Origin: Granulicella cerasi | Lineage (GTDB): Bacteria; Acidobacteriota; Terriglobia; Terriglobales; Acidobacteriaceae | Length of the DNA: 64,000 bases | NCBI RefSeq assembly: GCF_025685575.1 | Contig: NZ_JAGSYD010000001.1 | Coordinates: forward strand, 127,852-191,851 | Direction of reading: 5' to 3' | In this document: in pieces, positions 1 through 64,000 of the stretch | How positions within the stretch are numbered: position 1 is the first letter of the stretch | How the letters are laid out: each line of letters starts with the position of its first letter | Program-made: the position numbers and the translations under genes | The notes under the pieces: model-generated | What the model was told of the DNA's origin: nothing | Databases searched by the model: none | The model's input: only the letters and a program-made list of their open reading frames with translations

Positions 1-1015
1 ACGGCAGGAAGACGAGGCCATCCGCGCCCGGCTCGGTTTTGTCGAGCGATGCATCAATGTCCGTGACATGCTTGCCGAGCAACTGCACCGTACCGGTCAC
101 AACGTTCGTCGCGTTCATCGTGCAGACCAGCGGCAGCCAACCGCCCGAACTCGAGCAGAACGGAGCGACGTTGCCGGTCGGGTCGTTCGCCGGATGCGTG
201 CTGAAGCTGTAGACCGTGGACGACGTTCCGAGGCTCAGCGTCACTACGCCTTCGCGCACATTGCCCGTGCCGATGGCGCCCATCATGTTGTCGCCGCCGC
301 CCGAAGACACCACGCACTCCGGCGAGAGACCAAGCTCCGCCGCAACCTCAGGGCGCAGCTTGCCGACGATGCCGTCGGAGTTTACCAGCTCCGGTAGAGC
401 CGCAAAGAGCTGGCCCGTGCCGCCGTCGATGGCGTCAAGCACCTCGCGCGTCCACTCACGCTTGCGCACGTCGAAGAACGCCGTGCCCGACGCATCGCCA
501 AACTCCGCACGAAGCTCACCAGTCAGCCAGAAATTCAAGTACTCATGCGGCAGCAGAATATGGCGCACGCGCGCAAAGTTCTCCGGTTCCTTCTCGGCAA
601 GCCACAGCAGCTTAGAGACGGTGTAACCCGTGAGCGGCACGATGCCGAAGCGCGCAAAGAACGCGTCCTTGCCGCCAAGGCGCTCGATGATCGCGGAGTT
701 CTGCGGCGCGGTCTCAGTGTCGTTCCACAGCTTCGCCGGGCGAATCACCTGCTTGTTCTCATCCAGCACGACCAGGCCGTGCTGCTGCCCGCTCACGCCC
801 AGTGCCAGCACCGGCTCGGTCGTCGAAGCCGACTGCAGCGCATCGCGCACCGCGATCTTCAGCGCCGCCACCCACCACTCGGGCTGCTGTTCGCGTGCAC
901 CGTTCGAGCGCTCCACCAGCTCGTGCTTCGCATAGCCGCGACCAAGGCTTTCGCCCTTCTCATTTACCAGCAGCGCCTTCGTGCCCTGCGTTCCGCAATC
1001 AATTCCGAGATACAT
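1..1015 (-). CDS. xylB: Xylulokinase, partial (C-terminus outside window)
   Basis: FGGY-family sugar kinase expected to phosphorylate D-xylulose to xylulose 5-phosphate in the cytosol, feeding the pentose phosphate pathway. The visible 338 codons begin MYLGIDCGTQGTKALLV, the family's N-terminal phosphate-binding motif, and contain GVSGQQHGLV, typical of xylulokinases, plus a glycine-rich SSGGGDNMMGAIG stretch. Full-length relatives are about 490-510 residues, so roughly a third is missing at the left edge. The start ATG at 1015 lies 10 nt after the stop of the upstream SGNH hydrolase, so the two are probably co-transcribed. A divergent ROK/XylR-type repressor 1.6 kb upstream fits control by a pentose or related sugar. 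The substrate call is by motif resemblance; another FGGY pentulose kinase is possible. Confidence 0.85.
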   Translation of the reverse strand, partial: MYLGIDCGTQGTKALLVNEKGESLGRGYAKHELVERSNGAREQQPEWWVAALKIAVRDALQSASTTEPVLALGVSGQQHGLVVLDENKQVIRPAKLWNDTETAPQNSAIIERLGGKDAFFARFGIVPLTGYTVSKLLWLAEKEPENFARVRHILLPHEYLNFWLTGELRAEFGDASGTAFFDVRKREWTREVLDAIDGGTGQLFAALPELVNSDGIVGKLRPEVAAELGLSPECVVSSGGGDNMMGAIGTGNVREGVVTLSLGTSSTVYSFSTHPANDPTGNVAPFCSSSGGWLPLVCTMNATNVVTGTVQLLGKHVTDIDASLDKTEPGADGLVFLP

Positions 1016-1025
1016 TTCCGCTGTC

Positions 1026-2258
1026 CTACTTCTTCCTGTCTTCAAACAGGCGCAGGTCGATTGACTCGCCCATAGCCTTGTAACCTGCTGGTCCGGGATG
1101 CAGATGGTCACCGCCGTCATACGCCGGCAGCATGTGGTCAGGGTGCGCCGGATCGCGCACCACCGCATCGAAATCGATCACGCCATCGAACACGCCCGAC
1201 GTGCGAATCCACGCATTCAACTTCGTGCGATCACCTTCCGTCGTGACGCTCGGGTGGTAGTAGTCCGAGCCCAGAAACGGCGTGATCGTTGCGCCAAAAA
1301 CCTTGAGACCATGGGAGTGAGCGCGCCACACCATCTGCGTCATCGCAAGCTTCAACTGCGCTACGAGCGCATCGTGGTCCGCCTGCGGATGAACTTCCAA
1401 GCGGTCCAGCGAGCCGATGTCGTTGATGCCCTCAAAGAAGATCAGATACTTCGCGCCGTCGATCGAGAGGACATCGCGGTCAAAGCGCGCTAACGCGCTC
1501 GGCCCAATGAACTGGCGCAGAATGCCGTTGCCGCCGATGCCTTCATTCACCACGCCCAGGCCGCTCGTTGACTTCGACGACTGCAGCTTGCGCGCGAGGA
1601 CATCCGTCCAGCGATCATTGCCGTCCGTCGTCGCACCGTGGCCATCGGTGATCGAGTCCCCCAGGGCCACAACCGTCGCGGCAGCCGGCTGGCCGCTCAC
1701 CTCTACTGCCGACAGGAAATACCAGCGCGGCAGCGTCTTCGGCGCCTTCGGCTCTGGCGAATCAATCGTCGTCGTGGCGCGTGCGCCGCTGTGATACGTC
1801 GCCACCCCGGGCGCCTTGTCGATCTGCAGCGTCACGTCGAGGTCTGACAATGCAGCCACCTTCACATCCATGGCATCGGAGATCAGCTTCGCGCCCGCAG
1901 GCACCTCAATCGCGGCACTCCCCGCAAACATCGCGGTCTTCTCTACCCCGGTCTGCTTCAGCGAAAGCTTCACCGAGCGCAGCACCAGCGGCGTTGCGCC
2001 GAAGGTGTTGTCCACGGTGATGCGGAGATGATCGCCACCCACCGAGAGCCGCACGCGCTCATGCACCATGGCGCCATCAAAAGCCTTCGCCGTCAGGGGC
2101 TCCGTACCCCAGGGCGCCATCTGCGACGAACCCCACGACGCTACCCACGGCTGCGCATGTTGCGCCGCGATTGAGGTCGCCGCCAGCGCAAACATCACGC
2201 CTACGCAAGCGAATCGGGGCCAGAGAGCGGCTTTACGGGTTATGGAGCGCAGTTTCAT
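1026..2258 (-). CDS. Secreted SGNH/GDSL hydrolase
   Basis: Extracytoplasmic esterase/lipase-like enzyme of 410 residues. A basic N-terminus and hydrophobic segment (about residues 15-32) ending near AAQ form a signal peptide. Residues about 60-150 look like a beta-rich accessory domain and the SGNH domain follows. Block I is GDSITDG with nucleophile Ser202, block II is in NEGIGGNG, block III in GINDIG, and the C-terminal Asp/His pair is in DHLH near residues 384-387. All four blocks are present, so it should be active. It precedes xylulokinase by 10 nt, which suggests removal of acyl groups from a plant polysaccharide or oligosaccharide; that substrate is inferred only from context. No specific carbohydrate-esterase family was assigned. 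Confidence 0.82.
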   Translation of the reverse strand: MKLRSITRKAALWPRFACVGVMFALAATSIAAQHAQPWVASWGSSQMAPWGTEPLTAKAFDGAMVHERVRLSVGGDHLRITVDNTFGATPLVLRSVKLSLKQTGVEKTAMFAGSAAIEVPAGAKLISDAMDVKVAALSDLDVTLQIDKAPGVATYHSGARATTTIDSPEPKAPKTLPRWYFLSAVEVSGQPAAATVVALGDSITDGHGATTDGNDRWTDVLARKLQSSKSTSGLGVVNEGIGGNGILRQFIGPSALARFDRDVLSIDGAKYLIFFEGINDIGSLDRLEVHPQADHDALVAQLKLAMTQMVWRAHSHGLKVFGATITPFLGSDYYHPSVTTEGDRTKLNAWIRTSGVFDGVIDFDAVVRDPAHPDHMLPAYDGGDHLHPGPAGYKAMGESIDLRLFEDRKK

Positions 2259-2638
2259 TCTTTATTTCTTGCCAACAAAATAACCAAGGAATCGGGGCAA
2301 CCCTGACGATGTGCGGAACAATACTCAACGGCGCGTTCCGTCGTCAATACATAATTTGCTTTGCCGATGAAACGCCCAAATCTGACATATTCCGACACCC
2401 CTGCCCACACCGCATCGACAATAACTTCTCCGCATCGAAAAAATTACGTCGCATGACGCTTCAAGAACACTTGAAAACGAAGTCCACCTTCAGCTACAAA
2501 GCAGGGGAAGCCTATGCCGTGAGGAACGGATTGCGGCTGGTACATCTGTCCCACGGCAGCTCTGTTCCGGATGTGTAAATTTGTGGGTCCGAAGCTGTAC
2601 ACTCGTGGAATCATTCGCAGGCGCCGATTCGTTCATCA
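2259..2638. promoter_or_regulatory. Divergent promoter region, SGNH/xylB vs ROK regulator
   Basis: This 380-nt region between divergent genes holds no convincing ORF. A perfect 6-bp inverted repeat with a 4-nt centre (TTCAAG-aaca-CTTGAA, 2460-2475) is a candidate operator. It overlaps a weak rightward promoter candidate, TTGAAA at 2471 and TACAAA 18 nt later. On the minus strand, TTGACG (2347-2342) with TATTGT 18 nt downstream could drive the hydrolase-kinase unit. All promoter calls are by eye. Confidence 0.35.
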
Positions 2639-3892
2639 ATGAGTAAGTCCTCTACGAAAACCCGCAATCAGAGCCAGAGCCGCCCGGCGCTGCGTGTGGG
2701 GCGGCAACTCGCCTACGTCGAGGTCGCGTCCAGCGAACTTACGCGCGACATCAATCGCGACCTGATCCTCGAACACATTCGCGCGCACCAGCCGGTCTCT
2801 CGGGTAGAACTTGCGCGCATCTCCGGCCTGCAGCCCAGCACCGTTTCTTCCATCGTCGAGCAGCTCAAGGAAGAGCGCTGGGTGAAGGAAGGTGCGACGA
2901 TCAAGACCGCGCGCGGGCGTCGTCCCACGCAACTCACGCTCAACGATGAACTGCTGATGCTCGTCGCCGATGTGCGTCCGCACCATGCGGTGCTTGCTGT
3001 CGTGGACCTCAACGGCCACTTCCTCTCGCGCCGTCTCGTGCCGCTGCCTTCTGATGTGAAGAAGGGCTGCGAGGTGATTGCTGACGGCATGGCGAAGCTG
3101 CGCGATGAGCATCCCGGCAAGATTTTCGAAGGCGTCGGCCTGAGTGTTCCCGGCCGCGTGGACCCCGGCACGAACCGCCTGGTGCTCGTGCCGAACCTGC
3201 AGTGGAAGGGCTATGACGTTTCCGGTGACATCGGCAAGCGACTCGGCCTGAAGGTCGAGCTCGAGAATGACGCAAACGCCTGCCTGCTCAGCGAACTCTG
3301 GTTTGGACACATCGACGGCCTGCGCAACGTGGTGCTCATCGCGATCTCCGAAGGCATCGGCGCGGCGATTCTCGCTGAGGGCAAACTCATCGGCGGCGGC
3401 AATGGCCTCGCCGGCGAGTTCGGGCACATCTGCATCGATGCACACGGGCCCAAGTGCGGCTGCGGCAAGAACGGTTGCTGGGAGATGTTCGCATCGTCGC
3501 AAGCGGCGGTGCGCTACTACACCGAGCTGCGCCCGAAAGAGCCGAAGCCGACGATGACCGAGCTGATCAGCAAAGCCATGAACAAGGACGAGGCCGCCGT
3601 CGCCGCGCTTACACGACAGAGCGAAGAGATCGGCAAAGGTCTGCGCATGGTCACCGCCTCGCTCGCGCCGGAAGCGGTGCTCTTCGCAGGCGACATCACG
3701 ACCTTCTGGGACCTCTCCGGCCCCATCATCGAGCGCGAGTGCAAGCGCGGCTTGCTGACTGACGGCAGCGGACCACGTCTGCTCTCCATCGGTGACGGCG
3801 AACTGGCGTTGCTCCGCGGCGCCGCGGCTGTCGTGCTGCAGCGGCACTCGGGCTACTATCGCTCTGCGCACGCACGTCCCCGAACCGCATAA
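2639..3892 (+). CDS. ROK-family transcriptional repressor (NagC/XylR type)
   Basis: DNA-binding sugar sensor of 417 residues. The N-terminal winged helix-turn-helix (about residues 40-90, with VSRVELARISGLQPSTVSSIVEQL) precedes a full ROK sugar-kinase-like domain. The ROK zinc motif is present as CGCGKNGCWE following EFGHICIDAHG, and the sugar-binding segments ENDANACLLSELWFG and SEGIGAAI are visible. Regulators of this family usually repress sugar-utilisation genes and are released by a bound sugar or sugar phosphate. It is divergent from the SGNH/xylulokinase pair across a 380-nt region, so control of those genes is the simplest reading. A regulatory rather than purely catalytic role is supported by the intact HTH. 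Confidence 0.88.
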   Translation: MSKSSTKTRNQSQSRPALRVGRQLAYVEVASSELTRDINRDLILEHIRAHQPVSRVELARISGLQPSTVSSIVEQLKEERWVKEGATIKTARGRRPTQLTLNDELLMLVADVRPHHAVLAVVDLNGHFLSRRLVPLPSDVKKGCEVIADGMAKLRDEHPGKIFEGVGLSVPGRVDPGTNRLVLVPNLQWKGYDVSGDIGKRLGLKVELENDANACLLSELWFGHIDGLRNVVLIAISEGIGAAILAEGKLIGGGNGLAGEFGHICIDAHGPKCGCGKNGCWEMFASSQAAVRYYTELRPKEPKPTMTELISKAMNKDEAAVAALTRQSEEIGKGLRMVTASLAPEAVLFAGDITTFWDLSGPIIERECKRGLLTDGSGPRLLSIGDGELALLRGAAAVVLQRHSGYYRSAHARPRTA

Positions 3893-3935
3893 ACACTGGC
3901 GAAATCACGCGTTGCGACATTCGTTGCGCGACGTA

Positions 3936-3962
3936 AGAAATTGTCGCTGACGACAAATTTCT
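3936..3962. repeat. Imperfect hairpin between ROK gene and OM protein gene
   Basis: AGAAATTGTCG (3936-3946), loop CTGA, then CGACAAATTTCT (3951-3962) pair with one bulged A. It lies 44 nt after the ROK stop and 42 nt before the next start, without a following T-tract. It could be a weak terminator or an operator for the downstream gene. Confidence 0.35.
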
Positions 3963-4003
3963 ACGGACGAACCACGGCAGTTCATGTCACGCTGTAGCTC
4001 GAC

Positions 4004-4945
4004 ATGACGCGCTTCCATACCGGCATCCTCGCGATGCTCCTCGCACTCACCACGGGCCACGCACTCGCACAAGCCAAGCCGACCTCTGGCTCGACGGATG
4101 GCGACCTCGATCTGCAAGCCGCATCCGACGCGAACAATCTCGGCCCTGAAGGCATCGTGCCCGAACAGAAGGGCATGAATTTCTCGCTGATCGGCACGGC
4201 GCAGCATGACTCCGCAACCGGCTGGGCCGGGCTGATGACGCCCGTGCTGGCGTACCGTTTCGGCGCGCACTTCAGCGCGGACGTCTCTGCGCCGATCGAC
4301 GTCTACATCCTCGGTACAACGACCGGCGGCACGGTGCTGAAGCCCACGACCAACACCGCACCCGCGCACTGGGTGCCCGGCGACACTGCGCTTGCGCTGC
4401 ACGCCAACCTCGACTGGAAGAAGCTCGGCTACGTCTTCACGCCCACGCTCACCGCGCCCACCGGCGACTACGACCTCGGGCTCGGCACCGGTCACTACCA
4501 GTACGACTTCGCGAATCATCTCGAGCTCGACGTGCCGCTCCAGCCCTTCGTCGACCTCGGCATCGGCAACAGCACCGCCATCGTCAACCGTCGTGTGCAG
4601 CGCAAGCAGAACGCGACCGGCATCAACTCACACTTTGAGGCGGGCGTAGGCATCGATCTGCCCTTCGGCATGAACCTTTCGCTGAGCGCGTATGAGTTCC
4701 TGCCCATCGGCAACCAGACCGTCTACTCGAAGAAGGTGCTGAAGAAGAAGAACACCACGCGCACGACGACCAGCAACGGCCTTGCCGAAGACAACGGCTT
4801 CAACACCTCGCTCGACATCCCCATCGAGCGGCATCTGACGATCTCCGGCTTCTACAGCCGCTCGCTGCGCCAGCACAACGACACCTGCGGCGGCAGCATC
4901 ACGTTCCAGCTGCGTCCGCCCAGGAAGAAGACCGAAGCGAAGTAG
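4004..4945 (+). CDS. Outer-membrane beta-barrel protein (phenol-degradation MetA-like)
   Basis: Probable outer-membrane protein of 313 residues, with a cleavable signal peptide (residues 1-23, ending HALAQA). The mature part consists of alternating polar/hydrophobic strands with aromatic residues (LAYRFGAHFSADVSAPIDVY, YVFTPTLTAPTGDYDLGLGTGHY), resembling the transporter family annotated as MetA-pathway of phenol degradation. That name is historical and no phenol role is implied. The position between a ROK regulator and a GH16 glucanase suggests a porin-like channel for small substrates, which is inference. A C-terminal basic tail (PPRKKTEAK) replaces the usual terminal aromatic residue. Confidence 0.6.
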   Translation: MTRFHTGILAMLLALTTGHALAQAKPTSGSTDGDLDLQAASDANNLGPEGIVPEQKGMNFSLIGTAQHDSATGWAGLMTPVLAYRFGAHFSADVSAPIDVYILGTTTGGTVLKPTTNTAPAHWVPGDTALALHANLDWKKLGYVFTPTLTAPTGDYDLGLGTGHYQYDFANHLELDVPLQPFVDLGIGNSTAIVNRRVQRKQNATGINSHFEAGVGIDLPFGMNLSLSAYEFLPIGNQTVYSKKVLKKKNTTRTTTSNGLAEDNGFNTSLDIPIERHLTISGFYSRSLRQHNDTCGGSITFQLRPPRKKTEAK

Positions 4946-5019
4946 CCTCGGTCTCTCTTGCTCACATCGATTTGTGGCGCGAAGGATCTTCGTTGAACGC
5001 GCTGCAGACTCAACGCGCG

Positions 5020-5838
5020 TTACTGCGCTTTGTAGACGCGCACCCAGTCCACCAGCATCTGCTGCGGAAACTGCGTCGTCTCATCCGGATTCCCCGGCCA
5101 TCCGCCACCCACTGCAAAGTTCAGGAGGATGAAGAAAGGGTGATCGAACGCCCAGTGCTTCGCCTCTGGAATGCTATCGGTCGTTTCCGTTTCGTAGAGA
5201 TGCCCATCGCAGTAAAAGCGAATCTCCTTCGGGTCCCACTCCACGGCGAAGACGTGAAAGTCGTCCGCGAAGATCTTGCCGTCAGGCAGCGTGTAAGCAC
5301 CCGTCAGCGGACTGCCGCCAGAGTATCCCGGCCCATGCAGCGAGCCGTGAATCTTGCTCGGCTCGCGCCCGATATTCTCAACGATGTCGAGTTCACCGCT
5401 CTTCGGCCAGCCGACTTTTTCGATATCGTCGCCAAGCATCCAGAACGCAGGCCATACGCCCTTGCCGCGCGGAAACTTGATACGCGCTTCAAAGCGTCCA
5501 TACTGCTGCGCGAACTTGCCCTTCGTCTCGATGCGGCCCGACGTGTAGTGGCGCAAGACGCCGTCCTTGCCGGTAAAGTCTTCCTTCAACGCGGTGATCA
5601 CAAGGTTGCCGTGCTCGACGTGCGTATTCACCGCGCGGTCGGTGTAGTACTCCAACTCCTGATTGCCGAAGCCCTTACCGTCGACGACGAAGCTCCACTT
5701 CGCAGGGTCTGGCGCAGAACCATCCGGCCCGTTGAACTCATCGCTCCATGTCAGCTTCCAATGCGGTTTCGCTGCTTGCGTCCAGCCAGGTGCGCTGAGC
5801 GCGAACAACAAGGCAACTGCGAACCACTTATGCTTCAT
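5020..5838 (-). CDS. Secreted glycoside hydrolase family 16 beta-glucanase
   Basis: Endo-acting beta-glucanase-type enzyme of about 272 residues with a signal peptide (ALLFALSAPGWTQA). The GH16 catalytic signature ELDIVE is intact inside SGELDIVENIG near residues 149-154, giving the nucleophile and acid/base glutamates. Aromatic substrate-cleft segments (WPAFWMLG, YTSGRIETKGKFAQQYGRFEARIK) are also present, as in laminarinases. ATG at 5838 is chosen because GAGGAG sits just upstream; an in-frame GTG at 5841 adds one residue. It lies 80 nt downstream of the Oar receptor stop on the same strand, so receptor and glucanase may be co-transcribed and handle the same glucan. The exact linkage specificity (beta-1,3 or mixed) cannot be read from sequence. 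Confidence 0.87.
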   Translation of the reverse strand: MKHKWFAVALLFALSAPGWTQAAKPHWKLTWSDEFNGPDGSAPDPAKWSFVVDGKGFGNQELEYYTDRAVNTHVEHGNLVITALKEDFTGKDGVLRHYTSGRIETKGKFAQQYGRFEARIKFPRGKGVWPAFWMLGDDIEKVGWPKSGELDIVENIGREPSKIHGSLHGPGYSGGSPLTGAYTLPDGKIFADDFHVFAVEWDPKEIRFYCDGHLYETETTDSIPEAKHWAFDHPFFILLNFAVGGGWPGNPDETTQFPQQMLVDWVRVYKAQ

Positions 5839-5918
5839 CACTCCTCTTCCCTTCTCCGTGACACATACGAGAAGGAAGCGCCGCCAGCACGGCGACGCTT
5901 CCCCTGAAGGCGATCAGG

Positions 5919-8900
5919 TTAGAACGAGATGCGCGCTCCCACCTGACCGGTACGCGGTCCGGGTCCACCTTCGCCGATCACCTTGCCGAAGGTAACGCTT
6001 GTCATGCTGGCATCAACGGCGCCCAGACCACGGCGGTTGAAGATGTTGAAGAAGTCGCCGCGGAGTTGCAGCTTCACTCGTCCATCTGCCGTGATGTTAA
6101 TGCCCTTGATGATGCCGAGGTCTTCTGTGGCCAGGCCGATGTTGCGAGCGTTGTCATAGAAGTTGCTGCCGTTGCCAAGCTGGCCAACTGCTGCGTTCGG
6201 GTTCTGGAAGCAGGAGGTGTTGAGGTACTGCCCGCCAATTCCCTTGTTGCCACGCACCATGTTGCAGCCCGGCACGATGTTCGCATACACGTTGTTGAAG
6301 CCCGGATAGTAGTTGCTGGAGAACACCTGCATCGGTGTGCCGCTGGCGTAGTGGAAGTCGCCGTTGAACATCCAGTTGTTCACCAGGCTGTCCACAAAGC
6401 GGTTCGATCCGCCGAGGAACTGACGGCCGCGACCGAAGGGCAGAATGTAGCTGATGTAGCCCTTCACGATGTGCGTCTGATCGAACGAAGCCACCGTGTT
6501 GCGCTCGCGGTTGCGGTCGTAGATGTTCTGCACCGAACCCGTCCACCAGAGTTCCTGGAAGTTCGAGTCCGTATCGCCATGCGCCTTGGAAAGCACATAG
6601 CTGGCCATCATCGACAAGCCATTACCCGCGGTGCGCTTCACAAGAATCTGCATTGACTGGTAGTTCGCATTACCGACCGGCGAGCCCACGACGAACAGTG
6701 GACCATAGCTGGTGGCCACCAGCGGGTTCGGCGTGATCGCCATGTAGGCCGAGCCTGCAAAGCCCTGGTACGGATACGGCACGCCAGCCGCTGCCGCCGA
6801 AGCTGCATCGCTGACCCAGTTCCACTGTGTGCCGCGCGTGGCCAGCGCAGCATACGCCGAAGGCGAAGGCTGATTGCCCGAAAGCACGCTCGTCTGCAGG
6901 TGATAGCTGTGGTTGCCGATGTAGTCGATCGAGCCGACCCACTTGCCGCCAAGGTCACGTTGCACGCCCGCCATAAACTGCTGCGTGTTGCCCGGAGTCA
7001 ACATGCGAGGATCAATCTGCACCATGCCCCACTGTGTGTACGCAGGGTTCTTCACAGCGTTCGTGAAGGTGGCGTAGTTGGAGTACGGCGTGTCCCAGTT
7101 CTGCCACTTCGAGAGACGCTGGCCCGACGGCTGAATCTGGCTCGACGGCACGTAACCCGGATCGAAGCTGTAGGGCACAGCACCCCACGAGTTCAGGTTG
7201 AGCGGTGTATAGAAGATCGAGAACGATCCACGCAACACCGTCTTCGGCGTGATCTGATACGCCGCGCCAACGTGCGGTGCGAAGTTCGTCCACACCTGGC
7301 GGTTTGTCCATGACTGATCGCCGTTCGAGAGGAACTGCAGCGCACCCGGAACACCGGTCACAGAGTTAGCAGCGGTCGGGTTGAAGCTCGACCAGTGACC
7401 GTTCTTCTCTTTGTAAGGAGCGTTCCAGTCCCAACGCAGATCGAAGTTCAACGTCAGCTTGGAGGTCAGCTTCAAGTCATCCGACACATACGCCGAGAAG
7501 CTCTTGCGACGGCCATACAGTTGGTTCGGCTGGCTGACACCGGCACTGTTGGTTGCACCCAGCAGGAAGCTCGCGAACGAGTGGCCCACCGAGGTGGCAT
7601 ACGATGCGTTCGGTGCGCCTGTTTGCGCTGCGTCGAAATCAACACTCAGCACGCCGGAATCAGCGTGGCTGTTGAACTGCTGCGCGCGGAACTCCACGCC
7701 CATCGTCAGCGTGTTGCGTCCGATCACCCAGCTCAGGTCGTCGTTGTAGATGAAGGTGTTCGCTGCATAGAAGTCGTTGAACTGGCTGCCCAGTGAGCTC
7801 ATGTTGTACGTCGAGAGATAGCTCGAACCGCCGAAGGTGATCTTCGGGAAATTACCCGAACCGTAGGTGCCAAGACCGAGTTTGCTGTCCCAGTTCCCCG
7901 CACCGGAGATTGCCTTGCTCGGGTTGTAGAAGCGGTTAAAGGTAAAGCGAGCCGTGTTCAACAGATGATCGTTCACCGTGTGGAACCATGCGATACGCGC
8001 CGACGGAGCGTGCACGAAGTGATCGTACGAGTTCGCCATCGGTCCGCCGTTGGGCGTGCTGTAGCTCCAGATGCCGCCCTGATCCGCGAGAATGCGCGGG
8101 CTGCTGTTGTAGATGTAGCTGCCGCCGAAATGGTCCTTCTTGCTCAGGTAGTAGTCAATCTTGCCGCTGACCATGCTGATGTGTTCCCACGGCAGCGTCT
8201 GCGACGGCATCGCGTTGTTACCCGCGGCGCCCGGAGTCGGGTTTGCGATCGGCTGGTAGTACTGCTGATAGAGCTGAATGATGTTCTTCGACACGTTGCT
8301 GAAACGCGTCGTCGGAATCTGATTGTTGACGAAGACATTGCCCGTCGTCGGATCAAAGATTGCGCCCTGATAAATCGTGTTGCCAGCGCTATCCGTACCT
8401 AGCGTCACCGTCTTGTTCAACAGGGCACTGAGGTCGCCGTTCAGGAATGCTGCATTCGGAACGACGGAACCCAGGCCGCCACGCGAGAAGTTCGAGAACA
8501 TGTAACGCTCGAAAGCGCCGTACCAGAAGAGCTTGTCCTTGATGAGGGGACCACCAACGCCGAGACCCCACTGCGACATGTTGTCGCTTGGACGCGGATA
8601 GCTTGAGCCGTAGGTGTACTTGTTGAACCAGTCATTCGCATCGAAGACCGAGTTCCGCAGAAAGCCAAACACAGCGCCGTGGATGTCGTTCGTGCCCGAC
8701 TTCATCTCGTACTTGAAGACACCGCCGCCCGTGCGGCCATCGGTTGCGCGAATGCCCGCCGTGTCTACCTGGAACTGGTTGATCGCTTCCATCGGCGGCT
8801 GCGATTCACTGAGGTAGCCACCAAGCTGCGACACGGCAGAAGTGCCGTCGATCATGACTTCCTTCGTCATCGCCGGCGAGCCGTTCACGTGCGAGGCATA

Positions 8901-9422
8901 GTCGGAGCCTTCGACGCCCGGCATGTACGCGAACATAAACGTCGAGAGTGTGCGCCCACCCTGGATCGAGAGCGGCATGTCCGTCACGGTTTCGTTTTCG
9001 AGCGTGACTTCCATCTTCGCGTCTTCGGTCTGCAGCAGCGGGGCCTGCGTCGTTACCTGCACGACCTCAGTCTGCGCGCCGACCAGCATCTTCGCGTCAA
9101 TCTCCGCCACCTGAGAGACCGAAAGCATGATGCCAGTGCGGTCATACGGGCGGAAGCCCTCGTGCGTGAAGTGGACGATGTAATGGCCGATGGGCAGGTT
9201 GAAGATGCGATAGAAACCACTCGAGTCCGTGTTGGTCGTCGTCTTCACGCCAGTGTCCGTGTTCTCGACGATGACCTGCACATTGGGCACCGTCGCGCCC
9301 GACGCGTCCTTTACGATGCCGGTGACCGATGCCTGGTCGCGCTGTGCGCGTGCCGCCAGGCTGGCGCTGAGAAGAACCGCGCAGCATAGCCAGCGACCCA
9401 GCGATTGATTGCGAAACGTCAT
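5919..9422 (-). CDS. TonB-dependent receptor, Oar-like, with carboxypeptidase-regulatory domain
   Basis: Large outer-membrane receptor (1167 residues) of the Oar-like group abundant in Acidobacteriota, presumed to import oligosaccharides with TonB energy. A signal peptide (LCCAVLLSASLAARAQ) is followed by a carboxypeptidase-regulatory-like beta-sandwich (about residues 30-110, with VTGIVKDASGATVPNVQV), a plug region, and a barrel ending in the terminal aromatic residue (VGARISF). ATG at 9422 is chosen because GGAGG lies 7 nt upstream; the open frame continues to 9740 but would run through the operator and into the divergent LacI gene. It faces the LacI gene across a 178-nt region holding a promoter and palindrome. 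Substrate is unknown; the neighbouring GH16 enzyme suggests a glucan. Confidence 0.88.
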   Translation of the reverse strand: MTFRNQSLGRWLCCAVLLSASLAARAQRDQASVTGIVKDASGATVPNVQVIVENTDTGVKTTTNTDSSGFYRIFNLPIGHYIVHFTHEGFRPYDRTGIMLSVSQVAEIDAKMLVGAQTEVVQVTTQAPLLQTEDAKMEVTLENETVTDMPLSIQGGRTLSTFMFAYMPGVEGSDYASHVNGSPAMTKEVMIDGTSAVSQLGGYLSESQPPMEAINQFQVDTAGIRATDGRTGGGVFKYEMKSGTNDIHGAVFGFLRNSVFDANDWFNKYTYGSSYPRPSDNMSQWGLGVGGPLIKDKLFWYGAFERYMFSNFSRGGLGSVVPNAAFLNGDLSALLNKTVTLGTDSAGNTIYQGAIFDPTTGNVFVNNQIPTTRFSNVSKNIIQLYQQYYQPIANPTPGAAGNNAMPSQTLPWEHISMVSGKIDYYLSKKDHFGGSYIYNSSPRILADQGGIWSYSTPNGGPMANSYDHFVHAPSARIAWFHTVNDHLLNTARFTFNRFYNPSKAISGAGNWDSKLGLGTYGSGNFPKITFGGSSYLSTYNMSSLGSQFNDFYAANTFIYNDDLSWVIGRNTLTMGVEFRAQQFNSHADSGVLSVDFDAAQTGAPNASYATSVGHSFASFLLGATNSAGVSQPNQLYGRRKSFSAYVSDDLKLTSKLTLNFDLRWDWNAPYKEKNGHWSSFNPTAANSVTGVPGALQFLSNGDQSWTNRQVWTNFAPHVGAAYQITPKTVLRGSFSIFYTPLNLNSWGAVPYSFDPGYVPSSQIQPSGQRLSKWQNWDTPYSNYATFTNAVKNPAYTQWGMVQIDPRMLTPGNTQQFMAGVQRDLGGKWVGSIDYIGNHSYHLQTSVLSGNQPSPSAYAALATRGTQWNWVSDAASAAAAGVPYPYQGFAGSAYMAITPNPLVATSYGPLFVVGSPVGNANYQSMQILVKRTAGNGLSMMASYVLSKAHGDTDSNFQELWWTGSVQNIYDRNRERNTVASFDQTHIVKGYISYILPFGRGRQFLGGSNRFVDSLVNNWMFNGDFHYASGTPMQVFSSNYYPGFNNVYANIVPGCNMVRGNKGIGGQYLNTSCFQNPNAAVGQLGNGSNFYDNARNIGLATEDLGIIKGINITADGRVKLQLRGDFFNIFNRRGLGAVDASMTSVTFGKVIGEGGPGPRTGQVGARISF

Positions 9423-9480
9423 GATGTTGCCTCCGAAATGAAACAGCCGGCGGAAGGTTCTCGACCTCGAGCGGCATTCG

Positions 9481-9511
9481 CAGAATCGGTTCTGTAAATG
9501 AACCGATTCTG
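9481..9511. promoter_or_regulatory. LacI-type operator: perfect 12-bp inverted repeat
   Basis: CAGAATCGGTTC (9481-9492) and GAACCGATTCTG (9500-9511) are exact reverse complements around a 7-nt centre. Each arm has a central CG flanked by A/T, as is common in LacI-family sites. The site begins about 6 bp downstream of the predicted start of the receptor transcript and lies 90 nt before the LacI gene. Confidence 0.75.
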
Positions 9512-9523
9512 TGAGCGGGGAAC

Positions 9524-9553
9524 ACAGTATTTCCGCGGCTTCAGAATTGTCAA
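9524..9553 (-). promoter_or_regulatory. Sigma70-type promoter for Oar receptor
   Basis: On the minus strand a perfect -35 box TTGACA (9553-9548) is followed after 18 nt by TACTGT (9529-9524). Transcription would start near 9517, immediately upstream of the palindrome at 9481-9511, so a bound regulator would block elongation or open-complex formation. Called by eye. Confidence 0.5.
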
Positions 9554-9600
9554 GAAGCATCTTTTGCACGGTGTCGCACTCGTGATAGAAAAAGGAACAC

Positions 9601-10656
9601 ATGAAGAGCCGCAGTACTTCCGGCCGCATCACCCTTCGCGATCTGGCGACGCATCTCGGGCTTTCAAAAACCACCGTCTCCGTCGTGATGAGCGGCTCAA
9701 AGGCCGCGGAGGCGATCCCCGAAAAGACGCGCCGACGCATCGAACGCGCCGCTGAGAAACTCGGCTATCGCGCTCACTACATGGCGCGTTCGCTGCGGAA
9801 GAGCGAGTCGATGTCGGTCGGCATCATCGTGCCGGAGTTCTCGGACGGCTACTTCACGCTGCTCATGGCGGGCATTGAAGAGTTCCTCATCAGCGCTGGC
9901 TACTTCTACTTCACCGTGTCGCATTACTGGAAGCCGGACCTGCAACAGCAATACCCCGCGATGCTCGAAGAGCGTGGCGTGGACGGCCTGTTGATGGTGA
10001 ATACCGATCCGCCGCAGAGCCATCTGCCGATGGTGTCGATCTCAGGCCACCACAAGCGCGGCGCGCCTACCACCGTGATGCTCGATCATGAGCACGCAGC
10101 GCATCTGCTCATCGAACACCTGCACGGGCTCGGCCATCGGCGCATCGCGTTCGTGCACGGTCAATCGTGGTCACAGGACACGCAACTGCGCCGCAAAGCC
10201 TTCGTCACAGCAATGCAGCAATTTGGTCTGAAGATCATTCCGGAGTTGCAGGTCACGCTCGATGCGACGACCTGGACGCCTGATCTGGGCTATGCACCCG
10301 CCACCGAGTTGCTGAAGAAGACGCGCGACTTCACGGCCCTCGTCTGCTTCAACGACACCGCGGCAATGGGTGCGATTCGCGCCGCACGCGACGCGGGTCT
10401 CCGCGTGCCCGAGGACATCTCGGTCACCGGCTTCGATAACATCGCACACGCCAGCTTCTTTTCACCGAGCCTCACCACCGTGCAGCAGCCGCTGCGCGAG
10501 ATGGGAAAGTCTGCGGCGCAGGCGCTCATCGAGCACATCCGCCACCCACAGCAGACGCAGCCCGCGAAACTCGTGCATCAACCCTTGCTGGTTGCGCGGG
10601 AGTCCACAGGCCATGCGCCGCTCACCGCGACGACGGCAAAGAGATCTGCGAAGTAA
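9601..10656 (+). CDS. LacI-family transcriptional regulator
   Basis: Sugar-responsive DNA-binding protein of 351 residues. The N-terminal LacI helix-turn-helix is seen in ITLRDLATHLGLSKTTVSVVM (about residues 10-30), with the hinge region RAHYMARSLRKSES. The periplasmic-binding-protein-like effector domain starts at VGIIVPEFSDGYF and contains the typical late segment VPEDISVTGFDN. ATG at 9601 has AGGA 4 nt upstream. It is divergent from the Oar receptor and almost certainly binds the palindrome between them, probably regulating the receptor and GH16 genes. Its stop codon abuts that of the convergent hydrolase gene with no spacer. Confidence 0.9.
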   Translation: MKSRSTSGRITLRDLATHLGLSKTTVSVVMSGSKAAEAIPEKTRRRIERAAEKLGYRAHYMARSLRKSESMSVGIIVPEFSDGYFTLLMAGIEEFLISAGYFYFTVSHYWKPDLQQQYPAMLEERGVDGLLMVNTDPPQSHLPMVSISGHHKRGAPTTVMLDHEHAAHLLIEHLHGLGHRRIAFVHGQSWSQDTQLRRKAFVTAMQQFGLKIIPELQVTLDATTWTPDLGYAPATELLKKTRDFTALVCFNDTAAMGAIRAARDAGLRVPEDISVTGFDNIAHASFFSPSLTTVQQPLREMGKSAAQALIEHIRHPQQTQPAKLVHQPLLVARESTGHAPLTATTAKRSAK

Positions 10657-11748
10657 CTACGGTTTCGGAGCGAGCTCTCGCGAAGAGCACTCTCCGCCAA
10701 ACACCGCAGCCAGGCCACACGGCGAGTTGAACATCTTGTCGCCGTCATGCTCCACGCCCGGCACGAACCAGAGCTGCTGCGAAGCGCCCTCCTGCTTCAA
10801 CTCCGGATGACGGCCTTCGAGATACGTGAAGTATGCTTTGCCGCGGAAGAAACGATACGGCCCTTCCATCTCGCCCGAGCACGACTTGTCCAGCGCGGGA
10901 TGGTCCGGGTCGGTGTCCTTCGTGCCGAGAAGATAGACCACGTCTCGCCGCACATAATGCGTCTCGATCGCGTCCCAGTCAGCCGCCGCATCGACGTAGG
11001 GAGGCGCCTTCTCTGTGCCGTACTTCCAGAGGTTGTAGTGGCCCATGCAGCTCTTCGAGGGCGCGCCGAAGGTGAACTCTTCCTTCGCGTTCAGCGCGGG
11101 GCGCTGTGGCGAAAAGTAGAGATACGACGACGGGTTGGCGATGACGTAGCGCACGTGGATCCCCGCGCGCATCAACAAGTCTCCCGCGGTGCTCACCACG
11201 GCATAGCGCTGCACCACCTGCGCTCCGCCGGAGTGTCCGCCGATGATGACCGTCTTCAGGTTCGGGAAGATCGTCTTGTTGCGCAGATAAGCAAGGATCG
11301 CGTCGACGCAATCGAACGAGCTGATCGCGCCGTTCATCGCATCTTCGCCGCCCATCCACGCCTCCGGCGCCCAGTGCAGCGTGTCCTGCGACAGGTGCCA
11401 GTGGTCCACGTCCTGCTGACCGAGAAACTGCGGCGTGATGAGCAACGTGGTCTTGCCCGCATCGCCCGCAGCCTTGATCGCCGCCAGGCCGCTCGCGTTG
11501 TAGACATCCGCGTTCCGCAGCTTGCCGTGGAAGAAGATCAGCACACGCGTCACTTCCGGCAGCGGTTTCGACCAGTCGCGCGAAACATACAACGGCAGCT
11601 TGCCTTTGCCTCCGCGAGGAGAGCTCACCTGCATCTGGTGATCGGCCACGGCCTTCACCGGCGCAGCAGAACTCGTCGTGTCGTCGGCCTTCGCCACAAC
11701 GCCTGCACTCACCAGCAACAACACTAACGCTACGCGCACAAACTTCAT
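10657..11748 (-). CDS. Secreted alpha/beta-hydrolase
   Basis: Extracytoplasmic serine hydrolase of about 363 residues. The signal peptide MKFVRVALVLLLVSAGVVAKA is followed by an alpha/beta-hydrolase core with oxyanion-region sequence VLIFFHGKLRNADVYN and nucleophile elbow GGHSGGA (Ser within GHSGG). A plausible His is in VPGVEHDGDKM near the C-terminus. ATG at 11748 is preferred because AGGAG lies 10 nt before it; the ATG at 11766 overlaps that ribosome site. It is the last gene of a tight leftward unit with the NHL/Ig protein, Oar receptor and MFS importer, which suggests that it releases or processes the transported compound. Substrate unknown; it does not match a specific esterase class that I recognise. 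Confidence 0.72.
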   Translation of the reverse strand: MKFVRVALVLLLVSAGVVAKADDTTSSAAPVKAVADHQMQVSSPRGGKGKLPLYVSRDWSKPLPEVTRVLIFFHGKLRNADVYNASGLAAIKAAGDAGKTTLLITPQFLGQQDVDHWHLSQDTLHWAPEAWMGGEDAMNGAISSFDCVDAILAYLRNKTIFPNLKTVIIGGHSGGAQVVQRYAVVSTAGDLLMRAGIHVRYVIANPSSYLYFSPQRPALNAKEEFTFGAPSKSCMGHYNLWKYGTEKAPPYVDAAADWDAIETHYVRRDVVYLLGTKDTDPDHPALDKSCSGEMEGPYRFFRGKAYFTYLEGRHPELKQEGASQQLWFVPGVEHDGDKMFNSPCGLAAVFGGECSSRELAPKP

Positions 11749-11773
11749 CAAAGCCAGGCTCCTCAATGCGATC

Positions 11774-14700
11774 TTACGGAATCGTCAACGTAAAGTTGAT
11801 CGTCTGCAGTGTCGTCGTACCCGAGTACACGTTCACGCTGAAGTTATAGGTACCAGAGCCCTGCTGCAGGGTCGTGGGGTCTTGCCCTGAGCAGCCTGTG
11901 AGCGCGCCCGCGCCCACGATGCCAAGCAACAGCATCGCCAGCATCGGCAGCGCTGCACGACGACGACGCAGACCGAAGATCAGCAGCGCCAACGCAGGCA
12001 GTGAAGCCAGCTCCAGCGCACGTCTCGACGAGGTCAGCGGCCTGCGATCGACGCTCGCATACTTCGCACCTGAGTTCGCCACAAGCATCTGCACCTGCAC
12101 CGTGGAGCTGTCGCCAGCAAGCTTCACGCTTGCCGGGGAGAACGAGCATTGCAGCTTCGACGGCAGCCCGTTGCACGCGAAGGTGAGCGTGTCCATGCGA
12201 CCACCCGTGACGATATTCAACTGCGTCTGCGCCTGCTGATAGTTGGCCGAGGGGAACGCCAACGCGGTGCTCGCAGGCGTGACGCTGAAGCCTGCAGCGA
12301 CGGTCACGTTGCTGCACGTGCTCGTCACGCTGGCATAGTTGGTCGTCGCCGAAGTGAAGACCGCGGTGATGCAGTTGGTGCCGGAGGCCAGGCCCGTGAA
12401 GGTCGACGTGGCGATACCGGAAGAGTTCACCGCCACCGCCGGGCCGAGGCTCGTGGTGCCGGAGTAGAAGACGACCGATCCCGTCGGAGTGCCCACCGAC
12501 GCGGTCAACGTGGCGACAGCCGTGTAGCTCGTCGTGGGGTAGCCCGTCGTCGGTGACACGGTGAGCGCGATCGTCGGCGTCACCTGCGTCACGACGGTGA
12601 CGTTCGCACATGCACTCGTTACGCTTGCGAAGTTCGTGCTGCCCGCATACTTCGCGGTGATGCAGTTCGTGCCTGCGGGCAGGTTCGTGAATGTGCCCGT
12701 GGCCTTGCCGGTGCTGTCGAGCGTGCCGGTCGCAAGCTGCGTTGATCCCAACAGGAAGGTGACAGTGCCCGAGGGCGTTCCCGCCGTCGAGGACACGGTC
12801 ACGGTCGCGGTGTAGGTGCTCGTAGCAAAGCCCGTCGTGGGCGTCACGCTCAGCGAGGTGGTCGGCGTGGCCTGCGTCACCGTGAAGGTCGCGGCAGTGG
12901 TCGTGACTACCGTCGCGGTCGTCGATCCACTCGGTGTGTAGTCCGCCGTGATGGAGTAGCTGCCCACCGCGGGCGTGTAGGTGTACGACGCCGAAGCGTT
13001 CGCGTCGGACGTAGCCGTCGTCAGCTTCACGCCTCCTGCGTAGAACGTCACCGTGCCGCCTGTGTTGTTCGGGCCGTACACAAGCGCCTTCAGCGTTACG
13101 CTGTTGCCGTACACGACCGAGGTCGGCGCGGCCGTCACAACGATGGCCGGGGTGGCCGTCGCGGCGGTCAGCGTGAAGTACGGCGAGCCGTTCGTCACCG
13201 TCGCCGTGAAGGAAACAGTGTCGGTCGGCACGCCCGTCGATACCTGCGAGAAGGCCGCACTCAACGCGCAGGAGTTGCCGCTCGCCAGCGCGCCGCTGCA
13301 ACCGTTCGTAGTCGCAGGCGAAACCGTGAAGTCGCTCGTGTTTGTCACGGTGTAGCTTGTCGTGCTCACCGGCGCCGAGCCGATGCTCGTGAGCTCGAGC
13401 GTCGTCGTAGCGGGGCTGGTGTTGAATTTGTAGTAGCCCGACGTGCGCGCGGACTTCACGACACCCGTTGCGCCGCTGTCTGCAAGGTATACATTGCCCG
13501 TGCTGTCGAGCGCGATGCCGCGAACGGTGGTGCCTGTGTAGAGCGTGAAGCTCTGCGAAGCTGCAGTCGTCTCTGTCGCGGTGGTGTTCGCCGTCGAGTA
13601 GAGATTGTTCGCCGCGTCCACTGCAATCGCCGTAGCTGTCAAAGTGGCGCGCGTACTTTGCACGCCCGCCGTGGTGAGCTGCTGCACCGCACTGCCGCTC
13701 GTGGCGTAGATCGTACCGTCAGCACCCACCGCTACACCGGTCGGCGTGCTCAAGCCTGTGAAGCCGACGGTGCGCGCAACGTTTGAACCGGGAGCGAAGG
13801 AAGCGATGCGATTGTTGCCGGAGTCCGCAACGAGCAAAGTGCCATCAGCCGCAATCGCAAGCTGACGCGGGCTGCTCACCGTTGCGGACAGGGTGAACTT
13901 TGTGCCAACGGCCGGAATCTCGGTGATCGTGTTTGCGCCTGCGTCTGCAATGAAGACATTGCCCGCACCATCCGCCGCGATGCCCTGCGGATTATTGAAG
14001 CCCGTCGCAAGCGTCGTCACCGTAGAGCCCACAGCGCGCAGCGCAGACTTCGTCGTCGCATCGGTGAAGTACACCGCGCCGGCGGCATCCGTCGCCACCG
14101 CGTTCACGCTGTAGCCTGAGCCGATCGTCGTCTGCGTGCCGGGATCCACCGCGAGCGCCGCGCCGGTGCCCACTCCGCTGATGACCAGCGAACCGAGCGT
14201 ACCGGCCGAAGCATTCACGCGTACCGCGCCCTGGCGTAGCGCTGCAGCTGTCGGCTTGAAGCTCACATTCTCCACGCACGTCGAGCCTGCAACTACCGCA
14301 AGCGTCGAAGAGCAGGTGCTACCCGTTGCCTCTGCAAAGTCGCTCACCGGAAACGACGAGGCCAGCAACGTGTTCACGCCGAGGAAGGTGAACGCATACG
14401 GCTGCGCAGCGCTTGTGCTGCCCACTCCGGTCGCCGGGAACGTAGTGTTGTAGGCGAACTTGCGCACGACGTAGCTGATCGCATCGCCGAAGTACAGGTT
14501 GCCGGAAGCGTCTGCTACTACGGGACCGCGAGGGCTGGACAGCTTCGCCTGCGTGGCAGGGCAACCGTCGTAGTAGGCGTCCGTCATCACAGGGCCGGTC
14601 GTGCCGCCGCTGCAAGTTGCGTTCGCAGCCGCGGTCGCAATCGCACCGTTGCCGCCGAGGATCGCGGCGATACCGGTCTCCGCGTACACCTCGTAGAGAT

Positions 14701-16090
14701 AGCTGGTGCCGTAGTCGAAGAAGAAGACGTTGCCCGCAGTATCGCCGCCGATGCTCTGCGCAGAGCTCAACACCAGCGCGCTCGGAGCTACGCCATTCTG
14801 CGCACCGGCGAGACCCGTTCCCTGGCCTGCGAAGCTGTAGGTATAGCCCGCCTGCAGCGTGCCGCTCACGGCCGTGGGATTGGCTACGCCGCCATAGATC
14901 ACCTTGATGCGCTGGTTCGTCGCGTCGGTGTAAAAGACGTTGCTGTTCGCGTCGAGATACACGCTCCACACCGGACCCGTACCGACTGCATTGCCGAGCG
15001 CTGCGGTATCGCTGCCTGCCGTCGTCAGGCAGGCATTCGCGCTCGACACCGAACCCGTCTTGTTTGTTGCCGCAGAAACGCATCCTGCACCAGCGATCGT
15101 GTACACATAGCCGACCACGGGTGAGGCCGTACCTTGCGCAACGAGAATCGCCTTTGCAGCGCTTCCACCGTTGTAGAGCACGCGCACGGCGTTGTTCAGG
15201 TTGTCGGCAATGAACACATCATCGCTCGAGGAGATCGCAACACCCGTTGGCGAACGCAGCAGCGCGATCGCCTGCGCAGCCGTTGTGCTCGAATTCGCTG
15301 CAGTGGTGTACCCCGGTTGCGCATCACGATAGCCATTCGCAAAACCTGCGATGGTGTACATCGCACCGTTCGCGGGCGCGGTCACAGTCGGGTTCTCCGT
15401 GGTGATGAGCTTCGCCGCTGACGTCGTCACCGCGCAGTTCACGCAGAAGACGCGGATGCGGCCGTTCGAGTAATCCGCGAGGAAGAGGTTGCCATCGGCA
15501 TCGACCTTCACATCGCGCGCGGCCACAGGCGCTGACGCACCCGGGCAACCATCGCCGAGCGTATCCAACGCCGTGGGCTGGCCACTCGCAGCGTAGTTCG
15601 CACACGGCAAGCCGCTTACGTTCAGCACGGTAAACGTGGGATACGCAGTGGACGTCCCTACGCCCACACCTGCAAGCGTGTACACATTGCCCGCCACAGG
15701 CGTCGGCGAAGGCGCACTCGCGAGCGGCGTCACGTAGCCGCTGTTCGCGGCCTTGATCGCCGCCGCAAGCTGCGTGCCGCCGTTGTACACAACGCGCACC
15801 TGCTTGTTGCCGTAGTCCGCAAAGTAGATGTTGCCGTACTTATCGACCGCAGCACCTTGCGCAGCGTTCAGCTTCGCCTGCGTCGCAGGGCAGCCATCAC
15901 CGAGCGCGGAGCCGTCGGTGCTGGCTATCGCGCCGGTACACACCGCCGTGGTGGTAGACGTGCCAAAACCCGCAGCCGCGCTCGTGAAAGGAACGGGCAC
16001 GGCGCTGGGCTGCGTTTGCGCATGAGTCGCGAAGCCGCATGCAAGGAGTGCGATCGAGAGAAGCGATTTGGCCTGGCTGAAGTTCGCCAT
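11774..16090 (-). CDS. Giant secreted NHL-repeat / Ig-like-repeat protein
   Basis: Cell-surface or secreted protein of 1438 residues. A signal peptide (SLLSIALLACGFATHAQ) precedes many NHL-type beta-propeller units (recurring YGNIYFADYGNKQVRV, DGNLFLADYSNGRIRV, AGNVFIADAGANTI) over roughly residues 50-880, then at least three Ig-like domains of the TVTFYAGG/TGSVVFYSG type. Near the C-terminus are an Arg-rich hydrophobic segment (about residues 1355-1400) and GALTGCSGQ, followed by a final beta-rich tail. ATG at 16090 has AAGGA 8 nt upstream; two earlier in-frame ATGs overlap that site. It sits between the Oar receptor (54-nt gap) and the hydrolase (25-nt gap). Likely roles are adhesion, substrate binding or scaffolding; no catalytic motif was seen. 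Confidence 0.82.
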   Translation of the reverse strand: MANFSQAKSLLSIALLACGFATHAQTQPSAVPVPFTSAAAGFGTSTTTAVCTGAIASTDGSALGDGCPATQAKLNAAQGAAVDKYGNIYFADYGNKQVRVVYNGGTQLAAAIKAANSGYVTPLASAPSPTPVAGNVYTLAGVGVGTSTAYPTFTVLNVSGLPCANYAASGQPTALDTLGDGCPGASAPVAARDVKVDADGNLFLADYSNGRIRVFCVNCAVTTSAAKLITTENPTVTAPANGAMYTIAGFANGYRDAQPGYTTAANSSTTAAQAIALLRSPTGVAISSSDDVFIADNLNNAVRVLYNGGSAAKAILVAQGTASPVVGYVYTIAGAGCVSAATNKTGSVSSANACLTTAGSDTAALGNAVGTGPVWSVYLDANSNVFYTDATNQRIKVIYGGVANPTAVSGTLQAGYTYSFAGQGTGLAGAQNGVAPSALVLSSAQSIGGDTAGNVFFFDYGTSYLYEVYAETGIAAILGGNGAIATAAANATCSGGTTGPVMTDAYYDGCPATQAKLSSPRGPVVADASGNLYFGDAISYVVRKFAYNTTFPATGVGSTSAAQPYAFTFLGVNTLLASSFPVSDFAEATGSTCSSTLAVVAGSTCVENVSFKPTAAALRQGAVRVNASAGTLGSLVISGVGTGAALAVDPGTQTTIGSGYSVNAVATDAAGAVYFTDATTKSALRAVGSTVTTLATGFNNPQGIAADGAGNVFIADAGANTITEIPAVGTKFTLSATVSSPRQLAIAADGTLLVADSGNNRIASFAPGSNVARTVGFTGLSTPTGVAVGADGTIYATSGSAVQQLTTAGVQSTRATLTATAIAVDAANNLYSTANTTATETTAASQSFTLYTGTTVRGIALDSTGNVYLADSGATGVVKSARTSGYYKFNTSPATTTLELTSIGSAPVSTTSYTVTNTSDFTVSPATTNGCSGALASGNSCALSAAFSQVSTGVPTDTVSFTATVTNGSPYFTLTAATATPAIVVTAAPTSVVYGNSVTLKALVYGPNNTGGTVTFYAGGVKLTTATSDANASASYTYTPAVGSYSITADYTPSGSTTATVVTTTAATFTVTQATPTTSLSVTPTTGFATSTYTATVTVSSTAGTPSGTVTFLLGSTQLATGTLDSTGKATGTFTNLPAGTNCITAKYAGSTNFASVTSACANVTVVTQVTPTIALTVSPTTGYPTTSYTAVATLTASVGTPTGSVVFYSGTTSLGPAVAVNSSGIATSTFTGLASGTNCITAVFTSATTNYASVTSTCSNVTVAAGFSVTPASTALAFPSANYQQAQTQLNIVTGGRMDTLTFACNGLPSKLQCSFSPASVKLAGDSSTVQVQMLVANSGAKYASVDRRPLTSSRRALELASLPALALLIFGLRRRRAALPMLAMLLLGIVGAGALTGCSGQDPTTLQQGSGTYNFSVNVYSGTTTLQTINFTLTIP

Positions 16091-16144
16091 GAGAGTCATC
16101 CTTAAAAACAAAAACCGTGAAACGCTGTGGTCGAAATTGCCGAC

Positions 16145-19100
16145 TTAGAACTGGACCTTCGCGACAAGCTGCAGCAGGCGCGGGTTGCCGACGGTGCTCA
16201 GGATCGCTCCGAAGTTCGATCCGCTCACGTTGCCTGCGGGGTTCGCGAAGTTCGGGTGATTGAAGACGTTGAACGCCTGCAGGCGGAGATCCAGCGCCGT
16301 GCCCGCGAAGAGCCGCGTCCGCTTGCCCAGCGAGAGATCGACGTTCGCGTTACTCGGTCCGCGCAGTACGTTGCGACTCACCGTGCCGTAGCTCGTGCCT
16401 GCGGTCGTGAAGGCCGCGGGAACGTTGGTCAGTGTGCCGTTGTTGAAGTACGCGGTCAGGCGATCTTGTGTGCGGCCATAGCGGCGAGCGGTGTTGGCGT
16501 TCGCACCAGCCACCCAGCTAGCGCGGCTCGTGTCCGTGCCGTACTGCGAAGCACCCGAGCTGTCGGTGATATCGATCGGCTTGCCGGTCTGATACACACC
16601 TGTTCCCGAAAGGTCATAGCCGCGGAAGATGCCGCGCGCCCAGCCATGAATCGGCAGCGTGGGAATGCTGTACGACCAGCGTGCCGAGATGCGGTCCGTG
16701 CGATCGAAGTCCGAAGGCCCGTATGCCTGGCGCGGGTTCGTCTGGTCGCCATCGAAGTTGTTGAAGACCGAACCATCGGCCGTACCCGAGCTCGTGTCCA
16801 TCGACTTGCCGAAGGTGTTCGTCACCATGAAGTTGGTGCGGCCCTTCTTGTAGTTCAGTGTCGTCTGCAACGAGTTGTAGTTCGACGTCATGCGCGTCTG
16901 CAGATACAGGAAGCCCGGAATGCTGAAGCCCTGATACGGCGCGCGCTGCTGCGGATCGCCGGTATTCACCGTCGTGCCGTTGATGGGATTCGAAGCGCTC
17001 GCAAGCTGTGCCTGGTTTAGCTCCGTCTCCACCGGCAGATGACGGCCGAGCGTGCCGACATAGCCCACCTCGAGCATCATCGCCGGCGTGATCTGCGTCT
17101 GGATGTTCACACCGAACTGCTGGTAGTACGGCGTCTTGATCTGCGGATCAATGTTGTTGATCGACAGCGGCGCGGTCGCCGTGCCCGACGACGAGTACGC
17201 GGCTACCTGGGGCAGAATCGGGAACTGCGAACGCTGCGGCAGCGTGGGGAACGGATTGTCGAAGCTCGAGTTGATGTTGATGGGCGTCTGCGGCGTCTTG
17301 CCGCTCTGGCCCGACGAGTTCTTCCCGTCGGCGCGCACGTAGTTCGGCACCGACAACGACTCCAGCAAGCCAAGCTGGTTCGACAGACGGTCATAGAACA
17401 AGCCATAGCCCGCACGCAGCACCATCTGATCGTTCAAGCGATAGATGGCACCGATGCGCGGCCCGAGGTTCAACTTGCCCACCGTGTCGGTCAGCGTATT
17501 GGAGACCTTCGCAATGCCCGGCACCGCATTCACCGCATTGCCTTCCTGCACGAAGCCCATCGAGGTCACACCACCCGCGGGCGGAGCCACGTAGCGGCGT
17601 GGATCGAACGCACCGTTGCGACCGAAGATGTCCACCGGCAAACCGATGTACTCCCAGCGCAGGCCGATGTTGATGCTCAGACGCGAGGTCGGCTTGTACG
17701 CATCCTGCGCGAAGAGCGCGATGTCGCGGATGCGGTCATAACGCTGCACCACGCCCGACGCCACCGAGTAGGTGTAGTTGTCCGAGTAGCCCGTGCCGTT
17801 ACCGCCCGCGGCCACCGACTGGCCATTGCGGCCGAGCATCAGGTTCTGCATCGAGATCACGTCGATGGAACCGTTCATACGATTATTCGAGAAGTAGTTG
17901 TCCTGATAGCGACGCATCTCGAAGCCGAAGTTCATCGCGTGCTTGCCCTTCAACCAGTTCACGTTGTCGAAGTACTGCCATGTGTTCTCGGTGTCCGCCT
18001 GGTCGGCGTTCACGCTGTAGCCGAACTCATACGAGTTCGAAAGCTCGATGAGCGGAATGTTCGGAAAGTCACCGGCATTGAAACGCGTCATGCCAATGGC
18101 GCTCAGCGGAATCTGATTTTCAAAGCCCGTGTGCCCCAGCAGGCGCGACATACCCATGCGGAACTCGTTCACGACGTTCGGCGAGAAGACATGCGTCTCG
18201 CTCACCGAGTAGAGGCGGCTCTTGAAGAGCTGATTCAAGCCGAAGCCCGGCACCGAACGCGTCGAAGGCAGCGACTGAAACTGCGGCTGCTCGGCGATCA
18301 CCGTGTGAAACGCCGCCGTGTCCTTATCGCGCCAGCGATACGTCATGCTGCCGGAGTACTCGTCTTCATTGAAGATCGACGGCACCGACACGGCATAGTT
18401 CACATTCGTGTTCGTTGCCGATCCGTTCGGCGAAGGCACAACATAGTTGCCGTTCGCAAACTTCAACTGCAGCAGCTTCAACGCTGCAGGGTTGATGTTC
18501 GAGCCATCGGCAAGGATCGACGGCCCGCTATGCGAGGTCGCGCCCAGCGAGTTGCCGAAGAGGCCAAGCGAGGTGACCGAGCGGTTCGTCGGCAGGTTCG
18601 GAATCGCAATCGTCGTCGTGCCCGCATAGCCATTCACCTGTCGCGTGCCCTGATACGCGAAGAAGCCGAAAAGCTTGTCCTTGATAAACGGTCCGCCGAT
18701 CGCGCCGCCGAACTGGTTCTGGTTCAGCTTCGGCTTGCGCTGGCCGAGGTTGTTGAAGAACCAGTTGTTCGCGTTGAACATCGTGTTGCGGAAGTACTCA
18801 TACACCTGGCCGTGAATCGCGTTGCCGCCCGTGCGCGTGATGAGGAAGATGTTCGATCCGCCCGAGCGCCCCGTCGCCGCTTCAAACAGCGCAGTCTGCA
18901 CCTTGAACTCCTGAATCGCGGCCGGAGGAGGAATGATCGTGCCATTCGACGCAAACGCGTTATTGCCCGCCGAGTTCACGTGTACGTTCACCGCGTCGAT
19001 GCCGTCGATATAGATGGAGTTCGAGCTGGTGCGCGCGCCGTTGGCGTTGATGTTCTGCGTACCGCGGCCCAGCGCGGTCGCATCGTTCAACTCACCCACC

Positions 19101-19588
19101 ACGCCCGGCGACAGACCCAGCAACTGCGTGAAGTTGTTGGTCGCCAGCGGCAGCTCTTCCACGGCCTGACCGTCGATCACGCGGCCCTGCGTTACCGACT
19201 CCGTCTGCAGCATCGGCTCGGCCGAGCTGACATCCACCGTCGTCGCCACGCTCGAAAGCTGCAGCTTCGCATCTACGGCGATGTGTTCGGTCACGTTCAG
19301 CGTCGTCACCTCGGTCGAGGTGGCGAAGCCTTCGAGCGCAAACTTCAGCTCATAGTCCGCAGGACGCAGCGCCGGAAAGCTGTACTCACCCGCAGCGTTC
19401 GTCGTGGCCGTGCGCGACTCACCCGTGGAGGTGTCGCGCGCCGTGACGAGCACCTTCGTCAGGCGTCCGCCGCCTGCATCCGTCACTACGCCCGAGATCG
19501 TGCCGGTGGTCTGCGCGGTCGCAATCGCCGCGCCGCCCAGCAGAAGGAGAAACACAATCCAAATTCCGTGAAACAGCTTCATCCGCAT
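16145..19588 (-). CDS. TonB-dependent receptor, Oar-like (second copy)
   Basis: Outer-membrane receptor of 1147 residues with the same architecture as the receptor at 5919-9422. It has a signal peptide (IWIVFLLLLGGAAIATAQ), a carboxypeptidase-regulatory domain (ISGVVTDAGGGRLTKVLV, about residues 30-110), a plug with the DGIDAVNVHVNSAGNNAFAS region, and a barrel ending LQLVAKVQF with a terminal Phe. GAGGA lies 7 nt before ATG 19588. It is 12 nt downstream of the MFS importer stop and 54 nt upstream of the NHL/Ig gene, so all are probably one transcript. The two receptors in this window differ clearly in sequence and probably take different substrates. TonB/ExbBD partners are not in the window. 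Confidence 0.88.
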   Translation of the reverse strand: MRMKLFHGIWIVFLLLLGGAAIATAQTTGTISGVVTDAGGGRLTKVLVTARDTSTGESRTATTNAAGEYSFPALRPADYELKFALEGFATSTEVTTLNVTEHIAVDAKLQLSSVATTVDVSSAEPMLQTESVTQGRVIDGQAVEELPLATNNFTQLLGLSPGVVGELNDATALGRGTQNINANGARTSSNSIYIDGIDAVNVHVNSAGNNAFASNGTIIPPPAAIQEFKVQTALFEAATGRSGGSNIFLITRTGGNAIHGQVYEYFRNTMFNANNWFFNNLGQRKPKLNQNQFGGAIGGPFIKDKLFGFFAYQGTRQVNGYAGTTTIAIPNLPTNRSVTSLGLFGNSLGATSHSGPSILADGSNINPAALKLLQLKFANGNYVVPSPNGSATNTNVNYAVSVPSIFNEDEYSGSMTYRWRDKDTAAFHTVIAEQPQFQSLPSTRSVPGFGLNQLFKSRLYSVSETHVFSPNVVNEFRMGMSRLLGHTGFENQIPLSAIGMTRFNAGDFPNIPLIELSNSYEFGYSVNADQADTENTWQYFDNVNWLKGKHAMNFGFEMRRYQDNYFSNNRMNGSIDVISMQNLMLGRNGQSVAAGGNGTGYSDNYTYSVASGVVQRYDRIRDIALFAQDAYKPTSRLSINIGLRWEYIGLPVDIFGRNGAFDPRRYVAPPAGGVTSMGFVQEGNAVNAVPGIAKVSNTLTDTVGKLNLGPRIGAIYRLNDQMVLRAGYGLFYDRLSNQLGLLESLSVPNYVRADGKNSSGQSGKTPQTPININSSFDNPFPTLPQRSQFPILPQVAAYSSSGTATAPLSINNIDPQIKTPYYQQFGVNIQTQITPAMMLEVGYVGTLGRHLPVETELNQAQLASASNPINGTTVNTGDPQQRAPYQGFSIPGFLYLQTRMTSNYNSLQTTLNYKKGRTNFMVTNTFGKSMDTSSGTADGSVFNNFDGDQTNPRQAYGPSDFDRTDRISARWSYSIPTLPIHGWARGIFRGYDLSGTGVYQTGKPIDITDSSGASQYGTDTSRASWVAGANANTARRYGRTQDRLTAYFNNGTLTNVPAAFTTAGTSYGTVSRNVLRGPSNANVDLSLGKRTRLFAGTALDLRLQAFNVFNHPNFANPAGNVSGSNFGAILSTVGNPRLLQLVAKVQF

Positions 19589-19600
19589 GATGCTTTCCTC

Positions 19601-20869
19601 TTACTTACCCAGCTCAACCGAGCGCCGTTCGCGCCCCACAAACACCATCAGAATGGCCAGCGCAAAGACCGCCGCCGCCGTCATCGCCATCGAGGTCGCG
19701 TAGCTGCGGCCCTTCGTGGCAAACGCCGCCTCAAACACCGTGACCGCGCCCGAAAGCGCCACACCGATCTGGTTGCCCAGCCCGGGCAACGTGCCGCGCA
19801 CGCTGTCCGGGCTCAGCTCCGCCACATGCGCCGGCACCACTCCCCACGCGCCCTGCACACAGAACTGCATCAGCACCGCGCCCAGCACCAGCAGCGGCAG
19901 CGTGTGCGCATGCGACCACAGCGGCACCATCACGATGCCGCCGACCAGCGCGCCAATCATCGCGCGCTTGCGGCCCACGCGGTCCGAAATCCAACCGATC
20001 GACAGCCCGCCGAGAATCGCGCCCACCATCGAAATCGCCGAGAGCGCCGCCTTTTGCTTGCCCACGATGCCCCAGTCCTTCTCGAGGAAGGTCGGGTACA
20101 TGTCCTGCGTGCCGTGCGAGCTCATGTGCATCGCCATCATGAAGAGCGTGAAGTAGACCAGCAGCTTCCAGTGCGAAGCCACCGCACGGCCCAGATCGCC
20201 GAAGCTCCCCGAGCGGTTCTGCTGCCACGTCTTCGACTCCTTCACCCGCAGCGCCACAAAGAGCGCCGAGGCCAGCGCCGGGAGGCTGCCCACAAAAAAC
20301 AGTGGACGCCAGCCATGCGTCTGCGGCAGGAAGAAGTACGCCGCCGCCGCGAGCAGGAAGCCGATGGCATAGCCCTGCTGCAGCAGGCCGCTCAGCACGC
20401 CGCGATAGCGCGTCGGCACCTTCTCCATCGCCAGCGAGACGCCGATGCCCCACTGCCCGCCCATCACCACACCGAAGAGCGCGCGGATGACGATGAACTG
20501 CGTAAACGTATGCGCGAAGCCGGTCATCATCTCCACCACCGAGAAGAGGCAGAGGTTGATGACCAGCGGCAGCTTGCGGCCATAGCGGTCCGAGATGCCG
20601 CCGAAGAGGAACGCGCCAATCGGACGGAGCAGCAGCGTGGCCGACGAGGCCATGATCATGTGCTTCACGTCCTGGTGGAACTCGCGGCCGATCGCCGTGA
20701 GCGAAAGCACCACTAAAAAGAAGTCGAAGGCGTCGAGCGTCCAGCCAGAGAGGCCGGCTAGAAAGGCTCCGAACCACGGCTCCGGCTTCACAGCGGTCGT
20801 GGCATGAACGTCAGTCGGCAGCGTCGAGGGCGACACAAGAGTAGGTTCGGAAGAAGCGGTCACAGGCAC
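19601..20869 (-). CDS. MFS importer, sugar/organic-acid SHS (NanT/lactate)-like
   Basis: Inner-membrane proton-coupled importer of 422 residues with about 12 transmembrane helices. GLSGWTLDAFDFFLVVLSL in helix 1 resembles the NanT (sialate) and Jen1-like lactate transporters. The MFS loop motifs GGISDRYGRK (loop 2-3) and IGWISDRVGRKR (loop 8-9) are both intact. The start is GTG at 20869 with GGA about 10 nt upstream. It is the first gene of the leftward unit with the Oar receptor, NHL/Ig protein and alpha/beta-hydrolase. The product imported is therefore probably a small acid or sugar acid liberated outside the inner membrane; this is inference from family and context. Confidence 0.8.
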   Translation of the reverse strand: MPVTASSEPTLVSPSTLPTDVHATTAVKPEPWFGAFLAGLSGWTLDAFDFFLVVLSLTAIGREFHQDVKHMIMASSATLLLRPIGAFLFGGISDRYGRKLPLVINLCLFSVVEMMTGFAHTFTQFIVIRALFGVVMGGQWGIGVSLAMEKVPTRYRGVLSGLLQQGYAIGFLLAAAAYFFLPQTHGWRPLFFVGSLPALASALFVALRVKESKTWQQNRSGSFGDLGRAVASHWKLLVYFTLFMMAMHMSSHGTQDMYPTFLEKDWGIVGKQKAALSAISMVGAILGGLSIGWISDRVGRKRAMIGALVGGIVMVPLWSHAHTLPLLVLGAVLMQFCVQGAWGVVPAHVAELSPDSVRGTLPGLGNQIGVALSGAVTVFEAAFATKGRSYATSMAMTAAAVFALAILMVFVGRERRSVELGK

Positions 20870-21073
20870 AGGCGTCGATCCTTTTCGTTCTTGCCTGCGG
20901 CCGATAAACGGAGCAGCAAGGAAACTGGCGAATCCTAGGAGCGACGCGAAACAACTGTCTCAAAAGAGTTCCGAAGAAAAAATAAATGCTGATTCTAGGT
21001 GACTTATGACCATTCGGCCAGTCCTCTCACCCACTTCGCGGCTGTTTCGAGTCGCCGCGAACAGACGCCCAGC

Positions 21074-21161
21074 ATCTCGCCTCACCACGAACAGGCGCCC
21101 AAATCTCGCCTCACCACGAACGGGTGCCAAAATCTCGCCACACCACGGACGGGTGCCCCAC
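21074..21161. repeat. Three tandem copies of a 29-30-nt unit
   Basis: Units start at 21074, 21103 and 21132, each beginning ATCTCGCC and containing CACCACG and a GGYGCC element. A fourth truncated start (ATCTCG) occurs at 21162, where the 42-bp element takes over. There are no spacers between units, so it is not a CRISPR array. Confidence 0.75.
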
Positions 21162-21191
21162 ATCTCGATTTTTGAGATGTGGGTTTGCAGG
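21150..21191 (-). repeat. REP-like 42-bp palindromic element, copy 1
   Basis: Contains a perfect 10-bp hairpin, CCCACATCTC (21157-21166) and GAGATGTGGG (21174-21183), with a 7-nt loop. The first 16 bp (CGGGTGCCCCACATCT) recur in inverted orientation at 21242-21257. A diverged whole copy lies at 36384-36426 in the opposite orientation. The pattern resembles dispersed REP-type elements. Confidence 0.65.
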
Positions 21192-21390
21192 ATGCGTCGG
21201 ACAGACAGGCATTCCCGCTCTCCCATATCTGCATGAAGCGCAGATGTGGGGCACCCGGCTATCTCGCCGCGCTCAGAATGACCAATGGAGAGAGGAAGAA
21301 CTCGGAACTCACAACTCGTAGCTCACAACTCAAATCCCAAAACCGGGAGCTGAATCACTGAGAGCTGGCTGCTACCCGGAAACGAACCGC

Positions 21391-23379
21391 CTACTTCAGC
21401 CGACCCGCCAGCGCCGCGAACCCCGGCTCGCCGCGCAGAGCGTCGAGCGTCGGGTCTACCCGCAGGTACACCATCGAGGTCGAGTGGTCGTCGGCAGCTC
21501 GCGAAAGCTCCGCCATCGCCTCCGCCTTGCGACCGAGGCCGATCAGCACCAGCGCGCGGCTGATGGGTGGCACATACGAGCCCTCCCCGCGCGTGCGAAG
21601 GTCAGCTAACACCTTCTCCGCAGAGGACTTATCGCCCGAAGCCGCCAACGCGTCTCCCAGCAGGCCCTCGACGTAGGGGTCAGGATGAGCGTCCACCGCG
21701 AGTGCCTTGCGGAACTCCGCCACAGCCAGCGTTGGGCTGCCGCCGGTCAACTCCACCATGCCCAGCCGTGTGTGCGCGCGGACGAAGTTGGGGTCCATCT
21801 CCAGCACCTTGCCGAGCTCCTGCCGGGCAGCGGCGTTGTCGCGCGAAAGGTACTCGATCCAACCCACGTTCGTGCCGATGATCAACGAAAGCGGGTCGAG
21901 CTTCTGCGCCAGTCGCACCTCATAGAGCGCCTGCGGAAACCGCCCCATCGCCGCCAGGTCCAGCGCGTACCAGTGGTGCGCCGTCGCGTAGTTCGGGTTC
22001 AGCTCCATTGATTTGGCGAACTCGCGCTCTGCCCCGGTCAGGTTCCAGTCTGTGAAGAAGAGGATCATGCCGAGCGACGCGTGCGGCTCGGCAAGTTTGG
22101 GGTCAAGCTGGATCGCCGACAGCGCCGCCGACCGGGCGTCCGCGTTGGCCTGCGACCCCGGTTCCACCGAAAAACTCGCTAAAAGCGCGTAAGAGTCCGC
22201 CAAACCGCTGTAAGCCGGGGCAAAGTTCGGATCGGCGTCGATCGCCTGGCGAAAGAGTCCGGTCGCGCGGTGCAGGCCGTCGGGGGTGCGGAGGTTCCAG
22301 AAGTAGCGCCCCCGCTGATAGAGCTGCCACGCCGGGTTGTTCGCCTGCGCGCGCGCCGTGTCCGGCGTGGGCTCGGCCTTCGGAGGAGCCGTGGTCCCGA
22401 GATGATGCAGCTCATGCGCCACCGCCGCGCCAGCCAGCGACTCGGTCTCCGCCAGCGAAGCGCCGCGGAAGCTGTCCTGCCACAACGTCAACCCGTCGCG
22501 TGTGCGGATCAACCGCAGCCGCAACCTATATTGAGGGCCATCCGCCGAAACCGTTCCGGCAAGCACAGCATCCACCGACTGCTCGCGCCCGGCGGCGACC
22601 GCATCGGGCGCTCCCGGCACGGAGTACCGGAGCACCGCCGAGGTCGGTCGCACGATCAGCTGCCCTTCCAACCGCTGCACCAACGCGTCCGTCACGCCCA
22701 GGCGAGCGATCTCATCCGGCCCACGGCCGTCGCTCGACACCGGCAGCACCGCCAGCGATCGCAGCGGCGTACGCGGCGCCAGGAGCCACCAGGCCCCGCC
22801 CGCAAGCCCTGCTAAAAGAAACACATAGGTGATCAGCAGAGGCCAGCGCAGCTCTGAGCGCGCGGGAACGACCGCAGCGGGCGGAACCGTTGGCGCTGCC
22901 GTCTGTTCAGCCGCAAAGGGGTCATGGGCCACCACTTGCGCGACAACCGGCTCTTCTACGGGAGTCGGAGGGGTCTGCGGTCGGCGCGGCGCGCGCTCTT
23001 CCTCGCTCACCTCGGCGACGAAGCGATATCCCTGCCGCGCGACCGTCTGAATCAGCTTCCGCTCCTGCGGGGCCTCGCCGAGGGCGCGACGAAGCGTCGA
23101 CACCGCCACCGTCAGGTTCGACTCTTCGACGAACGAGCCCTCCCACACCTGCGCCAGCAGCTCTTCCTTCGTCCAAAGCTCGCCGGGCCGGCTGACCAGG
23201 CAAACCAGCAGATCAAACGCGCGCCCCGGCAGCGTGACCTGCTGCCCTTCGCGGAGCAGCAGCCGATTCGCCGGGTCCAGCACGAAGCCTGCAAAGACGA
23301 AGACACGCCGAGCGCCTGCGTCCGGGGCCGGTTGTGGCCCCCGCGCGTCGCTTCGGTTCGTGTCAGAAATCTCGATCAT
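21391..23379 (-). CDS. CadC-like winged-helix membrane protein with TPR domain
   Basis: Membrane-anchored putative transcription factor of 662 residues. The OmpR/CadC-type winged helix covers about residues 28-122 (LPGRAFDLLVCLVSRPGELWTKEELL, ending IQTVARQGYRFVAEV). A Pro-rich linker leads to one transmembrane helix at about 180-201, then a TolB-like segment (LAVLPVSSDGRG) and a series of TPR repeats from about 360 to the end (for example ANADARSAALSAIQLDPKLAEPHASLGM). This layout is common in Acidobacteriota. The TPR part is expected to be extracytoplasmic and sense a protein or envelope signal. It is divergent from a MacB-like permease gene, which may be a target. Its start at 23379 leaves 170 nt between the genes. 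Confidence 0.85.
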   Translation of the reverse strand: MIEISDTNRSDARGPQPAPDAGARRVFVFAGFVLDPANRLLLREGQQVTLPGRAFDLLVCLVSRPGELWTKEELLAQVWEGSFVEESNLTVAVSTLRRALGEAPQERKLIQTVARQGYRFVAEVSEEERAPRRPQTPPTPVEEPVVAQVVAHDPFAAEQTAAPTVPPAAVVPARSELRWPLLITYVFLLAGLAGGAWWLLAPRTPLRSLAVLPVSSDGRGPDEIARLGVTDALVQRLEGQLIVRPTSAVLRYSVPGAPDAVAAGREQSVDAVLAGTVSADGPQYRLRLRLIRTRDGLTLWQDSFRGASLAETESLAGAAVAHELHHLGTTAPPKAEPTPDTARAQANNPAWQLYQRGRYFWNLRTPDGLHRATGLFRQAIDADPNFAPAYSGLADSYALLASFSVEPGSQANADARSAALSAIQLDPKLAEPHASLGMILFFTDWNLTGAEREFAKSMELNPNYATAHHWYALDLAAMGRFPQALYEVRLAQKLDPLSLIIGTNVGWIEYLSRDNAAARQELGKVLEMDPNFVRAHTRLGMVELTGGSPTLAVAEFRKALAVDAHPDPYVEGLLGDALAASGDKSSAEKVLADLRTRGEGSYVPPISRALVLIGLGRKAEAMAELSRAADDHSTSMVYLRVDPTLDALRGEPGFAALAGRLK

Positions 23380-23549
23380 CGGTGCACCAATCTACCATGC
23401 GCCACACAGCGCTGGCAGCAGGCTTGCGGGCGCGAACCACGCGGGTTTCGCGCACATCCGCCGCTGCGCTGCGAGAAACTTTCCGCGACCACAGGCCCTC
23501 CTCTCGCATCTATCGGCAAGAGCCTGCGATACTGTTCTCTGCACACGAA

Positions 23550-24812
23550 ATGCCGCCCGTCACCGACACCTTCGAACGTACCCTTGCCAGCGCACGCACC
23601 ACCGTCGCCTTCCGCGAGACGCTGCGACTTGCGTATGACAGCTTTCTCGCCAGCAAGGTCCGCTTCCTGCTGACGATGCTCGGCATGGTCATCGGCTCGG
23701 CCTCGGTCATTCTCGTGGCGACGCTCGGCCTTACCGGTCGGCAGTACGCGCTGAACATGATCGCCTCCATCGGCCCGAACATGGTGGAGATGCAGTACAA
23801 CGGCGGCACCGTCGCCGGCCCGAACAACGTGGCCACGCCCGACCTGATGACCCGCGAAGATATGACTGCGGTGCTCGATCAGGTGCCGGGCATCACGGCC
23901 AGCTCGCCGATGCTTGAGATCCACGATCGCGTCTCGCTCGGCAACGGCCTCGCGCAAGACGCGATGCTGCTCGGCGTCAGCTCTCAGTACAAAGAGGTAC
24001 GGAACCTCAAGACCATCTCCGGCCGCTTCTTCGACGATCAGGACGAGGCCACGCACGCCAAGGTCGCCGTCATCGTGAAGTCGCTCGCCGAGAAGATGTA
24101 CGGTTCGTCGAGCGCGGCCATCGGCCACACCATCACCTTCTCGGGCATCCCCTTCACCATCATCGGGGTCTTCAAGGAAAGCATCGAAACCTTCGGCATG
24201 AGCGAAGTTTCGGACTCCACCATCCTGATTCCCTACGCCGTCGCGCGCTACTTCACCGGCACCGACACGCTGAAGCAGATCTTCTTCTCCGTGCCGAACG
24301 CGTCGGACGTCGAGCCGGCCGCGAACAAGATTCTGAGCGTCATCAAGAAGCGCCATCGCCCCACCTCGGTCTACGTCGCGTTTACGCTGACGCAGGTGCT
24401 CACCGTCATGGGCAGCATCGCCACCATGCTGACGATCGTGCTGACGCTCGCCTCGGCGATCACGCTGGTCGTCTCGGGCGTGGGCATCATGAACTCCATG
24501 CTGGCGAACGTGCAGTCGCGCATCCGCGAAATCGGCATCCGCAAGGCGCTCGGCGCGACCTCGAACGAAATCCGCCTGCAGTTCCTCACGGAAAGCATCT
24601 TCATGTCGCTGGCGGGCGGCGTGGTGGGCACGGTGATCGGCCTCGCGCTTCCGCTGAGCGTCGGCTTGCTCACGGACTACACGATTCCGCAGTCGCCCTG
24701 GCCTGCGGTCATCGCTCTCTGCACGAGCATTCTGGTCGGCGTTATCTTCGGCACCCTGCCCGCCGAGCGCGCTGCCCGTCTGGACCCGGTAACCACGCTC
24801 AAGTACGAGTAA
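23550..24812 (+). CDS. MacB-type ABC transporter permease
   Basis: Inner-membrane permease of 420 residues in the MacB/FtsX-like family. Transmembrane helix 1 lies near residues 30-55 (FLLTMLGMVIGSASVILVATLG), a large periplasmic domain spans about residues 60-270, and three C-terminal helices follow. The FtsX-family block SRIREIGIRKALGATSNEIRLQFLTES is intact. Start ATG 23550 is chosen because the frame upstream overlaps the divergent winged-helix gene. No ATPase (MacB NBD) or MacA adaptor gene adjoins it, so the energising subunit must be elsewhere. Likely roles are lipoprotein, peptide or drug efflux or envelope signalling; substrate unknown. Confidence 0.82.
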   Translation: MPPVTDTFERTLASARTTVAFRETLRLAYDSFLASKVRFLLTMLGMVIGSASVILVATLGLTGRQYALNMIASIGPNMVEMQYNGGTVAGPNNVATPDLMTREDMTAVLDQVPGITASSPMLEIHDRVSLGNGLAQDAMLLGVSSQYKEVRNLKTISGRFFDDQDEATHAKVAVIVKSLAEKMYGSSSAAIGHTITFSGIPFTIIGVFKESIETFGMSEVSDSTILIPYAVARYFTGTDTLKQIFFSVPNASDVEPAANKILSVIKKRHRPTSVYVAFTLTQVLTVMGSIATMLTIVLTLASAITLVVSGVGIMNSMLANVQSRIREIGIRKALGATSNEIRLQFLTESIFMSLAGGVVGTVIGLALPLSVGLLTDYTIPQSPWPAVIALCTSILVGVIFGTLPAERAARLDPVTTLKYE

Positions 24813-24955
24813 GCGGCGACAGGGCACAGGAACGATAAGACACCTGTTGGAAGTAAGCGAACTTGATTCCCGGTCGAAAAGCTCCACTCCTGTAGACTGT
24901 TTGCAGGCAACGGCGCTCCCAAATCCGCCCAAGCCGCTGGACACTTTTTTCTCCC

Positions 24956-26008
24956 ATGCGCAAATTTCTTCGCACCACCTCGGTCGTCCTCGTTACTTCG
25001 CTCGCTCTCTTTGCCGGATGCAAGAAGGGCCCCAGCGACGGTGTTGTCGCTACGGTGAATGGCAAGCCCATCCTGCAGACCGACATGGATAAGATCTACG
25101 ACGCGCAGCTTGCGTCGAACCCGCAGCAGCAGAACCCCTCCGCCGATCAGGCTGAGTCGCTGAAGCTGAACATTCTGCACGAGCTCATCGTTGAAGAGAT
25201 CGTCGAGCAGCGCGCGGCGAAGCTGAACCTCACCGCGACGGATGCTGAAGTCGACGCGAAGCTTGCGGAGATGAAGGCCCCTTACACCGAGGAGCAGTTC
25301 CAGGCGCGCCTCAAGGCCTCCAACCGTACGCTCGACGACGTGAAGCATGACCTGCGTCGCTCGCTCACCATCGACAAGCTGCTGAACAAGGAGATCAACT
25401 CCAAGATCACAGTGACCGACGGCGAGGTTTCGACCTACTATGCCGCGCACAAGGCCGAGTACAACCTGCTCGAGAACCAGTACCACCTCGCACAGATCCA
25501 GGTGACCGCACAGGGCGCAGCGCAGAGCGGCAACCTGCAGAACTCGAAGGCCTCGAGCGAAGACGAAGCACGTCGTAAGATTCAGGCGATCAAGACGCGC
25601 ATCGATGCCGGTGAAGACTTCGGCTCGCTGGCGGTCAACTTCTCCGAGCGCCCCGACACCGCGCCCAACGGCGGCGACATGGGCTTCGTTCCCGAGTCGC
25701 AGATGAAGGGCGACCCCGCGACCTACAACGCGATCATGAAGCTGAAGGCCGGCGAGACCACCGAGATCCTCACGATGCTCGATGCGAAGTCGATGAAGCC
25801 CGCAGGCTACGCGATCTACAAGCTGATTGCGAAGGAGTCCGCAGGTCAGCGCGAACTCGGAGACCCGCGTGTGCAGCAGGCCATCCGCCAGCAGCTTCAC
25901 GACTCGCGCTCGCAGCTGCTGAAGAGCGCTTACTTTGAAATGCTCCGCGACCAGTCGAAGGTGCAGAACTTCTACGCCGAGCAGGTCTTCAAGGACACAG
26001 CCAAGTAA
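24956..26008 (+). CDS. PpiC/SurA-like peptidyl-prolyl isomerase lipoprotein
   Basis: Periplasmic folding factor of 350 residues. The signal sequence ends in lipobox LFAGC (Cys21), so it is probably lipid-anchored. A SurA N-terminal domain (about residues 30-160, VNGKPILQTDMDKIYD, LKLNILHELIVEEIV) is followed by a parvulin domain (about 170-310) with YHLAQIQV, DFGSLAVNFSERPDTAPNGGDMGFV and a closing VQQAIRQQLHDSRSQLL helix. The family catalyses proline isomerisation and chaperones outer-membrane proteins, fitting an organism with many large Oar barrels. A strong terminator follows 18 nt after the stop. It is probably monocistronic. Confidence 0.88.
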   Translation: MRKFLRTTSVVLVTSLALFAGCKKGPSDGVVATVNGKPILQTDMDKIYDAQLASNPQQQNPSADQAESLKLNILHELIVEEIVEQRAAKLNLTATDAEVDAKLAEMKAPYTEEQFQARLKASNRTLDDVKHDLRRSLTIDKLLNKEINSKITVTDGEVSTYYAAHKAEYNLLENQYHLAQIQVTAQGAAQSGNLQNSKASSEDEARRKIQAIKTRIDAGEDFGSLAVNFSERPDTAPNGGDMGFVPESQMKGDPATYNAIMKLKAGETTEILTMLDAKSMKPAGYAIYKLIAKESAGQRELGDPRVQQAIRQQLHDSRSQLLKSAYFEMLRDQSKVQNFYAEQVFKDTAK

Positions 26009-26026
26009 GCAAGCACCACCCACATC

Positions 26027-26060
26027 AAGAAGCCCGGCGATCTCCGCCGGGCTTCTTCTA
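26027..26060 (+). terminator. Rho-independent terminator after ppiC-like gene
   Basis: Perfect 13-bp arms (AAGAAGCCCGGCG at 26027-26039 and its complement at 26045-26057) around a 5-nt loop. It can serve both the rightward PpiC gene and the leftward-converging antiporter gene. Confidence 0.88.
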
Positions 26061-26126
26061 TTGGCTGTGCCTGTTGTCTAGCATCCTTGCTACGTGTGGC
26101 TCTTCATCGAGAGTGTGCACCAAGCG

Positions 26127-27392
26127 TTATGCAGGCGCGCCAGCCACAGAGTCCGCCTCGACAGCAGCTTCGCTGCTGCCGTGACGAACGCCGATGTGCA
26201 GCAGGTTCAGAAGAGGCGTCGTGCACATCGTGGTGATCAGCGCCATCAGCACCAGCATGGTGAACAGCGTCGGCGAAAACGCGCCTGCGTTGTAGGCGAT
26301 GTTGAGCACAACCAACTCCACCAGGCCGCGCGTGTTCAGCAGCGCGCCCAGACCCAGCGAGCTGCGCCAGTCCTCGCCGGACCAGCGTGCGGCCAGCACC
26401 GCGCCGCCGATCTTGCCGCCGATCGCCGCTGCAAGAATCAGCAACGCCCACGACCAGGTGTTCCACGAGTTCAGCAGATCGAGTCGCGTCTTCAGGCCCG
26501 TGATGGCGAAGAACAGCGGCAGCAGCAGCGCGGAAGTGAGCATCTCGATCTTCTCGCGCGTCGCCGTCTGCCACTCCTTCAGGCGCGGGAAGCAGACACC
26601 TGCGACGAAAGCACCGAAGAGCGGATGCACGCCGGCCCAGTCCGTCAGCGCAGAAGAGAGCAGCAGGCAGGCAATCGCCAGCACGAAGATTTCATACGTC
26701 AGCTCGCGCTTCTTCATGCGCTTCACGATCCAGCCACAGAGCGGCCGCACGATCGCAAACATGAAGACGAGATACGCGATGAGGCTCGCAAACCGCACCC
26801 ACAGCGGGGTTCCCGTCTGCTTGGTGTTCATCAGTGTCAGCGTGACGGCGAGCAGCATCCACGCCACCACATCGTCGAACGCGGCGCAGAGAATCGCCGT
26901 CGTGCCCAGCGGCGTCGTCGTCAGCTTGCGTTCGTCGAGAATGCGCGCCAGCACCGGGAACGCGGTGATGCTCATGGCGATGCCGAGGAAAAGGATGAAC
27001 GGCCAGCGATGCACCGTCGGCGGCGCAAAGCGCGTCTTCAGCGGATGCGCCAACAATACCGCCGCCAGGAACGGCATCAGGATGCTCGTGAGGCTCGTCG
27101 CAAAGGCTACGCCCTTCTGCTGACGAAGATGCTTCGTGTCCAGCTCAAGCCCGACCAGGAAGAGATAGAGCACCAGCCCGATGTTCGAGAGGATCTCCAA
27201 CGCATGAAGCGAGACTGCGGGGAACAACGCCGCTGCCAGCCCGGGAAATAGATGTCCCAGCACCGACGGTCCCAGCACAATGCCGCCGATGATCTCTCCG
27301 ATTACGCGTGACTGGCCAAAGCGGTTCGCTAGCTTGCCGAACAACATCGTAACGACCAGGATCACAGCCATTTGCAGAAGGGTGAGAAACAA
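26127..27392 (-). CDS. CPA2-type Na+(K+)/H+ antiporter
   Basis: Inner-membrane cation:proton antiporter of 421 residues with about 12-13 helices, KefB/NapA-like membrane domain only, without a C-terminal TrkA-N domain. The key ion-binding segment is CAAFDDVVAW, carrying the paired Asp, and ARILDERKL follows the conserved MSITAFPVLARIL. The reading frame starts at TTG 27392, which has GAGG 5 nt upstream; the first internal ATG would remove part of helix 1. It is convergent with the PpiC gene. Expected role is pH/cation homeostasis, consistent with an acid-tolerant soil organism, but which cation is exchanged cannot be read from sequence. Confidence 0.83.
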   Translation of the reverse strand: MFLTLLQMAVILVVTMLFGKLANRFGQSRVIGEIIGGIVLGPSVLGHLFPGLAAALFPAVSLHALEILSNIGLVLYLFLVGLELDTKHLRQQKGVAFATSLTSILMPFLAAVLLAHPLKTRFAPPTVHRWPFILFLGIAMSITAFPVLARILDERKLTTTPLGTTAILCAAFDDVVAWMLLAVTLTLMNTKQTGTPLWVRFASLIAYLVFMFAIVRPLCGWIVKRMKKRELTYEIFVLAIACLLLSSALTDWAGVHPLFGAFVAGVCFPRLKEWQTATREKIEMLTSALLLPLFFAITGLKTRLDLLNSWNTWSWALLILAAAIGGKIGGAVLAARWSGEDWRSSLGLGALLNTRGLVELVVLNIAYNAGAFSPTLFTMLVLMALITTMCTTPLLNLLHIGVRHGSSEAAVEADSVAGAPA

Positions 27393-27573
27393 TCAAACCT
27401 CGCAATTTATGGTCCATGCCCTTAGGGGCCCAAAACTCCTTTCAAGGATATAGACGTTAGGGCCGCAGAAGTTTTGCGTCGTGTCACGCCATATCGCGCA
27501 CGCCGCGCCTCACATTCCGCACACGTAATCCCCGATTCCTCCATCGGCGTCTATCGAAGTACTCAATGTCTAA

Positions 27574-27601
27574 GGGCCGGTTTTCGGACCGGCCCATTTT
27601 T
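27574..27601 (+). terminator. Orphan intrinsic terminator upstream of cytochrome gene
   Basis: GGGCCGGT (27574-27581), loop TTTCGG, ACCGGCCC (27588-27595), then ATTTTT. No rightward gene lies upstream within the 253-nt spacer between divergent genes, so it may end a small RNA begun between 27393 and 27570, or shield the cytochrome gene from read-through. Confidence 0.8.
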
Positions 27602-27630
27602 CTGTCTGAGTTTCAGCCTTTTCGCGCTGC

Positions 27631-27636
27631 TACGCT
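27631..27636 (+). promoter_or_regulatory. Candidate -10 box (TACGCT) 9 nt before cytochrome start
   Basis: TACGCT is followed by 9 nt and then ATG 27646, with no Shine-Dalgarno sequence between. Transcription from it would give an almost leaderless mRNA. The same hexamer precedes the start at 63831. Confidence 0.4.
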
Positions 27637-27645
27637 GAATGCAGC

Positions 27646-27999
27646 ATGATTTCTGCACGCATTTTCTCTGCCGCGCTTGGCGCGACGCTGCTCTTCGCTA
27701 CCACCGGCTGCAAGAGCACCCCGCCGCCCAAGCCCATCGAGCAGCTTACGACCGAAGAAGCCCACGGCTACGCGGTCTTCCAGGCGCACTGCGCGCAATG
27801 CCACCGCGATCGCACCGACGGCAAGCTCGTCGGCCCGCCGCTGCTCGGCGTGACGAAGAAGCAGTACCTGCCTTCGGGCGCGCCCGCCAACGACGAACGC
27901 ATGTCCGCGACGATCCTCCACGGCCGCGGCATGATGCCCGCACAGCCGCTCGACGATCAAGAGCTCGCCGACGTGCTCAAGTACCTGCACACGCTCTAA
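27646..27999 (+). CDS. Lipid-anchored c-type cytochrome
   Basis: Small electron carrier of 117 residues. The N-terminal hydrophobic segment ends ATTGC, a near-lipobox that would lipidate Cys22. The haem-binding CAQCH motif is at about residues 49-53 and the distal Met ligand is probably in HGRGMMPAQPL. It has the length of a single-haem class I cytochrome (ELADVLKYLHTL as the last helix). Located outside the cytoplasmic membrane, it likely shuttles electrons within a respiratory chain. Next on the strand is a 124-aa membrane protein after 24 nt, then lipA, though each may have its own promoter. No oxidase subunits are nearby. Confidence 0.85.
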   Translation: MISARIFSAALGATLLFATTGCKSTPPPKPIEQLTTEEAHGYAVFQAHCAQCHRDRTDGKLVGPPLLGVTKKQYLPSGAPANDERMSATILHGRGMMPAQPLDDQELADVLKYLHTL

Positions 28000-28009
28000 G
28001 CCGCGCTTC

Positions 28010-28015
28010 TACAAT
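28010..28015 (+). promoter_or_regulatory. -10 box TACAAT 8 nt before membrane protein start
   Basis: TACAAT, an 8-nt spacer (AGAAATCG) and ATG 28024. The arrangement matches that before lipA base for base in spacing, lacks an SD and implies a leaderless transcript. Confidence 0.5.
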
Positions 28016-28023
28016 AGAAATCG

Positions 28024-28398
28024 ATGAGTACAGAACAACCGAAACACCAGTTCCATGTCCGCAAAGCCATCCTGCCCGGCATGGCCGCCATCGCGATCTT
28101 CCTGCTCTTCTACGCGATGATGATGGGCTTTGCGATCATGCACCGCCACTTCGACTCCTCCGCTTCGAAGGTCGGCCTGCTGATCCTCTGCACGCTCCTG
28201 CTCGTCGGCGTACTAGGCCTGTTGCGCATGAAGCGCTGGGGCTGGGCGCTCGTCACCGGCGGCTGCCTCTGCATGTCGCTCAAGGACATCTACCTGACCA
28301 CGCACACGCACGACCCGCGCTTCATGATCCCCGCGCTGCTGGAGCTCTGCTTCTTCCTCTACCTCATCCGCACCGACGTGCGCGAGCGCACCACGTAG
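28024..28398 (+). CDS. Small integral membrane protein, function unknown
   Basis: A 124-residue protein with four predicted transmembrane segments: about residues 16-40 (ILPGMAAIAIFLLFYAMMMG), 50-66 (VGLLILCTLLLVGVLGLL), 71-88 and 100-115 (FMIPALLELCFFLYLI). The N-terminus is polar and contains His residues; there are also HRH and THTHD clusters in loops that could bind metal or haem, but this is speculation. It lies between a cytochrome c and lipA, 24 nt and 23 nt away. No family was recognised. The start is fixed by a -10 box 8 nt upstream and a leaderless arrangement. Confidence 0.72.
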   Translation: MSTEQPKHQFHVRKAILPGMAAIAIFLLFYAMMMGFAIMHRHFDSSASKVGLLILCTLLLVGVLGLLRMKRWGWALVTGGCLCMSLKDIYLTTHTHDPRFMIPALLELCFFLYLIRTDVRERTT

Positions 28399-28407
28399 CG
28401 AAAGCCG

Positions 28408-28413
28408 TACAAT
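28408..28413 (+). promoter_or_regulatory. -10 box TACAAT 8 nt before lipA start
   Basis: TACAAT, an 8-nt spacer (AAACAACG) and ATG 28422, with no SD. Same geometry as the preceding gene; no recognisable -35 box. Confidence 0.5.
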
Positions 28414-28421
28414 AAACAACG

Positions 28422-29348
28422 ATGTCGCTGGTTACCTCCGAACTCGTGCAGATCGACCTCTCGCCGCGTAAGCCTACGCCAAAGCCTGAGTGGTTGAAGG
28501 CCCGCGCCCCCATGGGCGAGACCTTTCACTCGCTGAAGAAGCTGGCCCGCGAGCTGAATCTGCACACCGTTTGCGAGAGCGCCCACTGCCCCAACATCGG
28601 CGAGTGCTGGAACCACAAGACCGCGACCTTCATGATGCTCGGCAACCTCTGCACGCGCCGCTGCGGCTTCTGCGCGGTGCCCAAGGGCCGCCCCGAACCG
28701 ATCGACCACAGCGAGCCGGAGCGCGTTGCCTACGCCGTCGCTGCTCTCGGCCTGAAGCACGCCGTCATCACCAGTGTGAACCGCGACGATGACAACATCG
28801 GCGCTGCGACGGCGTTCGTCAATGTCATCAACGAGATTCGCCGCCAGGCACCCGGTTGCCAGGTGGAAGTGCTCACGCCCGACTTCCAGGGCGTGGACGA
28901 AGCGCGCCGCCTCGTCGTCAACGCGCGCCCCGAGATCCTGAACCACAACATCGAGACCGTGCCGCGCCTCTATCGCGTCGCCAAATCCGGCGGCCGCTAC
29001 GAGAAGTCGCTGAACTTCCTCGATATGGCGAAGAAGGAATCGAGCGAACACCCCGAAGGCCCGATCGTCACCAAGACCGGCATCATCGTCGGCATGGGCG
29101 AAGAGATGCACGAGCTGCTTGCGGTCTTCCGCGACCTCGCTGACCGCAAGGTCGACATCCTCACCGTCGGCCAGTATCTGCGCCCCTCGCGCGACCACCT
29201 GCCGATGGCGCGCTTCTACACGCCAGACGAGTTCGCATTCCTCAAGCATGAGGCGCTCGGTATGGGCTTCCGCCACGTCGAGTCCGGCCCGCTCGTGCGC
29301 TCCAGCTACCATGCACACGAGCAGGCACAGTCCACCGGACTGGCGTAG
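28422..29348 (+). CDS. lipA: Lipoyl synthase
   Basis: Radical-SAM enzyme (308 residues) inserting two sulfurs into protein-bound octanoyl groups to make lipoyl cofactors for 2-oxoacid dehydrogenases and the glycine cleavage system. The auxiliary-cluster motif CESAHCPNIGEC (C-x4-C-x5-C) and radical-SAM motif CTRRCGFC (C-x3-C-x2-C) are both intact, as is the C-terminal RSSYHA with the serine that ligates the auxiliary cluster. Length is normal for the family (about 290-320). LipB is not adjacent. The gene is likely expressed from its own -10 box (28408-28413) as a leaderless message. Identification is secure. Confidence 0.97.
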   Translation: MSLVTSELVQIDLSPRKPTPKPEWLKARAPMGETFHSLKKLARELNLHTVCESAHCPNIGECWNHKTATFMMLGNLCTRRCGFCAVPKGRPEPIDHSEPERVAYAVAALGLKHAVITSVNRDDDNIGAATAFVNVINEIRRQAPGCQVEVLTPDFQGVDEARRLVVNARPEILNHNIETVPRLYRVAKSGGRYEKSLNFLDMAKKESSEHPEGPIVTKTGIIVGMGEEMHELLAVFRDLADRKVDILTVGQYLRPSRDHLPMARFYTPDEFAFLKHEALGMGFRHVESGPLVRSSYHAHEQAQSTGLA

Positions 29349-29439
29349 ACTTCACTCCACCTGAGAAATCGTCACTCGGGCACACGCGCGAGGACGCGCT
29401 GTCGTTCGCTGCCGCGTGACCGTCGGCGGAAGGCCACCC

Positions 29440-29787
29440 ATGCTTGACCTGATCTTCGTCTACGGCACACTGCACCCCGACCGCGCTCCCGCAGAGATGC
29501 GAGACATTGTCGAGCAACTCGTTCCAGCAGGCAGGGCCACGCTACGAGCAAGGATTTACCGCTTCCAACACTACCCCGCGCTCATTCTCGACGCGAAAGC
29601 TGAAGCGGTGGAAGGCGCGCTCTTCCGAGTTCCCAACGATGCGCTCTTCGCTGCGCTCGACGAGTACGAAGGCTTCATGCCTGACGCGCATGACAACAGC
29701 CTCTTCATTCGTAAGCAGGTCACCGTGCTGCTCACCAGCGGCCAACCCGAACAAGCCTGGGTCTACGAGTACGCGCAGGCGGTCTAG
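29440..29787 (+). CDS. Gamma-glutamylcyclotransferase-like (AIG2/GGCT fold) protein
   Basis: Cytosolic protein of 115 residues with the family N-terminal FVYGTLHP motif (YGTL phosphate/substrate loop) and the conserved acidic residue in ALDEYEGF, equivalent to the catalytic Glu of GGCT-fold enzymes. Such proteins convert gamma-glutamyl amines or peptides to 5-oxoproline, or act as YtfP-like small homologues of uncertain role. ATG 29440 is preferred because GGAAGG lies 6 nt upstream; an in-frame GTG at 29416 is less likely. Its stop overlaps the convergent Hsp15 gene by 4 nt (shared CTAG). Confidence 0.8.
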   Translation: MLDLIFVYGTLHPDRAPAEMRDIVEQLVPAGRATLRARIYRFQHYPALILDAKAEAVEGALFRVPNDALFAALDEYEGFMPDAHDNSLFIRKQVTVLLTSGQPEQAWVYEYAQAV

Positions 29788-30158
29788 CCACGCCCCCGCA
29801 GGCGGCTCAACATGCGACGATCGCGCCCCGTCGGCTTCTCCACCGGAAGCTCCTCGAACTGCGCGAAGGCCTTCTTCTCTGCAGCGAGTTTCAGGCGCGC
29901 CTCCTTGCTTTCGTCAAACTCACGATAGAGTGTCTGGGCTACCGACGCCGGACCGCGCACTTCACTCAGCACGAGCACCTCGACCTCGAACAGTCCGCCT
30001 TCGGTCGTCACGTTCAACCGATCGCCGACACGCACCTCGCGCGCGGCCTTTGCCAGCGCGCCATTCGAGCGCACGCGGCTCAACTCACAAGCTTTGGCTG
30101 CGAGCGCACGCGTTTTGAAAAACCGCGCCGCCCACAGCCATTTGTCGATCCTTGCCAT
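29784..30158 (-). CDS. hslR: S4-domain RNA-binding protein, Hsp15-like
   Basis: Ribosome-associated heat-shock-type protein of 124 residues. It begins MARIDKWLWAARFFKTRALAAKACELSRVRSNG, an S4 domain with the R-x-DKWLW start typical of Hsp15. A basic C-terminal tail (KPTGRDRRMLSRLRGRG) follows. In E. coli Hsp15 binds 50S subunits carrying a stalled peptidyl-tRNA and helps to recycle them. The gene is convergent with the GGCT-like gene; the two stop codons overlap. A TAAGCT box lies 6 nt before the ATG, so the message may be leaderless. Confidence 0.86.
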   Translation of the reverse strand: MARIDKWLWAARFFKTRALAAKACELSRVRSNGALAKAAREVRVGDRLNVTTEGGLFEVEVLVLSEVRGPASVAQTLYREFDESKEARLKLAAEKKAFAQFEELPVEKPTGRDRRMLSRLRGRG

Positions 30159-30164
30159 AAATCC

Positions 30165-30170
30165 AGCTTA
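30165..30170 (-). promoter_or_regulatory. Candidate -10 box (TAAGCT) 6 nt before hslR start
   Basis: On the minus strand TAAGCT is followed by GGATTT and ATG 30158. A possible SD (AAGGA) lies upstream of the box, too far from the ATG to be used. Confidence 0.35.
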
Positions 30171-30179
30171 GTCCTTCTA

Positions 30180-30272
30180 GCACTCTGGATATCCGAACTC
30201 TGGCTCTCTGTTTTGCCAGTCCAGCCATCGTCACTGACACACTGACATACCGTGACACTGACATCTGGAAGG
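30180..30272. repeat. Mosaic intergenic repeat, copy A
   Basis: This spacer contains GCACTCTGG (30180), GAACTCTGG (30195-30203), CACTGACACACTG (30232-30244) and CTGGAAGG (30265-30272), plus internal ACTGACA repeats. The last three recur exactly, and GCACTCTG also, in a different order at 57630-57685. Non-coding. Confidence 0.55.
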
Positions 30273-30283
30273 ATCCTCAACTC

Positions 30284-31180
30284 TCAACCGACTTCCAGCC
30301 CACCTGTCGCGCCGTAGACCTCACCGGTCACATAGCTCGACTCCTGCGAAGCGAGCAGCACGTACAGAGGAGACATCTCTACCGGCTGGCCTGCGCGGCC
30401 CATCGGCGTCTCCGCACCAAACTCCGGAATCTTCTTCTGTGGCTGCCCGCCGGTCACCTGCAGCGGCGTCCACACCGGGCCGGGAGCCACGCAGTTCACG
30501 CGAATCCCATCCGGCGCCACCTGCCGCGCCAGCGCACGCGTGAACGCGAGAATCGCAGCCTTCGTCGGCGCGTAATCCAGCAGTGACGGCGACGGATGCG
30601 TCGCCTGAATCGAAGCCGTGGTGATGATCGAACCACCCTTCGGCATCAGCTTCAGCGCTTCCTGCGTCGTCCAGATCAGCGCATAGACATTCGTTTCAAA
30701 GGTCTCTTCGATCTGCTTCGTCTTCAGGTCCGCGATCTTCTCCACGGCATGTTGATGGCCCGCGACCGCAGCGTAGATATCGAGTCCACCGAGCTTCTTC
30801 GCCGCCTTCTTCACGAGATCGCGCGCAAACTTCTCTTTGCGCAGATCGCCGGGCATCGCATACGCCTTGCGGCCCGCTGCCTTGATGAGCGCGATCACTT
30901 CCTTCGCATCCGCCTCTTCGCTGGGCAGATAGTTGATGACCACATCTGCGCCCTCGCGCGCGAACGCAATCGCCACTGCGCGACCGATGCCGCTGTCGCC
31001 GCCGGTCACGAGCGCCTTGCGGCCCTTCAGTCGACCGGAGCCGTGATAGCTTTCCTCGCCGTGGTCGGCAAGCGGCTTCAACTTCTTGTCGAGCCCTGGC
31101 ACGCGCTGCGGCTGCTTCTGAAACTTCGGTGTGGGGTACTGCTTGGTGGGGTCCTGAAGTGTGTACAAATTGCTCGGCAC
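30284..31180 (-). CDS. Short-chain dehydrogenase/reductase (YghA/YhdF-like)
   Basis: Cytosolic NAD(P)-dependent oxidoreductase of 298 residues. After a ~48-residue N-terminal extension typical of the YghA/GSP39-like subgroup ([19 protein letters not shown]), the Rossmann fold shows the cofactor motif [12 protein letters not shown], the catalytic Ser in ITTASIQA and YAPTK as the YxxxK pair. The C-terminal segment is [24 protein letters not shown] lies 7 nt before ATG 31180. It follows a secreted carboxylesterase by 105 nt on the same strand. Family members are often stress-associated aldehyde/ketone reductases; substrate unknown. Confidence 0.87.
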
Positions 31181-31285
31181 TGCATCCTCCTGCGCGCGAT
31201 CGCGTCGCGTCTCTCGCAGTGGGATGCGGTGAGGCCGCTGTCGCGCAGCCTCAGGCAGCTAGTCTCTTATGCGCGCGGTCAAAAG

Positions 31286-32845
31286 TTAGCGTTGCTCGAG
31301 CAAGCCGTTCCAGAGCGCGAACTCCGGCGCCAGCGGAGCATTCTCCACGCGACTCTCCGCGTTCAGCAACATCGTCGGACGCGTCTGCAGGTTATAACGC
31401 GGCCACGCAGGCAGGCCCGGTGCCGCAGGCTCGTGCCCCAGAATGAAGCTGGCCCACGCCGCATGCATCTGCACGGCCATCGCGCGCGCCGCCTCGTTGC
31501 CTTCCTTCGCGCCGCCCAGATGGTTCCACACATAGCCGAGGTCGCTGGCGTGGGGCGTCTCTCCGGCGAAGTGTCCGCTCGCCGGAAAGTCGAAGCGATA
31601 CACAAACGCTGTTCCGCCAGCCTGCACATGCGCATCGGCAACACGCAGTGATGGAATCCAATACTCCTCCGCCGTCACGCTGCGAATGCGCCGCAGGTCC
31701 GCCGGCATGTCCGGGTAGAGCTCGGCATAGCGCTGCTCGATCGGCTTGAAGACGTCCAGCGGCACATTGCCGAGGTTCGCGGACGTGATGGGCTTTTCCG
31801 GGTGCGGCCCGAGGAACAGCGCGCTTTCGTCGCGGTTCGTGCCGAGCAACAAGCGCCGTTGCTTCTTAGGTCCCGCTGACGTTCCTGCACGCATCGCCTG
31901 CAACGGCCAGCGCTTGAAGAGCGGCGCGGCCAGCTCGGAGCGGAACGGAAAATGCCGCGGATAACTCTTCTCGATGCTGTCCTGCACGTCGATGAGTTGG
32001 CGCGCGTCGGCGGTCTTCATCGCGGTGACGGGTGTGCCTGTCTTGTCCGTCCACAGCTTGCCGTAGGCCTGCGCGAACGTCGCGGCATCGGCCGAGGTCC
32101 AGGTGCGGTCCGCGCCACCGCTCTCGCTGATCGCCTGAGAGAACAACGACGCAGGCGCATCGCTGCCGAGCAGAAGATCCGTGAGCTTCGCGCCCGCACT
32201 CTCTCCGCCCAGCGTAACCCGCGTGGGGTCGCCGCCAAACGCTGCGATGTTCTGCTGTACCCACTCAAGCGCCGCGACTACGTCGCCGAGGCCGTGGTTC
32301 GCGCTGCCTTCGTACTCCTTGCCCAGCAGCGAGGACACATCAAGAAAGCCCAGCGCGCCGAGGCGATACGCCACCGTGATGCACACGATGCCCGCCTGCG
32401 CGAACTGCTCGCCCTCCCAGATCGGCGCGAACGAGTTGCCGCCCGTAAAGCCGCCACCATGCACCCACACGAACACCGGCGCGGGCTGCTTCGTCTCCGG
32501 CGCCCACACGTTCAGGTAGAGGCAGTCTTCGCTCTGCGCGATGCCGCGGTCATACGGTTGCAGAGACGCAGCTCCGAAGCGCGTGGCATCGCGCACACCG
32601 CTCCAGGGCTTCATCGGCAACGCTGCACGAAAGCGCGCATCCCCTACCGGCGGCTGCGCAAAAGGCACTCCGCGAAACGCGCGAACGCCGCTCGCCATGC
32701 GCTCTCCGCGCAAGCGTCCCAGCGGCGTGGAGACCTCGACGGCGTCCGTCGCCGCAGCCCATCCGGTGCGCGTGAACAGGAGCGAAGCGGCTGCACCTTG
32801 CAGCAGAAACTGGCGGCGTGTCGACATCGTTCGAGTCATCCTCAT
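31286..32845 (-). CDS. Tat-exported type B carboxylesterase
   Basis: Secreted serine esterase of up to 519 residues. The N-terminus STRRQFLLQGAAASLLF is a twin-arginine signal. The catalytic nucleophile is in TLGGESAGA, and GVPFAQPPVGDARF and EDCLYLNVWAP are family signatures. The acidic member should be in GTNRDESALF and the His in NHLGGAKEGNE near residue 445. Three in-frame ATGs (32845, 32839, 32827) compete; the last gives the cleanest Tat start, while the first keeps the longest frame. Substrate unknown; relatives hydrolyse short-chain or aryl esters. Confidence 0.87.
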   Translation of the reverse strand: MRMTRTMSTRRQFLLQGAAASLLFTRTGWAAATDAVEVSTPLGRLRGERMASGVRAFRGVPFAQPPVGDARFRAALPMKPWSGVRDATRFGAASLQPYDRGIAQSEDCLYLNVWAPETKQPAPVFVWVHGGGFTGGNSFAPIWEGEQFAQAGIVCITVAYRLGALGFLDVSSLLGKEYEGSANHGLGDVVAALEWVQQNIAAFGGDPTRVTLGGESAGAKLTDLLLGSDAPASLFSQAISESGGADRTWTSADAATFAQAYGKLWTDKTGTPVTAMKTADARQLIDVQDSIEKSYPRHFPFRSELAAPLFKRWPLQAMRAGTSAGPKKQRRLLLGTNRDESALFLGPHPEKPITSANLGNVPLDVFKPIEQRYAELYPDMPADLRRIRSVTAEEYWIPSLRVADAHVQAGGTAFVYRFDFPASGHFAGETPHASDLGYVWNHLGGAKEGNEAARAMAVQMHAAWASFILGHEPAAPGLPAWPRYNLQTRPTMLLNAESRVENAPLAPEFALWNGLLEQR

Positions 32846-32930
32846 GGTTTCTTGAAGGCATCTTGCGAAGGATCGCTGGCCTCATTTGTTTGTCATCCCC
32901 AAAGGGGATCTGCGTTTCCTGACGCCACCA

Positions 32931-35021
32931 CTATACCCGCTGCACTTCCACCAGCGTGGAGTAGAAGGTCGCGCCGCCAGCGATGTCCGTCAACCGCTGA
33001 CTCGTCAACGCATTCACATTAGCACCCTCGCGCGACAGCTTGTTCCAATCCAGCCGAGCCGCGCAAACACCGCTCTTCACCTGCTCGTCGATCTTCGCGA
33101 TCAAGCGAATCACACCACGTTCGTTGAAGACGCGCACCTCGTCTCCCTCGCGAATGTTGCGTGCGGTCGCGTCAGTCATGTGCATCTCCAGCACGCCCGC
33201 GGTGCGGCGCTCCATCTGCTGATGCCCGCTGAGATTTGCGAAGGTCGTGTTCATGTAGTTGTCCGCTTTGCGCGGCAAAAACTGTAGCGGATACGCCTGC
33301 GCCGTCACATGAGACTCCGTGGGCGCAACCCACACCGGCACCGGCAACAACTCCGCTTTGCCGCTCGGCGTCTGCGTAAACCAGGCACGCGTGGACCACG
33401 GCAGCGTCTCAGGAAAATGCAGCGGCACCTGCTTCTCTGCTTCAAGCTGCGCGCGTGTGATGCCCTGCATCCACGGATGACGCGTTTCGAGCGCCTCATC
33501 GATCAGCGCATCTTCCGCCACCGCAAACCACTCCGGCTCAAAGCCCATGCGTAAGCCAAGCTGGCCGAAGAGCCAGACGTTCGTGCGCGCTTCACCGAGC
33601 GGGGCAATCGCCGCATCACTCAACTGCACCAAGCGATGTCCGTACGACCCCATCAGCTCCTTGTGCTCGAGGAACGTCGTCGCCGGCAGCACGATGTCCG
33701 CGAAGTCGGTGGAGTCCGTGAAGAACTGCTCATGCACCACGGTGAAAAGATCCTCACGGCCCATGCCGGCCAACACCTTCGTCGAGTCCGGAGCAACCGC
33801 TGCGGGGTTGCAGTTGTAAACGACCATCGCCTTCACCGGCGGATCGTTCAGCGTGGTCAACGCATCTCCGAGCTCATTCATGTTGATCATGCGCGCTTCG
33901 CGGCCAAGCACGCTGCATTGCATGAGGTCAGGCCGTTGCAGCGCAGCACCATTGAAGCCGAACGCTCCGCTCATCGAAAGCAGCAAGCCACCGCCACGCA
34001 GTTTCCACGAGCCTGTAATCACCGGCAGCATCGCTACTGCGCGAGCGGCATGACCACCATTCTCCGCGCGCTGAATGCCGTAGTTCATGCGGATCACTGC
34101 AGGCTTGCGGCCTTCGCGACCGGCCTTGCCGTAGGCCTGTGCGAGCGCTTCGATCTCGCTTGCATCGACGCCCACGATTGTCGCCGCGTTCTCTGGAGCG
34201 TGCTCGGCCCGCAGCGCGTGGTCGCGCAGTTCGCGCCAACCATGCGCGCACTCGTCGAGATACGCCTCGTCCTGCAGACCCTCGCGAAAGAGCACATGCA
34301 TCACGCTCAACGCGAGCAGCAGATCGCTTCCTGGCTTCACTGCAAGATGCGTGTCCGCCAGCGCAGCCGTGCGTGTGCGATACGGATCGATGACCACGAG
34401 CTTCGCGCCTTCGCGCCGTGCCTGCTCGATGAACGGCCACAGATGAATGTTGTTGCCGTGAATGTTCGCGCCCCACGCAATGATGAGACCAGCGTTCGCA
34501 AACTCCTGTGGAGACGTGCCGACGCGCGTGCCGTACACGCGATTCAACGCCTCCGCACCGGCGCTCGCGCAGATCGTGCGATCGAGCTGCGACGCACCGA
34601 AGCGATGGAAGAACCGGCGATCCATCGACGCGTATCCGAGCTGGCCGATCGTGCCCGCGTAGCTATACGGCAGCACACTTTCAGGGCCATGCTCTGCTGC
34701 GATCGACGTCAGCTTCGCGGTGATCTCGTCGAGAGCTTCGTCCCACGAAATGCGCTCGAAGGCGTTCGCCTCTTCCCCCTTCGGCAGCGGCCCTTTCTTC
34801 ACACCGCGCTTGCGGCGCATCGGATAGAGCAACCGCTCGGGCGAATACACGCGCTCCAGATAACGCGCCACCTTGCCACACAGAAAGCCTCGCGTCACAG
34901 GATGCGCGGGATCGCCCTGCACCTTCGTCGCCCGTCCGGTCAGCTCATCCACCGTCACCAGCACGCCGCACGAATCCGGGCAATCGTGTGTGCAGACAGC
35001 GTGAATCTGGCGCGTAGACAT
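32931..35021 (-). CDS. Molybdopterin oxidoreductase (DMSO reductase family)
   Basis: Mo-bisMGD enzyme of 696 residues. The N-terminal [4Fe-4S] motif is CTHDCPDSC (C-x3-C-x3-C) with a fourth Cys in GFLCGK. The likely Mo-ligand is the Cys in TICASAG, aligned with the Cys of NapA-type enzymes. The C-terminal MopB-type domain (ADNYMNTTFANLSGHQQMER) is complete. No Tat signal is present, so it is probably cytosolic. No iron-sulfur or membrane subunit is adjacent, so it would need a soluble electron donor. Start ATG 35021 is chosen because the longer frame to 35066 overlaps the divergent gene. Formate-dehydrogenase-like, nitrate-like or other oxidoreductase activity cannot be distinguished. Confidence 0.85.
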   Translation of the reverse strand: MSTRQIHAVCTHDCPDSCGVLVTVDELTGRATKVQGDPAHPVTRGFLCGKVARYLERVYSPERLLYPMRRKRGVKKGPLPKGEEANAFERISWDEALDEITAKLTSIAAEHGPESVLPYSYAGTIGQLGYASMDRRFFHRFGASQLDRTICASAGAEALNRVYGTRVGTSPQEFANAGLIIAWGANIHGNNIHLWPFIEQARREGAKLVVIDPYRTRTAALADTHLAVKPGSDLLLALSVMHVLFREGLQDEAYLDECAHGWRELRDHALRAEHAPENAATIVGVDASEIEALAQAYGKAGREGRKPAVIRMNYGIQRAENGGHAARAVAMLPVITGSWKLRGGGLLLSMSGAFGFNGAALQRPDLMQCSVLGREARMINMNELGDALTTLNDPPVKAMVVYNCNPAAVAPDSTKVLAGMGREDLFTVVHEQFFTDSTDFADIVLPATTFLEHKELMGSYGHRLVQLSDAAIAPLGEARTNVWLFGQLGLRMGFEPEWFAVAEDALIDEALETRHPWMQGITRAQLEAEKQVPLHFPETLPWSTRAWFTQTPSGKAELLPVPVWVAPTESHVTAQAYPLQFLPRKADNYMNTTFANLSGHQQMERRTAGVLEMHMTDATARNIREGDEVRVFNERGVIRLIAKIDEQVKSGVCAARLDWNKLSREGANVNALTSQRLTDIAGGATFYSTLVEVQRV

Positions 35022-35060
35022 ACTTCGATTGTAGTCTCGTGAAGTACGAGGAGAGTTCCC

Positions 35061-35534
35061 ATGCATCGCATCCGCACTGCCTGCCTGACCGCATGTCTAC
35101 TGCTTGCCGGACCCATGCTCGGCGGCTCTTTGCTGCACGCGCAGACCAGCGCCGACGAGCAGGCAATTCGCACGGCGATGCAGCGCTCCGCCGATGACTG
35201 GAACCGCGGCGACCTCGACAGCTTCGCCACGGTGTACAAGAACTCTCCCGACACAATCTTCATGGGGTCGACCGTGAGCCGCGGTTATGCCGGCATGTTG
35301 AAGACCTACAAAGCGCACTACGCCACCGCCGAAGCGCGCGGCGTGCTCACCTTCTCCAACGTCGAGGTGCATCTGCTCGATGCGAACGTCGCTACGATGA
35401 TCGGCAACTGCCACATCGAACGCACAAGCGGCAAGAACGACGACTGCCTCTATTCGCTCATCTGGCAGAAGACCGCCGAGGGCTGGAAGATCGTTCTCGA
35501 CCACTCCACCGCAGCGCCGGGGAAGAAGTCGTGA
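35061..35534 (+). CDS. Secreted SnoaL/NTF2-like (DUF4440-type) protein
   Basis: Exported protein of 157 residues with signal peptide LLLAGPMLGGSLLHAQ. The mature part is an NTF2-like cone fold: helix DEQAIRTAMQRSADDWNRGDLDSFATVYK, then strands ending LIWQKTAEGWKIVLDHST. This layout matches the DUF4440/SnoaL_3 group, many of which have no known activity. GGAG lies 6 nt before ATG 35061. Its stop overlaps the start of the ABC ATPase gene (GTGA), so the two are translationally coupled, an unusual pairing of a secreted protein with a cytosolic ATPase. It is divergent from the molybdopterin enzyme with only 39 nt between. Confidence 0.78.
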   Translation: MHRIRTACLTACLLLAGPMLGGSLLHAQTSADEQAIRTAMQRSADDWNRGDLDSFATVYKNSPDTIFMGSTVSRGYAGMLKTYKAHYATAEARGVLTFSNVEVHLLDANVATMIGNCHIERTSGKNDDCLYSLIWQKTAEGWKIVLDHSTAAPGKKS

Positions 35535-36298
35535 GCGAAGTGCTGCTGGAGGCGAAAGACCTCACCAAAGAGTACGGCGCGCATCGCGTGGTCGACAGCG
35601 TGTCGCTGACGCTGCATCGCGGTGAAACGCTTGGTCTCGTCGGCGAGTCCGGCTCGGGCAAAAGCACCGTTGCGCGCATGATGCTGCGACTGGTGGAGCC
35701 GACGAGCGGCAGCGTCACTCTGCATCGCGACGGCCATGCGCTTGATCTGCTGAAGCTCTCCGCGCGTGAGATGCGTGCGCAACGTCGCGACCTCGGCATG
35801 GTCTTCCAGGACCCGTACGCCGCGTTGAATCCGCGCATGACGGTGCGGCAGATCCTCTCCGAACCGTTTGCTATTCATGGCGTGAAGCCTGCGGAAAGTC
35901 TTGATGCCGCGCTGCAAACGTTGCTGCGCGAAGTGGGGCTCGATGGTTCCGCGCTTGCACGCTATCCGCATGAGTTTTCGGGGGGGCAGCGGCAACGCGT
36001 GAACATCGCTCGCGCACTGGCTCTGCGACCCGAAGTGTTGGTGCTCGACGAGCCTGTGAGTGCGCTGGATGTTTCGGTAGGCGCGCAGGTGATTAACCTG
36101 CTGTGCGAGTTGCAGCGCACACGCCAACTCACGTGCCTGTTCATCTCTCACTCGATGCCGCTGGTGCGTTACTTCTGCCATCGCGTAGCGGTGATGCAGC
36201 GCGGCAAGCTGGTCGAAGAAGGTTCGTGGCAGCAGGTGTGCGAAGCGCCGCAGGAGGCATATACGCAGCAGCTGCTCGCAGCAACGCCAGAGCTCTAG
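35531..36298 (+). CDS. Opp/Dpp-type ABC transporter ATPase, no adjacent permease
   Basis: ATP-binding subunit of 255 residues, closest in style to OppF/DppF. Walker A is GESGSGKST, the Q-loop is in MVFQDPYAALNPRMTVRQIL, the signature is FSGGQRQRVNIARAL and Walker B is VLVLDEPVSALD, with the H-loop in LFISHSMPLV. The C-terminal LVEEGSWQQVCEAPQEAYTQQLLAA matches the oligopeptide-transporter domain, shortened. It starts at GTG 35531. No binding protein, permease or second ATPase lies nearby. A run of seven G encodes the Gly-Gly of the signature motif. It may partner with a distant permease. Confidence 0.85.
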   Translation: MSEVLLEAKDLTKEYGAHRVVDSVSLTLHRGETLGLVGESGSGKSTVARMMLRLVEPTSGSVTLHRDGHALDLLKLSAREMRAQRRDLGMVFQDPYAALNPRMTVRQILSEPFAIHGVKPAESLDAALQTLLREVGLDGSALARYPHEFSGGQRQRVNIARALALRPEVLVLDEPVSALDVSVGAQVINLLCELQRTRQLTCLFISHSMPLVRYFCHRVAVMQRGKLVEEGSWQQVCEAPQEAYTQQLLAATPEL

Positions 36299-36383
36299 TC
36301 CAAGCATCCCCAACCTTTGGGCGCCGCACATCTGCGCCGCATTCGTGCCGATGTGGAGAGTGAGAATCCCGGCGCGCCTTCAT

Positions 36384-36426
36384 CCTGCGAACATACGTCT
36401 CAAGATCGAAAACGTGGGGCACCCGG
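36384..36426 (+). repeat. REP-like 42-bp element, copy 2 (diverged)
   Basis: Aligned with the reverse complement of 21150-21191, it keeps CCTGC, TCTCAA and GTGGGGCACCCG in the same order with nearly the same spacing. GTGGGGCACCCGG (36414-36426) is identical to 21246-21258. The internal hairpin has decayed. It lies in the 152-nt spacer between convergent genes, which otherwise shows nothing recognisable. Confidence 0.6.
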
Positions 36427-36450
36427 TTCTGTGCGGGCTTATGAAACGGG

Positions 36451-36870
36451 CTACTGCGGCTTGCGCTGTTCGTCGCAGACGTTGCGCAGATAATCCCACG
36501 AGTACAAGCCTGCTTCGTGGCCATCGTTCCAGGTAAAGCGTAGCGCATACTTGCCCACCGGCGTCACCTCGCGCGGACGCGCAGGCGCTTCAAACATCGG
36601 CAATACGGCCTTGGGCTTCGGCTTGGCCTCGCCCGGCTCGCGGCCTTCGGCTTCACGCTCTTCATTGCAGGTCGCGCAGGGACAGGCCAGGCGTAACCAC
36701 GCAAAGCTCCATGAGCTCTTGTGGCCGTCGCGCCACTCAATCTCCATGCCCGTGCCGCCGGTCTTGTCGACGCGCACCTTCGCGGGCTGAATTGCAGCTC
36801 CGGTCAGCTTGACGATCGCGGCTTCGCGCGCGGCCTCAGCGGCGCTGACAAACTTAATCTCGTGGCTCAT
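36451..36870 (-). CDS. DUF971 (GBBH-like N-terminal) domain protein
   Basis: A 139-residue protein with the DUF971 fold: MEIEWRDGHKSSWSFAWLRLACPCATC and the C-terminal FTWNDGHEAGLYSWDYLRNVC, the family's H-x-x-G-x-Y-S motif. The CPCATC and conserved His resemble metal-binding residues of the N-terminal domain of gamma-butyrobetaine hydroxylases. Free-standing copies are linked in other bacteria to iron-sulfur or Mrp-type genes, but no such gene is here. Start ATG 36870 overlaps the stop of the upstream TSUP permease (ATGA), implying co-translation. Confidence 0.82.
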   Translation of the reverse strand: MSHEIKFVSAAEAAREAAIVKLTGAAIQPAKVRVDKTGGTGMEIEWRDGHKSSWSFAWLRLACPCATCNEEREAEGREPGEAKPKPKAVLPMFEAPARPREVTPVGKYALRFTWNDGHEAGLYSWDYLRNVCDEQRKPQ

Positions 36871-37664
36871 GCAGCGTATTGTCTCCAGAAGAAGTATGCG
36901 GCAATCAGGCTGCCGGTCGCCACTACGATGCCGCGCAGCACCTCGCCGTTCACACGTTTGGCGAACTTCGCTCCGCCCCAGCCACCAAACCCCGCAAACA
37001 CCATCGAGATCAGGCAGTAGTGCCACAGCACAGCGCCGGTGAGGACGAAGGTGACGATCGCGACGAAGTTTGAAGTCGTCGCAGCGACAACCTTCATCGC
37101 ATTCAGTTCATGCATGTCTTCCATGCCAAAGAGCGCGAGCACGGTCATCACCAGAAAGCCGCCGCCCGCGCCAAAATAGCCGATGTAAAAGCAGATCGGA
37201 AGCAGCGCCAACGACAACGGCAGCCAGGGAATCGGCTTGTCGGCATGGTGTTTCGACGCGCGCTTGCGCATCCAGCGCGAGAGCGGTCCGCTCACGCCGA
37301 AGACGACTGTGCCGATCAGGATGAGCCACGGAATCAGTCGCAGGAACGTATTCTGCGCCGTGTGCAGCAGCGTCTCCGCGCCGAGGACCGCGCCGACAAG
37401 GCAGGTGCCCAGCACCGTGGGCAGCAGGTCTCTGCGAACGTCATTGCGCAGCGTTGCCAGCGAGGTCAACTGCCCCGGCCACAGTGCGACGGTGTTCGTC
37501 GCATTCGCCTGCACCGGCAGAACGCCGACGCCGAGCATCGCCGGAAACGAAATGAACGATCCACCGCCGGCCATCGCGTTCATGACGCCCGCAATGGTCG
37601 ATGCGGCAACCATCCAGATGTAGCGCAGATGCGGAATGTGATGGAAAAACGGCACTTCCACCAT
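36867..37664 (-). CDS. TSUP-family permease (TauE/SafE)
   Basis: Inner-membrane protein of 265 residues with about 8 helices. The paired family motifs GVMNAMAGGGSFISFPAML near the N-terminus and YFGAGGGFLVMTVLALFG in the middle are both present, each followed by an N/T-rich turn (ANATNTVALWPGQ; ATTSNFVAIVTF). TSUP proteins export or import sulfite, sulfoacetate and related organosulfonates. Co-translation with a DUF971 protein is the only context; sulfur metabolism genes are otherwise absent, so the substrate stays open. Confidence 0.84.
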   Translation of the reverse strand: MVEVPFFHHIPHLRYIWMVAASTIAGVMNAMAGGGSFISFPAMLGVGVLPVQANATNTVALWPGQLTSLATLRNDVRRDLLPTVLGTCLVGAVLGAETLLHTAQNTFLRLIPWLILIGTVVFGVSGPLSRWMRKRASKHHADKPIPWLPLSLALLPICFYIGYFGAGGGFLVMTVLALFGMEDMHELNAMKVVAATTSNFVAIVTFVLTGAVLWHYCLISMVFAGFGGWGGAKFAKRVNGEVLRGIVVATGSLIAAYFFWRQYAA

Positions 37665-37686
37665 TCTATGGCGGCGAAGTACGTCG

Positions 37687-38232
37687 CTAATCGACGCCGC
37701 AGAGCGTCAGCGCTTCGTCAACCGTTGTCGCGACCAGCAAACGCTCGCGGTTCTTTGGCTTCAACACGCCCTCGCGCACGCAAACATCCAGGAACTCGAG
37801 CAGCTTGTCGTAGAAGCCTCCAAGATTGAGCAGCACCACCGGCTTCTCATGCAGTTTCAACTGCTGCCAGGTGATCACCTCGAAGAGTTCTTCCATGGTG
37901 CCGAAGCCGCCGGGCAGCACGAGAAACGCGTCGGCCCGCTCCATCATCAGCGCCTTGCGTGTGTGCATCGTGTCCACAACGTGCAGTTCGCTGACGCCGT
38001 TGTGTGCCACTTCGAGGTCCACCAGCACCTGAGGGATGACACCGATCGCTCGTCCGCCACCTCGCAGCACCGCATCGGCAACCGCTCCCATCAGTCCTAC
38101 GGTGGCACCGCCGTACACCACACCCAGCTGACGCGCAGCCAACGCCGCACCCAGCTCCTCAGCGGCTTCGCGATACACAGGACGCGCGCCGGCAGCCGAC
38201 GCACAATACACCGCAATATTTTTCACGCTCAT
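37687..38232 (-). CDS. LOG-family protein (cytokinin riboside 5'-monophosphate phosphoribohydrolase-like)
   Basis: Cytosolic nucleotide-processing enzyme of 181 residues in the TIGR00730/LOG family. It has the catalytic and binding motif LPGGFGTMEELFE and the substrate segment YGGATVGLMGAVADAVL. LOG enzymes cleave the ribose-base bond of cytokinin nucleotides or, in bacteria, AMP-like nucleotides. Start ATG 38232 is chosen because a TATGCT box lies 6 nt upstream, over the alternative start at 38247. It lies 22 nt upstream of the TSUP permease on the same strand. Confidence 0.87.
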   Translation of the reverse strand: MSVKNIAVYCASAAGARPVYREAAEELGAALAARQLGVVYGGATVGLMGAVADAVLRGGGRAIGVIPQVLVDLEVAHNGVSELHVVDTMHTRKALMMERADAFLVLPGGFGTMEELFEVITWQQLKLHEKPVVLLNLGGFYDKLLEFLDVCVREGVLKPKNRERLLVATTVDEALTLCGVD

Positions 38233-38238
38233 GCAGCC

Positions 38239-38244
38239 AGCATA
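38239..38244 (-). promoter_or_regulatory. Candidate -10 box (TATGCT) 6 nt before LOG start
   Basis: On the minus strand TATGCT, then GGCTGC, then ATG 38232. It lies in the 18-nt gap after the glycosyltransferase stop and lacks an SD, another candidate leaderless start. Confidence 0.35.
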
Positions 38245-38250
38245 CAAGCC

Positions 38251-39516
38251 CTATTGCCCGAGCAACATACGCACGAAGGTCTGCACCGGCTCGCTCCGCG
38301 GACTGAAGCGCTCACGCACCAGACGCTGTGCGCCGCGCTCCAACTGCTGGCGCTTCGTGGTCGACTCCATCGCTTCCACGACGGCAGCCGCAAACGACTC
38401 TGCGTCATCCGCAACGCTGATCGCGTCTGTGGTCCACGCCTCCAGCCCTTGCACACCGACGCTGGTCGACACGATGGCCTTGCCGTAGCTCAACGCCTCG
38501 AGCAGCTTGATCTTGATGCCGCTGCCTACGAGCAGCGGCACCACGCAAAGCGCCGCGCGATCGTAGAGTTCGTTCAGCGTATCCACACGGCCCAGCAACA
38601 TGACGCCTGGCTGATGGAACTCCGCCAACTCCGCGCCGCAGACGCTGCCTGCGATCTCGATCGTTGCATCGGGCACACTCGCTCGCACGCGCGGCCACAC
38701 CTCTGCGAGAAAGAACTGCAGTCCCGTGACATTGGGCAGGATGTTGCCGCCGACGAAGAAGCAGTGATGCGGCCGCACATCGCGCGCGGTGAACATCGGC
38801 TTCAACACGATCGGCTGCACCATCACTGTTGACTGCAGCTTCGTGCGCAGGAGTTCCGCCTCGGCTGCCTGCGCGGCAAGCACCACCTTCGGGGCGTTCA
38901 ACCAGTCAATCTCTGTGGCTTCGTCAATCGCAGGGCAATCGAGCTCCGCGCCCGCAGACAACATGCGTTGCACGCGCGCCGAAAGCAGATCGTGCGCGAT
39001 CACCATCGTCGGCAACTGCGACGGAAGCTGCGCGAACAGTGGCGCCCAGAACGCATAGTTCGCGATGACGCATGTAGCGCCGAAGCGTTGTGCCTCGCGC
39101 CCAGCCGCAGCCACCTCTGCATCCGTTGCGACGGTCAGGTCCCACGCGTTGGTGTAGAGCGCTTCGCCATATAACTTCTTCACCGCCCACGCGAGCGGCT
39201 TGAAGATCGACAACCGCTTGGCTGCGCGACACACATCGCGCGACCAAGCCTTCGCCCACATCGTCCGGACGTACAACGAACCCATGCGCAGATAGCCCGG
39301 CACACGAAAACGAACGCCCGCAGGAAACTCCGCCTGCCTGCGAAACACCATCTTCGGCGAGCGGCTACAGGCCAGCGTGCAGAAGACCTCTACCTCGCAA
39401 CCCTCTGCGCGCAGCAGCTCCAACAGCCCCAGCACCAGGGTGGTGCTGCCGCTTCGCTGATGCAGCACGGGTTCACGCGTGACCAGCAGAACCCGCGGAG
39501 GATGTGAAGGCGCCAT
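38251..39516 (-). CDS. Glycosyltransferase, GT4-like
   Basis: Cytosolic or membrane-associated glycosyltransferase of 421 residues with GT-B fold. The N-terminal domain begins RVLLVTREPVLHQRSGSTTLVLGLLELLRA. The C-terminal nucleotide-sugar domain begins FVGGNILPNVTGLQFFLAEVWPRV and contains VPLLVGSGIKIKLLEALSYGKAIVSTSVGVQGLE, whose K-x4-EAL motif (the EX7E-like region) is typical of family GT4. No polysaccharide cluster surrounds it. It may act in lipopolysaccharide or exopolysaccharide assembly; donor and acceptor are unknown. The LOG gene starts 18 nt downstream of its stop. Confidence 0.84.
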   Translation of the reverse strand: MAPSHPPRVLLVTREPVLHQRSGSTTLVLGLLELLRAEGCEVEVFCTLACSRSPKMVFRRQAEFPAGVRFRVPGYLRMGSLYVRTMWAKAWSRDVCRAAKRLSIFKPLAWAVKKLYGEALYTNAWDLTVATDAEVAAAGREAQRFGATCVIANYAFWAPLFAQLPSQLPTMVIAHDLLSARVQRMLSAGAELDCPAIDEATEIDWLNAPKVVLAAQAAEAELLRTKLQSTVMVQPIVLKPMFTARDVRPHHCFFVGGNILPNVTGLQFFLAEVWPRVRASVPDATIEIAGSVCGAELAEFHQPGVMLLGRVDTLNELYDRAALCVVPLLVGSGIKIKLLEALSYGKAIVSTSVGVQGLEAWTTDAISVADDAESFAAAVVEAMESTTKRQQLERGAQRLVRERFSPRSEPVQTFVRMLLGQ

Positions 39517-39641
39517 GCCACTTGTATATCAAGCCTTTGGCTCAACGGCGTTGGCATACGCAGCAGCACCGCAGAAAAATAGGGAGGGTCGTCGTGGCAC
39601 GAACCCTCCCAAAGCTGATTGTCGATGTGGCTTACTGCGGC

Positions 39642-39968
39642 TTACTTCAGCGTGATGGTCGCGCCTTCGAATTCGCTGGTGACGCCGCCAAGCACGATGC
39701 TGCCATCGGCGCGCGTGATCTTGTCGCCCTGTGCGACCAGCACCTTCGTGCTGCCGCCTGCGGCTACCGTCACTGAAGCGCTGCCGGTCTGCACCGTGAT
39801 GTCTGCATTGCTGGCGTTCTTGAGCGTGAGGCTCACAGCCTTGGTCTTGTGGAAGAAAGCGCTCACCGGAGCGTGCATCGAAACGGGCTGTGCGCTGGCG
39901 GCGATGGGGGCGAAGGCAACGACGGCGGCAGCCATCGCGAAGGTAGCGGAAACGAGACGACGGTTCAT
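39642..39968 (-). CDS. Small secreted beta-rich protein, unknown function
   Basis: Exported protein of 108 residues with signal peptide MNRRLVSATFAMAAAVVAFAPIAASA. The mature domain (about 82 residues) is rich in short beta strands (VSLTLKNASNADITVQTG, VTVAAGGSTKVLVAQGDKITRADGS) resembling an Ig-like or cupredoxin-like sandwich without metal ligands. ATG 39968 has AGGAG 7 nt upstream. It stands alone between the glycosyltransferase (convergent side empty) and the divergent helicase gene. Not recognised as a named family. Confidence 0.68.
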   Translation of the reverse strand: MNRRLVSATFAMAAAVVAFAPIAASAQPVSMHAPVSAFFHKTKAVSLTLKNASNADITVQTGSASVTVAAGGSTKVLVAQGDKITRADGSIVLGGVTSEFEGATITLK

Positions 39969-40209
39969 GATGATTCTCCTCAAACTCGGTTAGGTATGTG
40001 TGAGGAGGTTCACCTTGTCGTGACCTTCTCAACGCACTCTGCACTACGCGAGATAACGCTGAGTGGTTCCGTAGAAGATGAACTTTTTTGAAAGTTTTTT
40101 CTTCATCGTTTCGACACAAACTTTTGCATCCGCACACGCTCAGCCGCGCGTTTTCTATGCGCCGCATCGGTCGCAGAACATCCTCAGCTTGCGACAGTAA
40201 GATGAATAC

Positions 40210-43146
40210 GTGGCCGATCTTCTCTCCAACATGAACCCGCAGCAACGCGATGGCATCGTCTCTGTCGATGGCCCGGTGCTGCTGCTCGCGGGCGCAGGCT
40301 CGGGCAAGACGCGTGTGATCACGCACCGCATCGCGTACCTCATTCAAGAGCGCGGCATCAGCCCGGACAACATCCTCGCCGTGACCTTCACCAACAAGGC
40401 CGCGAAAGAGATGCAGGAGCGCGTCGAGAAGATCATGGGGCATGACTCGCTCGCGAAGCCGACGATTGCGACCTTCCATAGCTTCTGCGTGCGCGCACTG
40501 CGTCGCGACATCGAAGCGCTGCGCGTCGGCGGCAAAGGCCTCACCAAGAGCTTTGCGATCTACGACGAGAACGATCAGCAGGCCGTCATCAAGTCCGCAC
40601 TCAAGCGCATCGGCATCGATGACAAGTCGCTGAAGCCGCGCGTAGTGCTCGGCCGCATTTCGTGGGCCAAGAACCACATGATCGACCCGCAGGAGTACTT
40701 CCTGAACTCAGGAAACCCTGCTGAAGAAAAAATCGCGCACCTCTTCAAGATCTACAAAGACGAGCTCTTCAAAGCCAACGCGCTCGACTTCGACGATCTG
40801 CTGCTCGAAACCGTGCGTCTGCTCAAGAGCGACGCCAGCGTGCGCGAGCGCTACAACCGCAAGTACAAGTACCTGCTCATCGACGAGTATCAGGACACCA
40901 ACCGTCCGCAGTACGAGCTGATGAAGCTGCTCGGCACGCACTCGAACGTCTGCGTCGTCGGCGATGAAGACCAGTCGATCTACTCCTGGCGTGGCGCGGA
41001 CATTCGCAACATCCTCGAGTTTGAAAAAGACTTCCCCGAGGCGCGCACCATTCGCCTCGAACAGAACTACCGCTCGACAGCCGTGATCCTCGAAGGCGCG
41101 AGCGCGGTTGTTGCGAAGAACACGCAGCGCAAGGGCAAGAACCTCTTCACCACGCGTGAAGGCGGCTCGCTCATCGGCTACTACGAAGCGCCCGACGGCG
41201 AGAACGAAGCGCTCTTCATCGCCGACCGCGTCGCAAAGTATCTGCGCGAGGCCGCTGCCGGCACGGACAACCCCGCGCACAACCCGCGCTGCGCCGTGCT
41301 CTATCGCACGAACTCGCAGTCGCGGCTCGTGGAAGAAGCGCTGCGTCGCTACCAGGTGAAGTACCACATGGTCGGCGGCTTCAGCTTCTATGACCGCTCG
41401 GAAATCAAGGACATGCTCAGCTACCTGAAGCTGGTGCAGAATCCGCATGACTCCGTCGCGCTCGGTCGCGTCGTCAACTCGCCGCCGCGTGGCATCGGCA
41501 AGACCACGATGGAGACGCTCGAGAACATGGCGTTGAGCACGGGCACCAGCACGTGGGACGCTATCGCCGCCGCCATCAAGGACAAGCTGCTGCCCGCGCG
41601 CGCACTCACCGCGCTCGGCAACTTCCGCCGCTTGATCGACGACGCCCGCGCCATGATGGGCCCGGAGTTCCTGCAAGCGCTCGAAGCCTCCGCGCAACCT
41701 GTGACGCTGCCGCCAGCCGATGACGAGCGCCACGAAAACCTTGCCGCTGACGATTACTTCAACTCGGAACCCGAAACTCAAAACTCATCACTCGAAGCAA
41801 ACGGTGACGACACCGCCTTTGACTTCGGTTTCGCCGAAGAAGAGCCCGCGCCGCCGACCGTTGCAGCCAACGACGCGAACTCTGACTTCGACACCAGCTT
41901 CAACTTTGGCTTCGACTTCGGCCCCAGCGAAGAGATCTCCACCATCGCGCCGGAGAACTCTGCGCCCGCACTGAACCTCTTCGCCTCGGAAGCTTCGACG
42001 GACACCAAGGCAGCGTTCGCGAATCCCTTTGCGCCCGTTACGCTGAAGTCCGCCAGCGACATCGTGCGCGAAAAGCAGACGCAGATCGTCGAAGCGCAGG
42101 GCGGCGCACACGAAGACGCCAATGTCCTCGACGAGCGCGCCTTCCGCAAGCCCGGCGATCCGGCCACGCTGCCCGAACTGATCAAGTTCCTCAACGAGCG
42201 CTCCGGCTACATCCGTGCGCTCGAAGACGAGGCGACGCCCGAGAGCTTCTCGCGCATTGAGAACTTGAAGGAACTCGCCAACGCGGCGCAGGACGCGACC
42301 TCGCGCGGCGAAACACTCTTCGAGTTCCTCGACCACGCCGCCCTCGTCTCCGACGCCGACCAGTACTCCGCCGACGCGCGCGTGACGCTGATGACGCTGC
42401 ATGCCGCCAAAGGCCTCGAGTTCCCGCTCGTCTTCCTCTGCGGCATGGAGGAAGGCCTCTTCCCGCACTCGCGCTCCATCACAGACCCCACGCAGATGGA
42501 AGAAGAGCGCCGCCTCTGCTACGTCGGCATGACCCGCGCCGAGGACACGCTCATCATGAGCCGCGCGCGTTATCGCCGCCGCTACGGCAACGACATGCCG
42601 GAAAGCTCGTTACCCTCTCGATTCCTCGAGGAAGTCCCGCCGTCGCTGGTCGAAGACCTCGGCTCACCTGGCGGCGCGCTCAGCTACGGCCACAACGCCG
42701 CCTACGGCAACCGTCGCCGTGGCGGAGACGACGATTACTCCAACGACTCTGGCTACGACTACGCCGACGAATCTCAGGACCCCTCCGCCCGTCCGGCTAA
42801 GGGCTATGCCTCTCAACGCTTTGGCGGTGCCGGCAGCAGCTCCGGCGGAACGCGCTTCGGCTCCGGCCCGCTCGACAATACCGCCAAGTTCTTCGGCAAA
42901 ACCGGCACAACTCCCGGCTTTGGTGGAGGCGCCAGCAAGTTCGGCGGCAAGCCGAAGATGGCCATCGCCAACCCCACCGGGAAGACCGGCAACGCCAAAG
43001 GACAGCGTGTTCGCCACCCGAAATACGGCGAAGGCGTCATCTTCGCGCGCGAAGGCGATGGGGACGACGCGAAAATCACGGTACAATTTACTAGCGTTGG
43101 CATGAAGAAGTTGGTCGAGAAGTTTGCCCAGCTTGAGAAGCTCTAG
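40210..43146 (+). CDS. pcrA: UvrD/PcrA-type DNA helicase with large acidic insert
   Basis: Superfamily 1A 3'-5' helicase of 978 residues for nucleotide excision and replication-fork repair. Walker A is GAGSGKT (residues 28-34), followed by motif Ia FTNKAAKEM, Walker B LLIDEYQDTN, motif III VVGDEDQSIYSWRGA, motif IV QNYRS, VTLMTLHAAKGLEFPLVF and GMTRAEDT. The C-terminus has a Gly/Ser-rich linker and a Tudor-like end (RVRHPKYGEGVI). Normal PcrA is about 720-780 residues; the excess is mainly a low-complexity insert at about residues 485-648 within domain 2B, rich in Asp, Glu, Phe and Ala, between AMMGPEFLQAL and LPELIKFLNERSGYIRAL. The start is GTG 40210. Confidence 0.93.
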   Translation: MADLLSNMNPQQRDGIVSVDGPVLLLAGAGSGKTRVITHRIAYLIQERGISPDNILAVTFTNKAAKEMQERVEKIMGHDSLAKPTIATFHSFCVRALRRDIEALRVGGKGLTKSFAIYDENDQQAVIKSALKRIGIDDKSLKPRVVLGRISWAKNHMIDPQEYFLNSGNPAEEKIAHLFKIYKDELFKANALDFDDLLLETVRLLKSDASVRERYNRKYKYLLIDEYQDTNRPQYELMKLLGTHSNVCVVGDEDQSIYSWRGADIRNILEFEKDFPEARTIRLEQNYRSTAVILEGASAVVAKNTQRKGKNLFTTREGGSLIGYYEAPDGENEALFIADRVAKYLREAAAGTDNPAHNPRCAVLYRTNSQSRLVEEALRRYQVKYHMVGGFSFYDRSEIKDMLSYLKLVQNPHDSVALGRVVNSPPRGIGKTTMETLENMALSTGTSTWDAIAAAIKDKLLPARALTALGNFRRLIDDARAMMGPEFLQALEASAQPVTLPPADDERHENLAADDYFNSEPETQNSSLEANGDDTAFDFGFAEEEPAPPTVAANDANSDFDTSFNFGFDFGPSEEISTIAPENSAPALNLFASEASTDTKAAFANPFAPVTLKSASDIVREKQTQIVEAQGGAHEDANVLDERAFRKPGDPATLPELIKFLNERSGYIRALEDEATPESFSRIENLKELANAAQDATSRGETLFEFLDHAALVSDADQYSADARVTLMTLHAAKGLEFPLVFLCGMEEGLFPHSRSITDPTQMEEERRLCYVGMTRAEDTLIMSRARYRRRYGNDMPESSLPSRFLEEVPPSLVEDLGSPGGALSYGHNAAYGNRRRGGDDDYSNDSGYDYADESQDPSARPAKGYASQRFGGAGSSSGGTRFGSGPLDNTAKFFGKTGTTPGFGGGASKFGGKPKMAIANPTGKTGNAKGQRVRHPKYGEGVIFAREGDGDDAKITVQFTSVGMKKLVEKFAQLEKL
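41761..41795 (+). repeat. ACTC-rich repeat inside the helicase insert
   Basis: AACTCGGAAC at 41761 is identical to 21299-21308 in the intergenic repeat region, and both continue into serial AACTC units. In the helicase it encodes part of the acidic insert (near residues 518-529). It may be an intergenic repeat captured in frame. Confidence 0.45.
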
Positions 43147-43193
43147 CAACTCCCAGCTCTCGCCTCGCAAAACTTTCTGAAAGAGACAAGACA

Positions 43194-43346
43194 ATGGCAA
43201 ACACCAAGAACCTCGAAAAGACCGAGCGCAAGGCAGCCAAGCGCAAGTCGCGCGCAGCCGCTCCTGCACTGGGCGAGCGCGATTACCCGCGTGGCAGCAA
43301 GAAGCAGAAGACCCGCAAGCTGAGCCGCGGCCAGTCCAAGCGCTAG
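43194..43346 (+). CDS. 50-residue basic protein
   Basis: Small ORF ATG 43194 to TAG 43346. The product starts MANTKNLEKTERKAAKRKS and ends KKQKTRKLSRGQSKR; about one third of residues are Lys or Arg. It lies 47 nt after the helicase stop and is followed 16 nt later by a strong terminator, so it is probably the last gene of the helicase transcript. The position, codon use in keeping with its neighbours and the terminator support a real gene. The composition suggests nucleic acid or ribosome binding. No family recognised. Confidence 0.7.
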   Translation: MANTKNLEKTERKAAKRKSRAAAPALGERDYPRGSKKQKTRKLSRGQSKR

Positions 43347-43362
43347 TTTCTAGCAAGCATCA

Positions 43363-43400
43363 ACGCAAACGGCAGAGCTTCGGCTCTGCCGTTTTGCGTT
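43363..43400 (+). terminator. Rho-independent terminator after small basic protein
   Basis: AACGGCAGAGC (43368-43378), loop TTCG, GCTCTGCCGTT (43383-43393) then TTGCGTT; pairing extends outward with one bulge. It ends the pcrA-small-protein unit. Confidence 0.85.
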
Positions 43401-43754
43401 ATGGTTCTTCTCATGCGAATCCTTGCATCCCTATTGCTGCTCTGCACCATGTCACCTTTTGCATCAGCAGAGTCGGCTCCATTTGCATGCTTCTGGGTTC
43501 GCGGGCGTCTGCACGCTTATAACGGTGCATACCCATTTCGCATCTGGATTGTAGGTACGCATCGCCTACTCGGAATCTCAGAAGACGAAGGACCGAATCT
43601 TCCCCCGAGTCTGCAGTCCATCGTGAACGGCTCAGGCGAAACGATCTTCGCTGACTTTGAGGTCTGTCCGACTCAGCCAGACAGCCCCGGATATATGCGT
43701 GAAGTCACAGTTCGGCACGTGAAGCATATTGTGCGCGTTGGTCCCGACTTATAG
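43401..43754 (+). CDS. Small secreted hypothetical protein
   Basis: A 117-residue protein with signal peptide LASLLLLCTMSPFASA. The mature part contains FACFWVRGRLHAYNGAYPFRIWIVGTHRLLGI and ends in a short basic/hydrophobic tail. Two Cys (in FACFW and EVCPT) could form a disulfide. Base composition is visibly richer in A/T than the flanking genes. Start may be 43401 or ATG 43413. Its end overlaps the convergent Doc-like gene by 6 nt. No homologous family recognised; the expressed status is less certain than for neighbours. Confidence 0.58.
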   Translation: MVLLMRILASLLLLCTMSPFASAESAPFACFWVRGRLHAYNGAYPFRIWIVGTHRLLGISEDEGPNLPPSLQSIVNGSGETIFADFEVCPTQPDSPGYMREVTVRHVKHIVRVGPDL

Positions 43755-44120
43755 AGCCGTGTGATCTCGCAACCAAGCTGCCAGCGAGGCAAATACGAAC
43801 TGATCGCCTTGATAGAGTCTGAGGACAAACTCTTCGGCCTCATTGGTTTTTGCCGTTAGCTCGATACCGTTGATGGTGAGGAACGGAAACATCGAGGCGA
43901 ATGCTGTCGGCTTGTTGCCGTCCACAAACGGAGGGTTCTGCGACAAACTCTCCCACAGCGCAGCCACCTCTTCGATCAAGTCAGCGTAGTAGCCCGTCTG
44001 TGGTCGAAAGAGTGCCGCTTCCAGCAGACCGTAATCACGCACGCCGTTCGCGCCGCCGTATCGTGCAATCTGGTCCTCATGCATCGCAAGCACTTCTACC
44101 AGCGTGAGGTAGTCCGTCAC
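43749..44120 (-). CDS. Doc/Fic-family toxin-like protein with altered active site
   Basis: Doc-type protein of 123 residues. Family features are present (YLTLVEVLAMHEDQIARYGG, RDYGLLEAAL, TGYYADLIEEVAALWESL). Doc toxins use HxFx(D/E)GNKR to phosphorylate EF-Tu, but here residues 62-73 read NPPFVDGNKPTA, so the catalytic His and terminal Arg are both Pro (P63, P71). It is therefore probably catalytically dead or altered. The start overlaps the stop of the upstream ribbon-helix-helix gene by 4 nt (ATGA), as in true toxin-antitoxin pairs. Frame and length are intact. Confidence 0.82.
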   Translation of the reverse strand: MTDYLTLVEVLAMHEDQIARYGGANGVRDYGLLEAALFRPQTGYYADLIEEVAALWESLSQNPPFVDGNKPTAFASMFPFLTINGIELTAKTNEAEEFVLRLYQGDQFVFASLAAWLRDHTAL

Positions 44121-44347
44121 TCAGCGAGCTTCCTGTAGAGCGGCGCAAATTCCTCGTGGCTGCGCTGGTAAGCCGCCATGACATGCGGCCTCGGGCGCCC
44201 TTGCTTGCGCTTTTCGAGGAGGTCGGTCAGAGCTTCATCCACAAGCGCCTGAAGCTGACGCCCTTCGCGCTGCGCAAGCTGTCGCACTTCGCTCAGCACA
44301 GCGGAATTCACCTGGGTAGAGAATTTTTCTCGAACTGGTGTTGCCAT
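44117..44347 (-). CDS. Ribbon-helix-helix antitoxin-like protein
   Basis: A 76-residue protein, probably a DNA-binding antitoxin. It contains an RHH-like strand-helix-helix (FSTQVNSAVLSEVRQLAQREGRQLQALVDEALTDLL split over residues 9-44) and a C-terminal tail (SHEEFAPLYRKLAE) that may bind the partner. GGAGG lies 6 nt before ATG 44347. It overlaps the Doc-like gene by 4 nt and precedes it, the usual antitoxin-first order. It is divergent from the amino-acid permease. Confidence 0.78.
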   Translation of the reverse strand: MATPVREKFSTQVNSAVLSEVRQLAQREGRQLQALVDEALTDLLEKRKQGRPRPHVMAAYQRSHEEFAPLYRKLAE

Positions 44348-44476
44348 GCGCGGCCTCCGTGAGTTCACCTCATGATGCATCATGAACATCAAGACGCAAT
44401 GAGACACTTCAAAGCTCGTTCGCCTCTACAATCACTACAAACCGGTAAATCCACGCGACGGAGCCCACGACACATC

Positions 44477-46024
44477 TTGCCCCGCCAAATCTTCCGCACC
44501 AAGTCCATCGACAAGCTGATCGCCGAGAGCGAGAACCCCGAACATTCGCTCAAAAAGACGCTCGGCCCCGTCTCGCTCACCGCGCTGGGCGTGGGAGCAG
44601 TCATCGGCTCGGGCATCTTCACCGTCGTCGGCACGGCCATCGGCGGCAATCCGGCCACGCTCGCCAACTGGAAAGAGTCGCCGGTCATCGACCTGATCCT
44701 GCACCACGGCCACGTGGCTGGCCGCCCCGGCGCAGGCCCCGCGCTCGCGCTGTCGATGGTCCTCGTCGCGATCGTTTGCTGCTTCACCGGCCTCTGTTAT
44801 GCGGAACTCGCGAGCATGATCCCCATCGCCGGCTCGGCCTATACCTACACCTACGCCACGCTCGGCGAGCTCATCGCGTGGATCATCGGCTGGGACCTCA
44901 TCCTCGAGTACGCCTTCTCCAACATGAGCGTCTCGGTCGGCTTCGCCGCGCACTTCGTCGATCTTCTCGACTGGTGCGGCCTGCACCTGAACCCGAAGTG
45001 GCTTTCACCGGCCTATCTGCCACAGGGCCTCACCGGCCTTCAGGGCAACACAATCTACTCGCCCGGCTGGCACGCGGGCTTCAATATCCCGGCGTTCCTC
45101 ATCGTCATCCTGCTCACGATGATCCTCGTGCGCGGCATCCGCGAGTCCGCCCGCACCAACAACATCATGGTGCTGGTCAAGCTGGTCGCGATCATCGCGT
45201 TCATCTTCGTCGGGCTGCACTTCATCCACCCGACCAACTACCACCCCTTTGCGCCGAACGGCTGGACCGGCGTGCTCGCCGGTGGCTCAATCATCTTCTT
45301 CACCTACATCGGCTTTGACTCCGTCTCCACCGCCAGCGAGGAGTGCAAAGACCCGCAGCGCGACGTGCCGATCGGCATCATCGCGACGCTCATCATCTGC
45401 ACGATCCTCTACATCGGCGTAGCGCTGGTGCTCACCGGCATCGTGCCGTGGCAGACGGTCATCGGCGACGCGGCCCCGGTGGTGAACGGCCTGAAGCGCC
45501 TGACGCTGCAGACCGGCTCCCCGGTGCTGCACTGGACGCGCCTCGTGGTGCTGCTCGGCGCGATCATCGGCATGATCTCGTCGATCCTCGTCTTCCAACT
45601 CGGCCAGGCCCGCGTGTGGTTTGCGATGAGCCGCGACCGCCTGCTGCCGGACGTCTTCTCTGCACTGCATCCGAAGTTCCGCACCCCGGCCTTTGCGACC
45701 TGGTTCGCGGGCGTGCTCGTGGCGATCCCCGCTGGCCTCTTCGACGTCGGCACGCTCGCCGACCTGTCGAACATCGGCACGCTCTTTGCGTTCGTGCTGG
45801 TGAGCATCGGTGTGCTGGTCCTGCGCAAGAAGCAGCCCGAACGCCGCCGCGGTTTCCGCGTCCCCGGCGGCCCGGTCTTCCCGGTGCTGAGCGTGATCTT
45901 CTGCGTCCTGCTGATGGCAGGCCTCCCCGTCCGCACCTGGGAGCGCTTCTTCATCTGGCTGGTGATCGGCCTCTGCGTGTACTACTTCTACTCGCGCAAG
46001 CGGAGTGAGTTTTACGGGGGATGA
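44477..46024 (+). CDS. APC-family cationic amino-acid permease (YfnA-like)
   Basis: Inner-membrane amino-acid transporter of about 515 residues with 12-14 helices. The N-terminus SIDKLIAESENPEHSLKKTLGPVSLTALGVGAVIGSGIF matches the CAT subfamily over several short blocks, including the substrate-binding GAVIGSGIF. Later blocks GFDSVSTASEECKDPQRD and QLGQARVWFAMSRD are typical. The frame is open back to ATG 44372, but homologues start close to IFRTKSIDKL and a TACAAT box lies at 44427-44432, so TTG 44477 is favoured. The ion-coupled substrate is probably a basic or branched amino acid. Confidence 0.85.
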   Translation: MPRQIFRTKSIDKLIAESENPEHSLKKTLGPVSLTALGVGAVIGSGIFTVVGTAIGGNPATLANWKESPVIDLILHHGHVAGRPGAGPALALSMVLVAIVCCFTGLCYAELASMIPIAGSAYTYTYATLGELIAWIIGWDLILEYAFSNMSVSVGFAAHFVDLLDWCGLHLNPKWLSPAYLPQGLTGLQGNTIYSPGWHAGFNIPAFLIVILLTMILVRGIRESARTNNIMVLVKLVAIIAFIFVGLHFIHPTNYHPFAPNGWTGVLAGGSIIFFTYIGFDSVSTASEECKDPQRDVPIGIIATLIICTILYIGVALVLTGIVPWQTVIGDAAPVVNGLKRLTLQTGSPVLHWTRLVVLLGAIIGMISSILVFQLGQARVWFAMSRDRLLPDVFSALHPKFRTPAFATWFAGVLVAIPAGLFDVGTLADLSNIGTLFAFVLVSIGVLVLRKKQPERRRGFRVPGGPVFPVLSVIFCVLLMAGLPVRTWERFFIWLVIGLCVYYFYSRKRSEFYGG

Positions 46025-46509
46025 TGAGAACGTTTCTCAAGACGATTGCAGTAATGGCGGCTCTGACCGCCTTTACTATTGGCGGTTTCTGGTGGCACCT
46101 GCAACACTCCTTTAGTGCTGCTATCTCCTGGCGTTCAAAGGAGACTTGCAGTAACCGAGTGCCATGCACCTTTACCCTTGGCCAGATTTTCCCAGGCGAA
46201 TGGGACCATCTCATAGTCTTCGATATGACTGCCTCAGAAGACGAAATTCACGCAGTTGTAGGTACTTCCGTCGAGCGTCCAGAGCTTCAGCGCCTGATTG
46301 TTTTCATGCAAGGGGATAAGGTCGTGAACCTCGTCACTGAAGCTCAGGGAGTAGAACATCCCAATCGCGATGAAGTTCTCTTCGAGCAGGTTGCAGAAAA
46401 CGGTAAACACCAAACTATCCGACGCGAATGGGGTTTTGTTGCAGGTAGAGAGTCCGACACATCGCCGCTCGTCCTTACGCGTATCTTGCCCGGGCAAGTT
46501 GTGATTTGA
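46021..46509 (+). CDS. Membrane-anchored hypothetical protein
   Basis: A 162-residue protein with one N-terminal transmembrane segment (about residues 7-24, TIAVMAALTAFTIGGFWW) and a soluble extracytoplasmic domain containing LGQIFPGEWDHLIVFDMTASEDEI and two Cys (CSNRVPC). Its start overlaps the permease stop (ATGA), so it may be co-translated. A/T content is higher than in the permease, suggesting separate origin. It ends 11 nt before the convergent RES gene. No family recognised. Confidence 0.62.
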   Translation: MMRTFLKTIAVMAALTAFTIGGFWWHLQHSFSAAISWRSKETCSNRVPCTFTLGQIFPGEWDHLIVFDMTASEDEIHAVVGTSVERPELQRLIVFMQGDKVVNLVTEAQGVEHPNRDEVLFEQVAENGKHQTIRREWGFVAGRESDTSPLVLTRILPGQVVI

Positions 46510-46520
46510 TGAGCGTCCCT

Positions 46521-46994
46521 TTAATACCTCGAGCTTGCCGCGAACATCCTCGGATCAAACCGAAAGGGTCTGCTCTGCACAATCTTGAGCTGCTGCATCT
46601 TCTCATGTTGCGGGTTGATCAGAATATTCCATTCCACGTCGACCAGTACCGAAGGCACGCGTATCGCCAGCGATTGCTGAGACTTCGACCAGGCATCCCC
46701 CGAACGCTGTGTTAGTTCGGAACGGAATCCCCAGTCTTTCGGCGTTTTCTTCGCGGCTAAAAGATCGGTGTTCAAATCGACCGGTACCTCTGCCTGAATC
46801 GCAATCAAATCATCCGGTGCTTCATCAGTAGGGCCAATGTGTACAAACAGTTCAAGCGCTGCTAGCGCAAGGCTGTCCGAGGTGTACACCATCGACGTTC
46901 CCGCAGAGTTCCAACGACCTCCGAGCAGACGTGCGCCTTCACCAGAGAATGCCGATGCAGCATGTCGCTGCCGGCAAATCCGCCAAACCAGCAT
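46521..46994 (-). CDS. RES-domain toxin
   Basis: Type II toxin of 157 residues with the RES fold; characterised relatives (MbcT-type) deplete cellular NAD+. Visible family residues are the N-terminal WRICR arginines, GGRWN, the Tyr in SMVYTS, the Glu in LAALELFVH and the late Ser in RVPSVLV. All positions appear intact, so an active toxin is plausible. Its start overlaps by 1 nt (TGATG) the stop of the upstream Xre-type antitoxin gene. Confidence 0.88.
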   Translation of the reverse strand: MLVWRICRQRHAASAFSGEGARLLGGRWNSAGTSMVYTSDSLALAALELFVHIGPTDEAPDDLIAIQAEVPVDLNTDLLAAKKTPKDWGFRSELTQRSGDAWSKSQQSLAIRVPSVLVDVEWNILINPQHEKMQQLKIVQSRPFRFDPRMFAASSRY

Positions 46995-47428
46995 CAGCTA
47001 TAAACTCCGTAGTCGATGCGAAGCAGTATGGTTTCTACGGTCTTGGCTCCCGCATCGGTGTCCAGCAGATCCAGCGGAACCTCCTCGCCTAAGGCGAGGT
47101 TCGGGCTCTGCAGCCAACGTGATGCCTTCGCCGAACTGCCCAGCGTATCCTCCGCCTTCGCGAAGACACGAGCCAAGCGCATCATGCGGTCGCTCTCCTC
47201 GGAAGAAAGCCGCGAATTGTTCGCGATACGTCGGCTCAGCGTTCGATCGCTGATGCCGACCACCTTCGCCAGCGTCTTCCGCTCCACGGAGAGCCCAGCC
47301 GCCAGAAACGGCAAGGTGCCTACCGGTAGACCCTCACGCGTGATCACGCGAAGATCCGTATCGGTCTCCACCTTGCGCTTGAGGATCTTGCGTCCGCCGA
47401 GTACCGTCGCGATTGCCGAAGCCGTCAT
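46994..47428 (-). CDS. Xre/MbcA/ParS-type antitoxin of RES toxin
   Basis: Antitoxin and probable autoregulator of 144 residues. An HTH covers about residues 46-70 (ERKTLAKVVGISDRTLSRRIANN), followed by the ParS/MbcA C-terminal toxin-binding domain (LARVFAKAEDTLGSSAKASRWLQSPNLALGEEVPLDLLDTDAG). It precedes the RES gene with a 1-nt overlap, matching the standard MbcA-MbcT order. Confidence 0.88.
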   Translation of the reverse strand: MTASAIATVLGGRKILKRKVETDTDLRVITREGLPVGTLPFLAAGLSVERKTLAKVVGISDRTLSRRIANNSRLSSEESDRMMRLARVFAKAEDTLGSSAKASRWLQSPNLALGEEVPLDLLDTDAGAKTVETILLRIDYGVYS

Positions 47429-47470
47429 ACGCCAATTGTCCGCTTCCGTTCGCCAAATGGCAACATTCGG

Positions 47471-48412
47471 TTACGCCTGCCGACGCTTGCGTCCGCTCAT
47501 CAGGTAGATCGCGGCGCGTAGCTCCAGCAGCGGGTCATCGCTCGGCTCGATGCCGTCCGTGCGCGGGATGGGGTCGAAGATGATCTGCTTCTGTTGGGCT
47601 TCCGTGTCGGCGACCGGCGCCGTAAGCGTCAGCGTGCCGAGCTCCACCACAGGGCGGTCGGCGGGCCAGTGGATCGTGGCGTCGTCCACCACATCACCCG
47701 GCGCCGCGAGTTGCAACTGCACGCTGAAGACCACCGGCGCGGCGCCTACGCGCTCAACGATCTCGTCCACGAGGAAGTCTGCAGGCTTCTCCTTCAGCGT
47801 CGCTTCGTCCGCGAACTGGTTGCCCGCGGCCGGAACGATGCGGTAACGGCCGAACTGCTCCTTGCCCTCGGCGTTGAGGAACTTCATCGCCGTCACGCCG
47901 AAGTAGGTGTCCGTGGCGAAGCTCGCGGGCGTGGGCTTGGGCGTCTGCACGAAGGCCAGCGCAGCAGGGTGCGCGCCGAGGAATGCCTCCAGCGGCGACC
48001 CGCTGAGATTCGCCGGATCGCTCGCAGCGAGAGCGCGCAGGAACTCGAGGAACTCCGCGCCGGTGCGCGTCGGGAAGCCGTCCGTGGAGTGCGAGACGAT
48101 GTCCGTGTGTACATGCTGCGCGAGCATGAAGCGAATCGCAAAGCCGCGCGGGTTCGCGTTGGGGTCGGCGTCCGGGATCAGCGGCAGGCCGGTCGAGTTC
48201 GAGAAGCGCACGACAACCGGCGTCGACGGCTGGTTGAGATGCTGCGCGCGCGAAATGCTCGCCGCAGTGCCCGACGGCTTAAACTCGCCGGTGAGCATGA
48301 TGCCCTTGGCGTGCGCAGGGCGAAAGCCCGGAAATTCTCCAAAGATCTTGTGGAACTGGGCCAGCAGATCCTGACTCAGGGCCAGCAGCTTCTCATCGTT
48401 CGGTAGCGGCAT
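47471..48412 (-). CDS. Catalase-family heme protein (SrpA-like)
   Basis: A 313-residue minimal catalase-like protein. The distal His region is RPAHAKGIMLTGEFKPSG; the fold continues with STPVVVRFSNSTGLPLIPDADPNANPRGFAIRFML, typical of SrpA-type catalases, which are often weak peroxidases. ATG 48412 is chosen because GGAG lies 7 nt upstream; the longer frame to 48481 adds an unrelated Cys/Trp-rich segment. No signal peptide is seen with this start. It is divergent from the LuxR regulator across 159 nt and could be its target. Confidence 0.83.
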   Translation of the reverse strand: MPLPNDEKLLALSQDLLAQFHKIFGEFPGFRPAHAKGIMLTGEFKPSGTAASISRAQHLNQPSTPVVVRFSNSTGLPLIPDADPNANPRGFAIRFMLAQHVHTDIVSHSTDGFPTRTGAEFLEFLRALAASDPANLSGSPLEAFLGAHPAALAFVQTPKPTPASFATDTYFGVTAMKFLNAEGKEQFGRYRIVPAAGNQFADEATLKEKPADFLVDEIVERVGAAPVVFSVQLQLAAPGDVVDDATIHWPADRPVVELGTLTLTAPVADTEAQQKQIIFDPIPRTDGIEPSDDPLLELRAAIYLMSGRKRRQA

Positions 48413-48571
48413 CGATCGTCTCCAGCAAAGCGGAAGTGGTTGTGCTCTACTTTCGCATACCTTGAGGACACCACTCTCCACAGCGGAGTAAAGGCTGTAA
48501 TTTCAGTTGCATATAGCTGCAGGTCGGGTAAAGTGGACGTAGCTCCCCACAAGATCCTCAGGCCACGATTC

Positions 48572-49750
48572 ATGTCCTCACCCGCGATGAACCCCATCGA
48601 CGCCATCCCGTCTTTGCTTTCCACGCTTTATGAAGCGGCCGCTACGCCAGAGCGGTGGCAGCCGTTCCTGCTGGAGTTGAGCCAGCGGATGCAGGCGACG
48701 CACGCCTACCTGCTGGCCGATGCGCCCGCCGCGCCCGACAAGCGCAGCTACCTGTTGCATGGCTTTACGCCGAACGACATGCAGCGCTACGCCGACCACT
48801 ACTTCGCACAGGACATCGCGCTCGAACGCGCTCTGCATCATGTCTCGCGCAACGGCCGCTTCACCGGCACGCTTGATTTCCTGGTGCCTACCAGCGAGTT
48901 GAAGAAGCTTGAAATCTACGCCGACTTCATGGTGCCCGTCGGCCTGATGCACCAGATCTCTACCGCGACCGGCCCGGTGGGCCCGTTCGCTTCGCACGGC
49001 GTCGCGGTCTGGCGGCCCGAGAATGCCAAGCCGTTCGATGCCGTCGATCTGCAGGTGCTGGATGTGCTGGCACCGCACCTGCAGCAGGCGCTGCTGCTCA
49101 ATGCGCGACTCTGCGAGATGGCCGAACTGCAGCAGGTGTTGGAGTACGGACTTGACGCGAGCCGCACGGCGCTGGTGGCGCTCACCGCGCAAGGCCGCGT
49201 CACTGCGGTTTCGCCTCATGCGCGCCGCTTGCTGGAAGCGGGCAAGGGCCTGCGGCTCTTCGCCGACACATTGCTGGCGGACGCGCCCGAGCACGACCGC
49301 GAGTTGCAGCAGCTGGTACGTGGAGCCTGCGAGGCAACGTCGCCAGAGGGGTCGCTGTTGCCGCCGGGAGGCTCGCTGCGCGTTCATACGCCGGACGCAG
49401 GCGTCGGCATCATCGCGCATGTGCGCCCGTTCCTCTCGCGGCAATCGGGCGCCATGGCTTCCACCGCCGCGCTGGTGCTGCTGGCGGATCCGAGCGACAA
49501 GCCGCCGGCCCGAGCCGACATTCTGCGCGACCTTTTCGGCCTCACACCGGTCGAGATTCGCCTGTGCCAGTTGCTGCTGTGCACGGAGAGCGTGCGCGAG
49601 GCCGCCGAGCAGGCCCGGCTTTCGTATACCACCGGGCGTTTCCACCTGAAGCAGATCTTTCGCAAGTGCGGCATTAGCCGGCAAATCGAGCTGGTGCAGT
49701 TGCTGCTTTCGCTTCCCGGCAGCGACGACACCGCCGCCCCGCGACCTTGA
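48572..49750 (+). CDS. LuxR-type transcriptional regulator
   Basis: DNA-binding regulator of 392 residues. The C-terminal LuxR/NarL helix-turn-helix is in FGLTPVEIRLCQLLLCTESVREAAEQARLSYTTGRFHLKQIFRKCG. The N-terminal two thirds (SLLSTLYEAAATPERWQPFL, FVPVGLMHQIS-like regions) look like a PAS/GAF-type sensor of unknown ligand. Start ATG 48572 is used; a second ATG follows at 48587. It is divergent from the catalase-family gene, which suggests oxidative-stress control; that link is inference. Confidence 0.78.
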   Translation: MSSPAMNPIDAIPSLLSTLYEAAATPERWQPFLLELSQRMQATHAYLLADAPAAPDKRSYLLHGFTPNDMQRYADHYFAQDIALERALHHVSRNGRFTGTLDFLVPTSELKKLEIYADFMVPVGLMHQISTATGPVGPFASHGVAVWRPENAKPFDAVDLQVLDVLAPHLQQALLLNARLCEMAELQQVLEYGLDASRTALVALTAQGRVTAVSPHARRLLEAGKGLRLFADTLLADAPEHDRELQQLVRGACEATSPEGSLLPPGGSLRVHTPDAGVGIIAHVRPFLSRQSGAMASTAALVLLADPSDKPPARADILRDLFGLTPVEIRLCQLLLCTESVREAAEQARLSYTTGRFHLKQIFRKCGISRQIELVQLLLSLPGSDDTAAPRP

Positions 49751-49797
49751 GCCTCCGCAAGCGTCTAATCTTGTAGGAGAGGTCTTCTAGAACTGCC

Positions 49798-50478
49798 ATG
49801 CGCACCATTGATATGACCAACGGAGCTCGCGTCGTTTCGACCCGCTCCACCGCAAGCCTGCTCAGCCAGGTACTTTGGATCACCGCTGCCGGTTTCGTCA
49901 CCACCGCGGCCGGCGCATATGTCGCGCCGATGCTGCTGGGTGGTATTGGCTTCGGCGTGCTGTTTCTCGCAACCTTTGCACTCATCCTTGCCGTGAACAT
50001 GACCGCCCGTAAATCGCCCGGGCTGGCGCTGGTGCTCTTCTACGCATTCACGTTTCTGATGGGCGTCGAAGTCGGCCCCGTCATCAAGGCGTATCTGCAC
50101 ATCCCCGGGGGACAGCTTGTCGTCTTTCAAGCTGCGGGAACGACCGCGCTCGGCATGGCCATCATGGCCGTCGTCGCGCAGATCGCGAACTTCGACTACC
50201 AGCGCGTCGGCCGCACGGCGTTCTGGTGCCTGATCGGATTGTGCCTCGTCGGCCTGCTCGGCTCGTTCGTGCACATCGTCTCGCCGGGCCTGTACGCGTG
50301 GGCTTCGCTGGCGATCTTCAGCGTGCTTCTGCTGGTGGACTTCATGCGTCTCCGCGACGGAGCCATGGGGCTCGCGCCGGTGCAGATGGCGCTGAGCATC
50401 TACCTCGACGCGTTGAACATCTTCATGGCGCTGCTGCAGATCTTCGGCGGCAGCAATAACTCGCGCTCACGTAACTAA
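49798..50478 (+). CDS. Bax inhibitor-1 family membrane protein (YccA-like)
   Basis: Seven-helix inner-membrane protein of 226 residues. Helices run from about residue 22 to 220 with the family segments AGGFVTTAAGAYVAP-like helix 1, GVEVGPVIKAYL, VVAQIANFDYQR and C-terminal VDFMRLRDGAMG plus ALSIYLDALNIFMALLQIFGG. The conserved acidic pair in the last helices (D in LYLD/VDF) fits the pH-gated calcium-leak model for BsYetJ, a well-studied relative. It is followed by a strong terminator. Confidence 0.86.
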   Translation: MRTIDMTNGARVVSTRSTASLLSQVLWITAAGFVTTAAGAYVAPMLLGGIGFGVLFLATFALILAVNMTARKSPGLALVLFYAFTFLMGVEVGPVIKAYLHIPGGQLVVFQAAGTTALGMAIMAVVAQIANFDYQRVGRTAFWCLIGLCLVGLLGSFVHIVSPGLYAWASLAIFSVLLLVDFMRLRDGAMGLAPVQMALSIYLDALNIFMALLQIFGGSNNSRSRN

Positions 50479-50499
50479 CGCATCGCCATTGCAGCAAGA

Positions 50500-50524
50500 G
50501 CGGGGACACACACTGTGTCCCCGC
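50500..50524. terminator. Bidirectional intrinsic terminator
   Basis: GCGGGGACACA (50500-50510), loop CAC, TGTGTCCCCGC (50514-50524). It lies between the rightward BI-1 gene and the leftward darcynin gene and may serve both. Confidence 0.75.
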
Positions 50525-50531
50525 TTCTGCT

Positions 50532-50909
50532 TTAAGCCGCGTGGATCATCGCGGGGTAGTTGGCTTCCATCGCCGGCAGGATGTTGACGACCTCGAAGTA
50601 GTGGTCCCAGAAGAGCGTCTCGCGCAGGTGGTCGGCGATCCACGCCCACGCGTTGAGGTCGATGGTCTCCCACAGCAGCAGGTCCGAGGCCACCGCGCTG
50701 AAGGCTTCCGTCTCGAAGTACCGGAGCTTCACCTGCGGGCGTTTCCGCAGGATCGGGAAGACGGTCGTCTTAAAGAACGCCTCGCGCTCGTGGTTCGGCA
50801 GGTCAAGCCAATGGCGCGTGGTCTTCACCAGCATGAAGATGTGGAAGGTTCCGGCAAGTCCTTCGTGCTCGGAAAGTACAGCGTCAGGTGCAAAAGATTC
50901 AGTAGGCAT
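50532..50909 (-). CDS. Darcynin-family protein
   Basis: A 125-residue soluble protein of the darcynin family. Characteristic segments include TFHIFMLVKTTRHWLDL, FFKTTVFPILRKRPQVKLRYFETEAFSA, DLLLWETIDLNAW and ETLFWDHYFEVVNILPAMEANY. The family has no firmly established function; the fold is thought to be a ferredoxin-like dimer. ATG 50909 has AAGGAG 11 nt upstream. It is divergent from a TetR gene across 37 nt containing a palindrome, so it is almost certainly repressed by that regulator. Confidence 0.85.
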   Translation of the reverse strand: MPTESFAPDAVLSEHEGLAGTFHIFMLVKTTRHWLDLPNHEREAFFKTTVFPILRKRPQVKLRYFETEAFSAVASDLLLWETIDLNAWAWIADHLRETLFWDHYFEVVNILPAMEANYPAMIHAA

Positions 50910-50932
50910 CGTGTGTTTCACTCCTTGCTCTC

Positions 50933-50955
50933 TATAATGTGAGCAAATGCTCACA
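50933..50955 (+). promoter_or_regulatory. -10 box and palindromic operator overlapping TetR start
   Basis: TATAAT (50933-50938) is followed by an 18-bp palindrome TGTGAGCA-aa-TGCTCACA (50938-50955) that spans ATG 50947. The spacing implies a leaderless TetR mRNA starting near its own ATG. The site also lies upstream of the darcynin gene. Repressor binding should control both genes. Confidence 0.7.
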
Positions 50956-51579
50956 AAGAAAACTCGCGTTTCCGCGCCTCGCAAACGGGTCTCCCGGAAG
51001 GTCGCAAACCCGCGTAAACAGCCGTCGCAGGAGCGCTCCAAGGAAACGGTTTCGGTGATTCTCGAAGCCGCTGCTCGCGTTCTCGAACGCAAAGGGCTCG
51101 AGGGTTTCAACACCAACGCGGTCGCAGAGGCCGCTGGTGTGAGCATCGGCTCGCTCTACCAGTACTTTCCGAACAAGGATTCGCTCACCCTCGCGCTCAT
51201 CCAGCTCTTCGAGCAAGAGCTTCACGCGGCGTATCTGCAGGCCGTTGAAGAGACGGAAGGAGCGTCGCTCGAAGAGACCTTCCGCGCTCTGGTGAAGCAT
51301 CAGTACCGCGTGCATCATCGCCGCCCAGCGCTGCACCGTTTGCTCGAAGCGGAAGAAGACCGCCTGCGCCCGGAAGAGCCTGCCGACGAAGATGCCGTGG
51401 AAGAGACGCTGCTGCGTCGCCTCCACCTGCATCGCAAATCTCCGCGCGCACAGCGCGTTGAAGAAATCGCCGACATCTTCACCATCTCGCGGGCCATGAT
51501 CGACGAAACCCTGCGCGAAGGGGCGACAGAAGCCGCCGTCGTGCGCCGCACGATGCGCGCGCTGCAGGGATATCTGTAG
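50947..51579 (+). CDS. TetR-family repressor
   Basis: DNA-binding repressor of 210 residues with a basic N-terminal tail. The HTH is VAEAAGVSIGSLYQYFPNKDSLTLAL (about residues 59-85), preceded by the TetR helix ILEAAARVLERKGLEGF. The remaining helices form the ligand pocket. It has no SD; ATG 50947 lies 8 nt after TATAAT and is covered by the palindrome, indicating tight autorepression. Target is the divergent darcynin gene; the downstream DUF2071 gene (67 nt later) may also belong to the regulon. Confidence 0.88.
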   Translation: MLTKKTRVSAPRKRVSRKVANPRKQPSQERSKETVSVILEAAARVLERKGLEGFNTNAVAEAAGVSIGSLYQYFPNKDSLTLALIQLFEQELHAAYLQAVEETEGASLEETFRALVKHQYRVHHRRPALHRLLEAEEDRLRPEEPADEDAVEETLLRRLHLHRKSPRAQRVEEIADIFTISRAMIDETLREGATEAAVVRRTMRALQGYL

Positions 51580-51646
51580 AGCTTCGCCAACAATCGTCGA
51601 TTTCCATTGAAACGAGTCGGTCGCTTCTGCATCTTAGAAACTAACG

Positions 51647-52384
51647 ATGTCCACGTTCCTCACAGCCGATTGGCGCAAGCTCATCATGGCGCAGTATGAA
51701 GTCGCGCCCGAGCGCCTTGCGCCGTACATGCCTGCGGGCGTGGAGCTCGACCTGTTCGAGGGCAAGTGCTACGTCTCGCTCGTCGGTTTTCTCTTCGACC
51801 ACGTGCGCCTGAAGGGCCTGCCGATCCCCGGCCATACGTCATTTGAAGAGATCAACCTGCGCTTTTACGTGCGTCGCCCGAACGCGCCGGACGGTCAGTC
51901 GCGGCGCGGCGTGGTCTTCATCCGCGAGTTCGTGCCGCGCTCGGCGATCACGTGGATCGCGCGCGCCTTCTATGGCGAACCCTACTCGACCATGCCCACG
52001 CAGCATCACATCCGCGGCAATGAGCACACGCTCTTCGTCGAGTATGGCTGGAAGCACCACGGCATGTGGCAGAGCGTCGGCGTAGAGGCCGAACTGCGCG
52101 CGCGTGAGATCCCGCCCGGCACGATCGAGGAGTTCATCACCGAGCACTACTGGGGCTACACGCGGCGCAAGGACGGCACCACCTGGGAGTACGCCGTGCA
52201 TCATCCGCGCTGGCAGGTGTACCCGATCAAGCGCTTCGATATCTCGGCAGATTTCGGTGAGCTTTACGGCTCCGTGATGGCGGGAATCGATCCCAAGCAG
52301 CCCGCGCATGTGTTGCTGGCCGAGGGCTCGCACATTACCGTCGACTCGCACGCGCCCGACCGCATCGTCACGCCTACGGCGTAA
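51647..52384 (+). CDS. DUF2071 (YqjF-like) protein
   Basis: Cytosolic protein of 245 residues of the DUF2071 family. Visible blocks are ADWRKLIMAQYEVAPERLAPYMPAGVELDLFEG, GHTSFEEINLRFYVR and GVVFIREFVPRSAITWIARAFYGEPY. The structure is a beta-barrel-like fold of unknown catalytic role; a B. subtilis relative is YqjF, whose gene responds to aromatic compounds. It follows the TetR gene in the same direction. Its end overlaps the convergent FN3 lipoprotein gene by 11 nt. Confidence 0.84.
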   Translation: MSTFLTADWRKLIMAQYEVAPERLAPYMPAGVELDLFEGKCYVSLVGFLFDHVRLKGLPIPGHTSFEEINLRFYVRRPNAPDGQSRRGVVFIREFVPRSAITWIARAFYGEPYSTMPTQHHIRGNEHTLFVEYGWKHHGMWQSVGVEAELRAREIPPGTIEEFITEHYWGYTRRKDGTTWEYAVHHPRWQVYPIKRFDISADFGELYGSVMAGIDPKQPAHVLLAEGSHITVDSHAPDRIVTPTA

Positions 52385-53426
52385 CGCTCGCCGTTGCCGC
52401 CGCGCTTTCGTTGCCGTGGCGGTCCACTGCGGTCACGCGCCAGGTATAGGCCACGCCTTCCTTCGCCGTAGCGTCGTGGAAAGCGGGCGTCGCTATCGGC
52501 TTGTCGTTGAGGCGAAGGCGCGCGCCAGCGGAGTCCACCCGGTAGACGTTGTAGCCCGCAAGGTCCGCGTCCTCGACAGGGTCCCAGATGAGGTCAACCG
52601 CCCAGGTGCCGTTCTCCGCGCGGAAGCCAGCGGTGGTGAGTCCCTGCGGCGCGGGCGGAGGGTAGACGTCATGCAGCGTGTAACTGACGGCCGCGTCTTC
52701 CCCCAGCAACTTCAGCGAGCGGTTGCCGAGCGAAACGCTCTTCTCGCGGTGCGCGCTGTAGCGATACGGCACGTCCTCCTTCGCGGAGGTGTCGACCATG
52801 CGGCCGGGGTCGCCACCGCCTTCGGGCTTCAGCAACACAGGCTTGGTCGCGCCCGCCGCGGTGCGCTCGACCGTCACGTCGCCAGCGTCCGGCACAGGCT
52901 GCCACTGCAACACCACGCCCAGTCGCGAACCCTGCGCGCGCAGCGTCGCCATCACCGGCGGCGCATTGCCCCCGGCCACGAAAACCGGATCGCTCGCTCC
53001 CGCAGAGCGCCCGCGAGCGTTCAGCAATTCAATGCGATAGCCCAGCAGCTTGGGTGCGCCGGCGGAGAACTGCAAGGGGAGCGCGTCGGTGATCTCGTGC
53101 ACGCTGCCCGGGGCGACCGGTAGCGTCAGCGCGATCAACGCCAGACAGGGGCCATGCTCCACTTCGCGGCAAAGCTGCGCCCGCAGAGCATCGCGGTCGC
53201 GCAGCAGCACGCCATCGGTCGTGCGCGTGCTCACGGTGAAACGTACGGTGACGCGGTCTCCCACGCGCTCGGCGGAGAGTTTGCGCGCAAAAGCCGGCAG
53301 GTGCAGGGAAGGCGGCTTGGGCACTCCCGGGCTGGCGCAACCGGCCAATGCCAGTAAAATCCCACCCAGCGCCGCTGCGCTTCCCCGCTGCCATAAACCG
53401 TTCCGCATCGACTCTGAGCCTAGCAT
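52374..53426 (-). CDS. Fibronectin type III lipoprotein
   Basis: Surface lipoprotein of about 350 residues. Signal peptide GILLALAGC has an intact lipobox (LAGC). The mature protein contains beta domains, with recognisable FN3-type ends in VDLIWDPVEDADLAGYNVYR and VAYTWRVTAVDRHGNES. Such domains bind carbohydrates or proteins; no catalytic motif was found. Start may be 53426 (with GGGAAAGA just upstream) or ATG 53408. It is divergent from the Xre-cupin gene over 178 nt. Function unknown. Confidence 0.78.
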   Translation of the reverse strand: MLGSESMRNGLWQRGSAAALGGILLALAGCASPGVPKPPSLHLPAFARKLSAERVGDRVTVRFTVSTRTTDGVLLRDRDALRAQLCREVEHGPCLALIALTLPVAPGSVHEITDALPLQFSAGAPKLLGYRIELLNARGRSAGASDPVFVAGGNAPPVMATLRAQGSRLGVVLQWQPVPDAGDVTVERTAAGATKPVLLKPEGGGDPGRMVDTSAKEDVPYRYSAHREKSVSLGNRSLKLLGEDAAVSYTLHDVYPPPAPQGLTTAGFRAENGTWAVDLIWDPVEDADLAGYNVYRVDSAGARLRLNDKPIATPAFHDATAKEGVAYTWRVTAVDRHGNESAAATASVTP

Positions 53427-53604
53427 TCTTTCCCGGCGTCCTGGGCTTCCGGTCGCCGGAGTCCGCCTCTCTGAAACCGGCGAAGCATCTTTTTGCCGAC
53501 AATCGACGTCCTTCTGTGTTGAGAACACGGTTTTGCTCCTGCACAAAGCGGAACTCTGCTTTGTCTTCGCCCCTAGAGAATCCCCGCTGGAGACCGAGAG
53601 TCTG

Positions 53605-54417
53605 ATGCCCCATAGAAAACGCATCCACGAAGTGACGTTATTGGCCCACCACAGCGCAACCGATGCGGCCAAGCCACATTTGCTGGCACGTCCTACCGAC
53701 GCTCAGGCGGGTCCCGCAGAAGATCCCGAGGTTTTCAGCGCAGACGGATCCGTTCGCGCTGAAGCCGCTGAATCCTTCATCGAGAACAAGCGCATCGGCG
53801 ATCGCATCAAGTTCCTGCGGCAGCGCAAGAGCATGGGGTTGGTCGAACTCGGACGCCACACCGGCCTCTCCGCCAGCTTCCTGTCACAGCTTGAGACTGG
53901 CCGCGTCGTGCCGACGCTGCGCAACCTCGCGCGCATCGCCATGGTCTTCTCAAAGGACCTCAGCTTCTTCTTCGAACCCGAACGCCCGGAGATGTTCCGC
54001 ATCGTGCGCGCCGCCGACCGTCAGCGCCAGCCGCAGACCGGCGCCGACGAGCCAGCCTACTTCTTCGAGAGCCTCGGCCAGATTCCCGGCGAATACCCCA
54101 TCGCACCCTACGTAGCTGAATTCCTTCCGCTCGAAGGCGATCGCGTGGGTCGCGAGCATCAGCATCCGGGAGCGGAGTTTCTCTTCATCCTCGATGGCTC
54201 TATGGAAGTGCGTCACGGCAACCAGACCGAGGTGGTCGAAGCAGGCGATGCCGTTTACTTCCACTCGACGGCCATCCACAGCTACCGCGCGCTGAACGAG
54301 AAACCCTGCGCCACGCTGATCGTCACCCTGCCGGAAGCCGCTCGCGCAGGCAGTCAGATCGGCACGCGCGTACCGGTCTTCGCTAACCCGCGCGTGGCTC
54401 GCGGATCTGCTGCCTAA
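53605..54417 (+). CDS. Xre-family regulator with C-terminal cupin
   Basis: Transcription factor of 270 residues. HTH_3 is in IGDRIKFLRQRKSMGLVELGRHTGLSASFLSQLETGRVVPTL (about residues 64-104), followed by a cupin_2 domain (EHQHPGAEFLFILDGSMEVRHGNQ, AGDAVYFHSTAIHSYRAL) that binds a small effector. Its N-terminal ~60 residues are unrelated to known domains. ATG 53605 is selected because the frame further upstream antisense-overlaps the FN3 gene. Members regulate amino-acid or polyamine utilisation. A terminator follows 24 nt after the stop. Confidence 0.83.
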   Translation: MPHRKRIHEVTLLAHHSATDAAKPHLLARPTDAQAGPAEDPEVFSADGSVRAEAAESFIENKRIGDRIKFLRQRKSMGLVELGRHTGLSASFLSQLETGRVVPTLRNLARIAMVFSKDLSFFFEPERPEMFRIVRAADRQRQPQTGADEPAYFFESLGQIPGEYPIAPYVAEFLPLEGDRVGREHQHPGAEFLFILDGSMEVRHGNQTEVVEAGDAVYFHSTAIHSYRALNEKPCATLIVTLPEAARAGSQIGTRVPVFANPRVARGSAA

Positions 54418-54440
54418 GCTTGCCTGCAACCTAAAACAGC

Positions 54441-54470
54441 AAGGCCGGGGAGCGATCCCCGGCCTTTGCT
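54441..54470 (+). terminator. Rho-independent terminator after Xre-cupin gene
   Basis: AAGGCCGGGGA (54441-54451), loop GCGA, TCCCCGGCCTT (54456-54466), then TGCT. Perfect 11-bp stem. Confidence 0.85.
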
Positions 54471-54491
54471 TTGCTGATCTGTACGCTTTCT

Positions 54492-55037
54492 CTAATCCAG
54501 GAACATCTTCTCGACGTCCAGCCAGTTGTTCACGCGGCGGAAGCCCTCTACATTGAGGTTCGCCGGCGAGGTGAACAGGATGCCCTCACCCTGGAAGCGG
54601 CGAAGCTGGCGTGGGTTATCGTCGATCAGGTAATCGCCTTGCAGAATGCCCTTGTCGCCGCAGAAAACGATGTTCGACGGGGGAATAAACGGGAAGTGCT
54701 GCTTCAGCCACTCGAACTTCGCGTTGAAGCTCTTGGGCACCTCCATCGCTGCGGTGGCGATGAAGACGTCGTACTGGCTCTGCAGGCGCTCCAGCACACG
54801 CTGCGCGTCGGGCATCACCCCGAGCACCGCGAAGAAGTCGTCGCTCTGCATGTAGCGTTCAAGTGCCGCCGCGCGCTCCTCGGGGACGTACTGCCAGATC
54901 CACTGCCCCGCGAGGTCCTTCACCGTGACGTTCTCGTTGAACTCCTGGTTGTAGCGCAGCAGATGCTCGGCCAGAGCGTCTGCCATCACCTCATCCATAT
55001 CGACACAAATGATCTTGCGGTCCCCGCGAATACTCAT
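54492..55037 (-). CDS. 5'(3')-deoxyribonucleotidase-like HAD phosphatase
   Basis: HAD-superfamily phosphatase of 181 residues resembling the cytosolic 5'(3')-deoxyribonucleotidase (NT5C) group. The HAD nucleophile motif is VDMDEVMAD (Asp13, Asp15), and the C-terminal motif IV is IDDNPRQL. GDKGILQGDYLIDDN is also diagnostic. It would dephosphorylate pyrimidine deoxynucleotides. Its start overlaps the stop of the upstream zinc-ribbon gene (ATGA), implying co-translation. Confidence 0.85.
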   Translation of the reverse strand: MSIRGDRKIICVDMDEVMADALAEHLLRYNQEFNENVTVKDLAGQWIWQYVPEERAAALERYMQSDDFFAVLGVMPDAQRVLERLQSQYDVFIATAAMEVPKSFNAKFEWLKQHFPFIPPSNIVFCGDKGILQGDYLIDDNPRQLRRFQGEGILFTSPANLNVEGFRRVNNWLDVEKMFLD

Positions 55038-55813
55038 ATCGTTCCCAGTGTAACCGCGCGGCGCAGGCGGTCGCCTTCAGGCCAGGCGGCGGGACGGTCG
55101 CGCCGCAGGTCGTAGAACAGGATGCGGCCGCAGCTCTCGCAGGTGAAAAGCTCGCTCTCGTGCTCGCGTCCGGTGATCTCCGCCCAGCGCTGCGGACGCA
55201 CCTTCATCCGACACGCCGAGCACTGCCCGTCCACCGCTTCGGCCAGCCCTGTGCCGCGCGACTTCGACAGCCGATCGTAGCTCGACAGCGTATCCTCGCC
55301 GATGCCCGCCCGCACCTCGGTGCGCTCCTTGCCCAGAGCCGCCAACTCGCGTTCGCCGCGCGCAACGCCTTCAGCCGCCAACGCTTCGCGCTCCGCCAGA
55401 ATCGACTTCGCCGCCTCCAACGCCTGCTGCAACCTCGGCTGCGCCGCCTCCAGCGCCTCGGTCCGCTCCATCGACGCCAGCTCCTCGTCCTCGAGCTTCG
55501 CGATCGCCTCGCGGGCAAAGCTTAGCTCATGCTCCAGCGCGTTCACCTGCGCGGTGCTGGTGGCTGCATCGAGCTGCTTGCTGAGCTTGGCGACCTTCGT
55601 CCGATGGTCCCCGGCGTCGGACTCCTGCCGTCGGCGCAAAGCCTCTTCCTTGGCGACATCCGCCGCGTTGGCGTCTACGGCAGACTGCGCTACGGACAAT
55701 CTTTGCTTCGCTTCGGAGACCGACTTCGCAAAAATCGCCGGTTGAGCGCGAAAATGCACCACTTCCAGGTCAATCGCTTGCAATACAACGAGTTTTTCTA
55801 CGTCTACGTTCAT
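55034..55813 (-). CDS. Coiled-coil protein with C4 zinc ribbon (CT398-like)
   Basis: Cytosolic protein of 259 residues with a long N-terminal coiled coil (about residues 10-185) and a C-terminal C4 zinc ribbon: QCSACRMKV and FTCESCGRIL. This is the zf-RING_7/CT398 architecture found in many bacteria, linked in structural work to secretion or flagellar-sigma interactions but without firm function. ATG 55813 is used; an in-frame ATG at 55840 would extend it by 9 residues. It is co-translated with the HAD phosphatase gene downstream. Confidence 0.8.
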   Translation of the reverse strand: MNVDVEKLVVLQAIDLEVVHFRAQPAIFAKSVSEAKQRLSVAQSAVDANAADVAKEEALRRRQESDAGDHRTKVAKLSKQLDAATSTAQVNALEHELSFAREAIAKLEDEELASMERTEALEAAQPRLQQALEAAKSILAEREALAAEGVARGERELAALGKERTEVRAGIGEDTLSSYDRLSKSRGTGLAEAVDGQCSACRMKVRPQRWAEITGREHESELFTCESCGRILFYDLRRDRPAAWPEGDRLRRAVTLGTI

Positions 55814-55941
55814 GGCTACGTCCCGAGGGAAGGCTAGCATGGACTTGACTCGGGCATCGGGCGACCGCTCACGTCGTATCCCGCCGCAAAAAGGCTGAAT
55901 CGCGGCCCAACTCCACAGAATCGAACGAACAGACCCTAATT

Positions 55942-57555
55942 ATGGCTTCTGCTGCTATCGCTCAACCCGTTGCTGTGCCCTGGCGTCCCAAGATCAACCC
56001 TTGGGTCGTCGCCATGACCGTTACGCTTGCGACCTTCATGGAAGTGCTCGACAGCTCTATCGCCAACGTCGCCCTGCCGCACATCGCGGGCGGCCTCGGC
56101 GCTACGCAGGATGAAGCCACCTGGGTGCTCACCGCGTACCTCGTCGCCAACGCCGTCATCCTTCCGGCCGGCGCGTATATGACCACCTTCATCGGGCGCA
56201 AGAAGTTCTACATGATCTGCGTCGCGCTCTTCGGCATCTCGTCCGCCATGTGCGGCTTCGCGCCGACGCTGCCGCTGCTGGTCTTCTTCCGCATCATTCA
56301 GGGCATCGGCGGCGGCGGCCTCGCGCCGTCCGAACAGGCGATCCTCGCCGACACCTTCCCGCCGGAGAAACGCGGGCAGGCCTTCGCGATGTACGGCCTC
56401 GCCGTGGTCGTAGCTCCGGCCATCGGCCCCACGCTCGGCGGCTGGATCACCGACAACTACGACTGGCGCTGGATCTTCTTCATCAACGTGCCCATCTGCC
56501 TGCTCTCGCTCTTCCTCACCTCGCGCATCGTGGAAGATCCACCGCACGTGGCCGAGCAGGTGGCCGAAGCGCAGAAGGGCGGCGTGCGTCTCGATCTCCT
56601 CGGCTTCGCGCTCGTCGGCATCACCTTCGGCTCGCTCGAGTTCATCCTCGACAAGGGCCAGGAGGACGACTGGTTCGCCTCGCACCTCATCACCTTCTTC
56701 GCCGTGGCGATGGTCGTGGCCTTTGTGGTGCTGATCTGGTGGGAACTCAAGCAGCTCAAGGACGGCAATCGTCCGTTGCTGAACCTCACGCTCTTCAAGC
56801 GACCGCAGTTTGCCATCTCGTTCATGCTGATGTTCGTGCTCGGCTTCTCGCTCTACGGCACGACCATCCTCATCCCGCAGTTTGTGCAGACGCTGCTCGG
56901 CTACACGGCAGAGCTCGCCGGTAAGGTCCTCTCTCCGGCAGGCTTCATGATGATGGCGATGATGCCCGTCGTCGGCATCCTCTCCGGCAAGGTCGACCCG
57001 CGTAAACTCATCGGCTATGGCTTCGGCATGTTGACGCTTTCGCTCGTCTACATGGCGAAGCTCAACCTGAACATCAGCTACGGCGAACTCGTGCTGATGC
57101 GCTGCTTCCAGGCATCGGGCCTCGCGTTCCTCTTCATTCCCATCAACACGATTGCGTACGTGGGCGTGAAGCAGACGGAGAACAACGATGTCTCCGGTCT
57201 CACGAACCTGGCGCGTAACATCGGCGGCTCCTGCGGTACGGCGTTCATGGCCACGATGCTCGTGCGCCGCGCCAACGCCCACCAGAGCTCGATGATCCGC
57301 AACATGACGACGCTGAGCCCTGGCTTCAAGATGCAGTACAGCTCGCTGATGGGCGCGTTCAGCAAGTCGGCTGGCTCGCCGGGTGCTGGCCACACGGCAC
57401 AGGCGTTCATCTACAACCAACTGATCCGCCAGGCCACGACGCTCGCGTATGTGGACATCATCCGCTACCTGACGATCTTCTGCGCCTGCATGTTGCCGCT
57501 GCTGTTCTTCATCCCACGTCCGCCGAAGAACGCAGCCGCAAGCGCCGGCCACTAG
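55942..57555 (+). CDS. DHA2-type MFS drug exporter (EmrB/QacA-like)
   Basis: Inner-membrane proton antiporter of 537 residues with 14 helices. Motif C-type features include TLATFMEVLDSSIANVALPHIAGGLGAT in helix 1 and LVFFRIIQGIGGGGLAPSEQ and GLAVVVAPAIGPTLGGWITD in helices 4-5, typical of EmrB. Such pumps export hydrophobic drugs, often with an EmrA-type adaptor and an outer-membrane factor, neither of which is adjacent. It stands alone and ends at a strong terminator. Confidence 0.9.
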   Translation: MASAAIAQPVAVPWRPKINPWVVAMTVTLATFMEVLDSSIANVALPHIAGGLGATQDEATWVLTAYLVANAVILPAGAYMTTFIGRKKFYMICVALFGISSAMCGFAPTLPLLVFFRIIQGIGGGGLAPSEQAILADTFPPEKRGQAFAMYGLAVVVAPAIGPTLGGWITDNYDWRWIFFINVPICLLSLFLTSRIVEDPPHVAEQVAEAQKGGVRLDLLGFALVGITFGSLEFILDKGQEDDWFASHLITFFAVAMVVAFVVLIWWELKQLKDGNRPLLNLTLFKRPQFAISFMLMFVLGFSLYGTTILIPQFVQTLLGYTAELAGKVLSPAGFMMMAMMPVVGILSGKVDPRKLIGYGFGMLTLSLVYMAKLNLNISYGELVLMRCFQASGLAFLFIPINTIAYVGVKQTENNDVSGLTNLARNIGGSCGTAFMATMLVRRANAHQSSMIRNMTTLSPGFKMQYSSLMGAFSKSAGSPGAGHTAQAFIYNQLIRQATTLAYVDIIRYLTIFCACMLPLLFFIPRPPKNAAASAGH

Positions 57556-57576
57556 AAGCGAATCAGCAAGACAAAT

Positions 57577-57606
57577 CGGGCCTCGGAGAAATCCGAGGCC
57601 CGCTTT
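57577..57606 (+). terminator. Rho-independent terminator after MFS exporter
   Basis: CGGGCCTCGGA (57577-57587), loop GAAA, TCCGAGGCCCG (57592-57602), then CTTTT. Perfect 11-bp stem with a GNRA-like loop. Confidence 0.88.
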
Positions 57607-57623
57607 TCTGACATCCTCACAAA

Positions 57624-57685
57624 CTCAAACACTGACACACTGGAAGGCCCATCTGAACTCTGGACCTCGCAACTCTGGCACTCTG
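57624..57685. repeat. Mosaic intergenic repeat, copy B
   Basis: Contains CACTGACACACTG (57630-57642), CTGGAAGG (57640-57647), GAACTCTGG (57655-57663) and GCACTCTG (57678-57685). These match copy A at 30180-30272 in a rearranged order. It fills the gap between the terminator at 57606 and the DUF72 gene. Confidence 0.55.
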
Positions 57686-57692
57686 TTGTGAC

Positions 57693-58430
57693 TCACGAAC
57701 GCTTGCCCAGCAAGCACCGCTGCAACTCCACCGCATTCGCCGCACCATGCCCCAGCGCTGTGTTGTCGAAGATCACCCACGTCTCACTCGCGCGCGTCGA
57801 CTCCTTCAGCTCCTTTGCGAAGCCCTTCAGGAACGCGCTGCTGTACTCCGAGTAATACGTCTTCGGCGCGCCATGTAAGCGCCAGTAGCGCAGCCCGTTC
57901 CATCCACCCGGCTTGCCTGCAAGCGGTGAGCCCTTTGGCGGATCAGCGGCTACACGCGCAACCTCGAAGCCGCGCAACATGCGATCGATCTCCGGGGCAA
58001 ACCAGCTCACATGCCGAGGCTCCAACACAACCGCCCCCGTGTGCAACTCACGCAGCGTCGTGAGGAACTCATGCGCCACGCCCTCGTCATACGCGAGCTT
58101 CGGCGGCAACTGCACGAGTAGCGGTCCAAGCTTTGCACCAAGCCCACTCACTTGCTCGAGAAACGCCACGAGCAACGCTCCCGTGTCGATGAGCTTCGCC
58201 GTGTGCGTGATCGTTTTCGGCACCTTCACGGCAAAGCGAAAATCCTCCGGCGTCTCACGCGCCCAACGCTCCCACGTCTTCAACATGTGCGGCCGATGAA
58301 AGCTCGAGTTGATCTCCACGCAACGCAGGCGGCTCGCGCTCTTCTGCAGGTGTGAGCCCTCGTCAGCGAACAACGCCGCATGCTGCTTGGGCACCGTCCA
58401 TCCCGCCGTGCCAATGCGAACTTCGTTCAT
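57693..58430 (-). CDS. DUF72 family protein (YecE-like)
   Basis: TIM-barrel-like protein of 245 residues. Family blocks are VRIGTAGWTVP, LRCVEINSSFHRPHMLKTWERWARETPEDFRFAVKVPKTITH and GPLLVQLPPKLAYDEG, ending with WVIFDNTALGHGAANAVEL. E. coli YecE is a relative; its function is unknown. The N-terminal GTAGW-type start supports ATG 58430, which overlaps the stop of hrpB by 4 nt (ATGA), so both are co-translated. Confidence 0.84.
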   Translation of the reverse strand: MNEVRIGTAGWTVPKQHAALFADEGSHLQKSASRLRCVEINSSFHRPHMLKTWERWARETPEDFRFAVKVPKTITHTAKLIDTGALLVAFLEQVSGLGAKLGPLLVQLPPKLAYDEGVAHEFLTTLRELHTGAVVLEPRHVSWFAPEIDRMLRGFEVARVAADPPKGSPLAGKPGGWNGLRYWRLHGAPKTYYSEYSSAFLKGFAKELKESTRASETWVIFDNTALGHGAANAVELQRCLLGKRS

Positions 58431-60790
58431 CGCTTCGCCTCCACCGGCGCGTGCGGATTCTCCGGCCACGCATGTCGCGGATAGCGCCGCATCAACTCCT
58501 TGCGCGTCGTCGGATAGAGCCGCTCCCAGAAGCCCGCCAGGTCGGTCGTTGTCTGCACCGCGCGCTGGTTCGGCGCGAGCAGATGCACCACCACCGGCGT
58601 GCGCGCGGGGCCAATGCGCGGCGTCTCCTTCATCCCGAAGAAGTCCTGCAGCCGCGAGCCGATCCACGGCGCGCGATCGTGCTCGTAGTGCACCTTCGTC
58701 TGTCGCCCGCTGCTCAATCGAATCGAAGTCGGCGCAAGCTCGCTCAACTTGCGCGCATCCACTTGCGCTTCGAGCACATGCAACAAGCTCGCCTTCGCCG
58801 CATCGCGCAGCTGCGCGAACGACTTCAACCCGTACGCAAGCTCACGCAACGCAGCCGCTTCATCCAACGCCTCAAAGCCCGCGAACGCGACGCGCTCTCG
58901 CAGATTCGCCAACGCCTCCGCATCCACGAACCGCTCGATGCCTTCCTGCAACGCCTTCTCCGCCAGCAAACGCGCCGCGTCCTCAGCGCTCGCAGGGCCG
59001 CGCGTCTCTTCGATGACAAGCTTGTCAAAGAGCAGCGTACTCACCTTCTCCGCGCGTTCTCCATTGCGGTTCCACTCCACCACCGACTGCTCGATGACAC
59101 GCTCGGGAAAGACTTCCAGCAACATCTCCGGCTCGATGCGCGCATACGTTCGCACCAACGGCAACGCCTGCTCCGCGCGGTCTTCTGCATCGAGTGCAAG
59201 GAAGAACTCTCCCTGCGGATGCTCACCCGCAAGCTCCGCCGCAACACCGTTCGCAAGCCCGATCTGCTTGCCGATGCGACGCTTCCCCACACGATCCGGA
59301 AAACCCGTAAGCAGGCTCAACAATAGCGCTTCATCGTGATGCACATACGTGGCTGGAGCACGCTTCATCGCGCGGCACAGATGCTCGTACTGCTGACGCA
59401 CACGCGCATCCATCTGCTTGCCCGCATGCGCGTCCATCGCTTGCAACAGATCATTCTGCTGCAGCGGAATCCCCGCACCTAACAACGCCGCCGCGCGACA
59501 ACCAAGGTCCGCGATGCCGCGATCTTCCGCCGCCAGCACAACGCGCGCAAGCCGCGGCGAGAGCGGCAGACGAGCCATGCGCTCGGCCAACTTGCCATGC
59601 GCGCCCAACGCATCGAGCAGAGCTTCTGCAGCATTCACGGCATCCGCTGGCGGCTCATCGAGCCACTGCAACTCGCTCGGACGCTCCACGCCCATCGCAC
59701 GCAGCGAGAGCAACAACTGCGATAAATCCGCGCGCAAAATCTCCGGCGTCTCGTGCTCGGCGCGCAACGCGAAATCTTCCTGCACGTACAAACGCAGCGC
59801 ACGTCCTGCCTGCTGGCGGCCAGCGCGACCGGCACGCTGTATTGCAGAAGCCTTGCTCACACGCGCGATGCGTAGCTGCGGCAACCCCGTCCACGGCGAA
59901 TACGACGCCACACGCGCAAGCCCGCTATCGATCACGGCATTCACGCCATCGACCGTCACCGAACTCTCTGCCACATTCGTCGCAAAGATCACCTTGCGTT
60001 CGCGCGACGGCGCCACCACGCGGTCCTGCTCTGCTGGCGTCAAGCTGCCATGCAACGCAAGCGACGTGAGCGCGTAACGCCGCGCCACATCCTCACACTC
60101 GCGCATGGCGCGGCGAATCTCCGCCTGCCCCGGCAGGAAGACAAGGATGTTGCCCTCGCGATCTTCCTTCGCCAGCCGTTCCACCGCATCGCGAAGCTGC
60201 GTCTCCAGCGGCTTCGAGGTGTACCCACCAAACTCAATCTCCAGCGGATACGCGCGGCCTTCAGAACGCAGCACAACGCAGTCATCGAGGAACGTAGCGA
60301 CCGGAGCAGCATCGAGCGTTGCCGACATCACCACGATCCGCAGCGAAGGACGACGCTGCTGCAAGCGCTTCAACAGCGCCAGCGCAAGGTCCGTCTCCAG
60401 ATGCCTCTCGTGAAACTCATCGAGAACCACGACGTCCACGCCGCGCAGTTCGGGATCGCTCAGCAGGCGGCGATTCAGGATGCCTTCGGTGACGAAGCGC
60501 AGCCGCGTCTTCGCACTCACTCGCTCTTCAAAGCGCACTTGATACCCGACGGTCTCCCCGACCTGCTCGCCCATCTCCTCGGCAACACGACGCGCTGCGA
60601 ACCGCGCTGCAATGCGTCGCGGCTCCAGCACCAACACATCGCCACTCACCGCGTGGAGCAAAGCTGCGGGCACGCGTGTCGTTTTACCCGCGCCGGGCGC
60701 TGCTTCCAGCACGACGTTCGGTTGCTGCTCGAGCGCATGCAGCAGCTCAGGCAGGATGGCATCGACCGGAAGAGGAAAGCGTTTACTCAC
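58427..60790 (-). CDS. hrpB: ATP-dependent RNA helicase HrpB
   Basis: DEAH/RHA-family helicase of 787 residues, close to E. coli HrpB (about 810-820). The N-terminus SKRFPLPVDAILPELLHALE is typical. Walker A is APGAGKTTRVP, motif II is DEFH, motif III MSATLDA, motif V NVAESSVTVDG and motif VI QRAGRAGRQQAGRALRLY; the long HrpB C-terminal domain ends near the stop. The start is GTG 60790 rather than the longer frame to 60937. Role in mRNA processing or ribosome assembly is not settled in the family. It is co-translated with the DUF72 gene. Confidence 0.92.
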   Translation of the reverse strand: MSKRFPLPVDAILPELLHALEQQPNVVLEAAPGAGKTTRVPAALLHAVSGDVLVLEPRRIAARFAARRVAEEMGEQVGETVGYQVRFEERVSAKTRLRFVTEGILNRRLLSDPELRGVDVVVLDEFHERHLETDLALALLKRLQQRRPSLRIVVMSATLDAAPVATFLDDCVVLRSEGRAYPLEIEFGGYTSKPLETQLRDAVERLAKEDREGNILVFLPGQAEIRRAMRECEDVARRYALTSLALHGSLTPAEQDRVVAPSRERKVIFATNVAESSVTVDGVNAVIDSGLARVASYSPWTGLPQLRIARVSKASAIQRAGRAGRQQAGRALRLYVQEDFALRAEHETPEILRADLSQLLLSLRAMGVERPSELQWLDEPPADAVNAAEALLDALGAHGKLAERMARLPLSPRLARVVLAAEDRGIADLGCRAAALLGAGIPLQQNDLLQAMDAHAGKQMDARVRQQYEHLCRAMKRAPATYVHHDEALLLSLLTGFPDRVGKRRIGKQIGLANGVAAELAGEHPQGEFFLALDAEDRAEQALPLVRTYARIEPEMLLEVFPERVIEQSVVEWNRNGERAEKVSTLLFDKLVIEETRGPASAEDAARLLAEKALQEGIERFVDAEALANLRERVAFAGFEALDEAAALRELAYGLKSFAQLRDAAKASLLHVLEAQVDARKLSELAPTSIRLSSGRQTKVHYEHDRAPWIGSRLQDFFGMKETPRIGPARTPVVVHLLAPNQRAVQTTTDLAGFWERLYPTTRKELMRRYPRHAWPENPHAPVEAKR

Positions 60791-60916
60791 AACTCTTTTT
60801 ATTCTCCCATCGTCGCGTGCTGTAAACGGAAGAGGCTGTTTCCTCATCCAATCAAAGTAAGCAAGCTCCTCCGCGACTCCTGACATAATGCAAAGAACGC
60901 TGCATCCCTGAAAACT

Positions 60917-61396
60917 ATGCGCATACGAAACGCCCAAGACGAAGACTTTTACCGCTGCGTGGAGATCTCACGCGCGGCCTGGCCCGACTTCAAAGAGCGT
61001 GAGTCGATCTATCACCTCTTCTGCAAGTTCTTCTCGAACACAAGCTTCATCTGCGAGAACAACGACGGCGTCATCGTCGGTTTTCTACTCGGCTTCATCA
61101 GCCAGGTCGATCCAGCCGAGGCTTATATTCATCTCGTCGCTGTCGATGCGTCCGCACAGCGCAAGGGCATCGCTTCGATGCTCTACCAACAGTTCTTTCA
61201 GCGCGTGGACTGGCTCGGAGCAGAGCGCATCCGCCTCATCGTGAACCCGGAGAACGCAGCGTCGCGCACCTTTCACGAGCAGATGGGCTTCGTTGCGGAC
61301 ATTCATGGCCCGTCGATCATGATCGGCGATGTGCTCGCTGCCGAGAACTACAACGGCCCGGGCCTGCACATGGTCACGTACCTTCGCGAACTCTAA
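60917..61396 (+). CDS. GNAT-family N-acetyltransferase
   Basis: Acetyltransferase of 159 residues. The GNAT acetyl-CoA site is in VDASAQRKGIASMLYQQFFQ (about residues 76-95, with the RKGIAS pyrophosphate loop). The preceding strand is EAYIHLVAV, and the C-terminal ENAASRTFHEQMGF is standard. The substrate is unknown. It is divergent from hrpB and convergent with the M28 peptidase via a strong shared terminator. Confidence 0.87.
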   Translation: MRIRNAQDEDFYRCVEISRAAWPDFKERESIYHLFCKFFSNTSFICENNDGVIVGFLLGFISQVDPAEAYIHLVAVDASAQRKGIASMLYQQFFQRVDWLGAERIRLIVNPENAASRTFHEQMGFVADIHGPSIMIGDVLAAENYNGPGLHMVTYLREL

Positions 61397-61408
61397 ACGA
61401 GCCGCACA

Positions 61409-61447
61409 CAATAAAGCGGAGGAGCCGTGGGCTCCTCCGCTTTATTG
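61409..61447. terminator. Strong bidirectional terminator
   Basis: CAATAAAGCGGAGGAGC (61409-61425), loop CGTGG, and its exact complement (61431-61447): a perfect 17-bp stem flanked by A/T-rich ends, between the GNAT and M28 genes. Confidence 0.93.
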
Positions 61448-61455
61448 TTGCTCGA

Positions 61456-63120
61456 TTACTGCTTCTGGCTTGCGAGTCGAGCCGCCTCGAACTCATTGCC
61501 ATGCTTCCACTCAATCGAGTGCGGCGCGTGAATCACCTGCCAGCCGAGATCCATGCCGAAGCGCGTGAGGTTCGCATCACCCGCGAAGTTCCACGACGGA
61601 TCGAAGTTGTCGGAGAAGTTGTGATAGCGGTTGTCGTTGAAGTCCTTCTCCTGCGCCTTGCCCCACTCATGGTCGTGGCCCTTGTAGAGTGTGCCCGCGT
61701 CCACGGAGAACGCCGGGATGCCGACGCGCGAGAGCGAGAAGTGGTCCGAACGATAGTAGCTGCCAGCGCTCGGACGCGGGTCCGGCACGATCGCCAGACC
61801 GAAGCGCTTCGCCGTCGCCTGCACCTGCGGGAAGAACGTGGTGCGCTGCGCGCCGTTCACGTTCACCTCCTGCTGCACGCCGATGGGCAGCAGCATGTCA
61901 TAGTTGATGTCGAGCGCGATCTGCGCGGCAGGAATCGGCGGATGCTGGCCGAGGTACTCGCTGCCGAGCAGGCCCTGCTCTTCTGCAGTCACCGAGCCGA
62001 AGATCACCGAATGTGGCAGCGTGACGCCGGGTTTCTGCGCAAGCTCCGCCCACGCGTGCGCCATCTCGAGCAGCACGGCAACACCCGTACCGTTGTCCGC
62101 CGCACCGTTGTAGATGTTGTCGCCGGGTTGACCTGCACGCACGCCGAGGTGATCGTAGTGCGCGGTGTACATCACCGCCTGGTCCGGCTTATGCGCCGCT
62201 ACGTTTGCACCGGGCAACATGCCAACTACATTCGGGCTCTGGAACGGACGCACCTCACTGGTGATCTTTGCCTGCAGCTTCACAGGCAGCTGGAACGCCT
62301 TGAAGCCCGGCTTGCTGGCCTCGGCCATCTCCTTGTCGAGGTCGAGGCCGCTCATCGCAAACAGGCTGCGCGCCACTTCAAGATGAATCCAGCTCGCGGC
62401 CTTCAGGCGCGGGTTCTCGTCATCGCGCAGGAAGGTCTTCTCCGTCGTGTTGGAGTTGCGCACCACGTCCCAGCCATAGCTCGCGTAGTCCGTGCGATGA
62501 ATGATCAGTGCGCCAATCGCGCCTTTGCGCGCGGCCTGCTCGAACTTGTACGTCCAGCGACCGTAGTAGGTCAGCGCGTCGCCGCCGAAGAACTTCGGAT
62601 CGGTCGACGGCGGATCGCCGACGATGCAGACGATCACCTTGCCCTTCACATCGACGCCCGCGTAGTCGTCCCAATGAAACTCTGGCGCTGTAACGCCGAA
62701 GCCCACAAAGACCAGCGGCACGTCGAAGCTGGCTTCCTTCGTCAGCGTCTGGTTGGCGACGGTGTAGTCCTTGGCGAAGGTCAGCGGGATCGCCGGGCCC
62801 GTCTTCGGCACCAGTTTGAAACTGGTCTCGCTCGGCACAGCCTTCATGCCGACGAAGTTCACCTGCTGCAGGAACGTGCCGTTATCGCCCGCAGGCTTCA
62901 GCCCGTAGAGTGCGAACTGCGACGCGATGTACTCAGCAGCCATCTGCCCGCCGCGCAGACCGGGGTAGCGGCCCTCGAAGTCGTCGCTCGAGATGAAGCG
63001 ATCGTACACACGGATGTGTTCCGGCTTGATGGACTGCTCCGCCCGCGAAATGGGCGTCTGTGCAGAGGCGACCGAGCCTCCGGCGAGGGTGAGAATGGCG
63101 AGAGCGCAGAGAGCTTTCAT
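61456..63120 (-). CDS. Secreted M28-family aminopeptidase
   Basis: Exported zinc peptidase of 554 residues. Signal peptide CALAILTLAGGSVASAQ; a protease-associated (PA) insert lies about residues 130-260 (FVGFGVTAPEFHWDDYAGVDVKGKVIV). Zinc ligands follow: TAHYDHLG, NGAADNGTG (Asp), TAEEQGLLGS (Glu), INYDM and YYRSDHFSL. The layout matches plant- and bacterial-type glutamate carboxypeptidase-like aminopeptidases. A TATACT box 9 nt upstream suggests a near-leaderless transcript. It is convergent with the GNAT gene. Confidence 0.88.
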   Translation of the reverse strand: MKALCALAILTLAGGSVASAQTPISRAEQSIKPEHIRVYDRFISSDDFEGRYPGLRGGQMAAEYIASQFALYGLKPAGDNGTFLQQVNFVGMKAVPSETSFKLVPKTGPAIPLTFAKDYTVANQTLTKEASFDVPLVFVGFGVTAPEFHWDDYAGVDVKGKVIVCIVGDPPSTDPKFFGGDALTYYGRWTYKFEQAARKGAIGALIIHRTDYASYGWDVVRNSNTTEKTFLRDDENPRLKAASWIHLEVARSLFAMSGLDLDKEMAEASKPGFKAFQLPVKLQAKITSEVRPFQSPNVVGMLPGANVAAHKPDQAVMYTAHYDHLGVRAGQPGDNIYNGAADNGTGVAVLLEMAHAWAELAQKPGVTLPHSVIFGSVTAEEQGLLGSEYLGQHPPIPAAQIALDINYDMLLPIGVQQEVNVNGAQRTTFFPQVQATAKRFGLAIVPDPRPSAGSYYRSDHFSLSRVGIPAFSVDAGTLYKGHDHEWGKAQEKDFNDNRYHNFSDNFDPSWNFAGDANLTRFGMDLGWQVIHAPHSIEWKHGNEFEAARLASQKQ

Positions 63121-63129
63121 CTTCTGGGC

Positions 63130-63135
63130 AGTATA
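63130..63135 (-). promoter_or_regulatory. -10 box TATACT 9 nt before M28 peptidase start
   Basis: On the minus strand TATACT (5 of 6 consensus) is followed by 9 nt and ATG 63120, without an SD. It fits the other leaderless candidates. Confidence 0.4.
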
Positions 63136-63161
63136 GCGACAATGCCAGCGCCCACGCGATG

Positions 63162-63749
63162 CTACTCAATGCCTGTCTCGGGCGTGATGCCCTCTGAAGC
63201 CTCGTACGCCAGTTCTTCCTCGTCCGTGTGAATTGCATGGCCGACACGCGATCGCTGCAGATCGATCACAATCGTTTCGGCGATGCGATCATGCACGCAC
63301 ATGCGGTTCTGGTGGATGTAGTACTGCAGAAAGCCGAAGCCGCCTTCCAGCAACGACGCGCCATAACCCAGTGCTCGCTCGATCGATTGCCACCACGTGA
63401 GAGACTCGTGCATCAGCGAGACGACCTTGATCTTCATCAGCCACTTGCCAATCGTCTGCCCCTTGCCCAGCTTCAGCGCAACCGCGAAGTACAGCGTCGA
63501 TTCGATGAGATGGCGGACAGTTTCCTCGCCTTCGATCAGAAACCATCCCATCGAGCCCTTCACCGCTTCATTCTCATGGTGACCGTTGAGATGAAAGACG
63601 GCACGGAAGATCGCGACCAGCAACAGGTCGATCACAATGGCCCAGGCGCGGCGCCAAAAGCTTGCGAGCGGCAGTCCGTTGAGTGCATCCATGCGAGCGG
63701 ATTCGTGCGCGTGGAAAGCGCGTTCGCCGCGCCATCGCTTCATGAACAT
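63162..63749 (-). CDS. RDD-family membrane protein
   Basis: Integral membrane protein of about 195 residues. The RDD domain begins FWRRAWAIVIDLLLVAIF (Arg and Asp of the name present) and includes GKGQTIGKWLMKIKVV and a final HDRIAETIVI. Three transmembrane segments are visible. ATG 63749 is chosen because GGGAG lies 7 nt upstream. The C-terminus is acidic (TDEEELAYEASEGIT). RDD proteins act in Na+/H+ antiport in some species, otherwise unknown. Confidence 0.84.
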   Translation of the reverse strand: MFMKRWRGERAFHAHESARMDALNGLPLASFWRRAWAIVIDLLLVAIFRAVFHLNGHHENEAVKGSMGWFLIEGEETVRHLIESTLYFAVALKLGKGQTIGKWLMKIKVVSLMHESLTWWQSIERALGYGASLLEGGFGFLQYYIHQNRMCVHDRIAETIVIDLQRSRVGHAIHTDEEELAYEASEGITPETGIE

Positions 63750-63817
63750 CACAGATCTCCCGGGAAGAGGTTCCCTCCACTCTAGCCGCGAGCGCGCATG
63801 CAGACAAGCCTTTGCGC

Positions 63818-63823
63818 TACGCT
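63818..63823 (+). promoter_or_regulatory. Candidate -10 box (TACGCT) 7 nt before tRNA synthetase start
   Basis: TACGCT, 7-nt spacer (CAATGCT), ATG 63831; no SD. Hexamer identical to that before the cytochrome c gene. Confidence 0.4.
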
Positions 63824-63830
63824 CAATGCT

Positions 63831-64000
63831 ATGGACGATCTGCGATACGAATGCGCCACGATCGAATGGGAAGCGCTCGAGCGGTCAAAATACGTTGGGC
63901 GCATTGCGCCTTCGCCTACGGGCCTGCTGCATCTCGGCCACGCACGCACGTTCTGGGCCGCAAACTATCGCTGCGGCGCTACCAAAGGAACGATGTGGCT
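63831..64000 (+). CDS. gluQ: Glutamyl-(Q)-tRNA synthetase, partial (right edge)
   Basis: The visible 56 codons encode the N-terminal catalytic region of class I glutamyl-tRNA synthetase-like enzymes. RIAPSPTGLLHLGHARTFW contains the HIGH-type signature as HLGH, then CGATKG. The short preceding extension (MDDLRYECATIEWEALERSKYVG) fits GluQ-RS, which charges queuosine in tRNA-Asp. A full-length gltX cannot be excluded because most of the protein is outside the window. Confidence 0.75.
   Translation, partial: MDDLRYECATIEWEALERSKYVGRIAPSPTGLLHLGHARTFWAANYRCGATKGTMW

Follow-up and report, generated by a model that had tools for sequence, protein, structure and literature searches.

In the polysaccharide utilisation loci of Bacteroidota, the TonB-dependent receptor SusC works with the surface protein SusD, which holds the ligand for it. 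The locus described here lies in a 64,000-nt stretch of DNA (the window) that spans positions 127852-191851 of contig C1 in a 4.08-Mb genome with named relatives in Granulicella (Acidobacteriaceae). It resembles the SusC/SusD systems in that a carboxypeptidase-regulatory-type TonB receptor stands beside a candidate large surface protein, an exported hydrolase, an importer, and a regulator. It differs in the partner of the receptor, which here is a giant NHL/Ig protein with a lipo-invert tail, and in the proteins that accompany it, since Pfam searches of the four genes and three neighbours returned no SusD model and no glycoside hydrolase or lyase. An earlier note on this DNA had also seen no glycosidase among the four genes, and Pfam bears this out. 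A polysaccharide locus was rejected as an interpretation because none of the four genes encodes a glycan enzyme.

The solved structures nearest to the hydrolase of this locus are those of PahZ1 (PDB entries 6ve6 and 9o7u) and LpqC (3d0k), with which it shares the fold and a likely Ser-Asp-His triad. In contrast to these enzymes, it is longer and sits in a putative receptor-importer operon, and it is 18 to 24% identical to them. PMC4456602 describes PahZ1 as cleaving the beta-amide bonds of poly-aspartate and states that PahZ1 and the PHB depolymerases are thought to have a common ancestor.

The tail of the giant protein is reminiscent of MYXO-CTERM of Myxococcota, which PMC11980579 describes as having a C-terminal invariant Cys, a membrane helix, and an Arg-rich stretch, and as occurring dozens of times per genome. 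In MYXO-CTERM, however, the helix comes after the Cys motif and the Arg-rich stretch closes the protein (PMC11980579), an order that the present tails do not show; they run from helix to Arg cluster, hydrophobic stretch, Cys, and beta hairpin. The tail itself is already catalogued as NCBIfam NF058595 (“lipo-invert putative C-terminal anchoring domain”), and what is added here is its pairing with receptors and its reading as a split Ig domain. Searches of the open-licence PMC literature found no paper on a lipo-invert tail or internal lipobox, on Acidobacterial TonB-dependent receptors together with NHL repeats, or on polysaccharide utilization with TonB in Granulicella.

Gene layout and proposed function

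The four leftward genes described in the earlier note, with gaps of 12, 54, and 25 nt between the MFS, receptor, NHL/Ig, and hydrolase genes, were recovered as such (Table 1). All are open frames with plausible starts, each start is preceded within 15 nt by a purine-rich stretch, and GC3 ranges from 0.79 to 0.87 across the four. A sigma-70-like promoter was searched for ahead of the MFS gene and was not found.

Table 1. Positions of the genes and of the tail elements in the window
Feature	Position	Strand	Details
CadC-like regulator gene	21391..23379	−	Trans_reg_C and TPR models; upstream of MFS gene
29-bp tandem repeat	21058-21167		3.7 copies; between CadC-like and MFS genes
MFS importer gene	20869-19601	−	GTG start; 422 aa; Sugar_tr/MFS_1
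Antisense open frame	17039-20716	+	1225 aa; Arg/His-rich; opposite receptor and MFS genes
Oar-like TonB-dependent receptor gene	19588-16145	−	ATG start; 1147 aa
Giant NHL/Ig protein gene	16090-11774	−	ATG start; 1438 aa
Lipo-invert tail	11774..12241	−	Ig-like domain split by helix, basic cluster, hydrophobic stretch, and lipobox
Tail Ig-like strands	about 12241-12068	−	From alignment and model
Tail helix	12004-11969	−	Followed by Arg cluster and hydrophobic stretch
Tail lipobox LTGC	Cys codon 11893-11891	−	Followed by last beta hairpin up to stop codon
Alpha/beta-hydrolase gene	11748-10657	−	ATG start; 363 aa
LacI-type regulator gene	9601-10656	+	Convergent with hydrolase gene; stop codons abut (0 nt)
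Second Oar-like receptor gene	5919-9422	−	Divergent from LacI-type gene

The receptor matches the barrel model PF25183 (OMP_b-brl_4) with 587.6 bits and CarboxypepD_reg with 57 bits, and the Plug model with 22.4 bits, under the cut-off of 23.9. The barrel and the N-terminal CarboxypepD_reg domain, both over cut-off, define it as an Oar-like TonB-dependent receptor. In the giant protein, NHL propeller repeats and Big_3_5 Ig-like domains score over the Pfam cut-off, and a signal peptide was recognised by eye.

For the importer and two homologues, the top NCBIfam model is that of the SHS-type sialate:H+ symporter, TIGR00891, but the scores of 305 to 332 bits (305.3 for the importer itself) compare with a cut-off of 552.9, and the substrate cannot be transferred from this model. 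The earlier naming of the importer as “SHS-like” holds in the sense that this is the nearest model, but the match lies far under the cut-off.

The CadC-like protein, which was absent from the earlier note, combines a winged-helix DNA-binding domain and TPR repeats (Pfam) with a putative membrane helix seen by eye. It is likely the regulator of the unit and, given the 521-nt gap to the MFS gene, is probably made from its own transcript. The tandem repeat of Table 1 lies in this gap. The antisense frame opposite the receptor and MFS genes is most likely a by-product of high GC.

The LacI-type gene was considered as the regulator of the unit and rejected, because it is convergent with the hydrolase gene and no homologue was reported in three of the related loci (L010, L011, and L031). 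A link to the second Oar-like receptor is more likely, and these two genes (window 5919-10656) probably constitute a separate uptake system.

Our main reading, to which we assign a probability of about 0.5, is that of a regulated uptake operon. The ligand of the TonB receptor would be a molecule to which an organic or amino acid is bound through an ester or amide. Beside the receptor, the giant NHL/Ig protein, lipid-anchored via its lipo-invert tail, would assist in catching or holding this ligand, the part that SusD plays for SusC. The exported hydrolase would free the acid, either at the cell surface or within the periplasm. Import of the freed acid into the cytoplasm would fall to the MFS symporter, whose transport is presumed to run inward. 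The CadC-like membrane protein would sense the ligand and switch the genes on. The capture, release, and import unit put forward in the earlier note is likely, in line with the co-inherited set of genes, the lack of a glycosidase, and the ester/amide-type fold of the hydrolase; the proposal had to be amended in that the unit is modular in make-up and in that the CadC-like regulator had been missed.

The hydrolase

Against Pfam, the hydrolase gave a weak match to Abhydrolase_6 (20.7 bits, with a cut-off of 26.3). A profile of 14 homologues searched against the PDB returned, at E < 0.001, only PahZ1 of Sphingomonas KT-1 (2.3e-16), PahZ1 of Pedobacter KP-2 (7.6e-13), and LpqC (9.2e-10). The AlphaFold model of the protein (pLDDT 88.8) gave Foldseek E values of 1.6e-15 to 1.8e-13 to the same three entries. 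Alignment of the model with VIA-align gave Z scores of 26.6, 25.3, and 25.1 to these three, over 247 residues, and 15.8 to the next entry. The hydrolase belongs to the PahZ1/LpqC group by fold, about ten Z units above that entry. Moreover, Ser173 (in the motif GHSGG), Asp278, and His334 are invariant in the 14 homologues and likely form the catalytic triad, with the role of Asp278 presumed.

The suggestion of an ester, acylated, or acid-containing substrate made in the earlier note is in line with this fold, which puts the protein in an ester- and amide-cleaving group. The hydrolase thus probably cleaves ester or amide bonds in molecules that contain an acid, at a level of identity that does not fix the substrate. 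As to the substrate class, the best reading is an organic or amino acid bound through an ester or amide. Candidates are C4 acids in either linkage (aspartyl or malyl oligomers) and aromatic or amino-acid conjugates.

The lipo-invert tail and its pairing with receptors

The split-Ig, lipobox-containing C-terminus of the giant protein was likewise absent from the earlier note. Its helix and basic cluster, followed by a Cys close to the end of the protein, make it a tail of the lipo-invert type. All 12 relatives that were picked for NHL homology and have a complete C-terminus show a split-Ig tail like that of the window; the NHL-like frames with no visible tail (L060, L064, L065, L068, L073, and L074) all end at the edge of the retrieved stretch and say nothing on the tail. 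A profile of the 13 tails gave 29 matches in the same genome as the window, 28 of them C-terminal tails, a count that leaves out L116, where the match is not C-terminal.

Among 37 aligned tails, 34 to 61 residues long, the Cys is the only invariant column (37/37), to be read with the fact that the 24 later tails were retrieved by a Cys-containing profile, which favours Cys invariance. Gly precedes the Cys in 36 of the 37, and Leu, Met, or Ile occupies position −3 in 29; a strict fit to the lipobox consensus was obtained for 20. NF058595 matches all 37 tails at E <= 0.01, and the window tail at E 7.9e-8 with 32.6 bits, under the curated cut-off of 37. Such tails were found in at least 51 of 297 genomes of the phylum, 31 of those 51 being within the family. 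The own genome contains one LspA match.

In the structural model of the window tail (pTM 0.60), strands within residues 3-56 and 130-154 mostly have block-mean pLDDT values of 83 to 98, and the helices have lower ones. Structural matches span residues 1 to 155, ranges that give the first and last residue only, with 74 to 88 residues aligned and a middling best Z of 9.3. This aligned length is as expected if the two halves of the tail form one Ig domain.

TonB receptors of a single barrel family number about 51 in this genome, a count obtained by merging 69 match rows by hand. Eight of the 28 lipo-invert genes lie within 500 nt of one of these receptors on the same strand, four after it and four before it. 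Random placement in 5000 trials gave a mean of 0.19 pairs and a maximum of 3, and no trial reached 8; for this test, the sizes of all contigs except C1 and C4 were estimates, and the receptor genes were lengthened by 760 nt at their 5′ ends. NHL-type paralogues follow receptors in Granulicella rosea (L084, L085, and L086) and at two further places of the own genome (L080 and L081), but not in L082. These five pairs have alginate lyase, GH3, GH79-like, or GH92 genes in their vicinity, so that receptor and giant together resemble a glycan-locus module that has been reused, here in a unit without glycan enzymes.

A large lipoprotein-like protein was also observed near receptor/NHL pairs (L080 2397-4631, L084 2837-5092, L081 13261-18162, and L086 16782-19253). 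The one in L080 begins with a lipobox and is without a Pfam or NCBIfam match. The homologues are 30 to 49% identical (blastp), and none was found in the window.

It is possible that the lipo-invert giant is a SusD-like partner of the receptor. The fuller proposal is more tentative, and we regard it as somewhat unlikely when taken as a whole: the giant would be the Acidobacterial equivalent of SusD, with a split domain as its anchor. The internal lipobox would be processed by Lgt and LspA, and the hairpin of the lipidated tail would complete the last Ig domain non-covalently. Receptors would gain in this way a lipid-held capture partner, which would serve a non-glycan substrate in the present unit and belong to glycan loci in other places.

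Conservation in relatives and alternative readings

Close homologues of the receptor (E <= 1e-200) were found in at least 8 of 396 genomes of the family, the own genome included. Genes in the relatives were called with a simple GC3-based ORF picker, with rough starts, and the NHL query in the locus searches began at 16096, the gene start being at 16090. One relative (G364) has all four genes in the order of the window, Granulicella sp. S156 (G106) has MFS-receptor-hydrolase, and G. rosea (G034) has DctA-receptor-NHL-hydrolase. In G040 the MFS gene, an S9-type hydrolase gene, and then the receptor gene nearly touch, and G125 has MFS-receptor-S9-type hydrolase; in both genomes the S9-type hydrolase is exported and occupies the slot of the PahZ1-like one. 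In G353 the receptor gene lies about 1 kb on from the MFS gene and is followed by an aminotransferase gene, with a RidA-like gene (identified by eye) and an amine oxidase gene convergent. In G039, where neither MFS nor CadC is present, the neighbours of the receptor are, by Pfam, amidohydrolases and an M14 carboxypeptidase.

Across the eight receptor loci, a CadC-like wHTH-TPR homologue is present in seven (five times upstream, and twice on the far side of the hydrolase gene in convergent orientation, the gene of G040 running off the end of the retrieved stretch), MFS in six, a PahZ1/LpqC-like hydrolase in four, an S9-type hydrolase in two, and NHL/Ig in three. The steadier core consists of the CadC-like regulator, the MFS importer, and the receptor, accompanied by a hydrolase slot with varying occupants. 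The co-occurrence of the genes in G364, G106, and G034 exceeds chance. The synteny check proposed in the earlier note gave a positive outcome in one relative (G364), where hydrolase and NHL/Ig genes co-occur with receptor and importer. The four-gene unit is kept in that genome, and in three-gene form in G106 and G034, but it is not obligate.

In G106, no NHL remnant was detected by tblastn in the receptor-hydrolase gap of about 290 nt. In G. rosea, no MFS orthologue was found elsewhere in the genome, the best match being only 41% identical, and the carrier at the place of the importer is DctA (609.3 bits, with a cut-off of 513). The NHL/Ig orthologues of G034 and G364 are 45 to 48% identical. 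At the G364 locus, an 857-aa protein with a lipobox-like start and without a Pfam match was also observed, encoded divergently from the MFS gene (L031 1407-3980, minus strand).

The neighbours of the importer in other loci bear on the substrate. Matches to the MFS protein at E <= 1e-110 occur in at least 44 of 396 family genomes. The loci of 26 of these 44 genomes were read, namely 6 receptor loci and 20 others, the latter in a span of at most four genes to either side of the MFS gene. A different receptor, 24 to 27% identical, was nearby in 3 of the 20. A fumarylacetoacetase gene adjoins the MFS gene in 6 of them (L168, L169, L170, L171, L174, and L176; MFS identity of 56 to 58%), accompanied by confirmed HPPD and HgmA genes in L169. 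With such neighbours, aromatic or amino acids may be what this branch of MFS proteins transports. The locus could accordingly be one for aromatic or amino-acid conjugates, from which the hydrolase would free an aromatic or amino acid for import by the MFS protein. The third-best NCBIfam model for the importer, that of aromatic acid:H+ symport, is in line with this, as are the neighbours of the receptor in G353 (aminotransferase and amine oxidase) and G039 (amidohydrolases and M14 carboxypeptidase), which point to amino acids or peptides. All six fumarylacetoacetase loci come from a single genus, however, and in none of them did the four genes flanking the MFS gene on each side include a close homologue of the receptor; DctA in G. 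rosea also speaks against conjugates, and we consider them rather unlikely as the substrate.

DctA beside the receptor suggests a more specific form of the operon reading, in which polymers of C4 acids (beta-linked aspartate or malate oligomers) would be cut by the PahZ1-like hydrolase and the aspartate or malate imported. The nearest solved enzymes, being poly-aspartate beta-amide hydrolases (PahZ1; PMC4456602), favour this too. Nevertheless, DctA was found in one genome only, separated from the receptor gene by some 380 nt or more; LpqC, which is named a PHB depolymerase, matches the hydrolase equally well; and no NCBIfam dicarboxylate carrier model was reached at cut-off by the MFS protein. 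This form of the reading is unlikely. The clues to the substrate are in conflict, with DctA pointing to C4 acids in one genome and the wider MFS relatives pointing to tyrosine breakdown in one genus.

A further alternative is that the genes lie together but share no function: one system would consist of receptor, importer, and regulator, with the hydrolase and NHL/Ig genes as passengers. The absence of NHL from five of the eight receptor loci and of the PahZ1-like hydrolase from four would fit this, and both absences count against the operon, as does the position of the giant, which is first in half of its pairs with receptors and second in the other half. Searches of 249 genomes of the order and 398 of the family gave hydrolase homologues in 9 and 12, respectively. 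Ten further loci of such homologues (30 to 55% identity), several on short contigs, showed no receptor, MFS, NHL, or CadC match. In G071 and G193 a 44% identical homologue lies on the opposite strand between dapA- and dapB-like genes recognised by eye (L013 14395-15453 and L014 3974-5032). Against mere neighbourhood, the order is kept at receptor identities of 59 to 61% and hydrolase identities of 61 to 64%, another exported hydrolase fills the same slot in two genomes, and NHL-type genes recur directly after other receptors. We doubt that the two genes are passengers; for the operon speak the short gaps, the order kept in G364, and the S9-type hydrolase in the same slot of G040 and G125.

Uptake of a siderophore or cofactor, with the hydrolase as an esterase of the intracellular-release type on a ferric or other chelate, is highly improbable. 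In its favour, the siderophore hydrolases EstB and PfeE are among the weaker fold matches (Foldseek E of about 1e-8 to 1e-7). Against it, PahZ1 and LpqC match far better, the receptor is of the Oar-like PF25183 type, and no iron gene was noticed on reading the annotated neighbourhoods.

On the reading as a regulated uptake operon, the core of regulator, importer, and receptor with swappable hydrolases offers a handle on the ligand of one of the many receptors in this genome. The NCBIfam entry for the tail limits its novelty, and the split-Ig tail with an internal lipobox is a directly testable way of anchoring proteins. The SusD-like giant is the part most worth testing: if the proposal is true, the TonB receptors of this group would gain a surface partner that plays the part of SusD in Bacteroidota.
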